Below, piece after piece: positions 1-64,000 of a DNA stretch of 64,000 nt. Numbering within the stretch: the stretch's first letter is position 1; each line of letters starts with the position of its first letter. Made by a program: the position numbers and the translations under genes. The stretch comes from Billgrantia ethanolica (lineage in GTDB: Bacteria > Pseudomonadota > Gammaproteobacteria > Pseudomonadales > Halomonadaceae). A model generated the notes under the pieces. The model had not been told where the DNA came from. It did no database searches and worked only from the letters and a program-made list of their open reading frames with translations. The stretch covers positions 1,674,001-1,738,000 of the forward strand of contig NZ_JABFTX010000001.1 in assembly GCF_021404305.1 (NCBI RefSeq), in the 5' to 3' direction.

Positions 1-122
1 CCATCGTCGGGAAAGGATTGGACAAGCTCCTGCTGAGCGATGGCCAGCGGGCTCAGGGAGCGGTCGAAGAGAACGGCGCGCGAGCTGGTCGTGCCTTGAT
101 CGATGGAGAGTAGGTAGGACAT
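1..122 (-). CDS. glpK: glycerol kinase, N-terminal part (cut by window edge)
   Basis: Only the first 40 codons are present, read leftward off the window edge. The translation starts [20 protein letters not shown]; the DQGTTSSRA segment is the phosphate-1 loop of the FGGY sugar kinases and is characteristic of glycerol kinase, which phosphorylates glycerol to glycerol-3-phosphate in the cytoplasm. The ATG at 122 is the natural start because it places this loop about ten residues from the N-terminus, as in the family. Two GlpR-like half palindromes lie upstream. Another FGGY kinase cannot be fully excluded from so short a piece, but the wording of the loop favours GlpK. Confidence 0.88.
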
Positions 123-195
123 TAGCCTCGCCCGATTATTCTTGTGGGTCGAAGTTGAGGCCCTGGCTGATCGAAACGAAAACTAACCACTCGGT

Positions 196-245
196 CAAAT
201 GTTCTATTTCAATCAAAAAAAGCCTCAAATGTTCGTTTACGATAG
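196..245 (-). promoter_or_regulatory. candidate GlpR operator pair upstream of glpK
   Basis: Two copies of CAAATGTTC followed by a T/A-rich run start at 196 and 226, 30 bp apart. The second (AATGTTCGTTTACGATA) closely matches the left half and centre of the E. coli GlpR operator consensus (ATGTTCG-AT-rich-CGAACAT). The position 75-125 bp upstream of the glpK start fits repression by a DeoR-family GlpR. The regulator gene is not in the window; the assignment is by motif only. Confidence 0.45.
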
Positions 246-321
246 CGAGACTAGCTTAGCGATCATTAGAGAGCAACCATCATGTTCGTCAATATACCTA
301 GACCTTAGTCTATGAAATTCC

Positions 322-356
322 CCTTGCGATTTCCTTTGCGATTTCCTTTGCGAAAG
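322..356. repeat. 12-bp tandem repeat in the glpK upstream region
   Basis: The unit TTTGCGATTTCC occurs nearly three times head to tail. Downstream, TTTCGTTTT and AAACGAAAA (roughly 400-435) form an inverted pair that could be another operator. The whole 123-482 stretch carries no convincing gene; the short frames across it lack ribosome-binding sites and homologous-looking sequence. Confidence 0.6.
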
Positions 357-482
357 CGCTGCGAATAGCGGCTCAGGGCGTGCGAGCCCGAGCATATCGC
401 TTTCGTTTTCAATCTCACTATTCGCAAACGAAAATGGAGTCCAGTACGCAGGTGACTCCTGTCATGGAGCCCGGGAAGGACA

Positions 483-1061
483 TCACCCAAGCCGTCGCTG
501 CAGCCACAGCCAGGCGTAAATGCAGCCCGGCACCCACCCCAGCAGGGTCAATGCCAGGCTGTAGACGACTCGCTTCGCGCCACCCTGGGAGAGGCCCACC
601 GCCAAGGGTGGCAGCAGGATGGCAAGCGTCTTGAAGGCGAAGCGCAGCGCTGGAGGCATCGGCTCGGCCGGCGATGATGGCGCTACCGGCGAGAGGGGAA
701 GCGACGATGACGTTGCGCCTCGTTCAGCCTCCCGGCCCGGCCTGGTAGCACTGGCCGGAACGGTGTCGTTGGCGGGGGTATAGTGCTGCACCGCCTCATC
801 CGCCTCCCGCGCCCTCCGTTCGATCTCCAGGGCCCGCCGATGCGCCTCGTGGTCGATCTTCTGATCGATACTCTCCGACCCTTCCGCCAGCTCATCGTGA
901 TAGCGCTCCCAATCCTCCCAGTCGTGAGGAGTGCCCGCTCGAGGCTGGTGCCCACCGGCCTGGCGGGCACGCTCCCATGCCTTCTCTTCCAGCGTATTGG
1001 GACGCTCCTCGTCGCGACTGCCATCGAGGCCCTTTCGTGCCATGTACTCACGCGCGTCCAT
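483..1061 (-). CDS. membrane protein with C-terminal YqaE/Pmp3-like segment
   Basis: A 192-residue protein. Residues 1-95 are charged and hydrophilic, rich in Arg/Glu, and look like a cytoplasmic helical domain. A Pro/Ser linker follows, and the last 50 residues form two hydrophobic segments (FAFKTLAILLPPLAVGL and a final segment with LTLLGWVPGCIYAWLWL). The second segment resembles the LLGWIPG hallmark of the small YqaE/Pmp3 (UPF0057) stress-related membrane proteins. I chose the ATG at 1061 because GGGAGGAG precedes it; an in-frame start 39 bp upstream has no such site. Function is unknown; the fusion of a long hydrophilic N-terminus to a Pmp3-like tail is uncommon. Confidence 0.7.
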   Translation of the reverse strand: MDAREYMARKGLDGSRDEERPNTLEEKAWERARQAGGHQPRAGTPHDWEDWERYHDELAEGSESIDQKIDHEAHRRALEIERRAREADEAVQHYTPANDTVPASATRPGREAERGATSSSLPLSPVAPSSPAEPMPPALRFAFKTLAILLPPLAVGLSQGGAKRVVYSLALTLLGWVPGCIYAWLWLQRRLG

Positions 1062-1281
1062 CTGCTCCTCCCTCACTACGGTAGCGGTGTGCCAGCCCAT
1101 CTCTCAAACTAGGCTCTGCCTGAAAAAGTGCCTAGCTCATGCAACGTTGGATTCCCCTGTACCCGCGCATGTTCCGGCGCCTGGGACCACCGCTCCCGTG
1201 CGCCCACGACAGCGTTGGCCAGGTGTTGAAGACACTGTTTAAGCCCGAAGCGATTCAGCTATGCTGAAAGTGTCCGAAAAA

Positions 1282-1359
1282 GGAAACGCTGAACAAATCG
1301 TCGAGCGAGATGAAGCACAACGCAGGATTCGCTCGCACAGGCGTTCGTGCAGTGTTTCC
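1282..1359. mobile_element. short copy of a dispersed MITE-like palindromic repeat
   Basis: This 78-bp block begins GGAAACGCTGAACAAAT and ends with the near complement (GTGCAGTGTTTCC); 13 of 17 end bases pair. Both ends and the adjoining CGAGCGAGATGAAG and ATTCGCTCGC parts recur in a longer copy at 24417-24624, so this looks like an internally deleted copy of the same element. It lies directly ahead of the CBS-domain gene and may carry or disturb its promoter. The rest of 1062-1281 shows no gene. Confidence 0.7.
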
Positions 1360-1385
1360 AAAGCGCTCGAACAAGGAGATGCGCC

Positions 1386-1793
1386 ATGCAAAACAGGGCC
1401 CCTACCATCGTTCGCGAGATCATGTCCCGGGATTGCTACCGGGTCACGGCCAACACCTCGATCACGACTCTGGCCGAAGGCCTGGCCCTACATCGCCTGC
1501 CAGGCGTGCCGGTCGTCGATGACAACGACCAGCTGATCGGCTTCATTTCCGAACAGGACGTGCTGGGCAAGCTGCTGCAGAGCGCCTATCTCAACGACGA
1601 AGCGCCACTGGTCAAGGAACTGATGCGCAACGAAGTGCTGTCCGTCTCGCCCACCAAGAGCATCACCGATCTGGCGCAGGAGATGCTGGGGCAGAAGCCC
1701 AAGGTCTACCCGGTAACTGAGCAGGGCCGCCTGTGCGGCATCGTGACTCGCCGCGATGTGCTGACCGCCATCCTGCGCATGCGCCATACTTGA
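1386..1793 (+). CDS. tandem CBS-domain protein
   Basis: A 135-residue cytoplasmic protein made almost entirely of two CBS repeats, roughly residues 8-65 and 73-133. The first holds LPGVPVVDDNDQLIGFISEQDV, the second VYPVTEQGRLCGIVTRRDVL; both show the usual hydrophobic-DxxGxxxGIVTxxDl pattern. Such stand-alone CBS pairs bind adenine nucleotides and act as energy or redox sensors, but the partner is not known. The ATG at 1386 follows AAGGAGA; a longer in-frame start at 1347 would begin inside the upstream repeat and is rejected. The gene is monocistronic and followed by a terminator hairpin. Confidence 0.9.
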   Translation: MQNRAPTIVREIMSRDCYRVTANTSITTLAEGLALHRLPGVPVVDDNDQLIGFISEQDVLGKLLQSAYLNDEAPLVKELMRNEVLSVSPTKSITDLAQEMLGQKPKVYPVTEQGRLCGIVTRRDVLTAILRMRHT

Positions 1794-1859
1794 ACCCGCC
1801 AGGCCCTGCCGAGCCAACGGCAGCCGGGCCTGACACGCTCACTGAGCGAAAGCAAAAGC

Positions 1860-1886
1860 AGCAGGCCCTACGACCGGGCCTGCTTT
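1860..1886 (+). terminator. rho-independent terminator of the CBS-domain gene
   Basis: AGCAGGCCC pairs with GGGCCTGCT across a seven-base loop and is followed by a short T run. It lies about 65 bp after the stop codon of the CBS-domain gene. Confidence 0.75.
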
Positions 1887-1920
1887 GACGTGTGCTCTCC
1901 TGCCACCCCATCGGCAGCAC

Positions 1921-1952
1921 AAAAAAAACCGCCCATGGGGTCATGGGCGGCA
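1921..1952 (-). terminator. strong minus-strand terminator
   Basis: Read on the minus strand, GCCGCCCATG pairs with CATGGGCGG around ACCC and is followed by eight T residues. It must end a transcript coming from the 1953-2243 region, where no convincing gene is visible. Confidence 0.75.
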
Positions 1953-2243
1953 AGATCGAAACTGCGAGCCAGAGCAACAGTGTTAGCGACTGCCATCGCG
2001 CTGTTGCCTGTATCAGATATGACAGCAGCAAGCAAAAAAGTTCGCCACTGTTCGATAATTTTTTTGTCCGTTTGTCACCGCGACCTCTGGCGCACGCCAC
2101 CAGGGCGCCCACCACGGCACCGCACCGACCATCACCGAACGAGCAAAATTCAGTAAAAACAGCAACATGAAAAACAAGCAGCAGCTAATCGGCGGGACGG
2201 CTTGCAATGCTCAAGCCCTTGGTTTTACTATCGAAATCCCTCT
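1953..2243 (-). other. intergenic stretch with a Trp-rich leader-like frame
   Basis: No normal gene is visible. On the minus strand an open frame from an ATG at 2132 to a stop at 2013 contains PWWAPWWRAP, four tryptophans within five residues spaced by AP, and is followed about 60 bp later by a strong terminator. This resembles a trp attenuator layout, but no biosynthetic gene follows on this strand and there is no good ribosome-binding site, so I do not call it a gene. Confidence 0.25.
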
Positions 2244-2317
2244 GCGGGTGTAGCTCAATGGTAGAGCAGAAGCTTCCCAAGCTTAAGACGAGGGTTCGAT
2301 TCCCTTCACCCGCTCCA
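2244..2317 (+). tRNA. glyU: tRNA-Gly(CCC)
   Basis: The 74-nt sequence folds as a tRNA: acceptor GCGGGTG/CACCCGC, D arm GCTC-AATGGTA-GAGC, anticodon loop TTCCCAA (anticodon CCC), T arm AGGGTTCGATTCCCT and an encoded CCA end. It is very close to E. coli glyU. The top pair of the anticodon stem is a G-A mismatch. The 3' end doubles as the attachment site of the downstream integrative element. Confidence 0.95.
2293..2317. other. attL (left attachment site, within tRNA-Gly)
   Basis: GGTTCGATTCCCTTCACC and the following CGCTCCA are repeated at 12024-12048 with two differences; the last 17 bases of the tRNA are identical. A tRNA 3' end is the classic target of P4-type integrases. Confidence 0.9.
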
Positions 2318-2330
2318 ATGCCCATTTCCC

Positions 2331-2490
2331 TGTATGCCTACCAGTGTTCCCGAACTAGCTTAGAATCCTCGATGATACCGGCACTTAAGCCGGTTTTTTT
2401 GTGCCCCAATGTGCCTGAATGACGACGTACAGCGCTTGTCACCGTGTATGCCCCTGTGTATGCTTCGAATAGGGACAAACTGAGGCATAC
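2331..2490. promoter_or_regulatory. TGTATGCC motifs at the left end and int promoter (integrase/AlpA arm-type sites)
   Basis: The motif TGTATGC(C) occurs at about 2331, 2445 and 2456, and in reverse as GGCATACA at about 2483, just ahead of the integrase start. The same motif is doubled at 4688-4703 and at 11963-11984 near the right end. This distribution fits arm-type binding sites of the integrase or of the AlpA/Vis-like factor. In P4, Int and Vis both bind near att and repress int; transfer of that role here is inference. Confidence 0.5.
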
Positions 2491-2494
2491 AAAT

Positions 2495-3793
2495 ATGAAG
2501 CGGACTGAGATAAAGAAGCATCCCCTTCAAGATGCCGTGCTGGCCTCGCTGGAACCTGAGAGCCAGGCATACCGAGTACGAGACACCCACGATAAGCCGT
2601 TGTATTTCCGAGTGAAACCAAACGGTACGAAGTCATGGGAGCTGCGTTACAAGAAGCCTGACGGCTCATGGAGCTGGTACGGCTTGGGCGGCTATCCGGA
2701 CCTGACCGGCAAGGCTGCGAGGGCGAAGGCAGACGAAGCGCTCGAACTGGCACGCGAAGGCATCGACCTGGTGAAGCATCGCCGGGAACAGCGGGAAGCC
2801 GAGGATGTAGCCAAGCTCAATACCTTCCGCCGTGCCGCCGAATACTGGTATCAGCGCAAGGTTGAAGCCGGTCGAGCCGAGAAGACGCTGAAGGGAATGC
2901 GCTATGCCCTCGATAACGACATGCTCCCTGCCATTGGCGACCGCCAGCTCGATACCCTGACCCATGGTGACTGTGCCACCCTGCAAGAGAGCATCGAAGC
3001 CAGGGGAGCCCACAACACAGCCGAGAAGGTGCGCGTCTGGCTGCGTGACATCTTCGGCGTGGCCATGGCCAAAGGCTGGTGCCAGCACAACCCCGCCACG
3101 GAAATGCACCGTGTAGCCGCTGAGGCCCCGAAGGAACAGCAGTACCCCCATCTATACGAGTCGGAGCTACCGGCCTTCCTGGGGGCTCTACGGCGCTCTA
3201 GGAGCCGCCTTATCGTATCCACCGCCACATGGATGACGCTCTACACCGCTTCACGCCCTGGCATGGTGCGTATGGCCGAATGGACAGAACTCGACCTAGA
3301 CAACGCCCTATGGTCAGTGCCTGCCGAGAAGATGAAGATGGGACGCCCTCACCTGGTCCCCCTGCCCCGCCAGGTTGTCGAGATGTTGCGCGACCTCAAG
3401 CGCGTATCGGGACGCAGCAAGTGGGTATTCCCCAGCAGCGGGCCGAAGACGCCCTATATCAGCGATGCCACCATCAACAAGTGCATTGCCTTAGTCGGCT
3501 ATAAAGGACGCCTGACCGGCCACGGATCGCGCCACACGTTCAAGACGCTCGTATCTGAACATGGCTGGCCCGACAAATGGTCGGAGCGCCACCTGGCCCA
3601 CCTGAAGAAAGGCGAGGAGAAGACCTACAACAAGTCGGAGTACCTGGCCCCGCGTCGTCTCATGGTGCAGTGGTACGCCGACTATCTCGACGCCCTGGAA
3701 GCCGGATTGACCAAGGAGCAGAAGGTCGACTTTGCCAAGCGGGTACGCCAGGCACAGGAAACCAATGTTGTTGAGCTGGTGAGGCGAGCATGA
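2495..3793 (+). CDS. int: P4-type tyrosine integrase
   Basis: A 432-residue site-specific recombinase. The N-terminal 100 residues form the arm-binding DUF4102-like domain (SWELRYKKPDGSWSWYGLGG), residues 105-205 the core-binding SAM-like domain, and residues 220-400 the catalytic domain. Visible catalytic positions are R254 (TASRPGM), K281 (KMKMGRPH), H343/R346 (GHGSRHTF), H368 (LAHLKKG) and the nucleophile Y378 in KTYNKSEYL, the wording typical of P4 integrases. The ATG at 2495 is preferred over one at 2444 because the 17 extra codons would be the TGTATGCC motif region. It lies next to attL, as expected, and ends in an ATGA overlap with the next gene. Confidence 0.95.
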   Translation: MKRTEIKKHPLQDAVLASLEPESQAYRVRDTHDKPLYFRVKPNGTKSWELRYKKPDGSWSWYGLGGYPDLTGKAARAKADEALELAREGIDLVKHRREQREAEDVAKLNTFRRAAEYWYQRKVEAGRAEKTLKGMRYALDNDMLPAIGDRQLDTLTHGDCATLQESIEARGAHNTAEKVRVWLRDIFGVAMAKGWCQHNPATEMHRVAAEAPKEQQYPHLYESELPAFLGALRRSRSRLIVSTATWMTLYTASRPGMVRMAEWTELDLDNALWSVPAEKMKMGRPHLVPLPRQVVEMLRDLKRVSGRSKWVFPSSGPKTPYISDATINKCIALVGYKGRLTGHGSRHTFKTLVSEHGWPDKWSERHLAHLKKGEEKTYNKSEYLAPRRLMVQWYADYLDALEAGLTKEQKVDFAKRVRQAQETNVVELVRRA

Positions 3794-4347
3794 AAAGAAT
3801 TGAATTCGACCCGTATCAGTGGGCAAGAGAAGGATATTGCGAAGATCCGCATCAAAACCCTGGTGAGCTTATCAGGTCATGCGTTTCTCAAGTCGAGCAA
3901 CTGCGCTTGGAAAACCCAAGGAACCGAGAGATAGCCCAGCGAGCCGTTGACTTTGCAAATTTGGTAGCAGGCATCGTTGATACTTGGCCAGGGAGTGACG
4001 ATGAGGAGCAAAATGAGAAGGTGCGGAAAACAATTGTCGGCGCTTACCTAATGGGCTTGGAAGCCGCATCCCTTGCCGTTGACACCCGCACCATGGGAAC
4101 CAGCGTTGAAGAGGCAATTGAGAAACTGAAAAAGGAGGGGCTGCGCGCAGCAGCAAAGGCGGCAGCGGATGCACGACACAACAAGCCCGGTGGAAGTCGA
4201 GAGTTAAAGGAAAAAATTCGCGCCATATGGGCTACAGGAAAATACAGCTCCCGTGACATATGTGCTGAAGAAGAATGGGCGGCCTTAGGCTACAAATCTT
4301 TTGCCGCAGCGAGAAAGGCTTTACGCAACACCAAAGACCCGACCTAG
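3790..4347 (+). CDS. hypothetical satellite protein
   Basis: A 185-residue soluble protein whose start codon overlaps the integrase stop (ATGA), so it is translationally coupled. It is helical and charged; residues 60-110 contain a mixed segment (AVDFANLVAGIVDTW, KTIVGAYLMGLEAASLAV), residues 115-140 are Lys/Ala-rich, and the C-terminal 40 residues (SSRDICAEEEWAALGYKSFAAARKAL) read like a small helix-turn-helix. Similar small frames sit behind integrases in many P4-like islands. I do not recognise a function. Base use is less GC-rich than in the chromosome around the element. Confidence 0.75.
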   Translation: MKRIEFDPYQWAREGYCEDPHQNPGELIRSCVSQVEQLRLENPRNREIAQRAVDFANLVAGIVDTWPGSDDEEQNEKVRKTIVGAYLMGLEAASLAVDTRTMGTSVEEAIEKLKKEGLRAAAKAAADARHNKPGGSRELKEKIRAIWATGKYSSRDICAEEEWAALGYKSFAAARKALRNTKDPT

Positions 4348-4444
4348 CCTGTACGCGCAGAGGACAGCCGCTGCGCGCAATGCGTATTCTGGCCAGTGCC
4401 AGCCTATGAAAAATTGAGAGCGTAACTCATATGGAGGCGTTCTC

Positions 4445-4669
4445 ATGAATCTTGAAGCACTGCCCTTAGACAATCAGCTCATCACCCAGCAGAACCTTTG
4501 CCGCTCGCTCGACATGACACGGAGCGGCATCGCCAAGCTGAGGTTGAATGACCCCACCTTTCCCCGCCCCATCAAGTTCAGCGACAGCAAGCAGGCGACC
4601 TGCTATTTCTCCGTTGCTGAAGTACAGGAATGGATAGAGTCCAAGCTGGCCGAGCGAGGTACAGCCTAA
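4445..4669 (+). CDS. alpA: AlpA/Vis-family transcriptional regulator and excisionase candidate
   Basis: A 74-residue protein with the winged MerR-like fold of the AlpA family: TQQNLCRSLDMTRSGIAKLRLNDPTFPRPIKF followed by a short strand and EVQEWIESKL. The SGIAKLRLNDPTFPRPI stretch is the family hallmark. AlpA/Vis proteins of P4-like elements act as excisionases and promoter repressors. GGAGG lies eight bases ahead of the ATG. It stands between integrase and immunity region, as in P4 relatives, and its stop codon overlaps the next start (TAATG). The repeated TGTATGCC motif may be its binding site. Confidence 0.9.
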   Translation: MNLEALPLDNQLITQQNLCRSLDMTRSGIAKLRLNDPTFPRPIKFSDSKQATCYFSVAEVQEWIESKLAERGTA

Positions 4670-5109
4670 TGGTCTTGACACGTTCTTGTATGCCTGAGTA
4701 TGCTCAAGGTGCTGCTGCAAATTCAGTAGCCGACCTTGGCCGGTCGAGAGAAACTTGGCGCACAAGCGCCCCTACCATGTCAGGCGCTTTTTTCATGCCT
4801 GCCATGCGCTATGGCGGCTGTGCGTGGGACACCTTCGGGTGTGCCGGGTTCCAAGTTTCCCGGTCGGCCAACCCGCGTACAGTCGCCCCCATCCGCTGCT
4901 TGGCCGCAGCCGGGGACGGCTCCAAACTTGGAGACCTACCCATGGCATCATTCCGCCTATTCCCTACCCGCAAAGTGTCCGAACGCGCCGCTGCTCATCG
5001 AGCAATGGCTAAGGCCGCTCTCTTCTCCGATTCAAGCGCTGCCGTCCGGCTTAAGCGCTACAACTCCCACATGGCTAAGGCCCGCCGCCTCGAAGGAGGT
5101 GCAGCATGA
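4669..5109 (+). CDS. Ash/Icd-like protein overlying the immunity RNA
   Basis: A 146-residue frame whose ATG overlaps the alpA stop (TAATG). Residues 45-85 (AFFMPAMRYGGCAWDTFGCAG, FQVSRSANPR) resemble the Ash-family and host-cell-division-inhibitor Icd-like frames of P4-type satellites. The DNA under this segment is the candidate CI-RNA, so much of the conservation may reflect RNA rather than protein. An internal terminator at 4764-4793 would stop most transcripts before the frame is completed. The C-terminal 60 residues (FRLFPTRKVSERAAAHRAMAKAAL onward) are basic and helical. Whether full-length protein is made is uncertain. Confidence 0.55.
   Translation: MVLTRSCMPEYAQGAAANSVADLGRSRETWRTSAPTMSGAFFMPAMRYGGCAWDTFGCAGFQVSRSANPRTVAPIRCLAAAGDGSKLGDLPMASFRLFPTRKVSERAAAHRAMAKAALFSDSSAAVRLKRYNSHMAKARRLEGGAA
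4675..4704 (+). promoter_or_regulatory. PLE-like early promoter of the satellite
   Basis: A perfect TTGACA (4675-4680) is followed after 18 bp by TATGCT (4699-4704). The spacer and -10 overlap two TGTATGC motifs, the same motif as at the att ends, which would let the AlpA/Vis-like protein block it. It lies just upstream of the CI-RNA-like region, in the position of P4's PLE promoter. Confidence 0.55.
4736..4931 (+). ncRNA. P4-type CI-RNA immunity region (seqA-seqB-seqC arrangement)
   Basis: Three related blocks are visible. seqA (4736-4758) reads TTGGCCG, 8 bases, AAACTTGG. seqC (4900-4931) reads TTGGCCG, 17 bases, AAACTTGG. Between them seqB (4851-4871) reads CCAAGTTTC then CCGGTCGGCCAA and is complementary to both. 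This is the layout of phage P4 immunity, where a short CI RNA carrying seqB pairs with seqA or seqC in the leader and causes early termination. A stable hairpin (ACACC-TTCG-GGTGT, about 4840-4853) precedes seqB. The mature RNA would lie roughly in 4795-4895; its ends cannot be set from sequence. Confidence 0.65.
4764..4793 (+). terminator. terminator inside the immunity leader
   Basis: AAGCGCC pairs with GGCGCTT across a 12-base loop and is followed by a T run. An alternative hairpin, GGCGC-ACAA-GCGCC, uses the same left arm, so the terminator can be switched. It lies between seqA and seqB, as expected for control by premature termination. Confidence 0.7.
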
Positions 5110-5363
5110 AATTCACCGATACCGACCGCTACCAACTGTCTCGTGCCTGCCTGGGCGGCTGTGCTGACGAGATGGCGAAAAGCTCCCATGCCATGAGCGC
5201 CATTATCCGGCTACTCCAGCTCGACCTGAATGGAGAAATCGAGCTGAACGACTTCCACCGGGAGGGACTGCTGAACGCTCTCGACCAAATGACCGCTGGT
5301 CTGAGCCGCCGCGCCTCATTCGCCGAGTCCCAACTGGATAAGGAGTTCGAGAATGACGATTGA
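5106..5363 (+). CDS. small hypothetical satellite protein
   Basis: 85 residues; the start overlaps the preceding stop (ATGA). Acidic, helical and without a membrane segment (SAIIRLLQLDLNGEIELNDFHREGLLNALDQMTAGL). The composition resembles small phage early-region proteins with a helix-turn-helix-like or dimerisation role, but I recognise no family. It ends inside the next gene. Confidence 0.65.
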   Translation: MKFTDTDRYQLSRACLGGCADEMAKSSHAMSAIIRLLQLDLNGEIELNDFHREGLLNALDQMTAGLSRRASFAESQLDKEFENDD

Positions 5364-5532
5364 TTCAGATGCCCTTTATCTCGACCTCGATACCGGCAAG
5401 GCCAGGGTACGCAAGGGAGCCGTCTGGATTCCCGTCGAGCGTCTGCTGGCTGACTCCGAGGCAAGCGAGGAGCTGAAGCGCCAGGTTCGTGAGGCGCTGC
5501 GCCTGTGTGGGCTGGGAGGTGCGAATGACTGA
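5353..5532 (+). CDS. 59-residue hypothetical satellite protein
   Basis: A short frame starting with ATG at 5353, overlapping the previous gene by 11 bp and the next by 8 bp, with GGAG upstream inside the preceding gene. It reads MTIDSDALYLDLDTGKARV, then RKGAVWIPVERLLADSEASE and a helical tail ending CGLGGAND. The beta-rich first half with a VWIPVERLL segment looks folded. Tight overlaps on both sides make it a likely real member of the early operon. Function unknown. Confidence 0.6.
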   Translation: MTIDSDALYLDLDTGKARVRKGAVWIPVERLLADSEASEELKRQVREALRLCGLGGAND

Positions 5533-5719
5533 CCTCGACCGTGAGCAAATCGGCAGCATTTCGACCGCCCTGGCTCGTATCTGTGACGCCATGGAGCGCG
5601 AATGCTCGGAAGGTCGGCACATCGACCTCGCCACCACTCGCCAGCACATCAAGCAGCTACGCCTAGCGTCCCGGCTGCTGTGGTTGCTTCGGGAGGAGAA
5701 GCCATGCAAGCACAAATGA
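5525..5719 (+). CDS. 64-residue hypothetical satellite protein
   Basis: A helical protein (TDLDREQIGSISTALARICD, then LATTRQHIKQLRLASRLLWL) ending in a basic tail. Its start lies within the end of the preceding frame and its own end overlaps the next start at 5704. No membrane segment or known motif. Its position in a run of overlapping genes supports translation. Confidence 0.6.
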   Translation: MTDLDREQIGSISTALARICDAMERECSEGRHIDLATTRQHIKQLRLASRLLWLLREEKPCKHK

Positions 5720-6222
5720 AAACGCCTGACCTTGGGGGAGGCCAGGCGCAAAGGAATACAGGGATAACCCATCATACCGCCGATGTTAATGGACTGCTAG
5801 CCCGCCTCGATAAGGTGAAGCGGACAGGACAAGGCCGATGGGTTGCCTGCTGCCCTGCCCACCAAGACAAGCACCCTTCGCTGTCTGTTCGTGAGACTGA
5901 CGATGGCACTGTCTTGGTGAAGTGCTGGGCTGGCTGTGGCGCTGCTGATGTGGTGGCTGCCGTTGGCCTGAGCCTGGCTGACCTGTTCCCCAATCGACCT
6001 GATGACCATCACCGGAAGCCCCTTTCAAAGGGGCAACGGTGGATACCCCGAGACGTGCTCGGTTGTGTCGCCAGAGAGGCCCTAATCGCCCTTCTGGCAG
6101 CCGAGCAAGTCAGCAAAGGGGTAGCCCTGCATGAGGACGATATTCAACGCCTGGCGGTCGCTGCTGGCCGCCTTCGCGCTGCTGCTGAGGGAGTAGGTTA
6201 TGAGTTCAAACTTAGCCGTTGA
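5704..6222 (+). CDS. primase-type CHC2 zinc-finger protein
   Basis: 172 residues. Residues 26-95 form a CHC2 zinc-ribbon of DNA primases: VACCPAHQDKHPSLSV, then VLVKCWAGCGAADVVAAVGL, with C50, H53, C74 and C78 as zinc ligands. The catalytic Toprim domain of a full primase is absent; the rest is helical. In P4-like islands this half often sits next to a helicase-like DUF3631 protein, and together they serve the role that the P4 alpha protein fulfils alone. GGGAGGAG precedes the ATG. The gene overlaps the following one by 23 bp, indicating translational coupling. Confidence 0.8.
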   Translation: MQAQMKTPDLGGGQAQRNTGITHHTADVNGLLARLDKVKRTGQGRWVACCPAHQDKHPSLSVRETDDGTVLVKCWAGCGAADVVAAVGLSLADLFPNRPDDHHRKPLSKGQRWIPRDVLGCVAREALIALLAAEQVSKGVALHEDDIQRLAVAAGRLRAAAEGVGYEFKLSR

Positions 6223-7765
6223 TACCGGCGCGGCCTGGCTGGATGAACGTCGCAGCCTCGAAGACATGGCCGATGAGCACCGAACCGCTGAAGACGACGC
6301 CATGGACATTGTACGGGCTGCCCTTTCACGCTTGGACGATGACCCTGGCGCACTATTCGAGCCGGATATGCTGGAGCGTATCGCAGAGATTCGGCAGCGC
6401 AATGCCGCCGACTGGCAGCGAATCCGGGCCGATGCCAAGGCCAAGAAGGTGCAAGTCTCCGAGCTGGATAAGCTGACCCGTTCGGTTTCCAGTGGTGACG
6501 GTAGCGAGCTGTTCCCGGTCGTCACGCCCTGGCCTGAGCCAGTGGGCGGGGCTGCCCTGGTGCGGGAGCTATCGGACACGCTTCGGCGGTACGTGATATG
6601 TGAACCGGAGGTTGCCGACGCCGCCGCGCTATGGATTGCCTTCACTTGGTTCATAGACGAGGTACACGTCGCGCCGATCGCCAATATCACCGCGCCGCTG
6701 CCGAACTGTGGCAAGTCTACCTTGCTGGAGTTTCTGGAGACGTTCGCCTTCCAGCCGCTCAAGTGTGACGGCATTTCCCCCGCCGCGCTGTTCCGCTCCA
6801 TGGATAAGTGGACGCCTACCTTGCTCATCGACGAGGTAGATACCTTCCTGCGCGACAACGAAGACGCCCGAGGCGTGCTCAACTCAGGGCATCGCCGCAA
6901 CGGCTTCATCATTCGCGTGGTAGGTGATGACCATGAGCCGAAGCGGTTCGCTACCTGGGGAGCCAAGGCCCTGTGCGGTATCGGGGGCATTGCTAATACC
7001 CTGGCAAGCCGTTCGATTCGGTTGGAGCTAAGGCGAAAGCTGCCCCATGAGGAAGTGGAGAACATCCGCTTCATGCCTGCTGACCTGGCTAACCGGCTTC
7101 GCCGCCAGTTGGCCAGGCTTCAGGAAGACCTGAGCAGCGACGTAGCGAAGGCACGCCCGGAGCCGGTTCCCGGCCTGAGCAATCGCAGTGCCGACAACTG
7201 GGAGCCCTTGCAGCAGATTGCCGAGGCTATCGGCGGGGAGTGGCCCCAGCGCGTCCGCTCGATTGCCTTGGTTATTACCCGCATGGATGACTCGGAGCAG
7301 GCCCCGGACGTGGGCACGGAGCTGCTGAAGGACATCAAGACCGTCTTCGAGGAAAAGGCGGTTGACCGTATCTTCAGCACCCCGCTAGTGAACGCCCTTC
7401 ACGCCGACAGTGAAGCTCCCTGGAACACCTGGAACCGTGGTCAGCCAATCAGCGCCCGCCAGGTTGCGGCCAAGCTCTCGGACTTCGGCATCAAGTCGAA
7501 GCAGATTCGGATTGGCCACGAAACCAAGAAGGGATACCTACGCCAGGACTTCGAAGAAGCGTTTCGGCGGTATCTTTCCGCTGGCACCCCCGCCAGAAGC
7601 GAAACAACGAAACAACGCTTTGGAAACAGTGGGTTAAGTGCAATCCGTAACGAAACAAAGGGGCATCGTGTTTCGGATGGGAACAATCCTAAGCCATTGA
7701 ATCAAAAGGGATGTTTCGATGTTTCGGATACAGCTACCCCCTTCGGCGATGAGGAGCTGTTCTAA
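6200..7765 (+). CDS. DUF3631-domain ATPase (putative replication helicase)
   Basis: 521 residues. Residues 115-310 match the DUF3631 core: a Walker A variant at 165-173 (PLPNCGKST), SPAALFRSMDKWTPTLLIDEVDTFL with Walker B at 208-214, then LNSGHRRNGFIIRVVGDDHEPKRFATWGAKALCGIGG with sensor-like residues. The C-terminal 130 residues contain a winged-helix-like stretch (SARQVAAKLSDFGIKSKQIRI) that probably binds DNA at an origin. Coupled to the CHC2 protein upstream and, by TAATG, to the next gene. Likely role: unwinding at the satellite origin. The biochemical activity is inferred from the family. Confidence 0.85.
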   Translation: MSSNLAVDTGAAWLDERRSLEDMADEHRTAEDDAMDIVRAALSRLDDDPGALFEPDMLERIAEIRQRNAADWQRIRADAKAKKVQVSELDKLTRSVSSGDGSELFPVVTPWPEPVGGAALVRELSDTLRRYVICEPEVADAAALWIAFTWFIDEVHVAPIANITAPLPNCGKSTLLEFLETFAFQPLKCDGISPAALFRSMDKWTPTLLIDEVDTFLRDNEDARGVLNSGHRRNGFIIRVVGDDHEPKRFATWGAKALCGIGGIANTLASRSIRLELRRKLPHEEVENIRFMPADLANRLRRQLARLQEDLSSDVAKARPEPVPGLSNRSADNWEPLQQIAEAIGGEWPQRVRSIALVITRMDDSEQAPDVGTELLKDIKTVFEEKAVDRIFSTPLVNALHADSEAPWNTWNRGQPISARQVAAKLSDFGIKSKQIRIGHETKKGYLRQDFEEAFRRYLSAGTPARSETTKQRFGNSGLSAIRNETKGHRVSDGNNPKPLNQKGCFDVSDTATPFGDEELF

Positions 7766-8163
7766 TGGCTGCTCTCGATTATCTGAAACAGCATGGGCTC
7801 CACGTCGAGCCCTTCTCAGGAGACAAGATTGTCGTCAGGCCATCGGAGCGGCTTAACGATGAGCTACGCGCCTGGATTAAGGCCCACAAGGCCGAGCTGC
7901 TGGCTGAAGTTCGTGCCGATTCTACCGACTGGCTTTCATGGATCGCCGACCGCTGCCCCATGGTGCCGGAAGACCGTAGCCACGTCGCCCGGCTCATGCT
8001 GACCCTTCACCCTCGGATGCAACAGCGCCTCGCAGAACGATACGTCGAGGCATGGCGGTCTGCTGCTGACGATGAACCCACCTACCACCGCCGTGATAAC
8101 GCTGGCCGCCGTGCTGCAAACCTCATCATTACCAAACTCATGAAAGGTGACGATTATGTCTGA
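7765..8163 (+). CDS. hypothetical protein with TubC-docking-like N-terminus
   Basis: 132 residues; ATG overlaps the preceding stop (TAATG). Residues 3-52 (DYLKQHGLHVEPFSGDKIVV, then RAWIKAHKAELLAEV) have the helix-strand-helix wording seen in TubC-like N-terminal docking segments that also occur in proteins of many phage islands. The C-terminal half is Arg-rich and helical. Its place right after the replication ATPase suggests a partner in replication. No firm function. Confidence 0.6.
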   Translation: MAALDYLKQHGLHVEPFSGDKIVVRPSERLNDELRAWIKAHKAELLAEVRADSTDWLSWIADRCPMVPEDRSHVARLMLTLHPRMQQRLAERYVEAWRSAADDEPTYHRRDNAGRRAANLIITKLMKGDDYV

Positions 8164-8731
8164 TATGACCATCGACCAGCTTCAAGCTGAGAACGACTCC
8201 CTGACCGCTGAGCTTGAGAAAGTGAAGGCCAAGAATGCCGAGCTGCTGGGAAAGCTGAAAAAGGCTCAGCAAGGCAGCGGTGAATCATCGGAGCGCCTGG
8301 AAGCCCTGGAGGCGGAAAACGAAGGGCTGAAGACCGAGCTGCGAAAGTTCACCTTCGATGCCCCGGTAAACTCAATCTTCGAGAGTATCAGTGGTGCTGG
8401 AAAGATATTCCGAAAGGCTTTTGAAGAGCACTTCGACATTATCCAAGACGAAGAAGAAGGCAGGTTCTGGATTCATGAGAAGGATGGCAGTCCTACCTTG
8501 AAGCAAGTCAAGGTCGGCAAGTATGGGAACGACACTCAGCCAAGGGAATTGAGCGATGGCGAAATCAAAGACTTGATTCTTGAGCGTGAGTTGAAGGAGC
8601 TGGACTACTTCATTCCCAAGCCGGTGGGCAGCGGTGCGCCTGGCAGCAATGGGCGAGGCCACTACTACGTAAAGCCTGAGCCAGAGTCGCTTAGGAAGGA
8701 AGAGAAACCCCAGCAATTCGGCATCCGATAA
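8156..8731 (+). CDS. hypothetical protein with N-terminal coiled coil
   Basis: 191 residues from the ATG at 8156, preceded by AAAGGTG; a GTG three codons earlier is less likely. Residues 5-65 are heptad-rich and Glu/Lys/Leu-dominated (LQAENDSLTAELEKVKAKNA, then EALEAENEGLKTELRKF), a clear coiled coil. Residues 70-165 form a compact domain (NSIFESISGAGKIFRKAFEE, GRFWIHEKDG). It is the last gene before the capsid cassette. It could be a scaffold or a regulator; neither can be shown from sequence. Confidence 0.65.
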   Translation: MSDMTIDQLQAENDSLTAELEKVKAKNAELLGKLKKAQQGSGESSERLEALEAENEGLKTELRKFTFDAPVNSIFESISGAGKIFRKAFEEHFDIIQDEEEGRFWIHEKDGSPTLKQVKVGKYGNDTQPRELSDGEIKDLILERELKELDYFIPKPVGSGAPGSNGRGHYYVKPEPESLRKEEKPQQFGIR

Positions 8732-8916
8732 GCTATAATAGGGAGGTGTACTTTCCTGGTCGGTGGTACATCGGCGGCTCTAATGGGGCCGCCATCCTTC
8801 CGCCCTAATGGGGCACGCCAATCAGCCGCGCAGCGCTGGTAAAATTGCCCTAATGGGGCACACTCCGAGACTAATGGTCCGTGAGAATCACTCAACCCTT
8901 TTTCAAAGGTGATTCC
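8732..8916 (+). promoter_or_regulatory. non-coding block with four CTAATGG(GGC) repeats ahead of the capsid gene
   Basis: TAATGGGGC occurs at 8781, 8806 and 8851, and a shortened TAATGG at 8872, with spacings of 25, 45 and 21 bp. A TATAAT lies at about 8734. The block separates early and late genes and holds no frame of its own. It could be a late promoter with activator sites or a terminase recognition (pac/cos) region. Nothing else in the element carries these repeats. Confidence 0.5.
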
Positions 8917-9906
8917 ATGGCTACTGTACGCCTGACAGATATTATCGAACCCGCCGCCTTTACCGGCTATACGCTTCAAGAAACCATGCAGAAGACTGCC
9001 CTGGTGCGTGCTGGTGTCGCGGTCCGTAACAACGTCATTGCCGAGCAGCTTCGGGCTGGCTCTCACAGCTTCACCGTTCCTTTCTGGCGCGACCTGGAAG
9101 ACGACGAAGCCAACATCGTTAATGACGATCCCGAGATTCATTCCACCCCCAAGAAGATCGGCAGCGGCAAGCAAATCGTCCGCAAGTCCTATCTGCATCA
9201 ATCCTGGTCCGCTATGAACCTGGCGTCTGAAATCGCCGGGGATGACGCCCTGAAGAAGATTCAGAGCCGAGTGGTAGCGTATTGGGACCGCCAGCTTCAA
9301 AAGCGCCTAATCGCGTCCCTGCGCGGCATCATGGCTGATAACGTGGCCAACGATAGCAGCGACATGATTCTCGACATTTCTGCCGAGACTGGCGCTGCTG
9401 GTGTCTTCGGTGCTGAAGCCGTCATCGACGCTACCGGCACGCTGGGCGACTCCATGGGCAACCTGGTGTCGATCGCCATGCACTCCGACATCTACCGCCG
9501 TGCCCTGAAGAATGACCTCATCGAGTTCATTCCCGACTCCCAGGGCGGCACCATCGCCACCTTCCGGGGCCTGGCGACTGTGGTAGACGATGGCTTGCCG
9601 GTCGATGAAGGGGCTTATACCTCTGTGCTGTTCGGTGCTGGTGCAGTGGGCTACGGCACTGGCGAGCCGGTCGTCGCCGATGGCACGGAAGTCGAGAACC
9701 TGCCCTCTGCCGGTCGTGGTGGCGGTCAACAGATTCTCCATTCCCGTATGAACGTCGGCATTCACCCCGCTGGCTTCACTTGGGTCGAGGATACCGTCAC
9801 CGACGAATCCCCGAGCTTCGCCGAGCTAGCCCTTCCGGCCAACTGGAATCGCGTGGTCGAGCGCAAGGCCATCCCCCTGGCCTTCCTCATCGCCCGCGCC
9901 GAGTAA
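8917..9906 (+). CDS. major capsid protein, Gp13-like family
   Basis: 329 residues, the usual size for this coat-protein family. The N-terminal wording is diagnostic: VRLTDIIEPAAFTGYTLQET, FTVPFWRDLEDDEANIVND, then SWSAMNLASEIAGDDALKKI and AYWDRQLQKRLIASLRGIMA. No scaffold-protease or delta domain is fused and none is encoded nearby. The ATG at 8917 follows AAAGGTG; an earlier in-frame GTG at 8881 lacks a site. A hairpin and the small terminase gene follow. A capsid gene in an element this small implies that it builds its own shell, or alters the helper's, and needs helper portal and tail parts. Confidence 0.9.
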   Translation: MATVRLTDIIEPAAFTGYTLQETMQKTALVRAGVAVRNNVIAEQLRAGSHSFTVPFWRDLEDDEANIVNDDPEIHSTPKKIGSGKQIVRKSYLHQSWSAMNLASEIAGDDALKKIQSRVVAYWDRQLQKRLIASLRGIMADNVANDSSDMILDISAETGAAGVFGAEAVIDATGTLGDSMGNLVSIAMHSDIYRRALKNDLIEFIPDSQGGTIATFRGLATVVDDGLPVDEGAYTSVLFGAGAVGYGTGEPVVADGTEVENLPSAGRGGGQQILHSRMNVGIHPAGFTWVEDTVTDESPSFAELALPANWNRVVERKAIPLAFLIARAE

Positions 9907-9913
9907 TCCAGAG

Positions 9914-9933
9914 GAGGCCCCTTCGGGGGCCTC
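9914..9933 (+). terminator. hairpin between capsid and small terminase genes
   Basis: GAGGCCCC-TTCG-GGGGCCTC is a perfect 8-bp stem with a UUCG tetraloop, without a following T run. It could be a partial terminator or a stabiliser separating high capsid from low terminase expression. Confidence 0.55.
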
Positions 9934-9950
9934 TGCCAGGAGGTGAATAC

Positions 9951-10358
9951 ATGGCCAACGTGAAGTGCAACGGCAGCCAGAAGAAGCCGCCTCGGGGAGC
10001 GGCGAAGAAAATACTCGAGATGAGCCGGGAAGGGCTCTCTAAGGCCGGTATCGCTCGGGGGCTGGGCTGTTCCCCCAAGCTGTTGAATGCCTGGCTGGAC
10101 AGTTACCCCGAGCTGCAAAACGCCTTGGATGAAGGACGGGAGCTTGAGCATACCGAGCTGCGTAGCTCGCTCATGCAACAGGCCAGAGGCGGCAACGTTA
10201 CCGCCGCTATCTTCCTGCTGAAGTGCCGGCATGGCTACCGCGAAGGCGACCAAGGCGACCTTGCCAACCGTGTCAGCGTGACGTTTAACCTGCCGGGGCC
10301 GATGAAGCTAGAAGACTTCTCCAACGTCATCGAGGGGGAGTCGCATGCAGACGATTGA
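9951..10358 (+). CDS. terS: small terminase subunit (TerS)
   Basis: 135 residues. Residues 18-52 form a helix-turn-helix (LEMSREGLSKAGIARGLGCS, then LLNAWLDSYPEL) typical of terminase small subunits that recognise packaging sites. Residues 60-90 are the helical oligomerisation stretch (SLMQQARGGNVTAAIFLLKC). GGAGGTG lies ahead of the ATG at 9951. The end overlaps the large subunit start by 14 bp, the usual terS-terL coupling. Confidence 0.85.
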   Translation: MANVKCNGSQKKPPRGAAKKILEMSREGLSKAGIARGLGCSPKLLNAWLDSYPELQNALDEGRELEHTELRSSLMQQARGGNVTAAIFLLKCRHGYREGDQGDLANRVSVTFNLPGPMKLEDFSNVIEGESHADD

Positions 10359-11715
10359 GCTGAACGATTTTCAACAGAAGGTGCTGGCAACCCCCGAGGA
10401 ATTCGATTTGTTCCTGGGCGGCGGTCGTGGTGGCGGTAAGTCCTACTGCCTGGCCCTGCTGGCTATGCGCCACTTCGAGATGTACGCCGAGAAGGCCCGC
10501 ATCCTGTACTTGCGGAAGACCTACAAGGGGCTTGCTGACTTCGAGCTGATAACCCGCGAGCTGTTCGCCATGGTCTACGGCACGGCTGCCCGCTACAACG
10601 CCGGGGAGCATGTCTGGAAATTCCCGAATGGCGGCTACCTGGAGCTAGGCCAGCTCGAAACCCAAGGCGACTATGCCAAGTATCAGGGACGTTCGTTCAC
10701 GCTGCTGATTATTGACGAGGCGGGACAGTACCCAACCGCCGACCTGCTGGACATCATGCGCTCGAACCTGCGCGGCCCCAAGGAAATGCCCGTTCGTGTC
10801 GTTGTAGCGGCCAACCCTGGTGGCCCTGGGCATCATTGGCTTGCCCGTCGCTACGTCTTTCAGGCTGGCCCCTGGAAACCCTTCCATGAGAGCAAGAGCA
10901 AGCGTCAGTGGATCTACGCGCCCTCAACGTTCGATGGAAACCGCTTTATTGATACCGAGCAGTACAGGGACCAGCTCGAAAGCGCCTGTCCCGATGACCC
11001 GGAGCTGCTACGCGCCTGGCTTGAAGGGGATTGGGCAGTGAACCGAGGGGCCTACTTCGCTTCGGTGCTGGAGGAAGGCCGCAACGCCGTCGATACCTGG
11101 AAGGACATTCCCGAAGACTGGACCGTCTACCTCGCTCACGACTTCGGCAGCAGCGCCCCTAGCGTGACGTATATCTGCGCTATCTCACCGGGAGGTGAAG
11201 GCCCGGACGGGAAATTCTACCCGCGTAACAGCATCGTCCTGGTGGATGAGCTGCATACGGCTAGGCGGGAAAATCCCAACGTGGGGCTTGGCTGGACCGT
11301 GCCTGTGCTGGCTGAGGAAATCGTGAAGTGGTGTCGGGAGTGGGACGTGAAGCCGCAAGGCGTGGCCGATGACGCCATCTTCGCCAAGACCGGCTCGGGA
11401 GCGGGGAGTATCGCCGACGAGTTCAGCAAGGCAGGCGTCCAGTTCGATCCCGCGAAGAAGGCCGACCGAATCACCGGCTGGAACGTCATGCGCCGCCTAC
11501 TGGCCGATGCCGGGAAGCCCGATAAGCCGGGGCTCTATATTGCCCGTCATTGCGGGTATTTCTGGGAAACCGTGCCGTACCTCGCCAGGGACCAGAAGCG
11601 CATCGAGGACGTGGAGACTACCGGCCCTGACCACGCAGCCGATGCCGTGCGGTATGGCTGTCTGAGAAAGGAGCCCCACAAGGTCGGCATGAGACGAATC
11701 AGAGGAATGTTCTAG
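10345..11715 (+). CDS. terL: large terminase subunit (TerL)
   Basis: 456 residues, full length for a Terminase_6-type packaging motor. ATPase: Walker A GGGRGGGKS at 25-33, Walker B LLIIDEA ending at 126, and a coupling motif VVVAANPGGPGHHW. Nuclease, RNase H-like: acidic residues in YLAHDFGSSAPS, GVADDAIF and DHAADAVRYG. It would cut and translocate satellite DNA into proheads. With TerS it gives the element its own packaging specificity. No portal gene follows, which is unusual because portal normally comes next. Confidence 0.92.
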   Translation: MQTIELNDFQQKVLATPEEFDLFLGGGRGGGKSYCLALLAMRHFEMYAEKARILYLRKTYKGLADFELITRELFAMVYGTAARYNAGEHVWKFPNGGYLELGQLETQGDYAKYQGRSFTLLIIDEAGQYPTADLLDIMRSNLRGPKEMPVRVVVAANPGGPGHHWLARRYVFQAGPWKPFHESKSKRQWIYAPSTFDGNRFIDTEQYRDQLESACPDDPELLRAWLEGDWAVNRGAYFASVLEEGRNAVDTWKDIPEDWTVYLAHDFGSSAPSVTYICAISPGGEGPDGKFYPRNSIVLVDELHTARRENPNVGLGWTVPVLAEEIVKWCREWDVKPQGVADDAIFAKTGSGAGSIADEFSKAGVQFDPAKKADRITGWNVMRRLLADAGKPDKPGLYIARHCGYFWETVPYLARDQKRIEDVETTGPDHAADAVRYGCLRKEPHKVGMRRIRGMF

Positions 11716-12023
11716 CAGCAGGGGATTAGTCGGCGAGTGCCCCAGTCCATGAAAACCCCGACAGCCTGCGCGTCATCTCCGAGTTATGGCGGTGGCAGGC
11801 ACCCCGAGAGCCCTGGCCTTGTGCTGGGGCTTTCTCCATTTGAAATGGAGGTAGTGAGGTTTCCACGCTTGAAACCGAGAAACCTAATCGAGAGAGAGTA
11901 GCGTTTCCCGCGTTTGCCGTGACCTAAAAAAGGGGCTTAGAATGAGGCCAGCAGCTCCGGATTTGTATGCCTGTGTGTATGCCCAAGCTGCAAAACGCGG
12001 GTAAGATGTTGATTCCACTGTTC
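11716..12023. other. non-coding right end of the satellite
   Basis: No gene is visible between terL and attR. The stretch holds a terminator (11809-11834) and the doubled motif TTGTATGCCTGTGTGTATGC (from 11963), matching the motifs at the left end and at the early promoter, so it is probably the right arm of the attachment region. Confidence 0.6.
11809..11834 (+). terminator. terminator of the satellite late operon
   Basis: AGCCCTGG pairs, with wobbles, with CTGGGGCT and is followed by TTTCT, about 95 bp after the terL stop. Confidence 0.55.
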
Positions 12024-12048
12024 GGTTCAACTCCCTTCACCCGCTCCA
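12024..12048. other. attR (right attachment site)
   Basis: GGTTCAACTCCCTTCACC and the following CGCTCCA repeat the tRNA-Gly 3' end with two differences. There is no tRNA body upstream, so this is the duplicated attachment core and not a second tRNA gene. Confidence 0.9.
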
Positions 12049-12173
12049 GAACTTCTCCAATACATTGATTTATTTAGCTTTATTTCCTCACCGAGGATTG
12101 ATGGCTAGCTGTATGGCTACACAAATGGCGACGGTTGCGGCAGGCCAGCGGCGCGGAACCCTGGGCCCTGAAC

Positions 12174-12328
12174 GCGAAAACCCGGCCATGAGGCCGGGCT
12201 GGGTCTTCGCTTCCTTTCCACTTCCTCAAGCCTCCCGCCTGAGCCTCCTTGGTTCCTGAGTCTCCCTGACGCGACCTTCCTTGAAGGGCCTCCGTGCCCG
12301 ATTCGCCCACTATGCCAGCCACGACGCG
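12174..12328 (-). ncRNA. Rsm/CsrB-type regulatory RNA, copy 1
   Basis: Read on the minus strand, this RNA has nine GGA motifs. Several sit in hairpin loops: GGGC-ACGGAG-GCCC, and CTCAGGC-GGGAG-GCTTGAG (12225-12243). It ends in AGCCCGGCC-TCAT-GGCCGGG-TTTT (12200 down to 12177). Exposed GGA loops bind CsrA/RsmA and titrate it. Its 3' half is closely similar to copy 3. Upstream TTACAA and TAATAC, 16 bp apart, could be a vegetative promoter; only half of a GacA box (TGTAAG, 12358) is seen. The 5' end is estimated. Confidence 0.7.
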
Positions 12329-12401
12329 CGCGATGTATTAGCTTTGGCTGCAATTGTTGTAAGCGATTGCCGATTCGAACTGTCAGCTTTGGCCCTCACG
12401 C

Positions 12402-12527
12402 TCAGGTACTGAGTCGTGAGCCCGCCGTAGCTCGGTGAAACGTCGCCAATAAAAGAGCCCCGGCGGTGGCCAGGGCAAGCGCGATGAGACGCGATATTTT
12501 GGCGAACCCTCGAGAACGCGAAACCAT
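12402..12527 (-). CDS. possible 41-residue membrane peptide between the RNAs
   Basis: From an ATG at 12527 (GAGGG six bases upstream) the frame reads MVSRSRGFAKISRLIALALA and continues TAGALLLATFHRATAGSRLST: a basic N-terminus, one 17-residue hydrophobic helix and a basic tail. This is a plausible small membrane protein, but there is no family support and it lies in a region dominated by RNA genes. The remaining unassigned parts of 12049-12979 hold nothing I can support as a gene. Confidence 0.3.
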   Translation of the reverse strand: MVSRSRGFAKISRLIALALATAGALLLATFHRATAGSRLST

Positions 12528-12577
12528 AGCGACCCTCGCATGGGAAACGGGTCTCGGCGGAACAAGTCTCGGCGGCA

Positions 12578-12753
12578 CAAAAAAGCCCGACCGCACGGGC
12601 CGGGCTCTATCGATGCGTCCCTATCCAACCAAACCTTGGGCCTCCTGCCCAAGCTTCCTTGGGGTAAGAGCATTCCGTCGCTCGACCTTCCCTGTAGGGC
12701 TTTCCCTAGCCCGTTACCCCACAGGGTAGTAGCTCTACGCCAATAGCGGTTTA
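12578..12753 (-). ncRNA. Rsm/CsrB-type regulatory RNA, copy 2
   Basis: On the minus strand it starts near TTAAACC and carries seven GGA motifs, with textbook loop presentation: GGGCT-AGGGAA-AGCCC, CCAAG-GAAG-CTTGG (12649-12662) and GGGC-AGGAG-GCCC (12638-12650). It ends in AGCCCGGCC-CGTGC-GGTCGGGCT with six T residues. The 5' third shares TTAAACC, GTTAACGGG and CAGGGAAG with copy 3. A GacA-box-like palindrome lies about 50 bp upstream of the predicted start. Role: sequestration of CsrA/RsmA under GacS/GacA control, inferred from structure. Confidence 0.78.
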
Positions 12754-12793
12754 ACTTAGGTCATCCCGGCGAGTAAGAGATTTGCTCCGTAAA

Positions 12794-12811
12794 TGTAAGC
12801 CTCATCCTACA
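12794..12811 (-). promoter_or_regulatory. GacA box upstream of Rsm-like RNA copy 2
   Basis: TGTAAG-CCTCAT-CCTACA matches the GacA upstream activating sequence TGTAAG-N6-CTTACA with one change. It is centred about 50 bp from the predicted RNA start, the same distance as for copy 3. Confidence 0.75.
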
Positions 12812-12944
12812 CGCCACGCTTCGGATCCTGCTGGCACAGCGAGACCCACGCATCTCCCCTGTCGCTTCACACTCTCCCCCAGCGTCGCCAAAAATTAACT
12901 TTCATTAGCGCTTACCTGTTGCGGAAAAGTGGCAGTGTCGCAAA

Positions 12945-12964
12945 TACTGTACAAAAACACAGAA
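12945..12964 (+). promoter_or_regulatory. LexA (SOS) box of umuDC
   Basis: TACTGTACAAAAACACAGAA contains CTGT-N8-ACAG, the gammaproteobacterial LexA operator, ending 15 bp before the umuD start. It predicts DNA-damage induction of the operon. Confidence 0.85.
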
Positions 12965-12979
12965 TACCAAGGGACTCAC

Positions 12980-13420
12980 ATGACACTGGTAAACCTCATC
13001 CCAGCTCACCCTGAGCCGCCACCGCTTGCGCTGCCTCACCCGCTGGCCCTGGGCCGCGCCGGCCTCAGCGGCTTTCCCAGCCCAGCACAGGACTACGAAG
13101 GCCGTACGCTCGACCTCAACGAGCGCCTGGTCAAACGCCCCTCGGCGACGTTCTTCATGAGCGTTACCGGCGACAGCATGGAGCGCCTGGGGATCCACGA
13201 AGGCGACCTGCTGCTGGTCGACCGCTCACTCGAGCCTCGTCCCGGCCATATCCTGGTAGCCCTGATCGATGGCGAGATCACCGTCAAGCGATATGAGCTG
13301 CGCGGCAAGGTACCGTGCCTCTGCTCGGGCAACCCACGCTACGCGCCGATTCCGCTCGTCGATATCGAGTGTCAGGTGTGGGGCGTGGTGCGCTCGGTCA
13401 TCCACGAGTATCCGGTATGA
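12980..13420 (+). CDS. umuD: UmuD-like protein, SOS mutagenesis polymerase V subunit
   Basis: 146 residues, close to E. coli UmuD (139). The GFPSPAQDYEG segment matches the cleavage region, followed by the S24 peptidase domain with catalytic Ser in VTGDSMERLGI and Lys in GEITVKRYEL. RecA-stimulated self-cleavage yields UmuD', the partner of UmuC. The residue before the expected cleavage glycine is Ser, while E. coli has Cys and LexA has Ala. A LexA box lies directly upstream, and the stop overlaps the umuC start (ATGA), so the two are one operon. Confidence 0.93.
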   Translation: MTLVNLIPAHPEPPPLALPHPLALGRAGLSGFPSPAQDYEGRTLDLNERLVKRPSATFFMSVTGDSMERLGIHEGDLLLVDRSLEPRPGHILVALIDGEITVKRYELRGKVPCLCSGNPRYAPIPLVDIECQVWGVVRSVIHEYPV

Positions 13421-14703
13421 GCATGATCGGCCTGGTCGATTGCAACAGCTTCTACGTCAGCTGCGAACGTGTCTTCCAGCCCCGGCTGTGCGGGGTGCCT
13501 GTCGGGGTGATGTCGAACAACGACGGCTGCGTCATCGCGCTCTCCAACGAACTGAAGGCTCTCGGCATCAAGATGGGGACGCCGGCCTTCACGCTTCAGC
13601 CTCTAGTACGCAGCGGACAGATCCACCTGCTCTCCTCCAACTACGAGCTCTATGGCGACATGAGCCAGCGGGTGCAGGCCGTGCTCGAGGAGTTCAGCCC
13701 GACCGTGGAGCCCTACTCCATCGACGAGATGTTCGTTCGCTTCGACGGCTTCGCCCATGCGCCATTGCTCGAGCACGCCCGGCAGCTGCACCATAAGGTG
13801 CGCCGGTTCACCGGCATTCCGGTCTGCGTGGGCGTGGCGCCCACGCGCACCCTGGCCAAGCTGGCGAACCGTGCCGCCAAGAAGATACCGGCCTACCAGG
13901 GGGTCTGCATACTTCACGCCGGCAGCGCGGAAACCCGCAACTTGCTGCAAAAGACCGAACTGGGCGATGTGTGGGGCGTGGGCCGCCGGCTCGTCGAGCG
14001 CCTGGCCCTGATGGGCATCAAGAGCGCCTGGGACCTCGCCCAGGCCAACCCGAAGGAAATCCGACGCCGCTTCTCGGTCACTCTCGAACGCACCGCCCAG
14101 GAGCTGCGCGGCGTGCCCTGTATCGAGATGATCGACCTCGATGAGGCCCGCCAGCGCATCATGACCAGCCGCTCATTCGGCAAACTCACCGACGATCTGG
14201 ACGAGATTCGCGAGGCGACCCGACAGTACGGGCAGCGCAGCGCCGAAAAGCTGCGCCGCCAGAACGGCCTCGCCAAGGCGGTGCTGGTGTTCCTCAAGAC
14301 CAACCCGCACCGGCAGGACCTGTCCCAGTACTCACCGAGTCTGGTGCTTGAACTGCCCCGCCCCACCGCCGACAGCCGCGAGATACTGCATGCCGCCGGC
14401 CTCGCCCTGGAGCGGATCTACCGCAAGGGTTACCTGTACCAGAAAGGCGGCGTGATGCTGCTCGACCTGATCGGCGCCGACCGGCAGCAGCTCTCTTTAC
14501 TGGATACGCCCCAGAGCGATGCCGAGCGGCAGCGCAGCCAGAAGCTGATGGACGTGATGGATACCCTGAACCGCAGGATGGGGCGCGATACGGTGAAACT
14601 GGGCATGCCCACCCCCGGGGCGGCGTGGCACTTACGCTGCGCCCATCGCTCGGATAGGAGCACGACACGCTGGGATGAGCTGCCCAAAGTCAGGGCGCTA
14701 TAA
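13417..14703 (+). CDS. umuC: UmuC-like Y-family DNA polymerase V catalytic subunit
   Basis: 428 residues, full length. Palm motifs are intact: the N-terminal VDCNSFYVSCERVF, MSNNDGCVIALSNELKALGI, and PYSIDEMFVRFDG with the catalytic acidic pair. A helix-hairpin-helix stretch follows (ELGDVWGVGRRLVERLALMGI), then the little-finger domain. A DUF4113-like tail ends at AWHLRCAHRSDRSTTRWDELP. It carries out translesion synthesis with UmuD'. The stop codon lies three bases from the 3' end of the oppositely transcribed Rsm-like RNA copy 3, so both share one terminator region. Confidence 0.95.
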   Translation: MSMIGLVDCNSFYVSCERVFQPRLCGVPVGVMSNNDGCVIALSNELKALGIKMGTPAFTLQPLVRSGQIHLLSSNYELYGDMSQRVQAVLEEFSPTVEPYSIDEMFVRFDGFAHAPLLEHARQLHHKVRRFTGIPVCVGVAPTRTLAKLANRAAKKIPAYQGVCILHAGSAETRNLLQKTELGDVWGVGRRLVERLALMGIKSAWDLAQANPKEIRRRFSVTLERTAQELRGVPCIEMIDLDEARQRIMTSRSFGKLTDDLDEIREATRQYGQRSAEKLRRQNGLAKAVLVFLKTNPHRQDLSQYSPSLVLELPRPTADSREILHAAGLALERIYRKGYLYQKGGVMLLDLIGADRQQLSLLDTPQSDAERQRSQKLMDVMDTLNRRMGRDTVKLGMPTPGAAWHLRCAHRSDRSTTRWDELPKVRAL

Positions 14704-14705
14704 CG

Positions 14706-14873
14706 CGAAAACCCGGCCTGAGGCCGGGCTGAATCTTCGCTTCCTTTCCACCTTCTCAAGCATCCTGCTCGAGCATCCTTGGTACCGAACAATCCTTTGC
14801 TCTGTCTTCCCTGAGGGGCTCTCCGTTGCCCCGTTAACCATAAGGTAGCCGCTCCAAGCGGAACGTGGTTTAA
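14706..14873 (-). ncRNA. Rsm/CsrB-type regulatory RNA, copy 3
   Basis: On the minus strand the RNA begins near TTAAACC and contains eight GGA motifs. Loops include GGGGC-AACGGAGA-GCCCC and CTCGAGC-AGGAT-GCTTGAG (14755-14773), the second loop spelling the CsrA consensus CAGGATG. It ends with AGCCCGGCC-TCA-GGCCGGG-TTTT. The GacA box is at 14914-14931. Together with copies 1 and 2 it forms a three-member RsmX/Y/Z-like set. Antisense or convergent reading with umuC is limited to the terminator. Ends are estimated from promoter spacing and terminator. Confidence 0.8.
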
Positions 14874-14913
14874 CGCACGATATGAAACGGTGTAAGAAAT
14901 TGCCGCTTCGCTT

Positions 14914-14931
14914 TGTAGGAAATATCTTACA
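14914..14931 (-). promoter_or_regulatory. GacA box upstream of Rsm-like RNA copy 3
   Basis: TGTAGG-AAATAT-CTTACA matches TGTAAG-N6-CTTACA with one change and lies about 50 bp upstream of the predicted start at 14873. Confidence 0.8.
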
Positions 14932-15007
14932 AGCGCTTGGGAAAGGCAGCCCGCTCGGCTCCCATCCCGATTCTGCACTACCCTCCACAGTGAATGGAGC
15001 GACATCT

Positions 15008-15217
15008 ATGGTGGGCGACATGGACAAGGCCGTGATCGACGTGATCCGCGAGAAGGAGCAGCTGCCCGACAGCATGAGCGACAGCGAAATCGCCCGGGAG
15101 TACAAAGGGACCTATACCGCCGCACGCGCCGCGGTGAGCCTGGAGCACAAACCGCTCGACCAGGTGCTCGCGGACGCCATGGCCAAGGTGCTCCCGTTCA
15201 TGAGGAAGAAGAAGTAG
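15008..15217 (+). CDS. small hypothetical protein
   Basis: 69 residues starting MVGDMDKAVIDVIREKEQLP and ending in FMRKKK. It is charged, helical and cytoplasmic, with no recognised domain. A second ATG four codons in is also possible. The gene is divergent from Rsm-like RNA copy 3, with the RNA promoter directly upstream. A frame extending back to 14882 would cross the GacA box and is not accepted as the start. Confidence 0.6.
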   Translation: MVGDMDKAVIDVIREKEQLPDSMSDSEIAREYKGTYTAARAAVSLEHKPLDQVLADAMAKVLPFMRKKK

Positions 15218-15284
15218 CGTTACATCCGCCAGCCCCTAGCGCCTAGCAGGCAGCGAGCTGCCGGAAGGTGCCAATCATCTTGTG

Positions 15285-15318
15285 TATAGAAAAAAACCTA
15301 TATAGCCTTTTTCCTATA
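15285..15318. promoter_or_regulatory. AT-rich inverted repeat, probable operator of the XRE gene
   Basis: TATAGAAAAA and TTTTTCCTATA form an inverted repeat around a TATATA centre, about 70 bp before the XRE gene. This is the form of self-repressing antitoxin operators. Confidence 0.5.
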
Positions 15319-15389
15319 AGCGAAGGCGATCCCAGTAGCAGACCGGTAGAACACGGCACACCTGGAATCACTGAAGTGAGGTTTAAACC

Positions 15390-15692
15390 ATGGCCCGCAC
15401 ACTAGACCAACTCATTGCCAACGAAAGCCCCGAGGTCGTCAGCCGCGCCAAGGAAAAGGCCGATGCGATGCTGCTGGAGCTACGCCTTGCGGAAATTCGC
15501 CACTTGGTTGAAATGACACAGGCTGAAATGGCCGAGGCTCTCGGCGTCAAGCAGCCGACCATCGCCGGCATGGAGAAAAGCGGCCAGGATCTTCGCTTGA
15601 GTTCCCTCAAGCGCTACGTTGAAGCCATTGGCGGGAAGGTTCGCCTGGATATCGAGTTGCCGGATGGTACCCATCATGGGTTTCCCGTGTGA
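15390..15692 (+). CDS. XRE-family regulator, HigA-like antitoxin without a toxin gene
   Basis: 100 residues. The N-terminal 35 are helical, then a helix-turn-helix (MTQAEMAEALGVKQPTIAGMEK, about residues 44-66) and a short beta tail (GGKVRLDIELPDG). This layout is that of HigA/RelB-like XRE antitoxins, normally encoded just after a HigB-type toxin. The 172 bp upstream hold only an operator-like palindrome and no toxin frame, and the 257 bp downstream contain no gene. It may be an orphan regulator or the survivor of a lost toxin-antitoxin pair. Confidence 0.8.
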   Translation: MARTLDQLIANESPEVVSRAKEKADAMLLELRLAEIRHLVEMTQAEMAEALGVKQPTIAGMEKSGQDLRLSSLKRYVEAIGGKVRLDIELPDGTHHGFPV

Positions 15693-15949
15693 CCGGTACG
15701 CATTATCGTGGCTAGGCTTCATACCTGCGATGTGAAAACGGGGCTTGCCCCACAAACCCCAGCCTTCCCGCTCGGGAACTCTCACTGTCTGAATTGCGGC
15801 CTGCTTCTACGTACGCGCGATGCGTACGCAAGCGAGGTGTGAGAGAATAGCGGGCTTGGCCGACGCGCCATAAGGCGTAGCGAGCACTCTGCCATACCGG
15901 GCTACCATGCCCTTGCGCCACACGCCTGAATATCACAGATACGATCCCA

Positions 15950-16993
15950 ATGACCTACAAGGCAACCGCCACAACCCGCATGAAGTCTGGCACGACGCGC
16001 CCTGCACTGGACAGGACGTTCTCCGTCGCGCCGATGATGGACTGGACGACCCGTGATTACCGGGCCTTCGCTCGCACCCTGACCCGTCAGGCGCTGCTCT
16101 ATACCGAGATGGTGACGACCGGTGCCATTCTGCACGGCAGCCCGCGGGAGCGTTTTCTCGGCTACGACGAGGTGGAGCATCCCATCGCGCTGCAGCTGGG
16201 CGGCAGCGACCCGGGCGAGCTGGCGGAGTGCGCGGTGATTGCCGAGGAGTGGGGCTACGACGAGGTGAACCTCAACGTCGGCTGCCCCAGCGATCGGGTG
16301 CAGAACAACATGATCGGCGCCTGCCTGATGGGTCACCCGGAGAAGGTAGCGGCGGCGGTGCGCGCCATGCGCGAGGCGGTGAAGATCCCGGTCACGGTGA
16401 AGTGCCGCATCGGCATCGACGACCAGGACGAGGATGCCGATCTGGAGCGCTTCATCGCCCAGGTGGCGGATGCCGGCTGCGAGGTGTTCATCGTACATGC
16501 GCGCAAGGCGTGGCTGCAGGGGCTCTCGCCCAAGGAGAACCGCGACATCCCGCCGCTCAACTACCCCCGCGTGCACCGCTTGAAGGCCAGCCGGCCGGAG
16601 CTGCACATCGGCATCAACGGCGGCATCAAGACGCTGGACGAGTGCCGTGAGCAGCTCGATAGCGTCGACAGCGTGATGGTGGGCCGCGAGGCCTATCAGA
16701 ACCCCTGGCTGCTGGCCGGGGTGGACCGGGCCATCTACGGTGTCGCGGGGCCGGCCGAGAGCCGCCACGCCGCGGCCAGGGCGTTCCGCCCCTACATCGC
16801 TCGTCGGCTCGAGGAAGGCGCCAAACTCAATCATGTGACCCGCCACCTGCTGGGGCTGTTCCAGGGCCAGCCGGGCGGGCGCCGCTTCCGCCGTCATCTC
16901 TCCGAGAACGGTCACCTGGATGGCGCCTGCCTGCGGGTCTACGACGATGCGCTGAGCCTGGTGCCGGAGCGGGAGCCCGCCGAAACGGCCTGA
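15950..16993 (+). CDS. dusA: tRNA-dihydrouridine(20/20a) synthase DusA
   Basis: 347 residues. FMN-binding TIM barrel with FSVAPMMDWTTRDYRAFAR at the start, QLGGSDPGELAECA, and NLNVGCPSDRVQ with the catalytic Cys, then KCRIGIDD, IVHARKAWLQGLSPKENR and GREAYQNPWLL. These phrases are DusA-specific. The enzyme reduces U20/U20a in tRNA D loops with NADPH. The preceding 15693-15949 stretch contains only a CGTACGC-GCGAT-GCGTACG palindrome (about 15811) and no gene. Confidence 0.95.
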   Translation: MTYKATATTRMKSGTTRPALDRTFSVAPMMDWTTRDYRAFARTLTRQALLYTEMVTTGAILHGSPRERFLGYDEVEHPIALQLGGSDPGELAECAVIAEEWGYDEVNLNVGCPSDRVQNNMIGACLMGHPEKVAAAVRAMREAVKIPVTVKCRIGIDDQDEDADLERFIAQVADAGCEVFIVHARKAWLQGLSPKENRDIPPLNYPRVHRLKASRPELHIGINGGIKTLDECREQLDSVDSVMVGREAYQNPWLLAGVDRAIYGVAGPAESRHAAARAFRPYIARRLEEGAKLNHVTRHLLGLFQGQPGGRRFRRHLSENGHLDGACLRVYDDALSLVPEREPAETA

Positions 16994-16999
16994 GCCGCC

Positions 17000-18031
17000 T
17001 CAATAGAGCGGGTCGGGCGGCGGCTCGAGGCTGGAGTGGAAGGTCTCGATGGCGCTTTCGGCCTCTTCAATGGCGTCGAAGCGGGCGATGTGGAACAGCG
17101 CCTCGCCTTCGTTGGCCAGCGGCAGGCGGCTCACGCCGATCACGATGCCGTCGGCCATGGCCTTCACGCTGGCTTCGGCGTTGCCGAAGGGGTCCGCCAC
17201 CTTGCCCAGCACGTCGCCCTTGCTCACCCGCGCGCCGAGGCGCACCTTGGGCCGCAGGATCCCGTCGATGGGCGCCCGGGCCCAGCTCGAGCCGTTGGCC
17301 AGCTCCGCGGCCGGTGGCGGCCGGCGCCGATGCTCGCCCGCCAGCATGCCCAGCCGCCGCATGACCCGCAGCACGCCACGCACCCCCGGGGTAATCGCCC
17401 ACTCGTCGAAACGCAGCGCCTCGCCGGCCTCATAGGTAAGCACCGGGATACCCCGTGTCTGGGCATAGTGGCGCAGGCTGCCCTCGCGCAGTTCCGCATT
17501 GAGGATCACCGGCGCGCCGAAGGCGTTGGCCATGCGTTCGGTCTCGCTGCCCGGGCTCAGCTGGGCGCGGATCTGCGGCAGGTTGGTGCGGTGAATGGCG
17601 CCGGTGTGCAGGTCGATGATGTGGGTGGCGTGATCGACGATCTGCTCGCGAAAGAGAGCGGCCACCCGCGCCCCCAGCGAGCCCGTCTCGCTGCCGGGAA
17701 AGCAGCGGTTGAGGTCACGCCGGTCGGGCAGGTAGCGGCTGTGCTGCATGAAGCCGAACACGTTGACGATGGGCACGGCGATCAAGGTGCCGTGCAGGCC
17801 CTGGATCTGCTTGGAGCGCATCAGCCGGCGTACGATCTCGACGCTGTTGATCTCGTCGCCATGAATGCCGCCGCACACCAGCATGACCGGCCCCTGACGA
17901 CGCCCGTGCACCACTTCCACAGGGATGTGCAGCGGAGCGTGGGTATACAGCCGCGCCACCGGCACATCGACTTGAAGGCGACTGCCGGGCTTGATGGTGA
18001 CGCCGGCAAGCTCGAAGGAGGCGCGGGGCAT
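17000..18031 (-). CDS. succinylglutamate desuccinylase/aspartoacylase-family zinc enzyme
   Basis: 343 residues. M14-type zinc site: MLVCGGIHGDEINSVEIVRRLM supplies His and Glu, and IIDLHTGAIHRTNLPQIRA the third His region; TYEAGEALRFDE holds the likely catalytic Glu. The C-terminal 100 residues form a barrel-sandwich/biotinyl-like domain (RPKVRLGARVSKGDVLGKVA), as in AstE-like proteins of unknown substrate. A CGAACA-G-TGTTCG palindrome at 18048-18060 ahead of the start could be an operator. The gene is alone, tail to tail with dusA. The exact acyl substrate cannot be told. Confidence 0.85.
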   Translation of the reverse strand: MPRASFELAGVTIKPGSRLQVDVPVARLYTHAPLHIPVEVVHGRRQGPVMLVCGGIHGDEINSVEIVRRLMRSKQIQGLHGTLIAVPIVNVFGFMQHSRYLPDRRDLNRCFPGSETGSLGARVAALFREQIVDHATHIIDLHTGAIHRTNLPQIRAQLSPGSETERMANAFGAPVILNAELREGSLRHYAQTRGIPVLTYEAGEALRFDEWAITPGVRGVLRVMRRLGMLAGEHRRRPPPAAELANGSSWARAPIDGILRPKVRLGARVSKGDVLGKVADPFGNAEASVKAMADGIVIGVSRLPLANEGEALFHIARFDAIEEAESAIETFHSSLEPPPDPLY

Positions 18032-18187
18032 GGCAAGATCCCAATACGAACAGTGTTCGCTCTGTTATACCCTGCCCCAACGTGGAATACGAGCATAGCG
18101 GGGCAAGACCATACACAGGTGAAGGTAAGACGCGCGGCGCTACGATAGAATGGCGCAAAAGCGAGGCCTGAGGAGACACCACACACC

Positions 18188-18814
18188 ATGGCGCGACGTA
18201 CCAAGGCGGAAGCCGCCGCCACCCGCGAAGCTCTGCTCGATGCTGCGGAAGAGGTGTTTCTCGAGCGCGGAGTGGCACGCACCTCGCTGGAGCAGATCGC
18301 TCGCGAGGCCGGCGTGACCCGTGGCGCCGTCTATTGGCACTTCAAGAACAAGGCCGATCTGTTCCGGGCCATGCTGCTGCGGGTACGTATGCCGTTCGAG
18401 GAGTTGGTCGAGGAGATCGGCGATCCGGGGCTGGCCGAGCGCCCGCTGGAGGCCATTCGTCAGGCCTGCCACCGCGGTTTCGCCCGCCTTGAGCAGCCAC
18501 GCTATCGGCGCGTGCATGCCATTCTGATCCACCACTGCGAAACCTTCGGTGAGATCGACCCGCTGGCGATGCAGAACGAGATTGCCCAGGAGGCGTGCGG
18601 CGCTCTCATCGAGTACTTCACCGCCGCTGCCCGCATGGGCCATTTGCGTCACGACCTCGCGCCGGAAGTCGCCGCCCGGCTACTGCAGGCGACCCTCGGT
18701 GGGCTGTTTCACGACTGGCTGCGCAATCACGAGCACTTCTCGCTGGTCGAACGCGGCACGCAGCTGGTCGATACGCAGCTCATGCTGCTGGCACAGGCGC
18801 CGGAGTCGCTCTGA
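18188..18814 (+). CDS. TetR/AcrR-family repressor of the adjacent RND pump
   Basis: 208 residues, the standard size. The N-terminal helix-turn-helix is ALLDAAEEVFLERGVARTSLEQIAREAGVTRGAVYWHFKNKADLF, followed by an all-helical ligand domain resembling TtgR, MexR-type TetR and AcrR. It faces the end of the pump operon (convergent). A TtgR/AcrR-like operator lies at the far end of the operon in front of the membrane fusion gene, which suggests control from there. RBS GGAG precedes the ATG. Confidence 0.88.
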   Translation: MARRTKAEAAATREALLDAAEEVFLERGVARTSLEQIAREAGVTRGAVYWHFKNKADLFRAMLLRVRMPFEELVEEIGDPGLAERPLEAIRQACHRGFARLEQPRYRRVHAILIHHCETFGEIDPLAMQNEIAQEACGALIEYFTAAARMGHLRHDLAPEVAARLLQATLGGLFHDWLRNHEHFSLVERGTQLVDTQLMLLAQAPESL

Positions 18815-18835
18815 CTCCGGCGGCCTGGCCGGGCA

Positions 18836-21800
18836 TCATGCCCGGCTGGCCTTGCCCTCTGCGTTGCGCTGCCGGCGCTCGCGCCCCCAGGTGGCCAGGT
18901 CTTCCAGCAGCTTGTAGGCCAGCGGCACGAAGATCAGCGCCAGTGAACTGGCCAGCAGCATGCCACCCACCACCACCGTGCCGATTTCCTGACGGCTGGC
19001 CGCCCCGGCGCCGGTGGCGAATACCAGCGGCAGGCTGCCGATGATGAAGGTCAGCGCCGTCATCAGGATGGCGCGGAAGCGCTGCCGAGCCGCCGCCAGC
19101 GCCGCATCGAAGGAGCTCATGCCGGCGCGCCGGTTCTGTGCTGCGAACTCGACGATCAGAATGGCGTTCTTCGCCGCCAGGCCGATCAGCACCAGCAGCC
19201 CCACCTGGAAGTAGATGTCGTTGGGGAAGCCGCGCAGCATCGAGGCCAGCGCCGCCCCCAGCACGCCGAAGGGCACCGCCGTGGCCACCGCCAGCGGCAG
19301 CGTCAGACGCTCGTACTGAGCGGCCAGGATCAGGAACACCATCACCATGCCCAGGCCGAAGGCAAGCCCACCCGCACCGGCGGCCGCATCGAGCTGGTAG
19401 GCTTCACCGATCCAACCGAGCAGCGTGTTGCCGTCGGTGAGCACCTCGGCGGCCACTTCGTCCATGGCTGCCTTGGCCTGGCCGGTGGTGTAGCCCGGCG
19501 CCGCATCGGCCAGGAACTTGGCCGCCGCGTAGACGTTGAAGCGGTTGATGATGTCCGGGCCCGGCTCCCGCTCGAGGGTTACCACGGAGCTGAGCGGCAG
19601 CATCTCGCCGAAGCTCGAGCGCACGAAGACCTTGTTGATGTCGTCGGGCTTGCTGCGGAACTCCCCCTCCGACTGCAGGTTGACCTGCCAGTTGCGCCCT
19701 TCGAGGGTGAAGTCGTTGACGTAGAGCGAGCCGAAGGTGCTCTGCATGGCCTCAAAGATCTGGTCGATCGGCACGCCCATGGCCCGCGCCTTCTCGCGAT
19801 CCACCTGGGCGGTGTAGCGCGGAATGCTGGTATCCAGCGTGGTGCGGGCGTTGGTCAGTTCGGGCCGCTCGTTGGCGGCGGCCGCCAGCCGCTGCGCCAA
19901 TGCCTGGATCTCCTGCGGCGTGGAGTCGCCGCGTACCTGCAGGTAGCCCTCGACACCGCCGGTCAGTGAGAGACCCATGATCGGCGGCGGGGTGAAGGCG
20001 AACACGTTGGCTTCGGGGACGCCGGCGCCCATGCCCATGATGCGCCCGGCCAGCGACTGGGCGTCCTGTCCCGGGCCACGGCGGTCGTTCCAGTCGGCCA
20101 GGTTGGCGAAGCCGACTCCGGCGTTGGTGCGCAGCGAACCGGCGATGATGTCGAAACCGGCAAAGGTGGTGAACTCGTCGACCTCGTCCATCTGCGTAAG
20201 CATGCCGGAGAGCCGGTCGCGCACCTCGGCGGTGCGTGACAGGGCAGAGACCGGCGGCAGCTGATATACCACCAGCGCCACGCCCTGGTCTTCCTGGGGC
20301 ACCAGCCCCGGCGGCAGCCGGGTCAGCGAGAACAGCGTCAGGGCGATCACGCCGGCGAACAGCACGATACCCAGCAGCGCATGACGCAGCAGCTTGCCCA
20401 CCAGCCAGGCGAAGCCGTTGGTCAGCCGGTCGAAGGCGGCGTTGAACCACTGGAAGGGCTTGGCCACGGTGTGCGACTGCTTGTCGAGCAGCATCGCGCA
20501 CATGGCGGGCGTGAGAGTCAGCGCCACCACGCCGGACACCACCACCGAGATGGCGATGGTCACGGCGAACTGACGATAGAGCTCACCGGTGAGGCCACCG
20601 AGGAAGGTCACCGGCGCGAATACCGCCACCAGCACCAGGGTCGAGGACACCACGGCACCGGCGACCTGCTTCATGGTCTCGACGGCGGCATCGCGGGCCT
20701 TCATGCCCTGCTCGTTGATCAATCGATCGACGTTCTCCAGCACGATGATGGCGTTGTCGACCACGATACCGATGGCCAGCACCAGACCGAACAGCGTCAA
20801 CAGGTTGACCGAGAAGCCCAGCGCCAGCATGCCGGCGAAGGTACCGATCAGCGACACCGGGATCGCCACCACCGGAATGAAGGTGGCGCGCAGGTGCTGC
20901 AGGAACATGAAGGTGACCAGCACCACCAGCCCCACCGCCATCAGCAGCGTGATGAACACCTCACGAATCGAGATCTCGACGAACTCGGTGGTGTCGTAGG
21001 GCACGGTATAGGCCACCCCTTCGGGGAAGCGCTCGGCGACCTCGTCGAGCGCCGCGCGCACCGCATCGGCGGTTTCCAGGGCGTTGGCCCCGGGCTGCAG
21101 GTAGACGCCCATGGGCACTGCGGCCTGACCGTTGTAGGTGGCCGAGAAAGCGTAGTTCTGCGCACCCAGTTCGGCTCTGGCCACATCGCCCAGACGCAGG
21201 GTGCCGCCCTGTTCGTCGGCGCGCAGGATGATGCGCTCGAACTCCGCCGGATTGGACAGCTGGCCGCGGGTGGTCACGGTGAAGGTGAAGGCCTGGTCGT
21301 CGGGCGCCGGCTCCGCTCCCAGACGACCGGCGGCGAACTGGGCATTCTGCTCGCGAATGGCCGCGGCCACGTCGGAGGGAGTCAGGTCGTACTGGGCGAG
21401 CTTGTCCGGCGACAGCCAGACCCGCATGGAGTAGTCCTGGGCGCCGAACAGCGAGGCATCGCCCACCCCCGGAATCCGCACCAGTTCGTCGAGTACGTTG
21501 AGCAGCGCATAGTTGGAGATGAACAGCGGGTCCTGGCTGCCGTCCGGCGAGTACATTACCGGCACCATCAGAATATTGGTCGAACGCGCCTCGACCCGTA
21601 CGCCCTGGTTGCGTACCTGCTGGGGCAAACGCGCGGAGGCGGCCTGCACCCGGTTGTTGACGTTGATCGCCGCCTGGTCGGGGTCGGTGCCCATCTCGAA
21701 CGAGACGGTGATCTGCAGGCTGCCGGCATCGGTGGCGCTCGACTCCATGTAGATCATGTTGTCGACGCCGTTGATCTCCTGCTCCAGCGGCGCCGCCACC

Positions 21801-21982
21801 GCCTCGGCCAGCACTTCGGCGCTGGCCCCAGGGTAGGCGGCCTGTACCACTACCTGTGGCGGCACCACGTCCGGATACTGCTCCACCGGCAGCGCGCGCA
21901 GCGCCGCCAGCCCGGCCAGTACGATGATCAAGGAGATGACCGAGGCGAAGATCGGCCGGTCGATGAAGAACCTGAGCATCAC
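18836..21982 (-). CDS. RND multidrug efflux transporter (HAE1 family, AcrB/MexB-like)
   Basis: 1048 residues, full length. [20 protein letters not shown] at the start, twelve predicted membrane helices and two large periplasmic loops. The proton-relay aspartates lie in [20 protein letters not shown]. Motifs include [15 protein letters not shown] and, in the second half, [18 protein letters not shown]. The protein pumps hydrophobic drugs from periplasm and inner leaflet, using proton import. It is translationally coupled by a 4-bp overlap with the fusion protein upstream. No outer-membrane channel gene follows, so a TolC/OprM encoded elsewhere is needed. Confidence 0.95.
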
Positions 21983-23223
21983 GCCTCCTCGTCGGGCTGG
22001 GCCGCTTCGGCTTCGGCTTCCGCCTCGGCGGCAGCGGCTTCGTCCTCGGCCGCCTGCAACGCTTCCTCGCGACTCTCGACCTCATTGACGCTCACCGGCA
22101 TGCCCTCCTGCAGCGCCACGTGACCGTTGACCACCAGTAGATCGCCGTCTTCCAGGCCGGAAAGCACCACCTGCTCGCCATCGACGATGGGACCGAGGCT
22201 CACCGTACGCGTCTCGGCGACGTCATCCACCACCACGAACACCCGCGCTCCCGCCTGGCCCTGACCGACGGCCTCCTGCGGAATACGGAAGACATCGTCC
22301 AGTGTCTGTACCAGGAGCTGAATGCGTACGAACTGCCCCGGCACCACCTCGCCGTTGGGGTTGGGGAACACGGCACGGGCTGACACGCTGCCGGTACGCG
22401 GGTCGATGGTGCTGTCGGTGAAGTCGACGATGCCGATCTCGGCGTACTCGCTGCCGTCGGGCAGGGTCAGCCTCGCCTCGCGCTGCTCGGCCTCGCCGTT
22501 GGCCGCCATGGCGCGCCGAGCGGCCCGCTGCAGGGCGGCATCGCCCTCGGGCAGCGAGAAACGCACGTGTACCGGGTACTGCTGGGTCAGCGTGGTCAGC
22601 AGCGTGCCGCGCTCGATCAGGCTGCCCTCGGGGAAGCTCTCGAGACCGGTCATGCCGGCCAGCGGTGCACGTACCTCGGTGTAGTCGAGATTGAGCTCGG
22701 CAGTGGCCATGCCGGACTCGGCCAAGGCATAGCGCGCCTCGGCCAGCTCACGGGTGGAAAGCGCCGAGTCGCGCTCGCGCTCGCTGACGGCATTTTGCTG
22801 GAACAGCGTCGAGATACGCCGCCACTCGCGCTGTGCCTGGTTCAGCTCGGCCTGGGCATTGGCCAGCTCCGCCCGAGCGCGCTGCAGCTCGATCTGGTAC
22901 GGCTCGCGGTCGATACGAAACAGCGGCTCGCCCGCTTCGACGACCTGGCCTTCGGTATAGAGGCGCTCTTCCAGAATACCCTGCACGCGAGCGCGCACCT
23001 CCACTTCGCGCGAGCCGCGCACGCGGGCGGCATACTCCTCCACCACGTCGACCGAACGCGGCTCCACGCGCTGTACGTAGACGTCGGGCGGTGGACGTCC
23101 GCCAGCGCCAGCGGGGGCACCGTCGTTTCCATTCTGCTCGCACCCTGCCAGCAGGGAGACCAAGAGGCCGACAGCCAGTATCCATTTCACGGGAAGGCGC
23201 GCTCCCGGAAGTGACAAATGCAT
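21979..23223 (-). CDS. RND efflux membrane fusion lipoprotein (AcrA/MexA-like)
   Basis: 414 residues. The N-terminus is a lipoprotein signal ([18 protein letters not shown]) with a lipobox Cys. Then come a half-lipoyl segment, a coiled-coil hairpin ([21 protein letters not shown]), the second lipoyl half and beta-barrel domains ([31 protein letters not shown]). The last 30 residues are a run of Glu and Ala ([20 protein letters not shown]), probably unstructured. It joins the inner-membrane pump to an outer-membrane channel. First gene of the operon; a TetR-like operator lies upstream. Confidence 0.93.
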
Positions 23224-23310
23224 ATTGGATCTCCGCTGGATATCGTGGTTCGTCAGAGCAACACGCCTTGTAGCAGGGGTCGCATGGCAGGTGGTTAGCT
23301 GGCGCCGGAT

Positions 23311-23337
23311 TATATCTACAACCCTGTATGTATACTA
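23311..23337 (-). promoter_or_regulatory. TtgR/AcrR-like operator at the pump operon promoter
   Basis: TATATCTACAACCCTGTATG followed by TATACTA resembles the TtgR and AcrR operators, which contain TACAA/TACATAC and TGTATGTA-type arms. It lies in the divergent region between the fusion protein gene and the alpha/beta hydrolase gene and could serve both. Confidence 0.5.
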
Positions 23338-23435
23338 GCCTACCCCGTTTACATCGTTTCCCCTGGGCAAGGCGAGGGCCGAGAAAACAGGCTATGCTGC
23401 AAAGCAGCATGAGGTGGCGACGGAGGCCGATACAG

Positions 23436-24371
23436 ATGGATGCGATGGAACTGGTCACGCTGAAAGACTTGGAGATAGCGGTGCGCATCTGGCACCCGGA
23501 GGCGCCGAAAACCGTTATCGCCTGGCATGGACTGGCACGCCACGGTGGCGATTTCGAAAATTTCGCCCGCATACTCGGTCCTGAGTGGCGTGTGCTGGCT
23601 CCAGACACCCCCGGCCGAGGGCTTTCGAGCTGGTCGCCCATTCCGTCGCAAGACTATCTCTATCGCAGTTACATGAGTGTGGCACTGGCCGTGCTGGATC
23701 ACTTCGAACTGGAGCGAGTGCCCTGGGTCGGAACCTCGATGGGTGGGCTGTTGGGAATGCTCCTGGCTGCCGAAGCCGAAAGCTCGCATCGCATAGAACG
23801 TCTGGTGCTGAACGACGTCGGCCCCGAGTTGAATCCCCAAGGCTTGATGCAGTTGGCACTCTATTTCGGCAGGCCGCATCGTTTTACCACCTTCGCTCAG
23901 CTGCAAGCCGAGCTGACCGAGCATTATCACGGTTTCGGCATCGAGGGAGACGAAGCCTGGCGTCGACTGGCACTTGGCAGCGCAAGACGTCTGCCTGACG
24001 GCAGCTGGACCTACCATTACGATCCCCGCATCGCCGAACAATTCATCAACGACACACCACGCGACACCTGGGCCGACTGGCGAGCGATCGACTGCCCGCT
24101 GATGGTAATACGCGGCGCCGAATCGCCGCTGCTGGATGCCGAGAGTGTCGTGAGCATGGCCAAGGCACAGCCCGACCTGGTTACTCTGCAAGTTCCCGGC
24201 TGCGGCCATGCGCCGATGCTCGACCGTAGCAGCCAGGTAGCCCCCATCGCTGAATTTCTCACCCGCCCCCCACAGAAATCAGCACGCCATGCGCAGCACG
24301 CCGAGCGAGGCTGGTGGCAACGCTTGATCGACTGGGCCAGACGACGCACCGCTTTGAAGAGCGCCGACTAA
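23436..24371 (+). CDS. alpha/beta hydrolase
   Basis: 311 residues. Oxyanion segment VIAWHGLARHGGDFENFA, nucleophile elbow VGTSMGGLLGML (Ser), an acidic residue near ESPLLDAESV, and the catalytic His in VPGCGHAPMLDRSS. This is the full triad of a serine hydrolase of the esterase/lactonase type. The C-terminal 35 residues are Arg-rich. I take the ATG at 23436, preceded by GGAGG, because the upstream extension looks unconserved and overlaps the divergent promoter. Divergent from the RND pump. Substrate unknown. Confidence 0.85.
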   Translation: MDAMELVTLKDLEIAVRIWHPEAPKTVIAWHGLARHGGDFENFARILGPEWRVLAPDTPGRGLSSWSPIPSQDYLYRSYMSVALAVLDHFELERVPWVGTSMGGLLGMLLAAEAESSHRIERLVLNDVGPELNPQGLMQLALYFGRPHRFTTFAQLQAELTEHYHGFGIEGDEAWRRLALGSARRLPDGSWTYHYDPRIAEQFINDTPRDTWADWRAIDCPLMVIRGAESPLLDAESVVSMAKAQPDLVTLQVPGCGHAPMLDRSSQVAPIAEFLTRPPQKSARHAQHAERGWWQRLIDWARRRTALKSAD

Positions 24372-24416
24372 CCCTTTTTAGCAACCGTAAAGCGAGTTGG
24401 TTCCAAGCGGCGCTAA

Positions 24417-24624
24417 GGAAGCGCTGAACAAATAGACGAGCGAGATGAAGTGCAAGGCGCACGGAGCACAGCACCGAGCGAAGCGACAAACAGCCGTAGG
24501 CTGGCCCCGAAGGGGCGAGAAGCCGCAGGCTTCGAGTCAACCGGAGCATATGGGGTATATGTGAGGATTCCGAGCACCGCGCAACGCAGCAATTCGCTCG
24601 CGCAGGCATTTGTGCAGTGTTTCC
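24417..24624. mobile_element. MITE-like palindromic element, long copy
   Basis: A 208-bp element with 17-bp terminal inverted repeats (GGAAGCGCTGAACAAAT at the left, the complement GGAAACACTGCACAAAT at the right; 14 of 17 match). CTAA flanks both ends, a likely 4-bp target duplication. Interior parts (CGAGCGAG..., GGCGCACGGAGCAC/GCACCGCGCAACGC) continue the fold-back pairing. It encodes nothing. The right-hand CTA supplies the stop codon of the next gene on the minus strand. A shortened relative lies at 1282-1359. Confidence 0.75.
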
Positions 24625-25026
24625 CTAACGTGGCCGGCTGCGCAGTATCCGCCCTTCGGGATGCACCTCCAGTCGCTCCCCGCTGCCCGCTCCTACCACG
24701 TCGTCGCGCCAGATGGTTCCGCGCTCGCGCGGGGTGATGGTAGCGGGTCGCTCCGGTTCGTCCGGCCGCGGAGCGTAGCCCCAACGCAGGTAGGGGTCGA
24801 AGAGGAACCAGGGAAGTTCGATGGTGAACGTAGGGTCGAACTGACGGCGCTGACGCCAGTGCTCACGGTGCCAGGCCAGCGGGTGCTGCACGGGCAGGAA
24901 GAGTGCCCCGCGGGTGTCGGCCACGCCCTCATCCGAGGCGGCCCAGGCGCTAGAGCCGGCCGCGAAACAGCCCGCCAGCAGGAGCCCGCCGACACCACCC
25001 CACCAGCACTTGATCGATGCCTGCAT
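24625..25026 (-). CDS. small secreted hypothetical protein, possibly truncated by the repeat element
   Basis: 133 residues from the ATG at 25026 (GGGGGAGAAAGC upstream). It begins with a signal peptide (CWWGGVGGLLLAGCFAAGSS, then AWAA) and continues as a Trp/Pro/Arg-rich periplasmic domain (FTIELPWFLFDPYLRWGYAP) without a known family. Its stop codon abuts the end of the MITE-like element, so the original C-terminus may have been replaced on insertion. It is the gene next to cynF but points the same way with a 73-bp gap; no functional link is evident. Confidence 0.65.
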   Translation of the reverse strand: MQASIKCWWGGVGGLLLAGCFAAGSSAWAASDEGVADTRGALFLPVQHPLAWHREHWRQRRQFDPTFTIELPWFLFDPYLRWGYAPRPDEPERPATITPRERGTIWRDDVVGAGSGERLEVHPEGRILRSRPR

Positions 25027-25099
25027 TGCTTTCTCCCCCGGCGCCGTCACCCTCGGCGCGCCGCTCAGGCTTCCAGTATAGGCCTAGCGGCGCTCCCGG

Positions 25100-27028
25100 C
25101 TAGATACGATGGCCCCGCGGCTCGGCTTGATAATCCCGCGGTTCGATACGCCAGGCCTTGAGCCGCGAGCGCAGCGTGGTCGGCGGCAGGCCCAGTAGCT
25201 CTGCCGCACCGCCCGGCCCCGAGACCTTGCCGCCGCAGGCGCGCAGAGCGGCTACCGCATTGGCTCGCAGCTGCCGTGCCATCTCCTGCTCGGTCTGCGG
25301 CTCCCGTACCTCCGCTGCCCCCACCCGCCCGAGCGGCGCCGTCAAACTCGGCAGCGCCAGGGCGTCGGCGCTCGTTGACGACAGCAGCTCCTCGAAGGCG
25401 AGGTCACGACGCTGGGCGACGATGACCTGTCGCTCGATCACGTTCTCGAGTTCGCGGATGTTGCCCGGCCAGGGGTAGCGTTTGAGCGCTTCCATCTGCG
25501 CCGGCGGAATGCGCATGCCGGGCTTGTTGAACTTCTGACAGGCGCGCCGCAGGAAGTGGTTGGCCAGCAGCGGCACGTCGCCGATTCGCTCGCGCAGGGG
25601 CACCGAGGTGATGGGGAAGACGTTGAGCCGGAAGTAGAGATCCTCACGAAACTGGCCGGCGGCGATCATCTCACCCAGCTCGCGGTTGGTCGCGGCAATC
25701 ACGCGCACGTTTACCTCCCGGGTGCGGTCGTCGCCGACGCGCTCGAACTGCTGATCCTGCAGCACCCGCAGCAGCTTGCTCTGCAGCTCCAGCGGTATCT
25801 CCCCCACTTCGTCGAGGAACAGGGTTCCACCGTCGGCCAGCTCGAAGCGTCCCGGGCGATCGCTCACCGCACCGGTGAAGGCGCCCTTCACATGACCGAA
25901 GAACTCGCTTTCGAACAGGTCGCGGGGAATCGCCGCACAGTTGACGCGAATCAGCGGCCGGTCGCTGCGACCGCTGCCGGCGTGGATCGCCCGGGCGATC
26001 AGCTCCTTGCCGGTGCCCGACTCGCCTGTGATCAGCACGTTGGCGTCGGTGGGCGCCACCAGCGCGATCTGCCGCACCAGGTGGGCCACCGCCGGGCTCT
26101 CGCCGACGATCTCGCGATGGTTGATCTCGGCGGTGATCTCCTCCTGCAAATACTGATTCTCCAGCTCCAGGCGCTGTCTGAGCGACTCCACCTCGGCCAG
26201 GGCATCGCGCAGCTGCTGCTCGGCCCGCTTGCGCTCGCGAATGTCACGAAACAGCACCACGGCGCCCACCAGCCGTCCGGTCTCGAAGATCGGCGTGCTG
26301 GTGTACTCCACCGGGATCGCCTCGCCGTTCTTGTGCCAGAACACCTCGTTGTCGACCCGATGCACCTGGCCGTCGCTGAAGGAGGCGTGGATCGGACACT
26401 GCTGCACCGGGAAGTGGCTGCCGTCGGCATGGGTATGGTGGAACATCTGGTGGGCGTCATGGCCGACCATGTCTTCGCTGCTCCAGCCCAGGATGCGCTC
26501 GGCGGCCGGGTTGACGAAGGTGGTGCGGCCTTCGGCATCGAGCCCGTAGATGCCCTCCCCGGCGGCCCCCAGTATCAGCTGGTTCTGCCGCTCGATGCGC
26601 TCGAACACCTGCTCGACCCGCTCCCAGCCCACATGACCACGGCGGTGGCGCCGCCAAAGCTCGGCCCGCGCCCGGCGCTGCTCGGCCTTGTCGAGTTCGA
26701 TCACGCCGAACATCAGGCAATGCTCGTCCAGCGCCTGCCCGTACACCTCCACCCGCCGCGGAGCGCGCTGCACGTCGAACAGCAGCAGGTCGTCGGACCA
26801 GGCCGGCGAGCGCTGCAGGGTCTCGTCGCTGAACGCCACCCACGTCGGCAGCGAAGGCCCCAGGCAGTGGCTGAAAGGCCGCGAAGCCAGCCGCTCGAAG
26901 CCGGCCCCCAGCAGACGGCACGCTTCGGCGTTGGCGGCCAGCAGCCGGTCGGCCCGGGGATCGACCAGCAGCATGGCAATGGGGGCATGATCGAAGGCAA
27001 AGCGCTCCGATACCTGGGGCAGAGACAT
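25100..27028 (-). CDS. cynF: sigma-54-dependent activator of the cyanate operon
   Basis: 642 residues. Two PAS domains (about 8-110 and 155-270, the second with [20 protein letters not shown]), a coiled linker, then the AAA+ enhancer-binding core. The core has Walker A GESGTGKE, the sigma-54 loop [20 protein letters not shown], Walker [14 protein letters not shown] and the arginine-finger region. A Fis-type HTH closes the protein ([20 protein letters not shown]). The ATG at 27028 is chosen over 27226, which would run through the operator region. It is divergent from cynABDS; an equivalent activator gene cynF lies beside cynABDS in cyanide-tolerant Pseudomonas. Signal sensed is unknown. Confidence 0.88.
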
Positions 27029-27080
27029 GACGGAACTCCAGCAGGAAGCCTGCCTTGGTCCATACAAGCGGCGTACCAAT

Positions 27081-27133
27081 GACGACATTTCGTCGAGAAA
27101 GCAACGAGATATCGTCGATGACGAAAAATCGTC
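27081..27133 (+). promoter_or_regulatory. three palindromic activator sites (probable CynF UAS)
   Basis: The palindrome (G)ACGA-N4-TCGT(C) occurs three times: 27081-27094, 27103-27116 and 27120-27133. They lie 85-140 bp upstream of the sigma-54 promoter, the usual distance for an enhancer-binding protein, and just upstream of the cynF start, where they may also repress cynF. Confidence 0.75.
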
Positions 27134-27215
27134 ACGCCCGGCACTCTCTTTTCCCCCGCCCCTAGGTCCGCGCAAGGCCTTGTTATTGAAAGGGTAAATC
27201 CAGGGTGGCGGCAGG

Positions 27216-27231
27216 TGGCACAGCAATCGCT
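27216..27231 (+). promoter_or_regulatory. sigma-54 promoter of cynABDS
   Basis: TGGCAC-AGCAA-TCGCT matches the -24/-12 consensus TGGCAC-N5-TTGCT with one mismatch and correct spacing, about 85 bp ahead of cynA. Confidence 0.75.
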
Positions 27232-27317
27232 AGGTAAACGGAGAGTGCCGGCACGCCTTGTCCCCATGCACCAGGCGAGTGCAGGCAATCGATCACTGCG
27301 TTCTCGAGGGGAACCAC

Positions 27318-28709
27318 ATGAACAACGATCACAACAGTCTGGGAAACCCGTTCGATCATCGTCAGTCGCTGGTCCATGGCCGCCACTGCGGCTGCGGCGA
27401 ATGCTCAGTCAGCCGCAATGACACTAGTGACGCCAGCGACGCCCCACGTGACAGCGAAGCGATGATGGATCGCGTCGTGGAGAGCGCTCTGGTACGCGGC
27501 ATCTTCGGCCACAGCGACATGCATCGCCGCCAGTTCATGAAGCTGGTCGGCGGCGGTACCGTGGCGGCAGCGCTGTCTACCATTCTGCCGCTGGGCGCGA
27601 TCAAGGCCGCCGCCCAGGAGAGCCTGGGGCCGCTGGAGAAGAGCCAACTGGATATCGGCTTCATTCCCATCACCTGCGCCACGCCGATCATCATGGCCCA
27701 CCCCATGGGCTTCTACGAACGCTACGGACTCGACGTGAACGTGATCAAGGCCGCGGGCTGGGCGCTGATCCGCGACAATTCGCTCAACGACCGCTTCGAC
27801 GCCGCCCACATGTTGACGCCGATGCCGCTGGCCATGACCCTTGGCGCCGGCTCCAGTTCGCGGCACTTCGTTGCGCCGGCCATCGAGAACGTCAACGGCC
27901 AGGCGATCGTGCTGCACAACGACCATCAGGACAAGCGCGACCCCGAGCAGTGGCGCGGCTTTACCTTCGGCGTGCCCTTCGAATACTCGATGCACAACTT
28001 CCTGCTGCGCTACTACGTGGCCGAGCACGGTCTCGATCCGGATCGGGACATTCAGATTCGCGTCATTCCGCCGCCCGAGATGGTCGCCAACCTGCGCGCC
28101 GGCAATATCGACGGTTTCCTCTCTCCCGACCCGTTCAACCAGCGCGCGGTCTATGAGCGGATCGGATTCATCCATCTGCTGACCAAGGAGATCTGGGACG
28201 GCCACCCGTGCTGCGCCTTTGCCACCAGTGCGCGCTTCGCCCGCGAGAATCCCAACACCTATGGCGCCCTGCTGCGCGCCATCGTCGATGCCACCCAGTA
28301 CTCCTCCGACCCGGTCAACCGTGCCGAGATCGCCGAGGCCATCGCCCCCGCCGCCTATCTCAACCAGCCGGTGACGGTGATCGAACAGGTGCTGACCGGG
28401 CGCTTCGCCGACGGCCTGGGCAACGTGCAGAACGTGCCCGACCGCATCGACTTCGATCCCTTCCCCTGGCACTCGATGGCGATATGGATCCTCACCCAGA
28501 TGAAACGCTGGGGCTACATCAACGGCGACATCGATTACCAGCAGATCGCCCGCGACGTCTATCTCGCCACCGATGCCCGCGAGGTGATGCGCGAACTGGG
28601 CTACGACGCCCCGGAAGAGAACGCCCGCCAGTTCGAGATCATGGGCAAGACCTTCGACTACACCGAGCCCGAGGCCTACGTCGAGAGCTTCGCGCTGAGG
28701 AGGAGCTGA
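27318..28709 (+). CDS. cynA: cyanate/nitrate-type ABC transporter substrate-binding protein (Tat-exported)
   Basis: 463 residues. Residues 70-95 form a twin-arginine signal (HRRQFMKLVGGGTVAAALST). The mature part is an NrtA/CynA-type binding protein (IGFIPITCATPIIMAHPMGF, FDAAHMLTPMPLAMTLG, GFLSPDPFNQRAV, GHPCCAFATSARFARENPNT). An unusual 69-residue hydrophilic stretch precedes the Tat motif and contains HGRHCGCGECSVSR. The gene opens a four-gene operon with cyanase last, so cyanate is the probable ligand. It follows the sigma-54 promoter. Start at 27318 by GAGGGG upstream. Confidence 0.88.
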   Translation: MNNDHNSLGNPFDHRQSLVHGRHCGCGECSVSRNDTSDASDAPRDSEAMMDRVVESALVRGIFGHSDMHRRQFMKLVGGGTVAAALSTILPLGAIKAAAQESLGPLEKSQLDIGFIPITCATPIIMAHPMGFYERYGLDVNVIKAAGWALIRDNSLNDRFDAAHMLTPMPLAMTLGAGSSSRHFVAPAIENVNGQAIVLHNDHQDKRDPEQWRGFTFGVPFEYSMHNFLLRYYVAEHGLDPDRDIQIRVIPPPEMVANLRAGNIDGFLSPDPFNQRAVYERIGFIHLLTKEIWDGHPCCAFATSARFARENPNTYGALLRAIVDATQYSSDPVNRAEIAEAIAPAAYLNQPVTVIEQVLTGRFADGLGNVQNVPDRIDFDPFPWHSMAIWILTQMKRWGYINGDIDYQQIARDVYLATDAREVMRELGYDAPEENARQFEIMGKTFDYTEPEAYVESFALRRS

Positions 28710-28710
28710 C

Positions 28711-29568
28711 ATGGACCGCACCACCACCGAATGGAAACTGAGCCTGAACACCCGTGCCACGCTGCTGGCCGTGCTGCTGCTGATCGTGGGCCTGGGGCTG
28801 TGGGAGGGCCTCGACCGCGCCCCCGTGCTGGGCGGCGGCGAGGAGCTCAGCGAGTACGAGCTGCTGATGGGAGGCGCCGACGAGACGGCTCGGGTACCGC
28901 CGCCCTCGGCGATTCTCGAACGCGCCTGGGTCGAGCTCTCCAACCCCTTCTACGACGCCGGCCCCAACGACAAGGGCATCGGCATTCAGCTCGGCTATTC
29001 GCTCTATCGGGTGCTCACCGGCTATCTGATGGCGGCAGTGATCGCCATTCCCGTGGGCTTTCTGATCGGCATGTCGCCGCTGATGTACCGCGCGCTCAAC
29101 CCCTATATCCAGGTGCTGCGGCCGATCTCGCCGCTGGCCTGGATGCCGCTGGCCCTGTTCATCATTCGCGACGCCGAGGCCTCGGCCATCTTCGTGATCT
29201 TCATCTGCTCGATCTGGCCGATGCTGCTCAACACTGCCTTCGGCGTGGCGGGCGTGCGCCGCGACTGGGTCAACGTGGCCCGTACCCACGAGCTGTCGCC
29301 GCTGAAGACGGCCTTCAAGGTCATCCTGCCGGCCGCGGCCCCCACCATCCTCACCGGCATGCGCATCTCCATCGGCATTGCCTGGCTGGTGATCGTGGCC
29401 GCCGAAATGCTCGTGGGTGGCACCGGCATCGGTTACTTCGTGTGGAACGAATGGAACAACCTCGACCTGACCAGCGTGATCTTCGCGATTCTGGTGATCG
29501 GCGTGGTGGGCATGCTGCTCGACCTCGCGCTCTCCTCCGTCGCCCGGCTGGTCACCTATCAGGAGTAA
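28711..29568 (+). CDS. cynB: cyanate ABC transporter permease
   Basis: 285 residues, starting one base after the cynA stop. After a first membrane helix comes a periplasmic insert of about 60 residues (DRAPVLGGGEELSEYELLMG), then five more helices. The ABC permease EAA loop is RTHELSPLKTAFKVILPAAAPTILTG. The family is that of NrtB, SsuC and CynB. It forms the inner-membrane channel of the cyanate importer with CynD. Confidence 0.9.
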   Translation: MDRTTTEWKLSLNTRATLLAVLLLIVGLGLWEGLDRAPVLGGGEELSEYELLMGGADETARVPPPSAILERAWVELSNPFYDAGPNDKGIGIQLGYSLYRVLTGYLMAAVIAIPVGFLIGMSPLMYRALNPYIQVLRPISPLAWMPLALFIIRDAEASAIFVIFICSIWPMLLNTAFGVAGVRRDWVNVARTHELSPLKTAFKVILPAAAPTILTGMRISIGIAWLVIVAAEMLVGGTGIGYFVWNEWNNLDLTSVIFAILVIGVVGMLLDLALSSVARLVTYQE

Positions 29569-29573
29569 GCGCC

Positions 29574-30521
29574 ATGAGTCATGCCTTCGTGGAAGTTCAA
29601 CAGGCCGCCAAGCGCTTTCCCGGCAGCAAGGGCAGCGCGGATCTCACGGTCTTCGAGAACGTCAGCTTCCAGCTGCAGAAGGGCGAGTTCGTCTGCATCA
29701 TCGGCCACTCCGGCTGCGGCAAGTCGACCATCATGAACGCCCTGGCCGGGCTCGACAGCGTGAGCGACGGCGCCATGATCATGGATGGCCGCGAGATCGA
29801 CGGCCCCAGCCTCGAGCGCGGCGTGGTGTTCCAGAACTACAGCCTGCTGCCGTGGCTCACGGCACTGGAGAACGTGCGTTTCGGCGTGCGTGCCCGCTGG
29901 CCCGAGTGGAAGGAGAGCCAGGTCACCGAACACAGCCTGCACTACCTGGAGATGGTCGGGCTCAAGGAGGTGATCACGCGCAAGCCGGCCCAGCTCTCGG
30001 GCGGCATGCGCCAGCGGGTCAGCATCGCCCGGGCCTTCGCCACCAAGCCTGAGCTGCTGCTGCTCGACGAGCCCTTCGGTGCGCTGGACGCCCTGACCCG
30101 CGGCGTGATCCAGGACGAGCTGCTCAAGATCTGGAGCCAGGATCGTCAGACGGTGTTCATGATCACCCACGACGTGGATGAGGCAATCCTGCTGGCCGAT
30201 CGCATCTTCCTGATGACCAACGGTCCCGAGGCGCGAATCGCCGAGGCGGTTGAGATCGATCTGCCGCGGCCGCGCTCCCGCGGCGAGATCGTCAAGCATC
30301 CGCACTTCTACACCCTGCGCAATTACCTGGTCGACTTCCTGGTCAATCGCGCCAGCGACCTGCGCACGCTCCCCCAGGATTCACGCGGCCTGCACTATCC
30401 ACGGCCGGTCAACCCCGTCGCCGAGGCAAGCGCCCCGGCCACGTACCACAAGGCCGATGCGCCGGCATCCGCCTCACCCAAGCTGGTCAACCTCAGCGCC
30501 AAGGAGAAACATCATGGATAA
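29574..30521 (+). CDS. cynD: cyanate ABC transporter ATP-binding protein
   Basis: 315 residues. Walker [11 protein letters not shown]-loop [17 protein letters not shown], signature [15 protein letters not shown], Walker [13 protein letters not shown] and H-loop [10 protein letters not shown]. The residues after the core (about 255-315) form a longer Pro/Ala-rich tail than in most NrtD/SsuB proteins. It drives cyanate uptake. The stop overlaps the cynS start by 8 bp. Confidence 0.92.
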
Positions 30522-30954
30522 GCTCGAAATGCGCCACACCCTGCTCGCCGCCAAGGCCCGCAAGAAGCTGAGCTGGGACGATATCGGCAGTGCCATCGGC
30601 ATGTCGCCGGTGTGGACCGCCTCGGCCTGCTACGGCATGAACAGCGCCAGCCGGGAGGTAGCCCACAAGCTGTGCGATGTGCTCGAGGTCGACACCGAGG
30701 TCGCTGACGCCCTTACGGCTTTCCCCACCAAGGCCTGGGATGAAGCGATTCCGCAGGACCCCTTCATCTATCGCCTCTACGAGGTGGTGGGGGTCTACGG
30801 CGAGACCCTCAAGGACGTGGTCCAGGAGAAGTTCGGCGACGGCATCATGAGCGCCATCGACTTCACCATGGAAATGGACAAGATCGAGGACCCCAAGGGG
30901 GACCGCGTACTGCTTACCCTGAACGGCAAGTTCCTGCCCTACAAGGCCTGGTAA
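30514..30954 (+). CDS. cynS: cyanase (cyanate hydratase)
   Basis: 146 residues, close to the usual 147-156. An N-terminal HTH-like domain (KARKKLSWDDIGSAIGMSPV) precedes the catalytic domain. The active-site residues of the E. coli enzyme (Arg96, Glu99, Ser122) are present in YRLYEVVGVYG and IMSAIDFTME. It converts cyanate and bicarbonate to carbamate and CO2, giving ammonia. Last gene of the cyn operon. A strong hairpin follows. Confidence 0.96.
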   Translation: MDKLEMRHTLLAAKARKKLSWDDIGSAIGMSPVWTASACYGMNSASREVAHKLCDVLEVDTEVADALTAFPTKAWDEAIPQDPFIYRLYEVVGVYGETLKDVVQEKFGDGIMSAIDFTMEMDKIEDPKGDRVLLTLNGKFLPYKAW

Positions 30955-30962
30955 GCGGGATC

Positions 30963-30988
30963 ACGCTGGCCGCCCAGGCGGCCAGCGT
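30963..30988. terminator. bidirectional terminator between cynS and the lpxR-like gene
   Basis: ACGCTGGCCGCC-CA-GGCGGCCAGCGT is a perfect 12-bp stem with a two-base centre, between two convergent stop codons. Neither side has a long T run. Confidence 0.7.
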
Positions 30989-30994
30989 CTCCCC

Positions 30995-31987
30995 TCACAG
31001 CCGATAGCTCAGCGACAGCGCGCCATGCACGGTGCTGTTCTGCTGCTCCTCGAACTCCTTGCTGCGCCACACGTGGGCCAGACTCACCTCCCAGCGCTCC
31101 CAGGTCAGCGCCACACCGACAACGGCGTCGCCGACCCACTCGCGACGATCGACCGAATGACTGTCGCGCACGGTATTGCCGTCCAGCAGCAGGTTGTGCG
31201 CCACGTAGCGCCCCTGCAGCGCGGCGAAGAGATTCCAGCCGCTGCCCGGCGAGGTGGCGACCTGTCGATAGCCGCCGCGCTCGATGCTCAGGGAGGGCCA
31301 GCCCATGCTGGCATCCAGCCCACGGCCGAGCCGCAGGCCGTAGCCCCCGCCGGCCTGAACCAACAGGTTGCCGAGAGACGCCGACGCACCGGGACCGTGC
31401 TGCATCTCCAGCCACCCCAGCGAATGGCTTTGCCACCAGTGGCGACGATAGCCCAGGTTGAGGATGGGCTCGTTGCCCAACTGGTGAGACCAGCCGCGAG
31501 GACGCTGGCTATTGGTGAAACGGTGTACCTCGCGCTGAACGCTGTCGGCTGCGGTGACGGGGCCGACCACGCCGAGGTCGAGCTGGAATGCCTCTTCTCG
31601 GTGCCAGGCACCGCTCAGCGGCTCGCGTCCGTACAGCGCCAGGCCGCCCAGGATCAGACCGGCGTAGGGGCGGTCCTCCTCGATCAGATCGCGGCGCTCC
31701 ACCTCCACCGGCGTGTACATGCGATAGCTCAGGTGATAACTGATGGCATCCACCGAGCCGAGCCATACGCCGGGCAAGCCATGGGTGATGCGCTGGCTCC
31801 AGTGCTGCGGCGAGACCGCCTGGGTCCAGTGCAGCTCTACCCCGGAGGTGTAATGGTCGTCGTCGCTGCTGACCATGCCGTCGTTGTCCACCTGTAGCGT
31901 CACGACGCCCGAGCTGGCAAACGCCGGCGTGGCCAGCAAGCAGCCAACGGCGATACTGCGCATGAAACCGCCAATGCCGCGATTCAT
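30995..31987 (-). CDS. LpxR-family outer-membrane lipid A deacylase
   Basis: 330 residues. A signal peptide (MRSIAVGCLLATPAFASSG) is followed by a DUF2219 beta-barrel. The catalytic signature is at the mature N-terminus: TLQVDNDGMVSSDDDHYTSGVEL with the Asn-Asp pair and Tyr-Thr-Ser-Gly, then EEDRPYAGLILGGLALYG. The protein ends in an aromatic barrel residue pattern (ALSLSYRL). LpxR removes the 3'-acyloxyacyl group from lipid A, altering envelope charge and recognition. The ATG at 31987 has AAGGAAGAG upstream. An 18-bp perfect palindrome lies just ahead of the start. Confidence 0.87.
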   Translation of the reverse strand: MNRGIGGFMRSIAVGCLLATPAFASSGVVTLQVDNDGMVSSDDDHYTSGVELHWTQAVSPQHWSQRITHGLPGVWLGSVDAISYHLSYRMYTPVEVERRDLIEEDRPYAGLILGGLALYGREPLSGAWHREEAFQLDLGVVGPVTAADSVQREVHRFTNSQRPRGWSHQLGNEPILNLGYRRHWWQSHSLGWLEMQHGPGASASLGNLLVQAGGGYGLRLGRGLDASMGWPSLSIERGGYRQVATSPGSGWNLFAALQGRYVAHNLLLDGNTVRDSHSVDRREWVGDAVVGVALTWERWEVSLAHVWRSKEFEEQQNSTVHGALSLSYRL

Positions 31988-32012
31988 AGTGTTCTCTTCC
32001 TTGAGCACAATA

Positions 32013-32030
32013 ACATACACAAGTGTATGT
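32013..32030 (-). promoter_or_regulatory. perfect palindromic operator ahead of the lpxR-like gene
   Basis: ACATACAC-AA-GTGTATGT is an exact inverted repeat 26 bp upstream of the start codon. It resembles TetR/AcrR-type operators and, weakly, the site at the RND pump operon. Confidence 0.65.
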
Positions 32031-32088
32031 ACTATTCACTGCTCTCGGCAAGGTGATTCAAACGTACCCTTGAATGAAACGATCCTCA

Positions 32089-32928
32089 CTAGCCGGATTC
32101 GACCGCAGCTACCGCGCGCTCCACACCGCCCCGATAGCCGCCGCCGAACAGCAGCAGATGATTGAGCAGCGGATAGAGCTGGAACAGGGCCTCACGGCGC
32201 GGCCAGTCGCCCGGCTCATCACCGCCCCAGTAGGCCTCGAAGAAGGCATCACAGGGCGAGCCGAACAGCGTCAGCATGGCCAGGTCTACCTCGGGATAGT
32301 GGCGATACACCGCAGGATCAATGATCGCCGGCCCCTGGGGCGTGTGCAGCACGTTGCCGGACCAGAGGTCACCGTGCAGCAGGCTCGCCGGCGCATCGGG
32401 AAGCCAGCTCTCCAGCGCTAGCGCCACGGCTTCGATACGGCGGCGCAAGGAGGCGTCGAGCAGCCCGCGGGCGTGGCAGGCCTGGGCCAGCGGCAGCAGG
32501 CGACGCTCGCGCTGGAAGGCTCGCCCATCGGCCATGGGCGCATTGGGCTGGGGCGTACGGCCACAGGCGTTGTCGCGAGGCCAGCCGTGCTCGCTCACGG
32601 TATGCGCATGCAATTGGCGCAGCCCCTCGCCCAGCGCGGCGGAAGAGCGTGGCGAACGCGACCCAGTGGGCAGTGCCTCCATCACCAGCCAGCCGTCGCC
32701 CAGCGCCAGCACCTCGGGCACCCTTAGCGAACTCCCCGCCTCGCGCAGCGCCCGCAGCCCGTCCACCTCACCGGCCAGGCGCTGCGCATCGTCCTGCTTG
32801 GCCACCACCGCTCCCTGGTCCGTTTCCAGCCAGTAGACGGCCGCCATGTCGCCGCCGCCAAGCGGACGTAGCGCCCCCCGGGGCGAGAGACCTCGTGCTT
32901 CCAGCAACAGCGCAAGTTTTCGATCCAT
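32089..32928 (-). CDS. fructosamine kinase-family protein
   Basis: 279 residues. Kinase-like fold of the fructosamine/ribulosamine-3-kinase family: MAAVYWLETDQGAVVAKQ (nucleotide loop and Lys), LVMEALPTGSRS, HGWPRDNACGRTPQPN, then catalytic LLHGDLWSGNVLHTPQGPAIIDPAVYRHYPEVDLAML. These enzymes phosphorylate ketoamines on glycated proteins, leading to deglycation. The ATG at 32928 follows GGAGAGGGGG. A direct repeat ACTACAGTA (about 32975-32993) lies upstream in the divergent region with the acyl-AMP ligase gene. Confidence 0.88.
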   Translation of the reverse strand: MDRKLALLLEARGLSPRGALRPLGGGDMAAVYWLETDQGAVVAKQDDAQRLAGEVDGLRALREAGSSLRVPEVLALGDGWLVMEALPTGSRSPRSSAALGEGLRQLHAHTVSEHGWPRDNACGRTPQPNAPMADGRAFQRERRLLPLAQACHARGLLDASLRRRIEAVALALESWLPDAPASLLHGDLWSGNVLHTPQGPAIIDPAVYRHYPEVDLAMLTLFGSPCDAFFEAYWGGDEPGDWPRREALFQLYPLLNHLLLFGGGYRGGVERAVAAVESG

Positions 32929-33053
32929 TGCCCCCTCTCCTTCACCGCCTGATCTGGACAACCGCTCAGAACCACTACAGTAGATGACTACAGTAAGGGA
33001 GAAACCATGCCATGCCGGAGTCCATTGCCCAAGGGCACCCACAGAGGTGACGT

Positions 33054-35888
33054 ATGGTGAAGCACGACGACAGCCATGACATGGCAGACAGAAAGATCGA
33101 GCGGCGCTTGCTGTCGCTGCTCGAAGCGCTGGTCAAGGAGATCCGGCCCGACCGCAGCGACAATGTGCGGGTCTCGCTGGAATCGCGCCTGGATCGAGAC
33201 CTGGGCCTGGACAGCCTAGCCCGCTCCGAGCTGCTGCTGCGTATCGAGCAGGAGTTCGGTATCCGCCTGCCCGAGTCGGCACTGCTGGCCGAGACCCCCA
33301 GCACCTTGTTACAGCTGCTGCGCTCTTCCACGGCGGATTCGTCATGCCGGGTCGCGGCGGAGTCCGTATCGACGAAACGTAAAGCAGCCAATGCCGATGA
33401 AGCCGAGCCAGGCGGCGAACCGAGCGACGCGGAAACCCTCAATGCCGCCATGGATTGGCACTTGCAGCGCCATCCGGATCGCACTCACCTCTATGTCTAC
33501 GGCGATGGGGATGAGCCGCAAGTTCTCAGCTATGGTGAACTGAACCGGGAGGCGCAAGCCATCGCCACCGCACTGGCGGCGCGCGGCATCCGTCATGGCG
33601 ACCGCATCGCGCTGATGCTGCCGACCTCACCCGACTACTTCTTCGCCTTCCTCGGCATACTGCGTGCAGGCGCCGTTCCGGTTCCCATCTACCCTCCGGC
33701 CCGCCCCTCCCAGCTCGAGGAACACCTTCGGCGCCACGGGCGCATCCTGAGCAATGCCGGCGCGGAGATGCTGATCACCGTCGATGAGGCACGCAAGGTG
33801 GCGCATCTGCTGCATGCCGAGGCACCGCACCTGCGCCATGTCATCACCTTGGCGGAGCTCGACGCACCCTCTGCATCGGTCGCTCCCCGCGCCCCCAGCG
33901 CCTCGAGCCTGGCGCTGCTGCAATACACCTCGGGCAGCACCGGCGACCCCAAGGGGGTGCAGCTCACTCACGCCCAGCTGCTGGCCAACATCCGCGCCAT
34001 GGGCGAACGGCTGGAAGCCGCGCCGGACGATGTCTTCGTCAGTTGGCTGCCGCTTTACCACGACATGGGTCTTATCGCAGCCTGGCTGGCCAGCCTCTAC
34101 TACGGCATTCCGCTGGTGGTGATGTCGCCGCTGGCCTTTCTGTCGCACCCGCTGCGCTGGCTGGAGCTGATCGACCGTCATCGCGGCACCATCTCCGGCG
34201 CCCCCAACTTCGGCTACGAGCTGTGTCTGCGGGCCATTACCCCGGAGCGGGTCCAGGCCCTAGACCTGAGCCGCTGGCGGGTCGCCTTCAACGGCGCCGA
34301 GCCGGTCAGTGCCACTACCATGGAGCAGTTCGCCGAACGGCTGGCGCCCTGCGGCCTGAGGCAGGAAGCGTTGATGCCGGTCTATGGCCTGGCCGAGGCG
34401 GCGGTTGGCCTCTGCGTGGCCCGGCCGGGCCGCGGCCTGGTGATCGACCGGATCAACCGTGAGCGCTTCGCCTCCAGCGGCGAGGCACGCCCCGAAAGCG
34501 ACCCGGCGGCAGCACAGCCCTTCGTCAACTGCGGTCCGCCGCTGCCCGGCTATGCCCTGCGCATCGTCGACGCCGAGGGACATGAGCTCACCGAGCGCCA
34601 GGAGGGCGATCTCGAGTTCCGCGGCCCCTCCGCCACTAGCGGCTACTTCGACAATCCCGAGGAGAGCGAGAAGCTGTACCACGACGGTTGGCTACGCACC
34701 GGCGACCGCGGCTACCTGGCCAATGGCGATCTCTATATCAGCGGGCGACGCAAGGACATGCTGGTACGCGGCGGGCGCAACCTCTACCCCTACGACATCG
34801 AGACCGCGGTAGGCCGGCTGGAAGGCGTGCGCCGAGGCTGCGTGGCGGTGTTCGGCGACCCCGACCCGACGACCGGCAGCGAGTCGCTGGTGGTGGTGGC
34901 GGAAACCCGAATCGACGACCCGGCCAAGCGCCAAGAGCTGTGCCGTGTCATAGCCGACACGGTGGTGGATGTGGTCAACGTACCGGCCGACGATATTCGC
35001 CTGGTGCCGCCCCACAGTGTGCTCAAGACCTCCAGCGGCAAGATCCGGCGCGCCGCGACCCGCGACGTCTATCGCCTGGGCCGCCTGGGCGAAAAGCCGC
35101 TTCCGGTATGGCGTCAGGTGATCAAGCTGACGCTGCGTGCGTGGGCCGGACGCGCACGCCAGGGGCTATCGGCGGCGGGCTACTGGACCTACTACCTCTA
35201 CGCTTGGTCACTGTTTGGAGTCGGTTTCACGCTGTTTGCCCTGGCAGGCCTCCCGCTGCCGCGGCTCGCCTGGCGCTGGCGCGTCGCTCATTACGTCTGC
35301 CGGGCCATGGCTCGGCTGGCCGGCATCCGTGTCGAGGTAGATGGCCTCGAGCACCTCCCGCGCGAGCGCCCCGGCGTGATAGTGGCCAATCATGCCAGCT
35401 ACCTGGATGCGCTGATTCTCACCGCGGCCCTGCCCTGCAGCGTGCGCTACCTGGCAAAGGAGGAGCTGGAGAGCCGCACGACAACCCGACTGCCACTGAC
35501 TCGCATGGGGGCGCTGTTCGTCGAGCGCTTCGACCCGCGCCAGGCGGAACAGGACATGCATCAAGCCGAACGAGCAGTGGCCAACGGCGACATTCTCGCC
35601 ATCTTCCCGGAAGGCACCTTCACCGCCGAGCCCGGACTCGGCGACTTCCACACAGGCGCCTTTCTCACCGCAGCGCATGCGGGCGTGCCGGTGATCCCGG
35701 TCGCCATCACCGGCTCGCGGCAGCTGCTGCGAGGCAAGGAGTGGCGACCCCATCCGGGCAAGGTGACGGTGCAGGTCAGTGCCGCTCTCGAGCCCCAGGG
35801 AAGCGACTGGGACGCGGCGCTGAAACTGAAACACGCCGCCTACGAGGTCATACTGCGCCATGCTGGCGAAGGACGCCGACGTCCGTGA
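33054..35888 (+). CDS. ACP - fatty acyl-AMP ligase - PlsC acyltransferase fusion
   Basis: 944 residues with three domains. Residues 12-90: acyl carrier protein with phosphopantetheine site LGLDSLARSEL (Ser54). Residues 125-690: AMP-forming ligase (YTSGSTGDPKGVQLTH; SWLPLYHDMGLIAAWLASLY, GAPNFGYELC, then YLRTGDRG-type and SGKIRRAATRD motifs), closest in wording to fatty acyl-AMP ligases. Residues 745-930: a 1-acylglycerol-phosphate-type acyltransferase with NHASYLD and FPEGTFTAEPG, after a membrane segment (WSLFGVGFTLFALAGLPLP). The order suggests loading of a free fatty acid on the built-in ACP and its transfer to a lipid acceptor, a self-contained Aas-like route. Confidence 0.85.
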   Translation: MVKHDDSHDMADRKIERRLLSLLEALVKEIRPDRSDNVRVSLESRLDRDLGLDSLARSELLLRIEQEFGIRLPESALLAETPSTLLQLLRSSTADSSCRVAAESVSTKRKAANADEAEPGGEPSDAETLNAAMDWHLQRHPDRTHLYVYGDGDEPQVLSYGELNREAQAIATALAARGIRHGDRIALMLPTSPDYFFAFLGILRAGAVPVPIYPPARPSQLEEHLRRHGRILSNAGAEMLITVDEARKVAHLLHAEAPHLRHVITLAELDAPSASVAPRAPSASSLALLQYTSGSTGDPKGVQLTHAQLLANIRAMGERLEAAPDDVFVSWLPLYHDMGLIAAWLASLYYGIPLVVMSPLAFLSHPLRWLELIDRHRGTISGAPNFGYELCLRAITPERVQALDLSRWRVAFNGAEPVSATTMEQFAERLAPCGLRQEALMPVYGLAEAAVGLCVARPGRGLVIDRINRERFASSGEARPESDPAAAQPFVNCGPPLPGYALRIVDAEGHELTERQEGDLEFRGPSATSGYFDNPEESEKLYHDGWLRTGDRGYLANGDLYISGRRKDMLVRGGRNLYPYDIETAVGRLEGVRRGCVAVFGDPDPTTGSESLVVVAETRIDDPAKRQELCRVIADTVVDVVNVPADDIRLVPPHSVLKTSSGKIRRAATRDVYRLGRLGEKPLPVWRQVIKLTLRAWAGRARQGLSAAGYWTYYLYAWSLFGVGFTLFALAGLPLPRLAWRWRVAHYVCRAMARLAGIRVEVDGLEHLPRERPGVIVANHASYLDALILTAALPCSVRYLAKEELESRTTTRLPLTRMGALFVERFDPRQAEQDMHQAERAVANGDILAIFPEGTFTAEPGLGDFHTGAFLTAAHAGVPVIPVAITGSRQLLRGKEWRPHPGKVTVQVSAALEPQGSDWDAALKLKHAAYEVILRHAGEGRRRP

Positions 35889-35903
35889 ACGACTGCCGAA
35901 TAC

Positions 35904-35927
35904 AAAAAAGCCACCCCGCAGGGTGGC
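35904..35927 (-). terminator. terminator of the fasciclin gene
   Basis: On the minus strand GCCACCC-TGCG-GGGTGGC is followed by six T residues, 30 bp after the fasciclin stop codon. It may serve the opposing ligase gene as well. Confidence 0.75.
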
Positions 35928-35956
35928 AAGCTGGACACAGCAAGGGCTGGCTGTGA

Positions 35957-36463
35957 TCACTCAGGCAGCAGCACGCTGTCGATGACGTGAATGACGCCGT
36001 TGCTTGCCTCGATATCGGCTTGAATCACGGTGGCGTCATTGATCATTACCGTGCCGTTGGCGGTGGTAATGGTGATGTCCTGGCCCTGAACGGTGGTTGC
36101 GCTGTCCAGACTCATGGCCTCTTCGGCCATGACTTTCCCCGCCACCACATGGTAGGTCAGCACGGCTTGCAGCTGCTCGATGTTCTCGGGCTCCAGCAGG
36201 CTCTCTACGGTGCCCTCGGGCAGCGCGGCAAAGGCCTCATCGGTGGGAGCAAACACGGTGAAGGGGCCCTCGCCCTTGAGGGTTTCCACCAGCCCGGCGG
36301 CTTCCAGCGCGGCGGCCAGGGTCTCGAACTGCCCCGCCGCCACGGCGGTGTCCACGATGTCCTGCTTGTCTCCATGACTGCCGGCCTGGACGGCACCCGC
36401 CAGCATGAGGCCAACCAAACCTGCTCCCACCCACTTCGTGGCTACCACATGAATCGGTTTCAT
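35957..36463 (-). CDS. secreted fasciclin (FAS1) domain protein
   Basis: 168 residues. A signal peptide ([17 protein letters not shown]) is followed by a single FAS1 domain with its two conserved boxes: [20 protein letters not shown] (H1) and [14 protein letters not shown] (H2), plus the YH-containing [15 protein letters not shown]. The protein is probably periplasmic and acts in adhesion or surface maintenance; no specific role is known. Monocistronic, with its own terminator. The 200-bp upstream stretch is promoter only. Confidence 0.93.
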
Positions 36464-36664
36464 CGGGTCATTTCCTCAGTGTGTACGTATAGGGCGGTGC
36501 GTCATGAACGAGCCCAACCCTATACAGACAATAGTTTCTGTACAGTTATTGGACAAGTATTTTTTTTCACTGCGCCTCTGTGACAGCCAAGGGGCTGACG
36601 CTGCCTGCCAGCTGTGGCAAAAAGAAGGAACGGAAGCCACCAAAATCGTGACAGGGAGACGCTG

Positions 36665-36976
36665 ATGTACAAGCTTGCCTTCTTCGTACCTCTGGAGGAC
36701 GCCGAGGCCGTCAAGGAAGCCGTATTCGTCACCGGCGCCGGGCGCATCGGCGACTACGAGGCGTGCTGTTTCGAGACCCGCGGCACCGGTCAGTTTCGTC
36801 CGCTGGACGGCGCCAGCCCGCATATCGGTCAGGTAGGTGACCTGGAAAAGGTCGAGGAGGTAAAAGTGGAGATGGTGTGCGAGGACGCGCTCATCCACGA
36901 TGCCGTCGCGGCCCTGCGTGCCGCGCACCCCTACGAGGAACCGGCCTTCGACGTGTGGAGACTGGAGACCTTCTAG
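36665..36976 (+). CDS. YqfO/NIF3 C-domain-like (CutA-fold) protein
   Basis: 103 residues. YKLAFFVPLEDAEAVKEAVF, GRIGDYEACCFETRGTGQFR and HPYEEPAFDVW reproduce the middle insert domain of NIF3/YqfO proteins, here as a stand-alone protein as in many gammaproteobacteria. The fold is CutA-like and usually trimeric. Function unknown; a metal-linked role is often supposed. The ATG at 36665 follows GGGAG. Confidence 0.85.
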   Translation: MYKLAFFVPLEDAEAVKEAVFVTGAGRIGDYEACCFETRGTGQFRPLDGASPHIGQVGDLEKVEEVKVEMVCEDALIHDAVAALRAAHPYEEPAFDVWRLETF

Positions 36977-36999
36977 GCAGCGTGAACCGAGCCCGGATC

Positions 37000-38487
37000 T
37001 CAGTCCACCGGTACGCCATGATGTTGGGCCAGCGCCTCGCGATAGCGGGCGTAGACCGTCTCGTAAGCCCATACACTGGCCGCCTTCGGCTCGGCCAGCG
37101 AGGCGTCGTCGAGGTGCACCAGGCGCTCGCACAGTTCACCCAGTGAGAGATCGTGCCGATCACACCAGGCCGCCTGCAGCGCCGCACCCAGCGCCGCGGC
37201 ATCGGTCACCTGAGGACAGATCACCGGGGTTGCGGTCACGTCGGCCATCATCTGTCGCCACACCGGGCTTTTCGCTCCGCCGCCGATCAGGCGGATCTGG
37301 CTGGCGCCGGCGGCCAGCGGGCCTAGCAGCTCGAGGCCATAGCGCAGGCCGAAGGTGGCGCTCTCCACCACCGCCCGGCACAGGTTGGCCTGGGTCAGAT
37401 TGCGGCTGTCGAGCCCCAGGAAGCTGGCCGTGGCGTGCGGCAGCGCCGGTACCCGCTCGCCGTTGAAGAACGGCAGCACCGTCACCCCCTCGGCGCCGAT
37501 CGGCGCCGCGGCCAGGCGCTCGCCGAAGGCGGCCAGGTCGAGGTCAAACAGCTCGCGCACCAGGGTGCTGGCGGAGGTCACGTTCATGGTGCAGACCAAC
37601 GGCAGCCAGCCGCCGTGGCTGGCGCAGAAGTTGGCTACCATGTCGCTCTCGGCGCGCACCGGGTCGGGCGAATAGGCGCACACCGTGCCCGAGGTGCCGA
37701 GGCTCAGGGTGACGATGCCGGGGGCGATATTGCCGGTACCGATGGCGCCGAGCATATTGTCGCCGCCACCGCTCGCCACCAGCACGCCCTCGCCCAGCCC
37801 CAGCCCACGGGCCACCTCCGGACGCAGCGTGCCGGCGGGCTCGCGGGAATCGATCAGCCGCGGCAGTACGTGCTCCGGATCGAGCTCCGGGGCGATCTCA
37901 GCGAAGACGTCATGGCGCCAGCGGCGGGTGCGGGTATCGAAGTAGCCGGTGCCCGAGGCGTCGCCCGCCTCCGTCACCTTGTCACCGGTGAGCCAGAAGT
38001 TGAGGTAGTCGTGGGGCAGCAGCACGCTGTCGATACGGCGGTAGGCACATGGATTGGTATCGCGCAGCCAGGCGATCTTGGAGGCGGTATAGCCGGTCTG
38101 CAGCACCAGGCCAAGCCGCTCGAGGCAGCCTGCCGTGCCTCCCAGGCGCGCCACCAGGGCGGCATTGTGCGCCGCCGTCTCGGTATCGCACCACAGCTTG
38201 GCGGGATGCACCGGCAGCCCCTCGGCGTCGAGCGCCACCATGCCGTGCTGCTGGCCGGAAACGCCGATGGCGCGTATTGCATGGCGCTCGATGCCGGCCC
38301 GAGTCACGGCCTCGTCGAAGGCGCCGCGAAAGGCTTCGATCCACTCCTGGGGCTGCTGCTCTCGGCGACCGTTGTCACCCTCGATCAGGCGATGGGCGCG
38401 GCTCGCCTCGCCGAGGATCGCCTCGCCCTCGACGTCGACCACCACCACCTTGGTGCTCTGGGTGCCGCAATCCACCCCGATGTACAT
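37000..38487 (-). CDS. xylB: xylulokinase
   Basis: 495 residues, FGGY kinase fold. MYIGVDCGTQSTKVVVVD (phosphate loop), IGVSGQQHGMVALD, KLWCDTETAAHN, SLGTSGTVCAYS and RLIGGGAKSPVWRQMMADV are xylulokinase wording. It phosphorylates D-xylulose, here formed from arabitol by the dehydrogenases of the operon, or fructose-like ketoses. It is the last gene of the ten-gene hexitol operon, 11 bp after the mannitol dehydrogenase gene. A start 15 bp upstream is possible; the chosen ATG has AGGAG upstream. Confidence 0.92.
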   Translation of the reverse strand: MYIGVDCGTQSTKVVVVDVEGEAILGEASRAHRLIEGDNGRREQQPQEWIEAFRGAFDEAVTRAGIERHAIRAIGVSGQQHGMVALDAEGLPVHPAKLWCDTETAAHNAALVARLGGTAGCLERLGLVLQTGYTASKIAWLRDTNPCAYRRIDSVLLPHDYLNFWLTGDKVTEAGDASGTGYFDTRTRRWRHDVFAEIAPELDPEHVLPRLIDSREPAGTLRPEVARGLGLGEGVLVASGGGDNMLGAIGTGNIAPGIVTLSLGTSGTVCAYSPDPVRAESDMVANFCASHGGWLPLVCTMNVTSASTLVRELFDLDLAAFGERLAAAPIGAEGVTVLPFFNGERVPALPHATASFLGLDSRNLTQANLCRAVVESATFGLRYGLELLGPLAAGASQIRLIGGGAKSPVWRQMMADVTATPVICPQVTDAAALGAALQAAWCDRHDLSLGELCERLVHLDDASLAEPKAASVWAYETVYARYREALAQHHGVPVD

Positions 38488-38498
38488 GCCACCACTCC

Positions 38499-39974
38499 TC
38501 ACTCCCCGACCAGCGTTTCAAGCGTAGCGCGTGCGCCGCGTTCGTGCAGGCTCGCCAGCGTCGTGAGGTAGGCCTGGCGAAAGCGCTCATGCTCGGCCAG
38601 GTCGCCGAACAGCTCGCGGTTCTCGATGAAGGCAGCGGGCCGCGTGCGGTTCTCGGCGGCCAGGGCAGCCAGTTCGTGCCTGAGGCGGTCGATCACGGTG
38701 ATGGGCTCGCCCTGCTCATCCAGGCCCTCGGCGTAGCGCGCCCAGCTTGCGACTACCGCCGCGCTGCGGTGGATCTCGCCCCCCTTTGCCAGCTGCTCGC
38801 GAATCACCGGCACCAGCCACTTGGGAATACGATCGGAGCTCTCGGCACACAGCCGCGCCAGGGTGTCCTTGATCTCAGGGTTGGCGAAGCGCTCGATCAG
38901 GGTCAGGCGGTAATGCTCGAGGTCCACTCCGGGCACCGGGGCCAGGGTCGGGCTGCCCTCGTGGCGCATGTAGCCGAGCAGGAAGTCGACGAACAGCGGG
39001 TCGCGGCACACCTCGTGGGCATAGCGGTAACCGGCGAGAGTGCCGAAGTAACACAGCGCCTGATGGCTGGCATTGAGCAGGCGCAGTTTCATCAGCTCAT
39101 AAGGCTCCACGTCCTCCACCACCTGCACGCCGACCCGCTCGAACGCCGGCCGGCCGCAGATGAAATGATCCTCCAATACCCATTGGGTAAAGGGCTCGCA
39201 CACCACCGGCCAGGCATCCTCGACGCCGAACTCGCCGGCGAGCTCCTCGATGTCGACCGCCTGGGTCACCGGCGTGATGCGGTCGACCATGGCATTGGGG
39301 AACGGCACCTCGGCTTCGATCCATTCGGCCAGCGCCGGGTCGCGGGCCCGGGCAAAGGCCACGAACATGCGCCGCGCGACTTCGCCGTTGCCCTGGATGT
39401 TGTCGCAGGACATCAGCGTGAACGGCGCCAGGCCTCGCGCACGACGGCGAGCCAGCGCCTCCACCACCAGACCGAAGGTGGTGCGCGGCGCTGCGGGAGA
39501 GTCGAGGTCATGGCGCACGTCGGAGTTGGCGAGATCGAACTCTCCGGTTACCGGATGGAAGTTGTAGCCGCCTTCGGTGACGGTCAGCGAAACGATGCGA
39601 ATGGCGGGGTCGGCCATGCGCTCGACCACCACCTCGGGGTCGTCGGGGGCGTAGAGGTAGTCGAGCATGGCACCGATCGCCCGCGGCTCACGCTCGCCAT
39701 TGGGGTGCTTCACCACCAGGGTGTAGAGATGATCCTGAGCGGCCAGCACCTCCTGCATGCGACGGTCGCCGGGCATCACGCCAACGCCGACGATGCCCCA
39801 GTCCAGCGCCTCGCCGCAGTTCATCAGCGCATCGAGATACATGGCCTGGTGAGCGCGATGAAAACCGCCGACGCCGATGTGCACGATACCCGGCGTCACC
39901 TTACGGCGGTCGTAGCGCGGCACGGCCACCCGCGAATCGAGCTGAGAGAGCGTGGCGTTGCTGAGAACAGGCAT
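38499..39974 (-). CDS. mannitol/arabitol 2-dehydrogenase, long-chain family
   Basis: 491 residues, like the Pseudomonas enzyme (about 490). NAD-binding IVHIGVGGFHRAHQAMYLDAL, then SLTVTEGGYNF, MSCDNIQGNG, the Lys/Asn/His active site in YELMKLRLLNASHQALCYFG, and the FxNPEIKDTLARLCAESSDR tail. It oxidises D-mannitol to fructose and D-arabitol to xylulose with NAD. Order with XylB downstream and an ABC importer upstream matches the mtlEFGKDYZ operon of Pseudomonas fluorescens. Start at 39974; a longer frame adds only nine residues. Confidence 0.92.
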   Translation of the reverse strand: MPVLSNATLSQLDSRVAVPRYDRRKVTPGIVHIGVGGFHRAHQAMYLDALMNCGEALDWGIVGVGVMPGDRRMQEVLAAQDHLYTLVVKHPNGEREPRAIGAMLDYLYAPDDPEVVVERMADPAIRIVSLTVTEGGYNFHPVTGEFDLANSDVRHDLDSPAAPRTTFGLVVEALARRRARGLAPFTLMSCDNIQGNGEVARRMFVAFARARDPALAEWIEAEVPFPNAMVDRITPVTQAVDIEELAGEFGVEDAWPVVCEPFTQWVLEDHFICGRPAFERVGVQVVEDVEPYELMKLRLLNASHQALCYFGTLAGYRYAHEVCRDPLFVDFLLGYMRHEGSPTLAPVPGVDLEHYRLTLIERFANPEIKDTLARLCAESSDRIPKWLVPVIREQLAKGGEIHRSAAVVASWARYAEGLDEQGEPITVIDRLRHELAALAAENRTRPAAFIENRELFGDLAEHERFRQAYLTTLASLHERGARATLETLVGE

Positions 39975-40040
39975 AGGGGCACTCCTTGCCGCAGGCGGCA
40001 ATGAACGAAAAATGGATTGGCGGTCCGGATGAGTCGCGGG

Positions 40041-40664
40041 TCAGCGCCAGTAGAGGTTCGGTGCGACGGACTCGCGCTTGATCAGCCGGGCATTGAGCAT
40101 GTCCTTGTTTCGCGCCTTGTCGATGGCACCCTCGTGGTCCTGGCCCATGCCCAGCCAGCGCTGGATCAGGCGCGCCTCGAGCACCTCGTCGGCCACCTCG
40201 AGCAGCAGCGTCATGTCGAACAGCGAGTGGAGTTCGCGCCAGGGGTCGCGGTCGAGCAGCAGGTAGTTGCCCTCGACGATGACGATGCGGTGTGTCGAGG
40301 CGATCAGCCGACCGCCGGCCCGAGCCAGATCCAGCGGGCGATCGAACACCGGCACCGCCACGCTCCGGTCGGCGCGGCGAATGCGCTCCAGATCGTGCCT
40401 GAGGCCGTCGGGGTCGAAGGTCTCCGGGGCGCCCTTGATCGGCAGCTGGCCCAGCGGTTCGAGAATGGCGTTGTCGAGGTGATAGCCATCCATCGGCACC
40501 ACGGCGGCAATGCCCGCCTGACGCTCGTTGAGTTCGCGGCACAGCCACTCGGAGAGGAACGACTTGCCCGCCCCCGGCGGCCCGGCCAGGGCGACGATGA
40601 AGCGCTGCCGGTTCTCGGCAGCCTCCAATAAACGCACCGCCATATCGTGGATATTGGGATTCAT
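40041..40664 (-). CDS. nucleoside/sugar kinase of the FrcK-like P-loop family
   Basis: 207 residues. Walker A ALAGPPGAGKSFLSEWL, the substrate segment VPMDGYHLDNAIL, PETFDPDGL, and VEGNYLLLDRDPWREL, as in the uridine-kinase/pantothenate-kinase-like family. In rhizobial sugar loci this family serves as fructose kinase (FrcK). In this operon it would phosphorylate the fructose made by the hexitol dehydrogenases; that is inference from context. Start codon is five bases after the SmoS stop. Confidence 0.82.
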   Translation of the reverse strand: MNPNIHDMAVRLLEAAENRQRFIVALAGPPGAGKSFLSEWLCRELNERQAGIAAVVPMDGYHLDNAILEPLGQLPIKGAPETFDPDGLRHDLERIRRADRSVAVPVFDRPLDLARAGGRLIASTHRIVIVEGNYLLLDRDPWRELHSLFDMTLLLEVADEVLEARLIQRWLGMGQDHEGAIDKARNKDMLNARLIKRESVAPNLYWR

Positions 40665-40668
40665 TTTT

Positions 40669-41451
40669 TCAGCTCATCCAGTTGCCACCATCGACATTGA
40701 TTGTCTGAGCGACCACATACTCACTATCGTCGCTGGCCAGAAATACCGCCGCGCCGGCGTGATCCTCCGGTTTGCCCATACGCCCATAGGGCACCGCCTC
40801 GCCGACCAGGCGCTTCTTCTCGCCCAGCGGGCGGCCCTCGTAGCGGGCGAACAGCGCGTCGACCTCGTCCCACATGGGCGTGTCGACCACGCCTGGCGCG
40901 ATGCCGTTGACCCGAATGCCGTGCTTGATCAGGTCGAGGGCGCAGGACTGGGTGAGGCTGATCACCGCCGCCTTGGTGGCACAGTAGGTGCTCACCAGCG
41001 CCTCACCGCGACGCCCCGCCTGGGAGGCCATGTTGATGATCGCCCCGCCCTGGCCGCGGCTCACCATATGTTGCGCCACCGCCTGCAGGGTGAAGAACAG
41101 CCCCTTGGTATTGACGGCGAACTGGCGATCGAAGCTCGCCTCGCTCACCTCCAGTACCGGCGCCATATCGAACACCGCGGCGTTGTTGACCAGTATATCG
41201 ATGGCACCGAGATGCTGGGTGACCGCCTGGACCACCGCCTGGATGGAGTCGCGGTCGCAGACATCCAGGCGCACGCCCATCACGCGCTCGGCGCCCAGCG
41301 GACGCAGGCCGGCCACCGCTTCCTCCACCGCCGTCACGTCGATATCGGCCACGGCGACCCGGGCCCCTTCGGCGAGATAGCGCTCGGCGATGGCCAGGCC
41401 GATGCCGCGTGCGCCGCCGGTGATCACCGCCACCTTATCCTGCAGTTTCAT
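40669..41451 (-). CDS. smoS: SmoS-type sorbitol/galactitol dehydrogenase (SDR)
   Basis: 260 residues. Classical SDR with TGGARGIGLAIAERYLAEGA (Rossmann loop), NNAAVFDMAPVLEVS, INMASQAGRRGEALVSTYCA holding the Ser and YxxxK active site, and NGIAPGVVDTPMWD. The closing NVDGGNWMS and the ARYEGRPLGEKKRLVG stretch are characteristic of SmoS/L-iditol 2-dehydrogenases. It oxidises D-sorbitol to fructose and galactitol to tagatose with NAD. Its start overlaps the HAD gene stop (ATGA). Confidence 0.9.
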   Translation of the reverse strand: MKLQDKVAVITGGARGIGLAIAERYLAEGARVAVADIDVTAVEEAVAGLRPLGAERVMGVRLDVCDRDSIQAVVQAVTQHLGAIDILVNNAAVFDMAPVLEVSEASFDRQFAVNTKGLFFTLQAVAQHMVSRGQGGAIINMASQAGRRGEALVSTYCATKAAVISLTQSCALDLIKHGIRVNGIAPGVVDTPMWDEVDALFARYEGRPLGEKKRLVGEAVPYGRMGKPEDHAGAAVFLASDDSEYVVAQTINVDGGNWMS

Positions 41452-42178
41452 CTCGGGGTTTCCTCGTTGGTTTCATTCGTGGCCGCCTTTGCACCGGCAC
41501 GTCGCCGTTCACGCCACAGCTGAATCAAGCTCTCAAGGCCATGCATGGCCGGCAGCACCCGCCACGCCCCGGCCTCCAGCAATCGTGCGACATGGCCCTC
41601 CTCGATGTGGCTGGCACCGGTGAAGCCGATCACTGTCATGCCGGCGGCGTGGGCCGCGGTGACCCCGGAAACGCTGTCTTCCACCACCAGACAATCGGCC
41701 GGCGCCCGCCCCATGCGGCGCGCCGCCAACAGGTAGAGGTCGGGCGCCGGCTTGGGCCGTTCGACCTCGTCGGCGGTGAACAGCGGCACCTCACCCAGCC
41801 GGGCATCGAGCCCCGTGACGGCCAGCGAAGCCAGCACCCGCCGACGCCGGCTGTTGGAGACGATGGCCAGCGGCAGCTCGATGCCGGCCAGCGTATCCGC
41901 CACGCCCTCGACGGCGCGTAGCTCCTTGGCCAGGCGTGCCTCGATGGCGCCGTCGATACGCTCCAGCGCGTCGGCGGGCAGGCGATGGGCGCTCTGCCGC
42001 TCCAATCGCTCGAGAATCGCCCCGGTGGTCATGCCCAGCGCCTGGCGCAGCGCGACACCCTCGGGAATGTCCGGCAGCAACTGGCCGAGCTGCTGCAACA
42101 GCGTCGCCTCGGCAATTACCTCGCTGTCCACCAGCACGCCGTCGCAGTCGAAGATCAGCGTTTCCATGCCTGTCCCGT

Positions 42179-42182
<4 letters not shown>
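41448..42182 (-). CDS. HAD-IA family sugar-phosphate phosphatase
   Basis: 244 residues. HAD motif I TLIFDCDGVLVDSEVIA, motif II IVSNSRRRR, motif III Lys in ERPKPAPDLYLLAARRMG, motif IV CLVVEDSVSGVTAAHAAGM. Cap domain of the beta-phosphoglucomutase/6-phosphogluconate phosphatase type. The ATG at 42182 overlaps the transporter ATPase stop (ATGA); a second ATG five codons later is also plausible. Similar HAD genes sit in rhizobial sorbitol operons; the substrate is probably a hexitol or ketose phosphate. Confidence 0.85.
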
Positions 42183-43321
<1,139 letters not shown>

Positions 43322-43333
43322 GGGGAAACCTCG

Positions 43334-44239
43334 TTACTTGACGGCGCCGAAGGTGAGGCCGCGGACCATCTGCTTCTGGGTCAGCCAACCGAAGATCAGG
43401 ATCGGCGCAATGGCCATGGTCGAGGCGGCCGAGAGCTTGGCCCAGAACAGCCCCTCGGGGCTCGAGAACGATGCGATGTAGGCGGTGAGCGGAGCGGCGT
43501 TGGAGGAGGTCAGGTTGAGGCTCCAGAACGCCTCGTTCCAGCTCAGGATCACCGACAGCAGCCCGGTGGAGGCGATGCCGGGCAGGGTCAGCGGCAGCAG
43601 CAGGTAGACCACCTCCTGGAAGGTGCTCGCCCCGTCCATGCGCCCCGCCTCGAGAATGTCCCGCGGCAGGTCCTTGAAGAAGGTGTAGAGCATCCATACC
43701 ACGATCGGCAGGTTCATCAGGGTGTAGACGATGATCAGCCCGGAGCGGGTGTCGAGCAGGCCCAGGTCGCGGAAGATCAGGTAGATCGGCACCAGTACCC
43801 CCACCGGCGGCAGCATCTTGGTGGAGAGCATCCACAGCAGCGTGGCCTTGGTGCGCCGGGTGGGCAGGAAGGCCATGGCATAGGCGGCGGGAATGGCGAT
43901 CAGCAGCGCCAGCAGGGTCGAGCCGAAGGCCACCACCACGCTGTTCATGGCGAACTTGAAGTAGTCGGCCCGGGCCTGCACGGCGACGTAGCTCTCCAGT
44001 GTCGGGGTGAAGATCAGGCTGGGGTCGGCGATGGCCTCGGCCTCGGTCTTGAACCCGGTCAGCACCATCCACAGGATGGGGAAGAAGATGATCAGCGCAA
44101 TGCCCCAGCCCAGCAGCGTGAGCCATACCCGCCGCATTCCGGCGCTTGGCATCAGCGGCGTATGGCGGGCCCGCGCTCCGCTGGACGTGGCGGCCAGATG
44201 GCCATCGGCCGGCAGCACCTTGGTCTTGAGTGTGGTCAT
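43334..44239 (-). CDS. ABC transporter permease (second, MalG type)
   Basis: 301 residues with six predicted helices. EAA motif: EAGRMDGASTFQEVVYLLLPLTLPGIAST. The N-terminus is hydrophilic for 30 residues, then LTLLGWGIALIIFFPILWMVLTGF. Belongs to the CUT1 carbohydrate importer permeases, as MtlG/SmoG. It sits 12 bp before the ATPase gene and 15 bp after the first permease gene. Confidence 0.92.
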   Translation of the reverse strand: MTTLKTKVLPADGHLAATSSGARARHTPLMPSAGMRRVWLTLLGWGIALIIFFPILWMVLTGFKTEAEAIADPSLIFTPTLESYVAVQARADYFKFAMNSVVVAFGSTLLALLIAIPAAYAMAFLPTRRTKATLLWMLSTKMLPPVGVLVPIYLIFRDLGLLDTRSGLIIVYTLMNLPIVVWMLYTFFKDLPRDILEAGRMDGASTFQEVVYLLLPLTLPGIASTGLLSVILSWNEAFWSLNLTSSNAAPLTAYIASFSSPEGLFWAKLSAASTMAIAPILIFGWLTQKQMVRGLTFGAVK

Positions 44240-44254
44240 GAGCGGCTCCTCGCC

Positions 44255-45145
44255 TCAGCTTTCCAGGTTCCTGGCCACCAGCCGGACCAGGAAGATGGCG
44301 ACGATGTTGGCCAGGATGATGGCGACCACCCCGCCCGCGGAGGCCAGACCGACGTCGAAGTCGAGCAGCGCCTGCATGTAGATCAGGAAGGCCAGGTTGG
44401 TGGTGGCGAGCCCCGGGCCACCCGAGGTGGTGACGTAGATCTCGGCGAAGATCGTCAGCAGGAAGATCATCTGGATCATGATCACCACGCTGATGGCGCG
44501 CTTGAGATGCGGCAGGGTGATGTAGAAGAACACCGCGATGGGCCCTGCCCCGTCCATACGTGCCGCCTCGACCTGATCCTCGTCCAGCGACTGCATGGCG
44601 GTGAGCAGGATCAGCAGCGCGAACGGCAGCCACTGCCAGGCCACGATGATGATGATCGAGGTCATCGGCAACGCCGAGAACCAGTCCACCGCAGGCAGCC
44701 CGAACACCCCGGCGAGCCACGCCAGCACCCCGTTGCTCGGGTGCATCATCATGTTCTTCCACACCAGCGCACTGACCGTGGGCATGACGAAGAACGGCGA
44801 GATGGCCAGCACCCGGGCGATGCCGCGACCGGGAAACTCCTGCTGGAACAGCACCGCCAGCAGCACGCCGCCGACCACGGTGATGGTCAGTACCGAGCCC
44901 ACCAGCACCAGGGTGTTGCCCATGGCGCGCCACAGCGCCGGATCGGTGAACAGGAACTCGTAGTTCTCGAGGCCGGCGAAGCCGACCATCTCCGGCATCA
45001 GCAGGTTGTAGCGCTGCAGCGAGAACCACACGGTCATGCCCAGCGGCACCAGCATCCACAGCAGCAGCAGCGTGACCGCAGGCGCCTGCAGCGACAGCGA
45101 GCGCAATCCGCCGACGGTACGCCCGGAGGCGCGTGTCTTGCTCAT
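44255..45145 (-). CDS. ABC transporter permease (first, MalF type)
   Basis: 296 residues, six helices. EAA loop: VEAARMDGAGPIAVFFYITLPHLKRAIS. Starts with a short basic tail and the helix LQAPAVTLLLLWMLVPLGMTV. CUT1 family, as MtlF/SmoF. It pairs with the following permease to form the hexitol channel. Confidence 0.92.
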   Translation of the reverse strand: MSKTRASGRTVGGLRSLSLQAPAVTLLLLWMLVPLGMTVWFSLQRYNLLMPEMVGFAGLENYEFLFTDPALWRAMGNTLVLVGSVLTITVVGGVLLAVLFQQEFPGRGIARVLAISPFFVMPTVSALVWKNMMMHPSNGVLAWLAGVFGLPAVDWFSALPMTSIIIIVAWQWLPFALLILLTAMQSLDEDQVEAARMDGAGPIAVFFYITLPHLKRAISVVIMIQMIFLLTIFAEIYVTTSGGPGLATTNLAFLIYMQALLDFDVGLASAGGVVAIILANIVAIFLVRLVARNLES

Positions 45146-45213
45146 AGCTTCACCACGAAAGGTCGCGAGGTTGGCCGCCGGGCACTACCCCGACGGCAGA
45201 CGAGTGGCGCGGC

Positions 45214-46518
45214 TCAGTAGCCGGCGCGCTGCATGGTACGCGCGGTGGCACGCTGGGCGTTCTGCAGCGCCTGCTCGACGTCGGTATCGCCGGTCAGCGC
45301 CGCGGCGATGGTCTGGCCCACCTGAGTACCGATCGACTGGAACTCGGGAATGCCGACGAACTGCACGCCGACATAGGGGCTCGGCTCCAGCGTCGAGTCG
45401 GTGGGATCGGCGCTGTTGATGGCATCGAGCACGAAGCCGGCGAAGGGTGCCTCACGCTGGTAGTTCTCGTTGGCGTAGGTGGACTCACGGGTACCCGGCG
45501 GCACGCTGGTCCAGCCCTGGGTCTCGCCGACCAGTTCGATGTACTCCTGCGAGGTGGCCCAGGTCAGGAAGGTCTGAGCGGCCTCCTGCTTCTCCGAAGA
45601 GGCGGGAATGGCCAGCGCCCAGGACCACAGCCAGTGCGCGCCCTTGGGCGTCTCGGCCACCGGCGCCGGGGCGAAGCCGAGGCGATCGGCAACCTGGGAT
45701 TCTGCCGGGTTGTAGAGCTTGCCTGCCGCCGAGGTGGCGTCGACCCACATGGCGCAGTTGCCGCGGGAGAACAGCGCCAGGTTCTCGTTGAAACCGTTGG
45801 AGCTGGCTCCCGGCGGGCCGTAGTTGCCGAGCAGATCGACGTAGAAGCCGATGGCCTCCTGCCAGGCCGGCGAGTCGAGTTCGGGATTCCACTCCTCGTC
45901 GAACCAGCGCCCGCCGAAGGTATTCACCAGGGTGGAGACGAAGGCCATGTTCTCGCCCCAGCCCGGCTTGCCACGCAGGCAGATACCGGCCAGCTGATTG
46001 GCGGGGTCGTGGAGTTCGGCCGCCCATTCGCGCACCTCCTCCCAGCTCGGCTGCTCGGGCATCTCGATGCCGGCCTCCTCGAACAGGTCGGTGCGGTAGT
46101 AGAGCATCGAGCTCTCGGCGTAGAACGGCAGCGCATAAAGGGAGCCATTATGGGAGAGGCCGTCGCGCACCGGCTTGAGCAGGTCCTCCGCCTGATACGC
46201 CTCGGGCAGGTCGTCGAGAGCGACCAGCCAGCCGCGCTCGGCCCAGATCGGCGCCTCGTAGGTACCGATGGTCATGACGTCGAACTGGCCGCCGTCGGTG
46301 GCGATGTCGGTGGTCAGGCGCTGACGCAGCACGTTCTCCTCGAGCACCACCCAGTTGACCCGAATGCCGGGATGCGCCTCCTCGAAGGCACTGGTCAGGC
46401 TCTGCATGATCACCATGTCGTTGTTGTTGACCGTGGCCACGGTGATGGTCTCGGCCTGGGCGGCAGTAGCGAAGGCGGCTGCCAGGCCGGCCAGGGGAAA
46501 GGCGTAGGCGAACTTCAT
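45214..46518 (-). CDS. hexitol ABC transporter substrate-binding protein
   Basis: 434 residues. Signal peptide (FAYAFPLAGLAAAFATAAQA) and a type-1 extracellular solute-binding fold: TITVATVNNNDMVIMQSLTS, GIRVNWVVLEENVLRQRLTT, MTIGTYEAPIWAERGWL, LYALPFYAESSMLYYRTDLF. These phrases match the mannitol/sorbitol-binding MtlE/SmoE proteins. First structural gene of the operon; GGAG precedes the ATG at 46518. The upstream region has a palindromic operator and a 20-bp tandem duplication. Confidence 0.92.
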   Translation of the reverse strand: MKFAYAFPLAGLAAAFATAAQAETITVATVNNNDMVIMQSLTSAFEEAHPGIRVNWVVLEENVLRQRLTTDIATDGGQFDVMTIGTYEAPIWAERGWLVALDDLPEAYQAEDLLKPVRDGLSHNGSLYALPFYAESSMLYYRTDLFEEAGIEMPEQPSWEEVREWAAELHDPANQLAGICLRGKPGWGENMAFVSTLVNTFGGRWFDEEWNPELDSPAWQEAIGFYVDLLGNYGPPGASSNGFNENLALFSRGNCAMWVDATSAAGKLYNPAESQVADRLGFAPAPVAETPKGAHWLWSWALAIPASSEKQEAAQTFLTWATSQEYIELVGETQGWTSVPPGTRESTYANENYQREAPFAGFVLDAINSADPTDSTLEPSPYVGVQFVGIPEFQSIGTQVGQTIAAALTGDTDVEQALQNAQRATARTMQRAGY

Positions 46519-46555
46519 GTCGGGCTCCTGTGTGCTTGGCGTGCCCGCTGGGGGC

Positions 46556-46593
46556 ATTGTTGTTGGGTGCCGGAAATTGTTGTTGGGTGCCGG
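46556..46593. repeat. 20-bp tandem duplication in the hexitol operon leader
   Basis: ATTGTTGTTGGGTGCCGG occurs twice with a 20-bp period, between operator and binding-protein start. It lengthens the leader and may be a recent slippage event. Confidence 0.7.
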
Positions 46594-46606
46594 GAGTCGC
46601 TGTTTT

Positions 46607-46637
46607 GATCATTTACTCATCTGACGATCAAATGATC
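46607..46637 (-). promoter_or_regulatory. candidate SorC-type operator of the hexitol operon
   Basis: GATCATTT and AAATGATC form an inverted repeat around a 15-base centre, about 90 bp upstream of the binding-protein gene. The SorC-family regulator gene just upstream is the likely binder. SorC/DeoR-like sites of this TGATCATTT type contain similar words. Confidence 0.5.
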
Positions 46638-46703
46638 GGACAGCACGCAGCAAAAGGCAAAGGCAAGGCCCTTAGACTTTAGGTTAAGCCAGGTCGAATC
46701 GGG

Positions 46704-47690
46704 TCAGGAAAGCCCTTCGCTTTCGAGGATGAAGCGTGCGGCACTCTCGTCGGTGATGAGCCCCTTGAGCCAGCCGCCGCGCAGCGCAGCGAGAATCGCC
46801 GGCCCCTTGTCGCGGCCACCGGCCAGCGCCACCAGGGTCTGATGGCGGAACATCTCCAGCGGCAGACTGGTGACGCGGCGAGTGATCGAGCATTCGATGA
46901 CGGCGCCGTTGCGGTCGAGCGGCCAGCCGAGCAGCTCGCCCACGGCGTTGCGGCTGAGCAGTTCGTCGAGCTCGGCCTCGCTGATGAAGTGGTCCTGGAA
47001 CAGGGTGGCCTGGCGGTCGATGCGGCCCACGCCGATGTAGGCCGCCTCGGCCTCCTTGGCGACCTCGACGATGGCCTGGAACAGGCGCTGGCCGAGCATC
47101 GCCGCCTTCTCCTCCACCGAACCGGCCACCACCGGCGCCGGCAGCAGGAAGCGCTCGCCGCCGGTCTTGTCGGCCAGCACCATCACCCCGTCGTAGCGGT
47201 TGGCGGAGCCGTCGCGGGCGACGTTGCCCACCAGCGAGACGAAGCGGTGCTGGGGACGCTCGATGCGGCTGAGCGCCTCCACCGTGGCGCGCACCGAGCG
47301 GCCCGTACCCAGCGAAAGGGTCAGCGGTTCGGAGCGCTCGATCAACCTCGCCAGGCGCTCCGCCCCGGCCACCGCCAGGTAGTGGGCGCTGCTCTCGGGA
47401 GCTTCCGGGTCGGCCGGCACCACATCGCAGAACTCGAGCCCGAAGCGCTTGAGGATGGCATCCGACATCACCATGCAGTTGGCCAGCGGGTGGTCGATAT
47501 GCACCTTGACCAGCCCCTCCTGGCGCGCCAGGGCCAGCAGCCGCTGCACGCCGGGGCGCGACACCCCCAGTTGGCTGGCGATCTCGTCCTGGGTGCGCCC
47601 GCCCACGTAGGAGAGCCACGCCGCACGGGCCGCCTGGTCCAGCTTCAGCTCGAACTTGTCCACGTCACCCGTTCCTTGTCGTTTGCCCAT
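46704..47690 (-). CDS. SorC-family sugar-binding transcriptional regulator
   Basis: 328 residues. N-terminal HTH (LSYVGGRTQDEIASQLGVSRPGVQRLLALA), then the SorC/DeoR-type phosphosugar-binding domain with LTLSLGTGRSVRATVEAL, HRFVSLVGNVARDGSANRYD, YIGVGRIDRQATLFQDHFIS and a final ALAGGRDKGPAILAALRGGW. Encoded directly upstream of the hexitol operon in the same direction; expected to switch it in response to a hexitol or its phosphate. Chosen ATG at 47690; five more residues are possible. Confidence 0.92.
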   Translation of the reverse strand: MGKRQGTGDVDKFELKLDQAARAAWLSYVGGRTQDEIASQLGVSRPGVQRLLALARQEGLVKVHIDHPLANCMVMSDAILKRFGLEFCDVVPADPEAPESSAHYLAVAGAERLARLIERSEPLTLSLGTGRSVRATVEALSRIERPQHRFVSLVGNVARDGSANRYDGVMVLADKTGGERFLLPAPVVAGSVEEKAAMLGQRLFQAIVEVAKEAEAAYIGVGRIDRQATLFQDHFISEAELDELLSRNAVGELLGWPLDRNGAVIECSITRRVTSLPLEMFRHQTLVALAGGRDKGPAILAALRGGWLKGLITDESAARFILESEGLS

Positions 47691-47734
47691 CAGGCCGAAC
47701 CCCAATCATGCAAAGCCCCTCAAGCGAAGCCTCG

Positions 47735-48292
47735 TCATGCAGAGCCAAAGTAGCGTTCGCGATCTTCGGCGGTGATGTCGCTGATGTGCAGGGGATAATG
47801 GCCATCGCCACGGTCGGCGTAGAAATGGCGCAGGGTGCGCTCGATGGTGGGGAAGGCCAGCTCGTCCCAGGGGATCTCGTGCTCTTCGAACAGGGCCACT
47901 TCGAGACTCTCCGGGCCGGCGGAAAAGCCGCCCGTGAGCTCGGCGCGGAACATCATGTAGACCTGGTTGATGTGCGGCAGGTTGATCAGGGTGTAGAGTC
48001 CATGAATATCGACCTCGGCACAGGCCTCTTCCCAGGTTTCGCGGGCCGCCGCCTGCACGGTGGTCTCGGCGTTCTCCATGAAGCCCGCCGGCAGGGTCCA
48101 GTAGCCCTTGCGCGGCGAGATGGCGCGGCGACAGAGCAGGATGCGCGAGCCGCTCACCGGCAGCGTGCCGGCCACGATGCGCGGGTTCTGGTAGTGGATC
48201 GAACCGCAGGCGTCGCACAAGTACCTGGGCCGATCGTCTCCTGCCGGAATCGCGAAACGCACGGTTTGGCCACAGTGGCTGCAGAAGTTCAT
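47735..48292 (-). CDS. NUDIX hydrolase with zinc ribbon
   Basis: 185 residues. The N-terminus is a zinc ribbon (MNFCSHCGQTV ... YLCDACGSIHYQNP, four Cys), as in NudC-like enzymes, followed by the Nudix box GFMENAETTVQAAARETWEEA (GX5EX7REXXEE pattern, with T before WEE). It hydrolyses nucleoside diphosphate-linked molecules; the exact substrate (ADP-ribose, NADH or FAD) cannot be told. Divergent from the CoA-pyrophosphatase gene. The longer frame to 48676 is antisense to that gene and not accepted. Confidence 0.87.
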   Translation of the reverse strand: MNFCSHCGQTVRFAIPAGDDRPRYLCDACGSIHYQNPRIVAGTLPVSGSRILLCRRAISPRKGYWTLPAGFMENAETTVQAAARETWEEACAEVDIHGLYTLINLPHINQVYMMFRAELTGGFSAGPESLEVALFEEHEIPWDELAFPTIERTLRHFYADRGDGHYPLHISDITAEDRERYFGSA

Positions 48293-48362
48293 GAGTCTCC
48301 CTGGCAGGCTTGACGTCGGCAAAGGCCCCCGGGTAGAAGGAATCAAACCCGACGGAAACCCC

Positions 48363-49007
48363 ATGTTAGAGAAACTTCGCAAGCGCCTGCAAGCGCACGA
48401 GCCCCGCCATCTGCGCCTCGACATGCCGCGTGCCGCGGTACTCATGCCGATCGTCGAGCGCCCCGAACCGACGCTGCTGTTCACCCGCCGTGCAGGGCAT
48501 CTCAATACGCACAGCGGCCAGGTGGCGTTTCCCGGCGGCAAGCGCGAGGAGGACGACCGCGACCTGCTGTTCACCGCGCTGCGTGAATCCCACGAGGAGA
48601 TCGCCCTGCCGCCGGAGCGGGTCGAGCTGCTCGGCCGCCTGTCGGACGTGATTTCGCTGCACGGCATTCTGGTCACGCCCTATGTGGGGCTGATCCCGCC
48701 GGACCTGCCGCTCACGCCCGACCCCGCCGAGCTGGACGCCATCTTCGAGGTGCCGCTCGAGCTGTTCCTCGAGGACCGCCGTCACCATACCGACGTGATC
48801 CCGGTCGACGGACGCCCCCACTACGTGCCCAGCTACCACACCCAGGGCCAGGTGATCTGGGGGCTCTCGGCCATGATGCTGGTGGAGCTGCTGGCGGAGG
48901 GCTTCGAGCGTCCCATCAGCCTGTTCGATGAGCCGCCGCAGGGTCGGCTATGCTATTTTCCCGAACGTCTGCTGCGCAGTCCGGATACCGCCACGCGCCG
49001 CTCCTGA
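48363..49007 (+). CDS. CoA pyrophosphatase-like NUDIX hydrolase (NudL)
   Basis: 214 residues. NTHSGQVAFPGGKREEDDRDLLFTALRESHEEIAL contains both the UPF0035 motif upstream of the Nudix box and the box itself, characteristic of NudL/YeaB. LSDVISLHGILVTPYVGLIP matches the family. It splits CoA derivatives to 4'-phosphopantetheine and 3',5'-ADP. Start at 48363; the preceding 70 bp are shared with the divergent NUDIX gene. Confidence 0.88.
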   Translation: MLEKLRKRLQAHEPRHLRLDMPRAAVLMPIVERPEPTLLFTRRAGHLNTHSGQVAFPGGKREEDDRDLLFTALRESHEEIALPPERVELLGRLSDVISLHGILVTPYVGLIPPDLPLTPDPAELDAIFEVPLELFLEDRRHHTDVIPVDGRPHYVPSYHTQGQVIWGLSAMMLVELLAEGFERPISLFDEPPQGRLCYFPERLLRSPDTATRRS

Positions 49008-49043
49008 TCCTGCTGCCCGCCTTCCTGGAGGTTCGTCGCATTC

Positions 49044-49703
49044 ATGTCGCTGCTCACTCGCCCGGCCTTTGCGGCCAATGCCCTGCCTCAGTTGGTCGAT
49101 GCCCTGGTCGAAAAGGGCTGGTTCGTCGGCGAGGGATTTCTCGACGCCGAGCTGTGCCATGAGTTGCATCGGGAGCTGATGGAAATGGCCGAGCGCGACG
49201 CCCTGGCTGCCGCCGGCATCGGCCGCGGCGACGAGCACCAGCTGCGTCGCGACATCCGCGGCGACGCCATCCGCTGGCTCGACCGTGAGAGCCTGGCCCA
49301 GCGCCGCTACCTCGAAGCCATGGGCGAGCTGCAGCGCGAACTGAATCAGGCGCTGTTCCTGGGGCTGTTCGAATACGAGGCGCACTTCGCCCACTACCCG
49401 CCCGGGGCCTTCTACAAGAAGCATCTGGACAGCTTTCGCGGACGCGCCAACCGGGTGGTCTCCACGGTGGGCTACCTCAACCCCGGCTGGCCGGCGGACG
49501 GCGGCGGGGAAATGGCGATCTTCGCCGCCGACGAACCGGAACGCGAAGTGGCCCGGGTACGCCCGGAAGCCGGCAACTTCGCCTGCTTTCTCGCCGAGAC
49601 CGTGCCCCACGAGGTGCTGCCCACCCGCCTGCCGCGAGCCAGCATCGCCGGCTGGTTCCGGCGCAACGCCTCGCTCGGCGGCCTGGTCGACCCGGCGCGC
49701 TGA
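49044..49703 (+). CDS. 2-oxoglutarate/Fe(II)-dependent dioxygenase, prolyl 4-hydroxylase-like
   Basis: 219 residues. A jelly-roll core with iron ligands HxD in FYKKHLDSFRG and a distal His in ETVPHEVLPT; the 2OG-binding Arg is in RASIAGWFRR. YEAHFAHYPPGAFYKKHLDS and VGYLNPGWPADGGGEMAIF are as in bacterial prolyl-hydroxylase-like proteins (PKHD type). The target is unknown. The stop codon overlaps the start of the histidine kinase gene (TGATG), an unusual coupling. Confidence 0.87.
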   Translation: MSLLTRPAFAANALPQLVDALVEKGWFVGEGFLDAELCHELHRELMEMAERDALAAAGIGRGDEHQLRRDIRGDAIRWLDRESLAQRRYLEAMGELQRELNQALFLGLFEYEAHFAHYPPGAFYKKHLDSFRGRANRVVSTVGYLNPGWPADGGGEMAIFAADEPEREVARVRPEAGNFACFLAETVPHEVLPTRLPRASIAGWFRRNASLGGLVDPAR

Positions 49704-51280
49704 TGGCCGACGAACGCGAGGCGCTGCGCGCCCGGCTGGCCGAACTCGAGGCCCACAAGGCCGCTCTCGAAGCGAGAGTCGCCGAGCTCGTCGAGGAGAA
49801 GCGCCACTATCGCTGGCTGGCGGAGAGCACCACCGACCTGATCTCGCGCCACGCCCGCGACGGCACCTTCCTCTACGCCTCCCAGGCCGCCCGCGACCTG
49901 CTCGGCTACGAGCCCGAGGAGCTGATCGGCGTCTCGGCCTACGACCTGTTCCACCCATCCGACCTCGCCGATCTGCTCAACAAGTCGCCACGGGTCTACT
50001 ACCACGACGGCTTCTATCAGCAGACCTACCGCTTCCGCGCCAAGGACGGACACTACGTCTGGTTCGAGACCACCAGCCGCACCCGCCGCGACCCGGCCAC
50101 CGGCGAGCTGATCGACGTGCTCTGCGTCTCCCGCGACGTGGGCCGGCGCATTCGCGCCGAGGCCAATCGCGAACGCCTGGCCCGGGTGGTGGAATCGACC
50201 ACCGACTACGTGCTGTTCTGCGACGGCGAAGAGCGGCTGTTCTACTCCAACGAGGCGGCGCGACGCTTGCTGGGCTTGCCGCGCGAAGGGCTCGATGCCC
50301 GGCTCGAGCGGGCCTATACCCCGAGCTCGCTTGCCATCCTGCGAGAGATCGTGCTGCCCGCCGTGGCCCGCTACGGCTCCTGGAGCGGCGAGCTGGAGAT
50401 GCCGGGCCCCAAGGGGCCGGTGCCGGTGCTCAGCGTGGTGCTGGCCCACCGCGGCCCCGGCGCCGAGCCCGACCACCTCTCGCTGCTCAATCGCGACATC
50501 GGCCTGCGCAAGGCCGCCGAGGCCCAGGCGCGACGCCATCAGGAACAGATCGCCCACGCCAACCGGCTGGCCACCACCGGAGAGCTCGCCTCCAACATCG
50601 CCCATGAGCTGAACCAGCCGCTGGGGGCCATTGCCAATTACGTCAGCGGCGCGCTGCTGCAACTGCGTGCCGATCCGAATCGCCCGGCCAGCGACCTCGC
50701 GCTGCCCCTCGAGCGGATCGACACCCAGGTGCAGCGACTGGCACAGCGGCTGCGCCACATTCGCACCTTCGTGCGCAAGGGACAGACCCGCCCGCGCCCG
50801 GTCGCGCTGTTCGAGGTGGTGGATGCCGCCTGCCGGCTGTGCGAGTGGCAGTACCAGCAGGCCGGAGTGAGCCTGACCCATGACCTGCCGGAAACGCTGC
50901 CCCGCGTGATGGCCGACCCCATCGCCCTGGAGCAGGTGCTGGTCAATCTGCTGCTCAACGCGCTGGAAGCGAGCCGCGAACGGCCTGCCGCCGTGCGGGT
51001 CGAGATCCGCGCACGACGCAGCGGCCGGCGCGAGGTGACCTTCAGCGTCAGCGACCAGGGTCCCGGCGTTACCGACGACGACGCTCAGGCCATCTTCGCA
51101 CCGTTCCACTCCAGCCGTCCGGAGGGCCTCGGCATGGGCCTTGCCATCAGCCGCTCGCTGATGGAGGCCATGGGCGGCAGCCTGGCACTGACCGACGGTT
51201 CCGAGGGCGCCACCTTTACCGGTACACTGCTGGCCGAACCAAGCCCCATCCACAGCAAGCCGCCCCGGAGCCAGCCGTGA
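49703..51280 (+). CDS. PAS-domain sensor histidine kinase, FixL-like layout
   Basis: 525 residues, no membrane segment. An N-terminal coiled coil (ALRARLAELEAHKAALEARV), PAS 1 (about 35-150, SRHARDGTFLYASQAARDLLGYEPEE), PAS 2 (about 165-270), then H-box NIAHELNQPLGAIANYVSG with the phospho-His near residue 301. The ATPase domain has the N box LVNLLLNALEASRE and G boxes SDQGPGV and GLGMGLAIS. Soluble kinases of this form sense redox, gas or small ligands. Its stop overlaps the regulator start (GTGA). Confidence 0.9.
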   Translation: MADEREALRARLAELEAHKAALEARVAELVEEKRHYRWLAESTTDLISRHARDGTFLYASQAARDLLGYEPEELIGVSAYDLFHPSDLADLLNKSPRVYYHDGFYQQTYRFRAKDGHYVWFETTSRTRRDPATGELIDVLCVSRDVGRRIRAEANRERLARVVESTTDYVLFCDGEERLFYSNEAARRLLGLPREGLDARLERAYTPSSLAILREIVLPAVARYGSWSGELEMPGPKGPVPVLSVVLAHRGPGAEPDHLSLLNRDIGLRKAAEAQARRHQEQIAHANRLATTGELASNIAHELNQPLGAIANYVSGALLQLRADPNRPASDLALPLERIDTQVQRLAQRLRHIRTFVRKGQTRPRPVALFEVVDAACRLCEWQYQQAGVSLTHDLPETLPRVMADPIALEQVLVNLLLNALEASRERPAAVRVEIRARRSGRREVTFSVSDQGPGVTDDDAQAIFAPFHSSRPEGLGMGLAISRSLMEAMGGSLALTDGSEGATFTGTLLAEPSPIHSKPPRSQP

Positions 51281-51909
51281 CCGAGCCTACTCGTGCCCCC
51301 CGTATCGCCGTGGTCGACGACGACGAGGCACTGCGCGACTCGCTGGCCTGGCTGCTCGACTCCGTAGGTCTGGCCACGCGCGCCTTTGCCGACGGCGAGG
51401 CGTTTCTCGCCGCCGACCCCGCAAGCTTCGATGCGGTACTGCTCGACGTACGCATGCCCGGTCTCTCCGGCCTGCAGGTACAACAGCGCCTGCTGGAGCG
51501 TGGCGACAGCGCCCCGGTGATCTTCATGACCGGCCACGGCGACGTGCCCATGGCGGTGGCCGCCCTCAAGGCCGGCGCCTTCGACTTCATCGAGAAACCC
51601 TTCAACCAGCAGCAGCTGATCGACGCCGTGCAGCAGGCGCTCGCCGAGTATCGGCGCCAGCGCGCCGTGAGCGAGCGCATCGACACCCTGCGCGCGCGCT
51701 ACGACGCCCTGCGCCCCAAGGAGCGCCAAATCCTGGTGCTGGTGGCCGAGGGCCTGACCAGCCGCGAGATCGCCGAGCGCCTCGACGTCAGCGCCAAGAC
51801 GGTGGAGATCTACCGCCTGCGGGGCATGAAGGCGCTGGGTGCCGGCAACCTGGCCGAGCTGGTGCGCTTCTGCGTGGCGCTGGGGCTGGTGGAGCCTTTG
51901 CCGAAGTAA
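51277..51909 (+). CDS. LuxR/FixJ-family response regulator
   Basis: 210 residues, starting with GTG inside the kinase stop. Receiver domain with acidic pocket AVVDDDEAL, phospho-Asp about residue 56 in AVLLDVRMPGLSG, Thr and Lys in FMTGHGD and FIEKPFN. A LuxR-type HTH follows: RPKERQILVLVAEGLTSREIAERLDVSAKTVEIYR. Pairs with the kinase above; targets unknown. Last gene of the three-gene unit. Confidence 0.93.
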   Translation: MTEPTRAPRIAVVDDDEALRDSLAWLLDSVGLATRAFADGEAFLAADPASFDAVLLDVRMPGLSGLQVQQRLLERGDSAPVIFMTGHGDVPMAVAALKAGAFDFIEKPFNQQQLIDAVQQALAEYRRQRAVSERIDTLRARYDALRPKERQILVLVAEGLTSREIAERLDVSAKTVEIYRLRGMKALGAGNLAELVRFCVALGLVEPLPK

Positions 51910-51962
51910 GAACGGCCGCTCTGGGGCGCCCCGCGCTCGCGTGACGCCAGGAAGCGAGCGGC

Positions 51963-53663
51963 TCAGCTCACGCGGATCGTCGCCATCATGCCGAGCTCCT
52001 CGTGCTCGATGATGTGACAATGGAACAGCCAGTCGCCGGGTTCACGGAACACCATTCGCAGCTTCAGACGCTGATAAGGCGCCAGATTGACGGTGTCTTT
52101 CCAGGCCAGCCAAGGCGCTTGCTGCCATTCGCCTTCGGCATCGCGGGTGGCGATCACCTGGAAATGGGTACCGTGCACATGGAAGGGATGATCCATGTGG
52201 GAGTTGTTGAAGACCTCCCACTCCTCCACCTCGCCCACCTTGCCTTCGAACAGAATCTCATCCATGGCGAAGGCACGACCGTTGATCAGGAAATCCACCT
52301 CGGGGCGCTCAGCCGCTTGGTCCATTGCATGATCAGCCCCATGGCCAGGACCGTGGGTACCATGATGACTGCCGCTGCCATGGCCGGCATGCGGATCGCC
52401 ATGGCCGGCATGCGGATCGCCATGGCCGGCATGCGGATCGCCGTGGCCGGCATGCGGATCGCCGTGGCCGGCATGCGGGTCGCCGTGGCCGGCATGCGGG
52501 TCGCCGTGGCCGGCACCGTGATCGTCATGGCCCGGCATCACTTCGGTCAGTTCCACCCGGCGTTGCACTGCCGGTTCACCCAACGGCTCGACACGGCCCA
52601 GGCGCTCGGGCAGTGCGATGGGAGCTTGAACCGCCGAGTCGAGCGTGTGAATCGCCAGCAGCGGTGCCACGTCGTCCAGATGGGGCGGCCTGTCGCCCAT
52701 CCAGCCACGCTCGTAGGGGTGGCTGGCCAATTGGAAGTGTCCCTCGGCCCGCTCGCTGACCCGCACCAGCAGGTCGGCCCGCTCGCCCGGAGTGAGCAGC
52801 AGTTCCTCCAGCGGCTGCGGCCGCTCGATCGGCCCGCCGTCGGTGCCGATCAGGATCAACTCGTGATCATCCAGACGCAGGCGCAGATAGCGTCCGGCAC
52901 AGGCATTGATCAGCCGCAGGCGCAAGGTAGAGCCCGGCGCCACATCGAGCCGCGGTTCGCGCTGGCCGTTGACCAGCAGCAGCTCGCCCTCGCGGCCGTT
53001 CATCCAGTCCTCGGCGGTATGGGGCGCGACCTCGCCATTCGCCCTCAGGCGCAGGTCGCTGATCACCAGCAGGTGCTCCTCGACCCCGGCAGGCAGTGCA
53101 TCCTCGGCAGGGCGAACCAGCAGCGCTCCCGCCAGGCCATGCGCCACCTGCCTGGCCGTGCCCTCGTGAGGGTGGGGGTGGAACCAGTGCAGGCCCGCAC
53201 TCCCGCTGGGGAAGACGTAGCGGTACTGGCGCGACTCACCCGGCGCCACGGCGTCCCAGGGAGCGCCATCGTGCGCCTGCGGTACCGGCACGCCGTGCCA
53301 GTGCAAGGTGGTCTCCTGCTCCAGCTCGTTGATCAGGGTGATATCCAGCTCATCGCCCTCTCTCACCTCGATCAGTGGCGCCACCTTGCCGTTGTAGAGC
53401 CAGAGCCTGGCCTCGAGCTCATCGCTCAGGGGCACGCTGTGGGGGGCCGGGGTCAGCACGCTGCGAAAACGGCCGGCGGATTCGCTCAGGTTGACGATAC
53501 GCGGCAGCGGCTGCAGCGGCTGGCCGCCCTTCGGCAAGGCAGCCAGGCTGGCAGGCGGTACCCCATGGGGGTGCTGGCGAGACAGGGCGTAACCCATGGT
53601 GCCAGCCGTCGACAGCAACAGCGCGCCCAGCGCCGAGTAGCCCAGAAATTCACGACGTTTCAT
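51963..53663 (-). CDS. Tat-exported multicopper oxidase (CopA/CueO-like)
   Basis: 566 residues. Twin-arginine signal (MKRREFLGYSALGALLLSTAG). Copper ligands are in TLHWHGVP, LHWFHPHPHEG, DHPFHVHGTHF and LFHCHIIEHEELGMM, giving complete type 1, 2 and 3 sites. Residues about 375-445 are an inserted His/Asp/Gly-rich stretch with six GDPHAGH repeats, then GSGSHHGTHGPGHGADHAMD, likely an extra copper-binding arm. It oxidises Cu(I) in the periplasm, lowering toxicity. It marks the left end of the copper region. Confidence 0.93.
   Translation of the reverse strand: MKRREFLGYSALGALLLSTAGTMGYALSRQHPHGVPPASLAALPKGGQPLQPLPRIVNLSESAGRFRSVLTPAPHSVPLSDELEARLWLYNGKVAPLIEVREGDELDITLINELEQETTLHWHGVPVPQAHDGAPWDAVAPGESRQYRYVFPSGSAGLHWFHPHPHEGTARQVAHGLAGALLVRPAEDALPAGVEEHLLVISDLRLRANGEVAPHTAEDWMNGREGELLLVNGQREPRLDVAPGSTLRLRLINACAGRYLRLRLDDHELILIGTDGGPIERPQPLEELLLTPGERADLLVRVSERAEGHFQLASHPYERGWMGDRPPHLDDVAPLLAIHTLDSAVQAPIALPERLGRVEPLGEPAVQRRVELTEVMPGHDDHGAGHGDPHAGHGDPHAGHGDPHAGHGDPHAGHGDPHAGHGDPHAGHGSGSHHGTHGPGHGADHAMDQAAERPEVDFLINGRAFAMDEILFEGKVGEVEEWEVFNNSHMDHPFHVHGTHFQVIATRDAEGEWQQAPWLAWKDTVNLAPYQRLKLRMVFREPGDWLFHCHIIEHEELGMMATIRVS
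52384..52509 (-). repeat. six 21-bp in-frame repeats in the multicopper oxidase gene
   Basis: The unit encoding GDPHAGH occurs six times without interruption, with a few silent changes toward one end. The repeats are coding, each adding two His and one Asp. Confidence 0.9.
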
Positions 53664-53734
53664 TGACTTGTCCTCGAGACATGTACGCTCTCACCGCGAA
53701 TCGATCGTCCGCGGCGCCATCAGGGGAAAGAGGT

Positions 53735-54067
53735 TCAGACCCGAGGAGGGCGTTCGATGGGATCCGGCGGTCCGAAAGGACCGTCGGGAACGGCATCGAA
53801 CAAGATCAATGAAGACGCCAAGGCGCGACCGTCCGACGACATCACGACGGTTCCGCACTGCAGGCAGGGTAGGCAGCAGGGAGACGCTGCGGAGGAATGC
53901 GGCTCATCCGGATCGGTCATTTCCCAGGCCAGCGGCTGCTCCTGGGCTATCAGGCTATCCAGGCAGGAAGCATCGCCATGGTGCCCACCGGCAACCACGG
54001 GTGGCACGATGACCAACATCAGGGCCAGCGACAGGCTCAGTAGCCAGTGCCAGGAGAATCGACGCAT
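53735..54067 (-). CDS. small secreted Cys-rich protein with C-terminal RPPR motif (copy A)
   Basis: 110 residues. Signal peptide (WLLSLSLALMLVIVPPVVAGG), mature part with HHGDASCLD, a CCLPCLQC cluster and the ending PIERPPRV. This resembles DUF2946-like small periplasmic proteins of copper clusters, which carry a PCxxC-type core and a short conserved end. Three further genes in this region end the same way. It follows the multicopper oxidase on the same strand and is probably upstream in its operon. Confidence 0.65.
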   Translation of the reverse strand: MRRFSWHWLLSLSLALMLVIVPPVVAGGHHGDASCLDSLIAQEQPLAWEMTDPDEPHSSAASPCCLPCLQCGTVVMSSDGRALASSLILFDAVPDGPFGPPDPIERPPRV

Positions 54068-54298
54068 GGAGGTAGGGACGTATGAGCCAGTGGTAACCGG
54101 AGTATTTCATGCTCGGGAGAGGGGGAGCAACCTGAGTCCTGCCCATACCTTGCCTGAAAGATTCTTGCGTTCGGGGAGGTCGGCTGACCGAGATCAGGAA
54201 ATGGTGACTTTTCGCGGCTTGCGAGCCGGCGGCGCTTGTCTGCCTTTCTTCACATCGCGATGATGAACGGGTAGCTCTTCATCGGATACCAGCCGCTC

Positions 54299-54634
54299 AT
54301 GCGCAGAATACTGCTTGTCCTGGTCAGCCTGTGCCTGGTCCTGTCGCTGTCGGCAGGCTCAACGGCACTTGCCAGCGTGGACGCTGTGCGCGATGCCGCC
54401 CATGGCCAGCATGAGGCAGCCCGAGACGAGCACCCCGCCTGCGGCCAGACGGCCCACACCGATGTGACCGAGTGCCAGGTCAGCTGCCTGAGCAGCAGCC
54501 ACTGCATGAGTGGGGCCATGCCGCTCACTGCGACCCTGAGCTCGCCTGCCCTGGCGACGCGGCCCCCTTGCCATACCGGGGTCCGGCCCACTCCTCCCTG
54601 CTTCATGGATGAGCGACCTCCCAGAACCGCCTGA
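54299..54634 (+). CDS. small secreted Cys-rich protein with C-terminal RPPR motif (copy B)
   Basis: 111 residues. Signal peptide (RILLVLVSLCLVLSLSAGST), mature part with scattered His and Cys (DEHPACGQTAHTDVTECQVS, CLSSSHCMSG, PPCFMDERPPRTA). The ending ERPPR matches copies A, C and D. The following His-rich cytochrome gene is 65 bp downstream on the same strand, so they may be co-transcribed. The stretch 54068-54298 upstream is non-coding and holds the divergent promoters with copy A. Confidence 0.65.
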   Translation: MRRILLVLVSLCLVLSLSAGSTALASVDAVRDAAHGQHEAARDEHPACGQTAHTDVTECQVSCLSSSHCMSGAMPLTATLSSPALATRPPCHTGVRPTPPCFMDERPPRTA

Positions 54635-54699
54635 TTTGCCGCTAACGACCCGGCGCGCCAGCGCCATTGACCTCGTATGCTGTCTATCAGGAGCCCACC

Positions 54700-55506
54700 A
54701 TGGCGACCCTTCTCACCTATTCAGCCCCCTTGCTGTCGGGCAAGCCCGCCATGCCAGGAACAACCGCCCGAGCCGCCGTACTCATGGCCGGCATGCTGCT
54801 GGCCGGCACGCAGAGTTTCGCGCATGACGAGCCGGCACATACGCATGCCGCTCCGACGAGTGTGAGCCATGCGGCGCATAACCATGACCATGACCATGAC
54901 CATGACCATGACCATGACCATGACCAACAGGAGCATGGCAGCGAGGCGACCCACGATCACGGTCATCAGCACGATCACGGCCATGTCCACCAGGGTCACG
55001 ACCACGCAGGCAGCGCGGCGAAGCACGACCCTGCTCATGGCCATGCTCATCGCACCCACGACGACGAGCACGCGGAAGCGGCTCATGATGCGCACGATCA
55101 TGACCACGCACATGACCACGCGCATGAGCATGCTCACGATCGGGCCATGCCGGAGGCATGGGCAGCCCGTGAGAACCCCCTGCCGCTGAGCACCGAAGCC
55201 CTTGCCCGCGGTGAGCAGGTTTACCAGCAGTACTGCTCCGCCTGCCATGGCCCGCTGGGCCAAGGCGATGGCCTGGCGCCTGCCGTCGCCTACTTCGATC
55301 CCAGCCCCACCAACCTGGCGCTGCACGGGCCCGCCCATGGCGCCGCGGAATATGCCTGGATCATCAGCGAGGGCAATGCCGAGAGCGCCATGCCGCGCTT
55401 CGACACCAAGCTGAGCGAGAAGGAAATCTGGTCCGTAGTGCACTACATTCGCCATGGCCTGGCAGATGAGCAGGACGAGCAGTACGCCCAGGCCCATCAG
55501 CACTGA
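54700..55506 (+). CDS. secreted cytochrome c with long His/Asp-rich domain
   Basis: 268 residues. Signal peptide (RAAVLMAGMLLAGTQSFAHD) then about 120 residues of His/Asp repeats, including (HD)n over six units and HEHAHD blocks. A class I cytochrome c domain fills the end: YQQYCSACHGPLGQGDGLAPA (heme CxxCH), and AMPRFDTKLSEKEIWSVVHYI with the axial Met. The His stretch would bind copper or zinc in the periplasm, next to a redox centre. The chosen ATG follows CAGGAG; frames starting at 54667 add eleven residues. Confidence 0.85.
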   Translation: MATLLTYSAPLLSGKPAMPGTTARAAVLMAGMLLAGTQSFAHDEPAHTHAAPTSVSHAAHNHDHDHDHDHDHDHDQQEHGSEATHDHGHQHDHGHVHQGHDHAGSAAKHDPAHGHAHRTHDDEHAEAAHDAHDHDHAHDHAHEHAHDRAMPEAWAARENPLPLSTEALARGEQVYQQYCSACHGPLGQGDGLAPAVAYFDPSPTNLALHGPAHGAAEYAWIISEGNAESAMPRFDTKLSEKEIWSVVHYIRHGLADEQDEQYAQAHQH

Positions 55507-55509
55507 AAA

Positions 55510-55539
55510 CGAATCGGGCGCCCAAGGGCGCCCGATTCG
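55510..55539. terminator. bidirectional terminator
   Basis: CGAATCGGGCGCCC-AA-GGGCGCCCGATTCG is a perfect 14-bp stem between the converging cytochrome and L,D-transpeptidase genes. Confidence 0.8.
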
Positions 55540-55557
55540 TTCATGGCTAGATCAAGG

Positions 55558-56634
55558 CTAGACCGCCAGCTCTCGCCAGAGCAGGCTCTCTTCTTCTTCC
55601 TCAGGCTCCGGTTCCGGCTCCGGAGCGGGCGTGAGGGCAATGACCTCACCGCTGGGGTTCTCGAGTAGCTCACGCAGCATTTCGTAGTTCAGGGCCGTGG
55701 CCGGCTCGTCGTCGTCACGCTGCAGCATGGCCAGCGTTTCCATCAGGTTGGCCATGCCGGTTTCCTGCTCGCCCAGCGCCTCGTAGACCTGCACGTAGGG
55801 CGTGTCGCCGTCCCAACCCGCCTTGATCGGCTGGTTGATCAGATGCACCTGCATGCCGACCGGCACACGGTCGAAGATCGACTCGATGTCTTCGGGGAAC
55901 ATGCGAACGCAGCCACGGCTGGCGCGCATGCCGACCCCGTCGGGCTGGTTGGTGCCGTGAATCAGATAACCGGGGATGTCGAGCAGGATGGCGTGCCTGC
56001 CCAGCGGGTTGTCCGGCCCCGGCGGCACCACCGCGGGCGCCGTCTCGCCGCGAGCGGCCGCCTCCTCACGCACCGAGCGCGGCGGGTACCAGGCCGGGTC
56101 CTTGAGCCGCATGGTGGTCTTGGTGATGCCCAAGGGCGTATCGAAGCCTTCGCGACCGATACCGATGGGATAGGTCTCGACTCGCGGTGTCTCACCTTCT
56201 CTCGTCGGCGGGTAGTAATAGAGCCTGAGCTCGGCCACGTTGATCACGATGCCTTTGCGCTCCACCGGGGGCAGGATGAAGCGGCCGGGAATCAGCACTT
56301 CAGTGCCCTCACCCGGCATCCACACGCTGACATCGGGGTTGGCACGGCGGATCTCTTCGTAGCCAACGTTGTTGGCGCGGGCTATGTCGATCAGCGTCTC
56401 GTCCTGACGCGCCTCGACGACGTAATCCTTACCGATGACATCGCCCCGCTCGGGCAGGGGGTAGTGTCCCTTGGGCCACTCCTCCTCTGTCGCATTACCG
56501 TTTTCCGCCGCATCTTCCTCGGCCCAGCTCATCCCGGCCAGCAGAAAGGTGGCCAATATGCCCAGGCCAAGGGACAGCCAGGTCTGGCGTCGCAAGGTCC
56601 AGTTGCACTCACGTACCACAGCATACAGATTCAT
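55558..56634 (-). CDS. L,D-transpeptidase with LysM-like domain
   Basis: 358 residues. Signal segment (LSLGLGILATFLLAGMSWA), a LysM-like part (DYVVEARQDETLIDIARANN), then the YkuD domain with the catalytic HGTNQPDGVGMRASRGCVRM (His and Cys). The C-terminus has a Glu/Pro-rich run. Enzymes of the ErfK/YbiS group form 3-3 cross-links or attach lipoprotein to peptidoglycan. Monocistronic; it interrupts the copper genes. Confidence 0.92.
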   Translation of the reverse strand: MNLYAVVRECNWTLRRQTWLSLGLGILATFLLAGMSWAEEDAAENGNATEEEWPKGHYPLPERGDVIGKDYVVEARQDETLIDIARANNVGYEEIRRANPDVSVWMPGEGTEVLIPGRFILPPVERKGIVINVAELRLYYYPPTREGETPRVETYPIGIGREGFDTPLGITKTTMRLKDPAWYPPRSVREEAAARGETAPAVVPPGPDNPLGRHAILLDIPGYLIHGTNQPDGVGMRASRGCVRMFPEDIESIFDRVPVGMQVHLINQPIKAGWDGDTPYVQVYEALGEQETGMANLMETLAMLQRDDDEPATALNYEMLRELLENPSGEVIALTPAPEPEPEPEEEEESLLWRELAV

Positions 56635-56746
56635 AGCGTTGCCTCTTGCCTGTCTAACCTTAGGAAACTAATAAAAAATGCCCCTATCATAACGATCCTC
56701 TGCAAAAGTCGACACCTCACGGGCTTCGGCTTCTCCATGCGCCGGC

Positions 56747-58213
56747 TCAAAGTACGGGGGCAAAGAGATAGGCGCCCCGCCCCGCCACACGATGCCAAAG
56801 CGGCCGGTCGAGTAGGTCCTCAACCGTCATCTGGCGCGACCTGGCAAAGTCCCGTTCGAACATCGCCTCCACATCGCTGGCAAACTCCCCATCCATGATC
56901 AGCGCCGTCACCTCGAAGTTGAGGCGGAAGGAGCGGTTGTCGAGGTTGACGGTGCCCACGGCAGCCCAGGCGTCGTCCACCAGAAACGCCTTGCCATGCA
57001 GAAAGCCCTCCTGATAGCGATGAATTTCGACCCCGGCGTCGATCAGCGGCCCCAGAAAGGCGTAGGCCGCGTAGAAGGTCAGCAGATTGTCCGGTCGTTC
57101 AGGAATCAGAATCCTGACATCGATGCCGTTCAACGCCGCCAGCTTGAGCATGCCCTGCACCCCCTCGTCGGGCACGAAATAAGGGCTCGAGATCCAGATC
57201 CGCTCGCGCGCGGAATGGATCGCTTGCTGGATCATCAGGCTGGCGGTCTCGAAGCGATCCGCCGGGCCGGTGGGCAGAATCAGCGCCGGCACCCCATTGA
57301 CCGAAGGCACGGACGGCTCCCAGGGCAGGTCGGGAACCTCCTCGGTGGCCCAGTGCCAGTCCTCGATGAAGACGAGCTGCAAAGCCAGCGCCGCCGGCCC
57401 TTCCAGCTTGAGATGGGTGTCGCGCCAAGGGCCAAGATCCTCATGCCCTTGCAGATATTCATTGCCGATGTTGAAGCCGCCGACCCAGGCCCTCGCGCCA
57501 TCGGCCACCACGATCTTGCGATGATTGCGAAAGTTGAGCTGAAAGCGATTGCCCGGGCCACGTGTGGAGTGGAATCGGTGCACGTTCACCCCGGCGTCGC
57601 GCAGCGCCTGCAGATAGGCGTTCGGCAGCTTGTAGCTACCGATCTCGTCATACAGGAAATAGACCTCGACACCTTCGCTGGCCCTGGCGATGAGGCGCTG
57701 CTGAAGCTCACGCCCAAGGTCGTCGTCACGCACGATGTAGAACTGCACCAGCAGGTAACGCTCTGCGGCTTCGATGCCGGCAAAGATGCTGGCGAAGGTT
57801 TCCTCACCATCGATCAGCAGGGTGGCGTCATTACCGCCCAGGTAAGGCAGCTTGGCCAGTTGCTCCACGCCGGCCAAATGACGATGCTCCTGCGGCCACG
57901 AGACCCCATGCGCCCTCAGTTCGCCCAGCTTGTCCGCCAGGGCTCGGGCCAGCTCGGAATCCTCGTCACGCCGCGAGGTGACATAGCCTTCGAACGTGTT
58001 GCGCCCGAAGATCCAGTAGGTCGGCACCGCGACGTAGGGAATGGTGTTGAGCGAGACGATCCAGGCGATTGCCCCCTGGGACGTGCGACTCGACATCAGC
58101 GCTTCCACCGACGAAAACAACCCCACCACATGCGCTATCAGCATGAAAATAGCCAACTTGCCCCAGGAGCGACGCCCCCGGGGCCGTGCACGCTTCGTCA
58201 ACCAGGCAACCAT
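56747..58213 (-). CDS. cls: cardiolipin synthase
   Basis: 488 residues. Two N-terminal membrane helices (KLAIFMLIAHVVGLFSS, IAWIVSLNTIPYVAVPTYWIFG) precede two phospholipase D domains with HKD motifs: FRNHRKIVVADGARAWVGG and LHGKAFLVDDAWAAVGTVNL. It condenses phosphatidylglycerol to cardiolipin in the inner membrane. The ATG overlaps the lgt stop (TGATG), so they are co-translated. The upstream TTG would be less likely. Confidence 0.92.
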   Translation of the reverse strand: MVAWLTKRARPRGRRSWGKLAIFMLIAHVVGLFSSVEALMSSRTSQGAIAWIVSLNTIPYVAVPTYWIFGRNTFEGYVTSRRDEDSELARALADKLGELRAHGVSWPQEHRHLAGVEQLAKLPYLGGNDATLLIDGEETFASIFAGIEAAERYLLVQFYIVRDDDLGRELQQRLIARASEGVEVYFLYDEIGSYKLPNAYLQALRDAGVNVHRFHSTRGPGNRFQLNFRNHRKIVVADGARAWVGGFNIGNEYLQGHEDLGPWRDTHLKLEGPAALALQLVFIEDWHWATEEVPDLPWEPSVPSVNGVPALILPTGPADRFETASLMIQQAIHSARERIWISSPYFVPDEGVQGMLKLAALNGIDVRILIPERPDNLLTFYAAYAFLGPLIDAGVEIHRYQEGFLHGKAFLVDDAWAAVGTVNLDNRSFRLNFEVTALIMDGEFASDVEAMFERDFARSRQMTVEDLLDRPLWHRVAGRGAYLFAPVL

Positions 58214-59028
58214 CAACTCGCCTCTTGCGCGGAAGTCGACGCCGCGACTTGCTCATCGCGCTCCTGGCGCCGCGACCATGCGATAAGCGCTGCGCCGGCA
58301 GCGATCATCGGCAGGGTCAGCAGCATACCCATGGTCACCCAGCCGAAGGCGATGAAACCGATATGGGCGTCGGGCAGGCGCACGAACTCCACGGCGAAGC
58401 GGAAGACGCCATAGAGCAGCAGGAACAGCCCTGACACCAAGCCTCTGCGCCGGGGGCGGCTCGAAATCCACCACAGCACCACGAACAGCACCACCCCCTC
58501 GAGGGCAAACTCGTAGAGCGCCGAAGGGTGGCGCGGCTCCGGCCCCAGGTGCGGGAACGGCATGGCCCAGGGCAGATCGCTGACACGTCCCGGCAGTTCA
58601 TGGTTGATGAAGTTGCCGATGCGCCCGGCGCCCAGGCCTATCGGTACCAGCGGTGCGATAAAATCGGTCAATTGGAAGAAAGTGAGATTCTTCTTGCGTG
58701 CGAAGAGCAGCGCCGCCAGCAGCACGCCGATCAGGCCGCCATGAAAACTCATTCCCCCATCCCAGAGCCGGAAGGCCCACAGCGGGTTGGCCAGGAACTG
58801 CTCCATACCGTAGAACAGCACATAACCCAGGCGTCCTCCGGCCACCACGCCAATGGCGGCGTAGAACAGCAGATCGCCAATATCGTCATGAGTGAGCCCC
58901 AGGCGATGGGCGCGAGGACGCCCCAGCAGCCAGGCGGCGACGAAGCCCACCACGTACATCAACCCATACCAGTGGATCTGCAGCGGCCCGATGGCGATGG
59001 CCACCGGATCGATATCGGGATAGTTCAT
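58213..59028 (-). CDS. lgt: prolipoprotein diacylglyceryl transferase
   Basis: 271 residues, seven membrane helices. Signature [19 protein letters not shown] with invariant Arg and Asn, [18 protein letters not shown] near the start, and [13 protein letters not shown]. Lgt transfers diacylglycerol from phosphatidylglycerol to the lipobox Cys of prolipoproteins. The ATG at 59028 follows GGAGC; the longer frame upstream is unrelated. Co-translated with cls. Confidence 0.96.
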
Positions 59029-59178
59029 CTCGCTTGTGCTCCTTGCAGGCACATGGCTGGAGCCATCGCACCTGCGGCGAATTGAGTGTGAATGCCGCTG
59101 AGCATCGACATTCCGAATCCAATGCCGGGCACAGCGACACCGCTGTGCGGGCAAGCATCATTCAGAAAGGGGCAGGCG

Positions 59179-59511
59179 CTACGCCCGCGGAGGACGCTCC
59201 GGTCGCTCGCGAGGGGCGTGGAGAAGCGTCGTGTCGACGGGCCGACGAGGCTCGAGTGAGCGAGGGGCCACTGAGGCAAGCGCTAGGCCGGCACTGGAGC
59301 AAACCGGTGTTGCACTGGTACAGGCGGGTTGTTCGCCCCCCTGGGCTTGGCCGTTGTCGGCCTCGAACACGAGGCCAGCGTCCAGAGACGAAGAGGTGCC
59401 CGTCTGGCAATCCGCGTCAGCGTACTTCCAGTCGCCCAGGGCCACCTGCGGCAGGGTAAGCACGATGCCGAAGAGGAGACAGAGCAGCCAGGCGAAGGGG
59501 CGAGAACGCAT
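59179..59511 (-). CDS. small secreted protein with C-terminal RPPR motif (copy C)
   Basis: 110 residues. Signal peptide (AWLLCLLFGIVLTLPQVALG), then ADADCQTGTS, EQPACTSATPVCSSAG and the ending RERPERPPRA. Three Cys in the mature part. Same architecture as copies A, B and D despite low overall similarity. It stands alone between lgt and the following divergent genes. Confidence 0.55.
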   Translation of the reverse strand: MRSRPFAWLLCLLFGIVLTLPQVALGDWKYADADCQTGTSSSLDAGLVFEADNGQAQGGEQPACTSATPVCSSAGLALASVAPRSLEPRRPVDTTLLHAPRERPERPPRA

Positions 59512-59658
59512 CGAAATGGATCAACCGAGTGTAGGTCAGGGTCGTGCCTAGTCTTCCATGCTCGCAAGCGCGTCGCAAGCGCCCCTGTTCTCATGCCCAA
59601 AAAAAGCAAGAAAACAACAACCTATGTGCGACACCCAGGTTGAGAAAAGCGATGCTGA

Positions 59659-59672
59659 TTGATACAAGTCAA
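59659..59672 (+). promoter_or_regulatory. FNR/ANR box
   Basis: TTGAT-ACAA-GTCAA matches TTGAT-N4-ATCAA at nine of ten positions. A -10-like TATTCT lies at 59695-59700, which places the box near -41, the class II activating position, for the gene starting at 59714. Confidence 0.5.
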
Positions 59673-59713
59673 AGGGAGGCTCAGCGGGTTCGTCTATTCT
59701 GATATTGCCTATC

Positions 59714-60130
59714 ATGTCGGAGCACCGCGCCATGCTGCAGCGGGCCGTTACACCCTCACAGCACTGCATCACCCGTCGCGGGTGGTGCCGCAGCTGGCTT
59801 TTCAGCCTGCTGCTGCTGTCGATGGCCGTGGTGTTCGGCGTTCAGGCAATGGCGCATCCAGCGCCGGCATCCCCACATTCCGTCGTCGAAAGCCTTGCGC
59901 AAGCAAACCCGCCAGCACCTGCGCCACACTGCGAGCACGGCCACAGCGGGGAACATGCCGCAGAGCTCCTGCTGCGTGCGGAGCGCCTGGACGTCGATGG
60001 CACTCCTTGCCATCGCCCTGTTCCCGCGGTGACACCGCCTCCCGTCGCCGTCACCATCGGCCTGCCCAGTGCCGCTCCCACGCTTGCCAACCCACCACTC
60101 TATCTGTTGACGCAGCGCCTGCGTCCCTGA
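59714..60130 (+). CDS. small secreted His/Pro-rich protein of the copper region
   Basis: 138 residues with a signal-anchor (SWLFSLLLLSMAVVFGVQAM). The mature part is Pro/Ala-rich with HCEHGHSGEHAAELLL and one further Cys (TPCHRP). It resembles the neighbouring small secreted proteins in size and context but ends in LTQRLRP and lacks the RPPR motif. The ATG at 59714 is preferred to a TTG at 59705. It comes 110 bp before the Spy-like gene on the same strand. Confidence 0.55.
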   Translation: MSEHRAMLQRAVTPSQHCITRRGWCRSWLFSLLLLSMAVVFGVQAMAHPAPASPHSVVESLAQANPPAPAPHCEHGHSGEHAAELLLRAERLDVDGTPCHRPVPAVTPPPVAVTIGLPSAAPTLANPPLYLLTQRLRP

Positions 60131-60239
60131 CTCCTCTGCAATGCCCCACCTGTCTTGCGGCAATTCCCGGTGACGTCCCACTGGACGCTCGCCAATTCCG
60201 GCAGCAAACCACGAGCGTTCACGCTCATAGGAGTAAGAC

Positions 60240-60875
60240 ATGAAACTGCGCAAGCTCGCTATTGCCACGGGCCTCGCCCTGGCTATCGGTAGCACCGCTT
60301 CCAGCCTGACCTTTGCCCAGGGTATGGGGCAAGGCGGAGGCATGATGAGCGGCGGTATGGGCCCCGGCATGATGGGCGGTGGCATGGGTCCCGGCATGAT
60401 GGGCGGTGGCATGGGCCCCGGCATGATGGGCGGTGGCATGGGCCCCGGCATGATGGGCGGTGGCATGGGCCCCGGCATGATGGGCGGTGGCATGGGCCCC
60501 GGCATGATGGGCGGTGGCATGATGCCCTGCCCGATGATGGATGACGGGAAAGGCATGATGCAGATGCTCGAGCCCGAACAGCGCAACGAGATGCGCGAAC
60601 TCATGCGCGAGCATCGCCCCGCCCAGTTCGAGCGCATGGGGCAGCTGATGAATCTGCGCGATGACCTGATGGCTGCCATGCATGGCGAGCGTCCCGACCC
60701 CGAAGAGGTCCAAGCCATTCATGCTCAGATGGCGGAACTCCATGGCGAGATGATGGCGGAGATGGTGCGCATGCGAAACGCCATGCACGACCTGCTCACC
60801 GATGAGCAACGCGAACAATTGCAGCAGGCCACACCGCAAGCCGACGAGTCGGATGACCACGCGGCCCACCACTGA
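60240..60875 (+). CDS. Met/Gly-rich Spy/CpxP-like periplasmic protein
   Basis: 211 residues. Signal peptide (LAIATGLALAIGSTASSLTF). Residues 28-95 hold six GGMGPGMMG repeats of nine residues, giving about 25 Met, probably a Cu(I)-binding arm, and then MMPCPMMDD. Residues 105-200 form the Spy-type helical domain (LEPEQRNEMRELMREHRPAQ, LTDEQREQL with LTxxQ-like motif). Likely a periplasmic copper chaperone or protective protein. The ATG follows AGGAGT. The Cu-ATPase gene follows 70 bp downstream. Confidence 0.8.
   Translation: MKLRKLAIATGLALAIGSTASSLTFAQGMGQGGGMMSGGMGPGMMGGGMGPGMMGGGMGPGMMGGGMGPGMMGGGMGPGMMGGGMGPGMMGGGMMPCPMMDDGKGMMQMLEPEQRNEMRELMREHRPAQFERMGQLMNLRDDLMAAMHGERPDPEEVQAIHAQMAELHGEMMAEMVRMRNAMHDLLTDEQREQLQQATPQADESDDHAAHH
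60355..60516 (+). repeat. 27-bp in-frame repeats in the Met-rich protein gene
   Basis: Six nearly identical 27-bp units encode GGMGPGMMG. Base identity is high between neighbours, which suggests recent expansion by slippage. Confidence 0.85.
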
Positions 60876-60945
60876 TCGTCGATAGCCGCCTGGTATCGGG
60901 CGGCCGGCCACGGCCGCCCGGGAACACGGCGCGAGGGAGCATGCG

Positions 60946-63225
60946 ATGACCACAGCGACGAAACGGATCACCCTGACAGTGCCCGGCATGGGCAGCGACC
61001 ACTGTGCCGGTATCGTACGCACGACGCTCCAGCGTCTCGATGGCGTCGGCGAAATCCAGACCAATATCGCCAGCCACCGAGTCAGCGTCGGCGTCGCGCA
61101 GGGCGGCCCCGACGCCGATGCCTTGAAGCAGGCGGTGGAGGGGGCCGGCTATGACGTCGCGGCGGTAAGCGGCGAAGCCGAGGCGGATGGCGAGGCAGAT
61201 GCCGTCATCGAGGAAGACTACCTGCGTCAGGCCCGCAAGCGGCTGTGGATCGCCGGCGTGCCCACCACGCTGATCATGATCCTGATGATGCCACACATGT
61301 TCTGGCAGCCGATTCCCGGCTACCTGGCCATCGTCGTGCTGCTCGCCTTTCCGGTGGTGTTTCTCCATGGCGGTGCGGCCACCCATCGCTCGAGCTGGCG
61401 CTCGCTGAAGAACGGCACCTTCAACATGGACGTGCTGATCTCCATGGGCAGCCTACCGCCCTACTTGATCGGTCTGGTCGGCTTCGTCTACCCGATGACC
61501 TCCTTCGTCGAGATGGCCGCCACCATCATGACCTTCCATCTACTGGGTCGTTATCTCGAGGCCCTGGCCAAGGGGCGCGCTTCGCAAGCCATTCGTCGCC
61601 TGCTGACCCTCGGCGCCAAGACCGCTCGAGTGGAACGCGGTGGCGAAGAGGTCGAAGTGCCGGTGAAGGAGCTCGAGCCCGGCGACATCATGGTCGTGCG
61701 CCCCGGCGACAAGATTCCCACCGACGGCGAGGTGATCGAGGGCGAGAGCCACCTCGACGAATCCATCGCCACCGGCGAATCGATCCCCGTCTACAAGAGC
61801 GTCGGCGACAGCGTGATCGGCGCCACCATCAACAAGGAGGGGCGGCTGCGAGTGAGGGCCACCAAGGTCGGTGGCGATACCTTCCTCTCCCAGGTGGTAC
61901 GCCTGATCGATCAGGCCCAGGGCTCGCGGGTGCCGATCCAGGAGTTCGCCGACCGCATGACCGGCCGCTTCGTGCCGGCGGTGCTGCTGATCTCGCTGGC
62001 CAGCCTGGTCGCCTGGCTGCTGCTTCCCGACGTCTTGCGCCCAATCCTCGACTGGGGCGCGAACTTCCTGCCCTGGGTGAACCCGGAAGCCAGTACACCG
62101 GTGCTGGCACTCATTGCCGCCATCGCCGTGCTGGTCATCGCCTGTCCCTGCGCGCTGGGTCTGGCAACGCCGACGGCCCTGATGGTCGGCTCCGGCATCG
62201 GCGCCGAGCGCGGCATCCTGATCCGTTCCGGCGAGGCGATCCAGACCTTCAAGGACATCAAGGTCATGGTGCTCGACAAGACCGGCACCATCACCCGCGG
62301 CGAGCCGAAGCTCACTGAGGTGGTCACGGCGGAAGGAGTCGAAGAGAAAGAGCTGCTGAGACTGGCGGCAAGCGTCGAGAACGCCTCGGAGCACCCCATC
62401 GCTCGCGCCATCGTCGACGGCTCCGTCGAGCGCGGCATCAAGCCCGGCGAGGTCAGCGAGTTTCGCTCCACTGGCGCCCGCGGCGTCTCCGGCAGAGTCG
62501 AAGACAAGCAGGTGTTGATCGGCAACCGCCGGCTGCTCGAGGAGGAGGGCATCACAGGGCTGGAAGCGCTGGACGCGGCCATGCATGAGCTCGAAGGCAA
62601 GGGGCGTACCGCCGTCATCGTCGCCGCCGAGGGCCGTGTCCGAGGTGTCCTGGCAGTCGCCGATACGCTCAAGGGCGAGTCAGTCGAGGCCATTCGCGGG
62701 ATGCACGCGCTCGGCCTGCACGTGGTAATGATCACCGGCGACAACGAGCGCGCCGCCCGGGCGGTGGCCGCCGAGGTCGGCATCGACGAGGTCCAGGCCG
62801 GCGTGCTGCCCGAAGGCAAGGTCGAGGCCATTCGCAAGCTGCAGGAGAAGCACGGCCCCCACGTGGCCATGGTGGGTGACGGTATCAACGATGCCGCCGC
62901 CCTCAAGCAGGCCAACGTCGGTATCGCCATCGGCGCCGGCGCCGACGTGGCCATCGAGGCCGCCGACGTGACCCTGGTACGCGGCGAGCTCACCGGCGTG
63001 GTTGAGGCGATGCATCTCAGTCGCGCCACCTTCAGCAAGATCGTGCAGAACCTGCTGTGGGCCAGCGGCTATAACGTGGCAGCGATTCCCATGGCCGCCG
63101 CCGGTCTGCTGCACCCGATGATCGGCGTCATCGCCATGACCGCCAGCTCGCTGTCGGTGATCGGCAATTCGCTGCTGCTCAAGCGCCGTTATGCCCGCCT
63201 ACAACCCCGAGGAGATGCCTCATGA
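60946..63225 (+). CDS. copA: Cu(I)-exporting P1B-type ATPase
   Basis: 759 residues. One N-terminal HMA domain with VPGMGSDHCAGIV, where the usual GMxCxxC has lost the first Cys (Ser instead). Eight membrane helices carry the metal site: ACPCALG in helix 6, WASGYNVAA in helix 7, MTASSLSVIGNS in helix 8, the P1B-1 pattern for Cu(I)/Ag(I). Actuator ESIATGESIP, phosphorylation DKTGTITRG, SEHPIARAI and MVGDGINDAAAL are intact. It exports cuprous ions from the cytoplasm. Its end overlaps the following small gene by 4 bp. Confidence 0.93.
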   Translation: MTTATKRITLTVPGMGSDHCAGIVRTTLQRLDGVGEIQTNIASHRVSVGVAQGGPDADALKQAVEGAGYDVAAVSGEAEADGEADAVIEEDYLRQARKRLWIAGVPTTLIMILMMPHMFWQPIPGYLAIVVLLAFPVVFLHGGAATHRSSWRSLKNGTFNMDVLISMGSLPPYLIGLVGFVYPMTSFVEMAATIMTFHLLGRYLEALAKGRASQAIRRLLTLGAKTARVERGGEEVEVPVKELEPGDIMVVRPGDKIPTDGEVIEGESHLDESIATGESIPVYKSVGDSVIGATINKEGRLRVRATKVGGDTFLSQVVRLIDQAQGSRVPIQEFADRMTGRFVPAVLLISLASLVAWLLLPDVLRPILDWGANFLPWVNPEASTPVLALIAAIAVLVIACPCALGLATPTALMVGSGIGAERGILIRSGEAIQTFKDIKVMVLDKTGTITRGEPKLTEVVTAEGVEEKELLRLAASVENASEHPIARAIVDGSVERGIKPGEVSEFRSTGARGVSGRVEDKQVLIGNRRLLEEEGITGLEALDAAMHELEGKGRTAVIVAAEGRVRGVLAVADTLKGESVEAIRGMHALGLHVVMITGDNERAARAVAAEVGIDEVQAGVLPEGKVEAIRKLQEKHGPHVAMVGDGINDAAALKQANVGIAIGAGADVAIEAADVTLVRGELTGVVEAMHLSRATFSKIVQNLLWASGYNVAAIPMAAAGLLHPMIGVIAMTASSLSVIGNSLLLKRRYARLQPRGDAS

Positions 63226-63485
63226 ACGCCCTTCCCGACCCCCGGCCGCAGGAATCCCATCAGGACCGCGGCTCGACGGATGAATCCCGAGGCTCGTCTT
63301 CAGGCGGTTTGCACGCCTGGCTGATGCCCCTCTGCCTGATCCTGATGGGCGGCGCCTTCGTCCTGGTCATGTGGCGCGGACAAACCGCTGGCGGCGCCTG
63401 GCTGCTGCTGCCCATGCTGCTATGCCTGGGCATGCACTTCCTGATGCACCGTCATGGCCATGGCCATCGGCATCGCGATAAGTGA
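63222..63485 (+). CDS. DUF2933-like small membrane protein
   Basis: 87 residues, start overlapping the copA stop (ATGA). A hydrophilic 30-residue N-terminus, two membrane helices (AWLMPLCLILMGGAFVLVM, AWLLLPMLLCLGMHFLM) and a His-rich tail (HRHGHGHRHRDK). DUF2933 proteins follow copper ATPases in many proteobacteria. Likely an accessory of copper export; function not shown. Confidence 0.8.
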   Translation: MNALPDPRPQESHQDRGSTDESRGSSSGGLHAWLMPLCLILMGGAFVLVMWRGQTAGGAWLLLPMLLCLGMHFLMHRHGHGHRHRDK

Positions 63486-63563
63486 CGGTGATGAGTTGCG
63501 CTGGGTCAATGCAGCGCAACTCGTCTCGCCTTAGGATGAGACCAAGCACCGTGAGGCAACACC

Positions 63564-63875
63564 ATGACGCGATTCGCCCCTTCTAACCTGCAACATCGAC
63601 GCATCCTGCGCTTGCTGGCGCTGCTGCTCGCGTTGCTGGTGGCGATGAGCAGCCTCACGACGCACGCCGCCATACAGGCCGACTCGGTCGACTGCATCGC
63701 CGTCGAACAGCTTCATGAAGCAAACGACAGCGAAGAACACAACTGCGGCACCTGCACCGCAGTTATACCCCGCACGCGGCTGGCTCTCACCGGGCCCGCC
63801 GAGCAAACGGCCACGCCCGACGCGGCCTTCATGCCCCACTCCTCGTTGCCCCCGCAGCGCCCTCCTAGAGCCTGA
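63564..63875 (+). CDS. small secreted protein with C-terminal RPPR motif (copy D)
   Basis: 103 residues. Signal segment (ILRLLALLLALLVAMSSLTT, then HAA), mature part with DCIAVEQLHE, EEHNCGTCTAV and the ending PPQRPPRA. The CGTC pair recalls thioredoxin-like or metal-binding CxxC. Ends as in copies A-C. Located 80 bp after the DUF2933-like gene and 70 bp before the last partial gene, probably in one operon. Confidence 0.65.
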   Translation: MTRFAPSNLQHRRILRLLALLLALLVAMSSLTTHAAIQADSVDCIAVEQLHEANDSEEHNCGTCTAVIPRTRLALTGPAEQTATPDAAFMPHSSLPPQRPPRA

Positions 63876-63944
63876 TCGACATCGGCGGCCTCGCCGCCTG
63901 GCCATTCCGAGCCGTACACGATTTCGTAGATCAGGAGTTTCATC

Positions 63945-64000
63945 ATGACCCTTTTTCGCAAAGGCACCCTTGCTCCTCGCCCCGTCACCGCTGCCATTTC
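63945..64000 (+). CDS. start of a gene cut by the window edge
   Basis: An ATG preceded by CAGGAG opens MTLFRKGTLAPRPVTAAI, a basic start likely leading into a signal peptide. Only 18 codons are visible. Given the neighbours a secreted or outer-membrane copper protein is likely, but the product cannot be named. Confidence 0.5.
   Translation, partial: MTLFRKGTLAPRPVTAAI

Follow-up and report, generated by a model that had tools for sequence, protein, structure and literature searches.

The element integrated in a tRNA-Gly gene at positions 2293–12048 of the window (the whole stretch of 64,000 nucleotides of Billgrantia ethanolica DNA analysed here) is, in a judgement that we hold with slightly more confidence than doubt, an intact phage satellite belonging to a class with its own genes for shell and packaging motor, without a portal, and probably completed by a helper phage.

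The Integrated Element and Its Replication Half

The 9.7-kb element begins with its integrase and ends with its head module, and its host belongs to the Halomonadaceae, in agreement with the halophile-type host expected earlier. Its ends are as follows:

2244..2317, + strand: tRNA-Gly(CCC), the attachment gene (ARAGORN and Rfam)
2293..2317, + strand: attL core, the 3′ end of the tRNA (its last 25 nt), a 25-nt direct repeat
2445..2463, + strand: putative left integrase arm site, a 19-nt element just inside the end
11964..11982, + strand: putative right integrase arm site, a 19-nt element just inside the end
12024..12048, + strand: attR core, direct repeat of the attL core

These boundaries are clear, yet they are not “exact”, as the sequence-only reading had called them, because the att cores are identical at 23/25 positions. 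The 19-nt element has two matches in the whole 64-kb window, one by each end (chance 0.09), and the pair resembles integrase arm sites and may function as such. Twelve loci were fetched for comparison of the left flank, one being the window itself; in all nine relatives read there, the tRNA-Gly end is intact and what follows differs from the right flank of the window, and no clean empty site was found in the 1.3–1.5 kb visible in each. The remainder of the left half carries the following features:

2495..3793, + strand: tyrosine integrase (Pfam Arm-DNA-bind_3, Phage_int_M and Phage_integrase above cut-off; P4 Int, E 6e-52)
3790..4347, + strand: orf185, no assigned function (no PHROG; Pfam GemA below cut-off)
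4445..4669, + strand: AlpA-like regulator/excisionase (Pfam 16.9 bits, cut-off 21; PHROG 4745, E 1e-4; PHROG 66, E 5e-4)
4807..4893, + strand: C4 antisense RNA of the P4 immunity RNA family (RF01695, 79.5 bits, gathering 45)
5106..5363, + strand: orf85, an ORF with no assigned function (no PHROG)
5353..5532, + strand: orf59, an ORF with no assigned function (no PHROG)
5489..5719, + strand: orf76, an ORF with no assigned function (PHROG 7934 weak, E 0.035)
5602..6222, + strand: primase zinc-ribbon protein, start uncertain (Pfam Zn_ribbon_DnaG, E 5e-6; PHROG 6088 DNA primase, E 1.5e-16)
6200..7765, + strand: DUF3631 protein, a probable replication ATPase (Pfam DUF3631, E 2e-46)
7765..8163, + strand: orf132, overlapping the scaffold gene (PHROG 852, function unassigned, E 1.5e-9), with similar genes in other satellites

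The three domains of the integrase and its match to P4 Int bear out the P4 type first assigned to it, and the region described as CI-RNA-like is indeed a C4 antisense RNA, scoring above P4 itself (74.9 bits). The AlpA-like protein has its PHROG matches but falls short of the Pfam cut-off, and it has no phmmer match to P4 ORF88. Primase and DUF3631 ATPase had also been read correctly, Pfam placing the zinc ribbon and DUF3631 on two separate proteins without a phmmer match to P4 alpha. The label “P4-like” thus fits the integrase and the C4 RNA, but it does not extend to Sid, Psu, Delta, and epsilon, none of which has a phmmer match in the element at E≤1. No defence genes were found by PADLOC among the six small ORFs. 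The motif TGT-N12-ACA, typical of P2-like late control boxes, does not occur in the island, which is uninformative because only about two copies are expected by simple base counting.

The Head Module and Its Terminal RNA

The right half ends in a head module ordered scaffold-MCP-TerS-TerL, with an RNA at its end:

8147..8731, + strand: head scaffolding protein (PHROG 206, E 1.5e-8), adjoining the MCP gene in relatives too
8917..9906, + strand: major capsid protein (MCP), SPP1 gp13 type (PHROG 247, E 7e-98; Pfam 28.9 bits, cut-off 26.4; PDB 4an5/6r3a, E 4e-54)
9951..10358, + strand: small terminase subunit TerS (PHROG 309, E 3e-15)
10345..11715, + strand: large terminase subunit TerL (Pfam Terminase_3, E 4e-11; PHROG 2, E 1.5e-33)
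11710..11766, + strand: RF03044 (Proteo-phage-1) RNA at the 3′ end of terL (39.9 bits, E 8e-6, gathering 42; its pseudoknot covaries)

The Gp13-like capsid protein, TerS, and TerL named by the sequence-only reading were all confirmed by Pfam and PHROG matches, and for the MCP by the PDB matches as well; the set is nevertheless of four genes, the scaffold having been overlooked. An AlphaFold model of the MCP had a mean pLDDT of 37 and was set aside. We found no portal, protease, connector, or tail genes in the window element. None of the 13 island proteins belongs to a head-tail connector or HNH endonuclease family (10 scanned by Pfam and PHROGs, three small ones by PHROGs alone), and no head maturation protease appeared among the island proteins scanned, the single protease PHROG of the scaffold being weak (E 0.016). 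All window ORFs of portal size are assigned, bar one antisense to DUF3631. This is not the smallest head module, as had been claimed, because relatives hold smaller subsets, either scaffold and MCP without TerL (L035, L051, L058, L190, L191) or TerS and TerL without a gp13-type MCP (L084); the existence of these elements means that the four head genes need not act together.

The RF03044 copy, which scores just under the gathering threshold, had also been overlooked. Copies of this family, with its covarying pseudoknot, terminate other satellites as well, including both satellites of the host genome (the window element and a second one, L172), and we found no function for it in print. We considered RF03044 as a P2/P4-type cos site common to satellite and helper, and rejected this reading because P2 and P4 have no match at E≤1, the copy lying near a portal in G000 is part of a second satellite, and RF03044 is common to satellites with distant terminases (best matches PHROG 2 versus PHROG 9).

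Relatives, Capsid Lineage, and Selection

The same gene order, for which a search in Halomonadaceae had been proposed, was found in relatives. Relatives of the element were met with in Halomonadaceae, in Marinobacter, in Rhodoferax, and in Edaphobacter, and on 8.7-kb plasmids, with small circular ones in Klebsiella and Moellerella; several hosts, several integration sites, and three gene sets are represented, with tRNA-derived att repeats of 46–48 bp in L007, L010, L011, and L016 and a split integrase frame in L012. No portal was found in any of the 14 elements taken as complete, namely the window element and 13 relatives whose degree of completeness varies, in a search with 11 portal references and the DUF4055 portal profile that recovered all three positive controls (one a self-match). 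The other ORFs above 300 aa scanned in the elements taken as complete are integrases, replication proteins, or proteins with no assigned function, among the latter a 354-aa ORF of L009 antisense to a replication gene and a 491-aa ORF of L058, and none matches a portal family. The MCP profile matched five of 398 genomes of the phylum, one being the window's own and the other four scoring 197–252 bits, which by score alone is the range of phage MCPs. The scaffold-MCP DNA of Klebsiella has no match in E. coli genomes.

The satellite MCPs group together in a single clade that excludes 17 phage-type MCPs, with support of 100 and 99 in two trees, and the window MCP is about 32–45% identical to the phage MCPs found. 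The smaller tree comprised the 14 elements taken as complete and 17 phage-type rows, 16 of them with a portal, while L192, a 7-kb plasmid record from Acinetobacter that has a minor capsid gene but no portal in view, was placed among the phage rows by hand. In the larger tree, “satellite” means that no portal was seen in the locus, and its satellite rows include seven on short or cut contigs (L014, L015, L052, L054, L055, L064, L076) and four with undefined ends (L017, L056, L057, L060); a portal is present in 17 of the 20 rows of its phage group, the exceptions L020, L023, and L034 being cut or unread upstream. Left out of the larger tree were L001–L006 and L134 (short duplicates of included loci), L026, L027, L031, and L033 (presumed near copies by score), L088 (whose TerL is encoded opposite to its MCP and portal), and hits below 800 nt or 140 bits (L032, L058). 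Because the MCPs stand in a clade of their own instead of bridging P4 and the cf-PICIs, the “intermediate” class first proposed is not borne out. The TerLs have no satellite-only clade, since L079 and L080, in which TerL has a portal as neighbour, are placed among the satellite TerLs; this counts against the preferred reading.

The genes of the element are under purifying selection: dN/dS stays below 0.3 for all pairs that allowed dS to be computed, and there are no internal stops. Tyr18 of SPP1 gp13 is required for scaffold-dependent assembly (PMC6813328), and Tyr occupies this position in 24/24 satellite rows versus 6/24 phage rows. Mutation of Asp100 in SPP1 hampers portal-dependent assembly; at the matching position 22 of 24 satellites have Asn and 15 of 24 phages have Asp, which counts against the preferred reading.

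Portal Genes in the Host Genome and Family

The second satellite of the same genome, L172, lies at a tRNA-Pro and encodes an MCP, a protease, a portal, a TerL, and an adaptor, with shell proteins of a different PHROG family as judged via homologues in L157. A search of the host genome for two portal families found no DUF4055 and, for PF04860, one P2-type and one HK97-type portal. Three further TerL hits were observed in this genome. The DUF4055 portal, the partner of the gp13-type MCP in phages, was found in 9/275 genomes of the family and in none of its four satellite-bearing genomes, which speaks against the helper reading.

Proposed Mechanism and Alternatives

Since portal and tail genes are missing from the element, they are probably borrowed from a helper. 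The element would excise and replicate upon helper infection or induction; its scaffold and MCP would then assemble into a procapsid, probably a small one, with the portal of the helper phage as its nucleus, its TerS and TerL would select satellite DNA and load it into the shell by way of that portal, and the neck and tail of the helper would finish the particle. The satellite would in this manner control capsid size and packaging choice, while taking portal, neck, and tail. In SPP1 (PMC6316719), a functional procapsid requires scaffold, MCP, and portal and nothing more, and in the absence of the portal, scaffold and MCP make normal and smaller shells.

Capsid redirection or sabotage, in which the satellite MCP and scaffold co-assemble with an SPP1-type MCP and portal of the helper, forcing small shells or poisoning assembly, while the terminase separately redirects packaging, is an alternative that we regard as unlikely but deserving of weight. 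Because some elements carry scaffold and MCP without TerL and others TerS and TerL without such an MCP, either part may be of use by itself, and competing scaffold-like switchers are known from SaPIs (PMC12409344). Mixed lattices are nevertheless less likely because the MCPs have diverged and form a separate clade, and sabotage would not need a full-length MCP under strong constraint. P4 Sid, SaPI CpmB/Rcm, and PLE TcaP redirect or sabotage capsids using unrelated proteins. It is improbable, in our view, that the portal comes from elsewhere, whether from an unrecognised satellite protein, from the co-resident L172, or through packaging without a phage-type portal: L172 does have its own portal and shares the terminal RF03044, but its shell proteins belong to another family, the only unassigned window ORF of portal size is the antisense one, and we know of no tailed phage without a portal.

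A decayed, now immobile prophage, stripped of its portal and tail genes, is the reading to which we give very little credence, even if a satellite might originate in this way and the two mismatches between the att repeats, the split frame in L012, and the missing clean empty site would fit it. The satellite reading over a decayed prophage was upheld when relatives were checked for portal and tail genes, because no portal was found either in the window element or among the 13 relatives taken as complete, whose MCPs form one clade across several hosts, sites, and gene sets, and because selection is purifying; no relative in the satellite MCP clade with portal and tail was found.

Beyond the preferred reading of a portal-less satellite completed by a helper, we tentatively propose, at somewhat less than even confidence, an old separate satellite lineage that captures only the portal, neck, and tail of its helper, with scaffold, shell, and often terminase of its own, so that the portal would be the single head component taken. 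Shell and motor would be exchangeable cassettes, carried singly or jointly by small plasmids as well as islands, and the lineage would span Proteobacteria and Acidobacteriota; the shell would be a small SPP1-type form, and the late operons of this and further satellite types in Halomonadaceae would end in a common pseudoknot RNA, RF03044, which would then be a satellite RNA. A class supplying all but the portal would demonstrate that the boundary between satellite and helper can run at the portal, and would open to study in vivo whether a portal has to fit the shell, the motor, or the tail. The SPP1 head, a relative of this one, has already been solved and reconstituted, making the portal question directly testable, and the small circular relatives of Klebsiella and Moellerella carry it past halophiles.

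Comparison with Known Systems

Compared with the SPP1 head genes (gp1, gp2, gp6, gp11, gp13), the element has equivalents of TerS, TerL, scaffold, and MCP, the latter homologous to gp13, whereas the gp6 portal, gp7, gp12, and the head completion protein were not found in the window element and the gene order is altered. The PISP and cf-PISP satellite plasmids of Vibrio share satellite-type head genes and recall our small circular relatives, but they have other MCP families, PISPs carrying capsid protein E, protease, and TerS, and cf-PISPs a fuller head set including the portal (PMC13230959). The Streptomyces satellites MulchRoom and MiniFlayer likewise have scaffold, MCP, and both terminase subunits, but they differ in having a portal and a head-tail adapter and in lacking key replication genes (PMC10690885). 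The marine tycheposons and VEIMEs are tRNA- or virion-associated, some being satellites, and may overlap the portal-less class.

With P4, the element shares a P4-type integrase, a C4 antisense RNA, a tRNA site, and a size of about 10 kb, and its AlpA-like gene and primase/ATPase genes may correspond to those of P4, but P4 has no MCP or terminase in its record, and the window element lacks matches to the P4 proteins sought above. Like cf-PICIs, which take only tails from a helper, it is a chromosomal satellite with its own MCP, TerS, and TerL and no tails; unlike them, it has a scaffold and an SPP1 gp13-type MCP, whereas cf-PICIs encode MCP, maturation protease, portal, head-tail connectors, both terminases, and HNH (PMC10690885). 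The claim of a distinct satellite class, apart from both P4 and the cf-PICIs, is therefore retained. According to a 2025 paper, all described satellites except cf-PICIs depend on phage proteins for packaging (PMC12409344), and the system proposed here, if true, would represent an undescribed mode of phage hijacking.

The island and its gene content

The satellite-type island in tRNA-Gly(CCC) extends from 2293 to 12048 of the window, its left end being the 3' end of the tRNA gene and its right end a 23/25 copy thereof, and within the 64-kb window a 19-nt element has just two occurrences, one immediately inside each island end. Its genes are arranged as follows:

Left part, + strand: integrase, unknown gene, AlpA-like gene, C4 antisense RNA, three small ORFs
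Middle, + strand: primase zinc ribbon, DUF3631 protein, orf132
Head module, + strand: scaffold, major capsid protein (MCP), small and large terminase subunits (TerS, TerL)

The C4 antisense RNA scores 79.5 bits, and a match to the Rfam family RF03044 encloses the TerL stop codon; in the last ~300 bases after this match, the sole ORF has 54 aa and no PHROG match. The MCP is a PHROG 247 member homologous to gp13, the MCP of SPP1 (4an5 and 6r3a, assigned to SPP1 by PMC6813328; E 4e-54 as a single sequence and 2e-66 as a profile), and TerL matches Terminase_3. None of the families detected in the island proteins is that of a portal, protease, connector or tail protein. The stretch just right of attR (12929-14703) contains a gene for a UmuD-like protein (PHROG 811, E 7e-40) and a 462-aa ORF that overlaps it and resembles UmuC on visual inspection.

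Relatives of the head module

The MCP search of 275 Halomonadaceae genomes gave matches in 6, namely 4 with satellites (G000, the host genome itself, G059, G193 and G225) and 2 with portal-bearing prophages (G106, G194). With the single protein as query, 84,980 species genomes yielded 7 loci and IMG/VR 21, and alignment scans of IMG/VR gave 13 loci with the MCP and 113 with TerL, of which 80 were kept. We took 14 elements as complete (the window element, L007-L012, L016, L035, L051, L053, L058, L190 and L191) on an uneven basis. L007, L010 and L011 are flanked by 46-48-bp att repeats and L016 has a 47-bp repeat with a tRNA 3' end at each contig end; in L009, L012 and L035 the repeat is just 14 bp long. 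In L008 and L053 a tRNA or tmRNA fixes one end only, L051 and L058 have overlapping termini, and L190 and L191 are circular plasmid records. Those measured span 7.8-12.0 kb.

Scaffold, MCP, TerS and TerL occur together in 9 of the 14, in the order scaffold-MCP-TerS-TerL in six (window, L007, L008, L010, L011, L016) and TerS-TerL-scaffold-MCP in three (L009, L012, L053). TerL is absent from the other five (L035, L051, L058, L190, L191), some of which have a DUF5681 or TerS-like gene. Neither the 11 portal references nor the profile of DUF4055, the portal family accompanying this MCP type in phages, matched anything in the 14 elements, in a search that detected 3/3 positive controls, one of them (L037) as a self-match. 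The head module acts as a cassette, since integration sites vary widely between elements and so do replication genes (DUF3631, DUF3987, AAA_25, Prim-Pol, DUF5906, Rep_1).

The plasmid records L190 and L191 (Moellerella and Klebsiella pneumoniae) are 8.7 kb long and carry an integrase, scaffold and satellite-clade MCP, with neither portal nor TerL found. Four further loci (L084, L061, L072, L074) combine an integrase and replication gene with satellite-type TerS and TerL, with no capsid gene among the scanned proteins; L084 (7.7 kb) looks circular, because its terminal overlap is located away from the probable att site.

Intact satellites or decayed prophages

In the MCP tree of 42 rows, with hosts from Halomonadaceae, Marinobacteraceae, Comamonadaceae and Acidobacteriaceae, one branch separates 22 satellite from 20 phage rows (support 100/99), and a reduced tree, limited to the 14 elements taken as complete plus 17 rows of phage type, gives the same split. 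The TerL tree is less clean, with satellite and TerL-only rows and two portal-bearing contigs (L079, L080) intermingled. By a simple count method, dN/dS ranged over 0.05-0.20 (MCP), 0.05-0.14 (TerL), 0.13-0.25 (scaffold), 0.11-0.29 (TerS) and 0.20-0.29 (orf132). These ratios omit pairs in which dS was saturated, as well as a TerS pair lacking any amino-acid change, and are rough because dS exceeds 1 in many pairs. On the satellite/phage branch of both MCP trees and the low dN/dS of the module genes, we reject prophage decay.

The RNA after terL

RF03044 ("Proteo-phage-1") lies after terL in the window element, L007, L008 (in G059), L016, L054 and L055, scoring 39.9 bits in the window and 37.9 bits in L008, against a gathering score of 42; at gathering score, none was found in L009-L012, L014, L015, L017, L035, L051-L053, L056-L058, L060, L064 or L076. 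The 275 family genomes hold 17 copies in 16 genomes, 3 of the 17 belonging to the present satellite class, and a class sample has it in 2/369 genomes, G000 being one. Beside the other 14 copies, an integrase lies within 10.5 kb upstream in 11, and the distal genes vary: portal-containing head sets in three (L172 of G000, L157, L158), an MCP with no other recognised head genes in L162 and L167, TerL next to a tail-type protein in L160, TerS in L159 and genes of no recognised type in the rest. Since RF03044 is common to satellites with distant terminases, a role as a regulatory or 3'-end RNA seems likelier to us than one as a packaging site.

A pseudoknot helix joins the loop of this RNA to its 3' tail; it is 98% paired in 20 sequences that were themselves selected as family matches, with both-side changes in 4/5 pairs; the observed values were reached in 0/500 shuffles, a figure that is not a probability. 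This covarying pseudoknot (A3 alignment; window 11710-11766) is missing from the cmscan structure line, and the family's name was absent from the literature searched.

Among the other carriers, L160 is an island in which an integrase-family gene accompanies TerL and a tail-fibre- or tape-measure-like protein (12838-14232, 11290-12813), and in L163, a short contig, RF03044 lies ~2.7 kb ahead of a CRISPR-DR4 repeat array. L161, L164, L165, L166 and L168 end in RF03044 with distal genes of ~245-333 aa, possibly encoding unrecognised capsid proteins; the two distal proteins scanned in each of L161 and L164 had no PHROG match. Matches to isrK RNA immediately precede the C4 RNA in L008 (5812-5891), L159 (2658-2741) and P4 itself (L171).

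Candidate helpers in the host genome

Two elements of the host genome bear on the choice of helper:

L193-L194, G000:C10:1484000-1523800: P2-like prophage, candidate helper
L172, G000:C10:1034600-1046500: second satellite, at tRNA-Pro, with an HK97-type head set

The prophage matches 20/25 tested P2 proteins, including portal, head and tail proteins. L172, bounded by a 42-bp att repeat and terminated by RF03044, encodes an HK97-type set of MCP, protease, portal, TerL and head-tail adaptor, with no TerS detected. Further prophages are possible, given three more TerL matches in this genome. DUF4055 had no match there and is present in 9/275 family genomes (8 above the cut-off). A P2-like helper would fit the P4-type half of the island, and an SPP1-like siphophage would fit its head module.

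Comparison with known systems

Some tycheposons are satellites. A portal-less satellite with its own shell genes and terminase has a fair but not certain claim to be new, because the primary cf-PICI (capsid-forming PICI), SatelliteFinder, tycheposon and VEIME reports lie outside the comparison. The satellite literature on capsid, terminase and portal, in the parts covered, contains no portal-less class like this, and nor do the portions covered of PMC10803314, PMC11389934, PMC13230959, PMC10187409, PMC10872708 and PMC12324425. According to excerpts of PMC12409344, described satellites, cf-PICIs excepted, depend on phage proteins for packaging. The cf-PICI definition comprises portal, protease, connectors and HNH in the excerpt of PMC10690885, whereas the island proteins show no portal, protease or connector.

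Four phage records with this MCP have the order terminase-portal-head morphogenesis (MuF)-scaffold-MCP-connectors-tail, with extra genes interspersed in some and the scaffold labelled hypothetical in two; in contrast, the satellites lack portal and MuF, and the two remaining halves are joined in either order. In the alignment, the position of gp13 Tyr18, required for scaffold-dependent assembly in SPP1 (PMC6813328), is Tyr in 24/24 satellite rows, and that of Asp100, connected to assembly with the portal, is Asn in 22/24 satellites and Asp in 15/24 phages, which could reflect an altered portal contact or be meaningless.

In SPP1, as far as the sections covered of PMC6316719 describe it, a packaging-competent procapsid needs minimally gp6 (portal), gp11 (scaffold) and gp13; without gp6, scaffold and MCP still build shells of normal and smaller size, and the terminase subunits recognise pac and pack by headful. 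The satellite set is this minimal set minus the portal, plus both terminase subunits. On the plain reading, portal, neck and tail are taken from a helper, which would supply them while the satellite brings scaffold, MCP and terminase.
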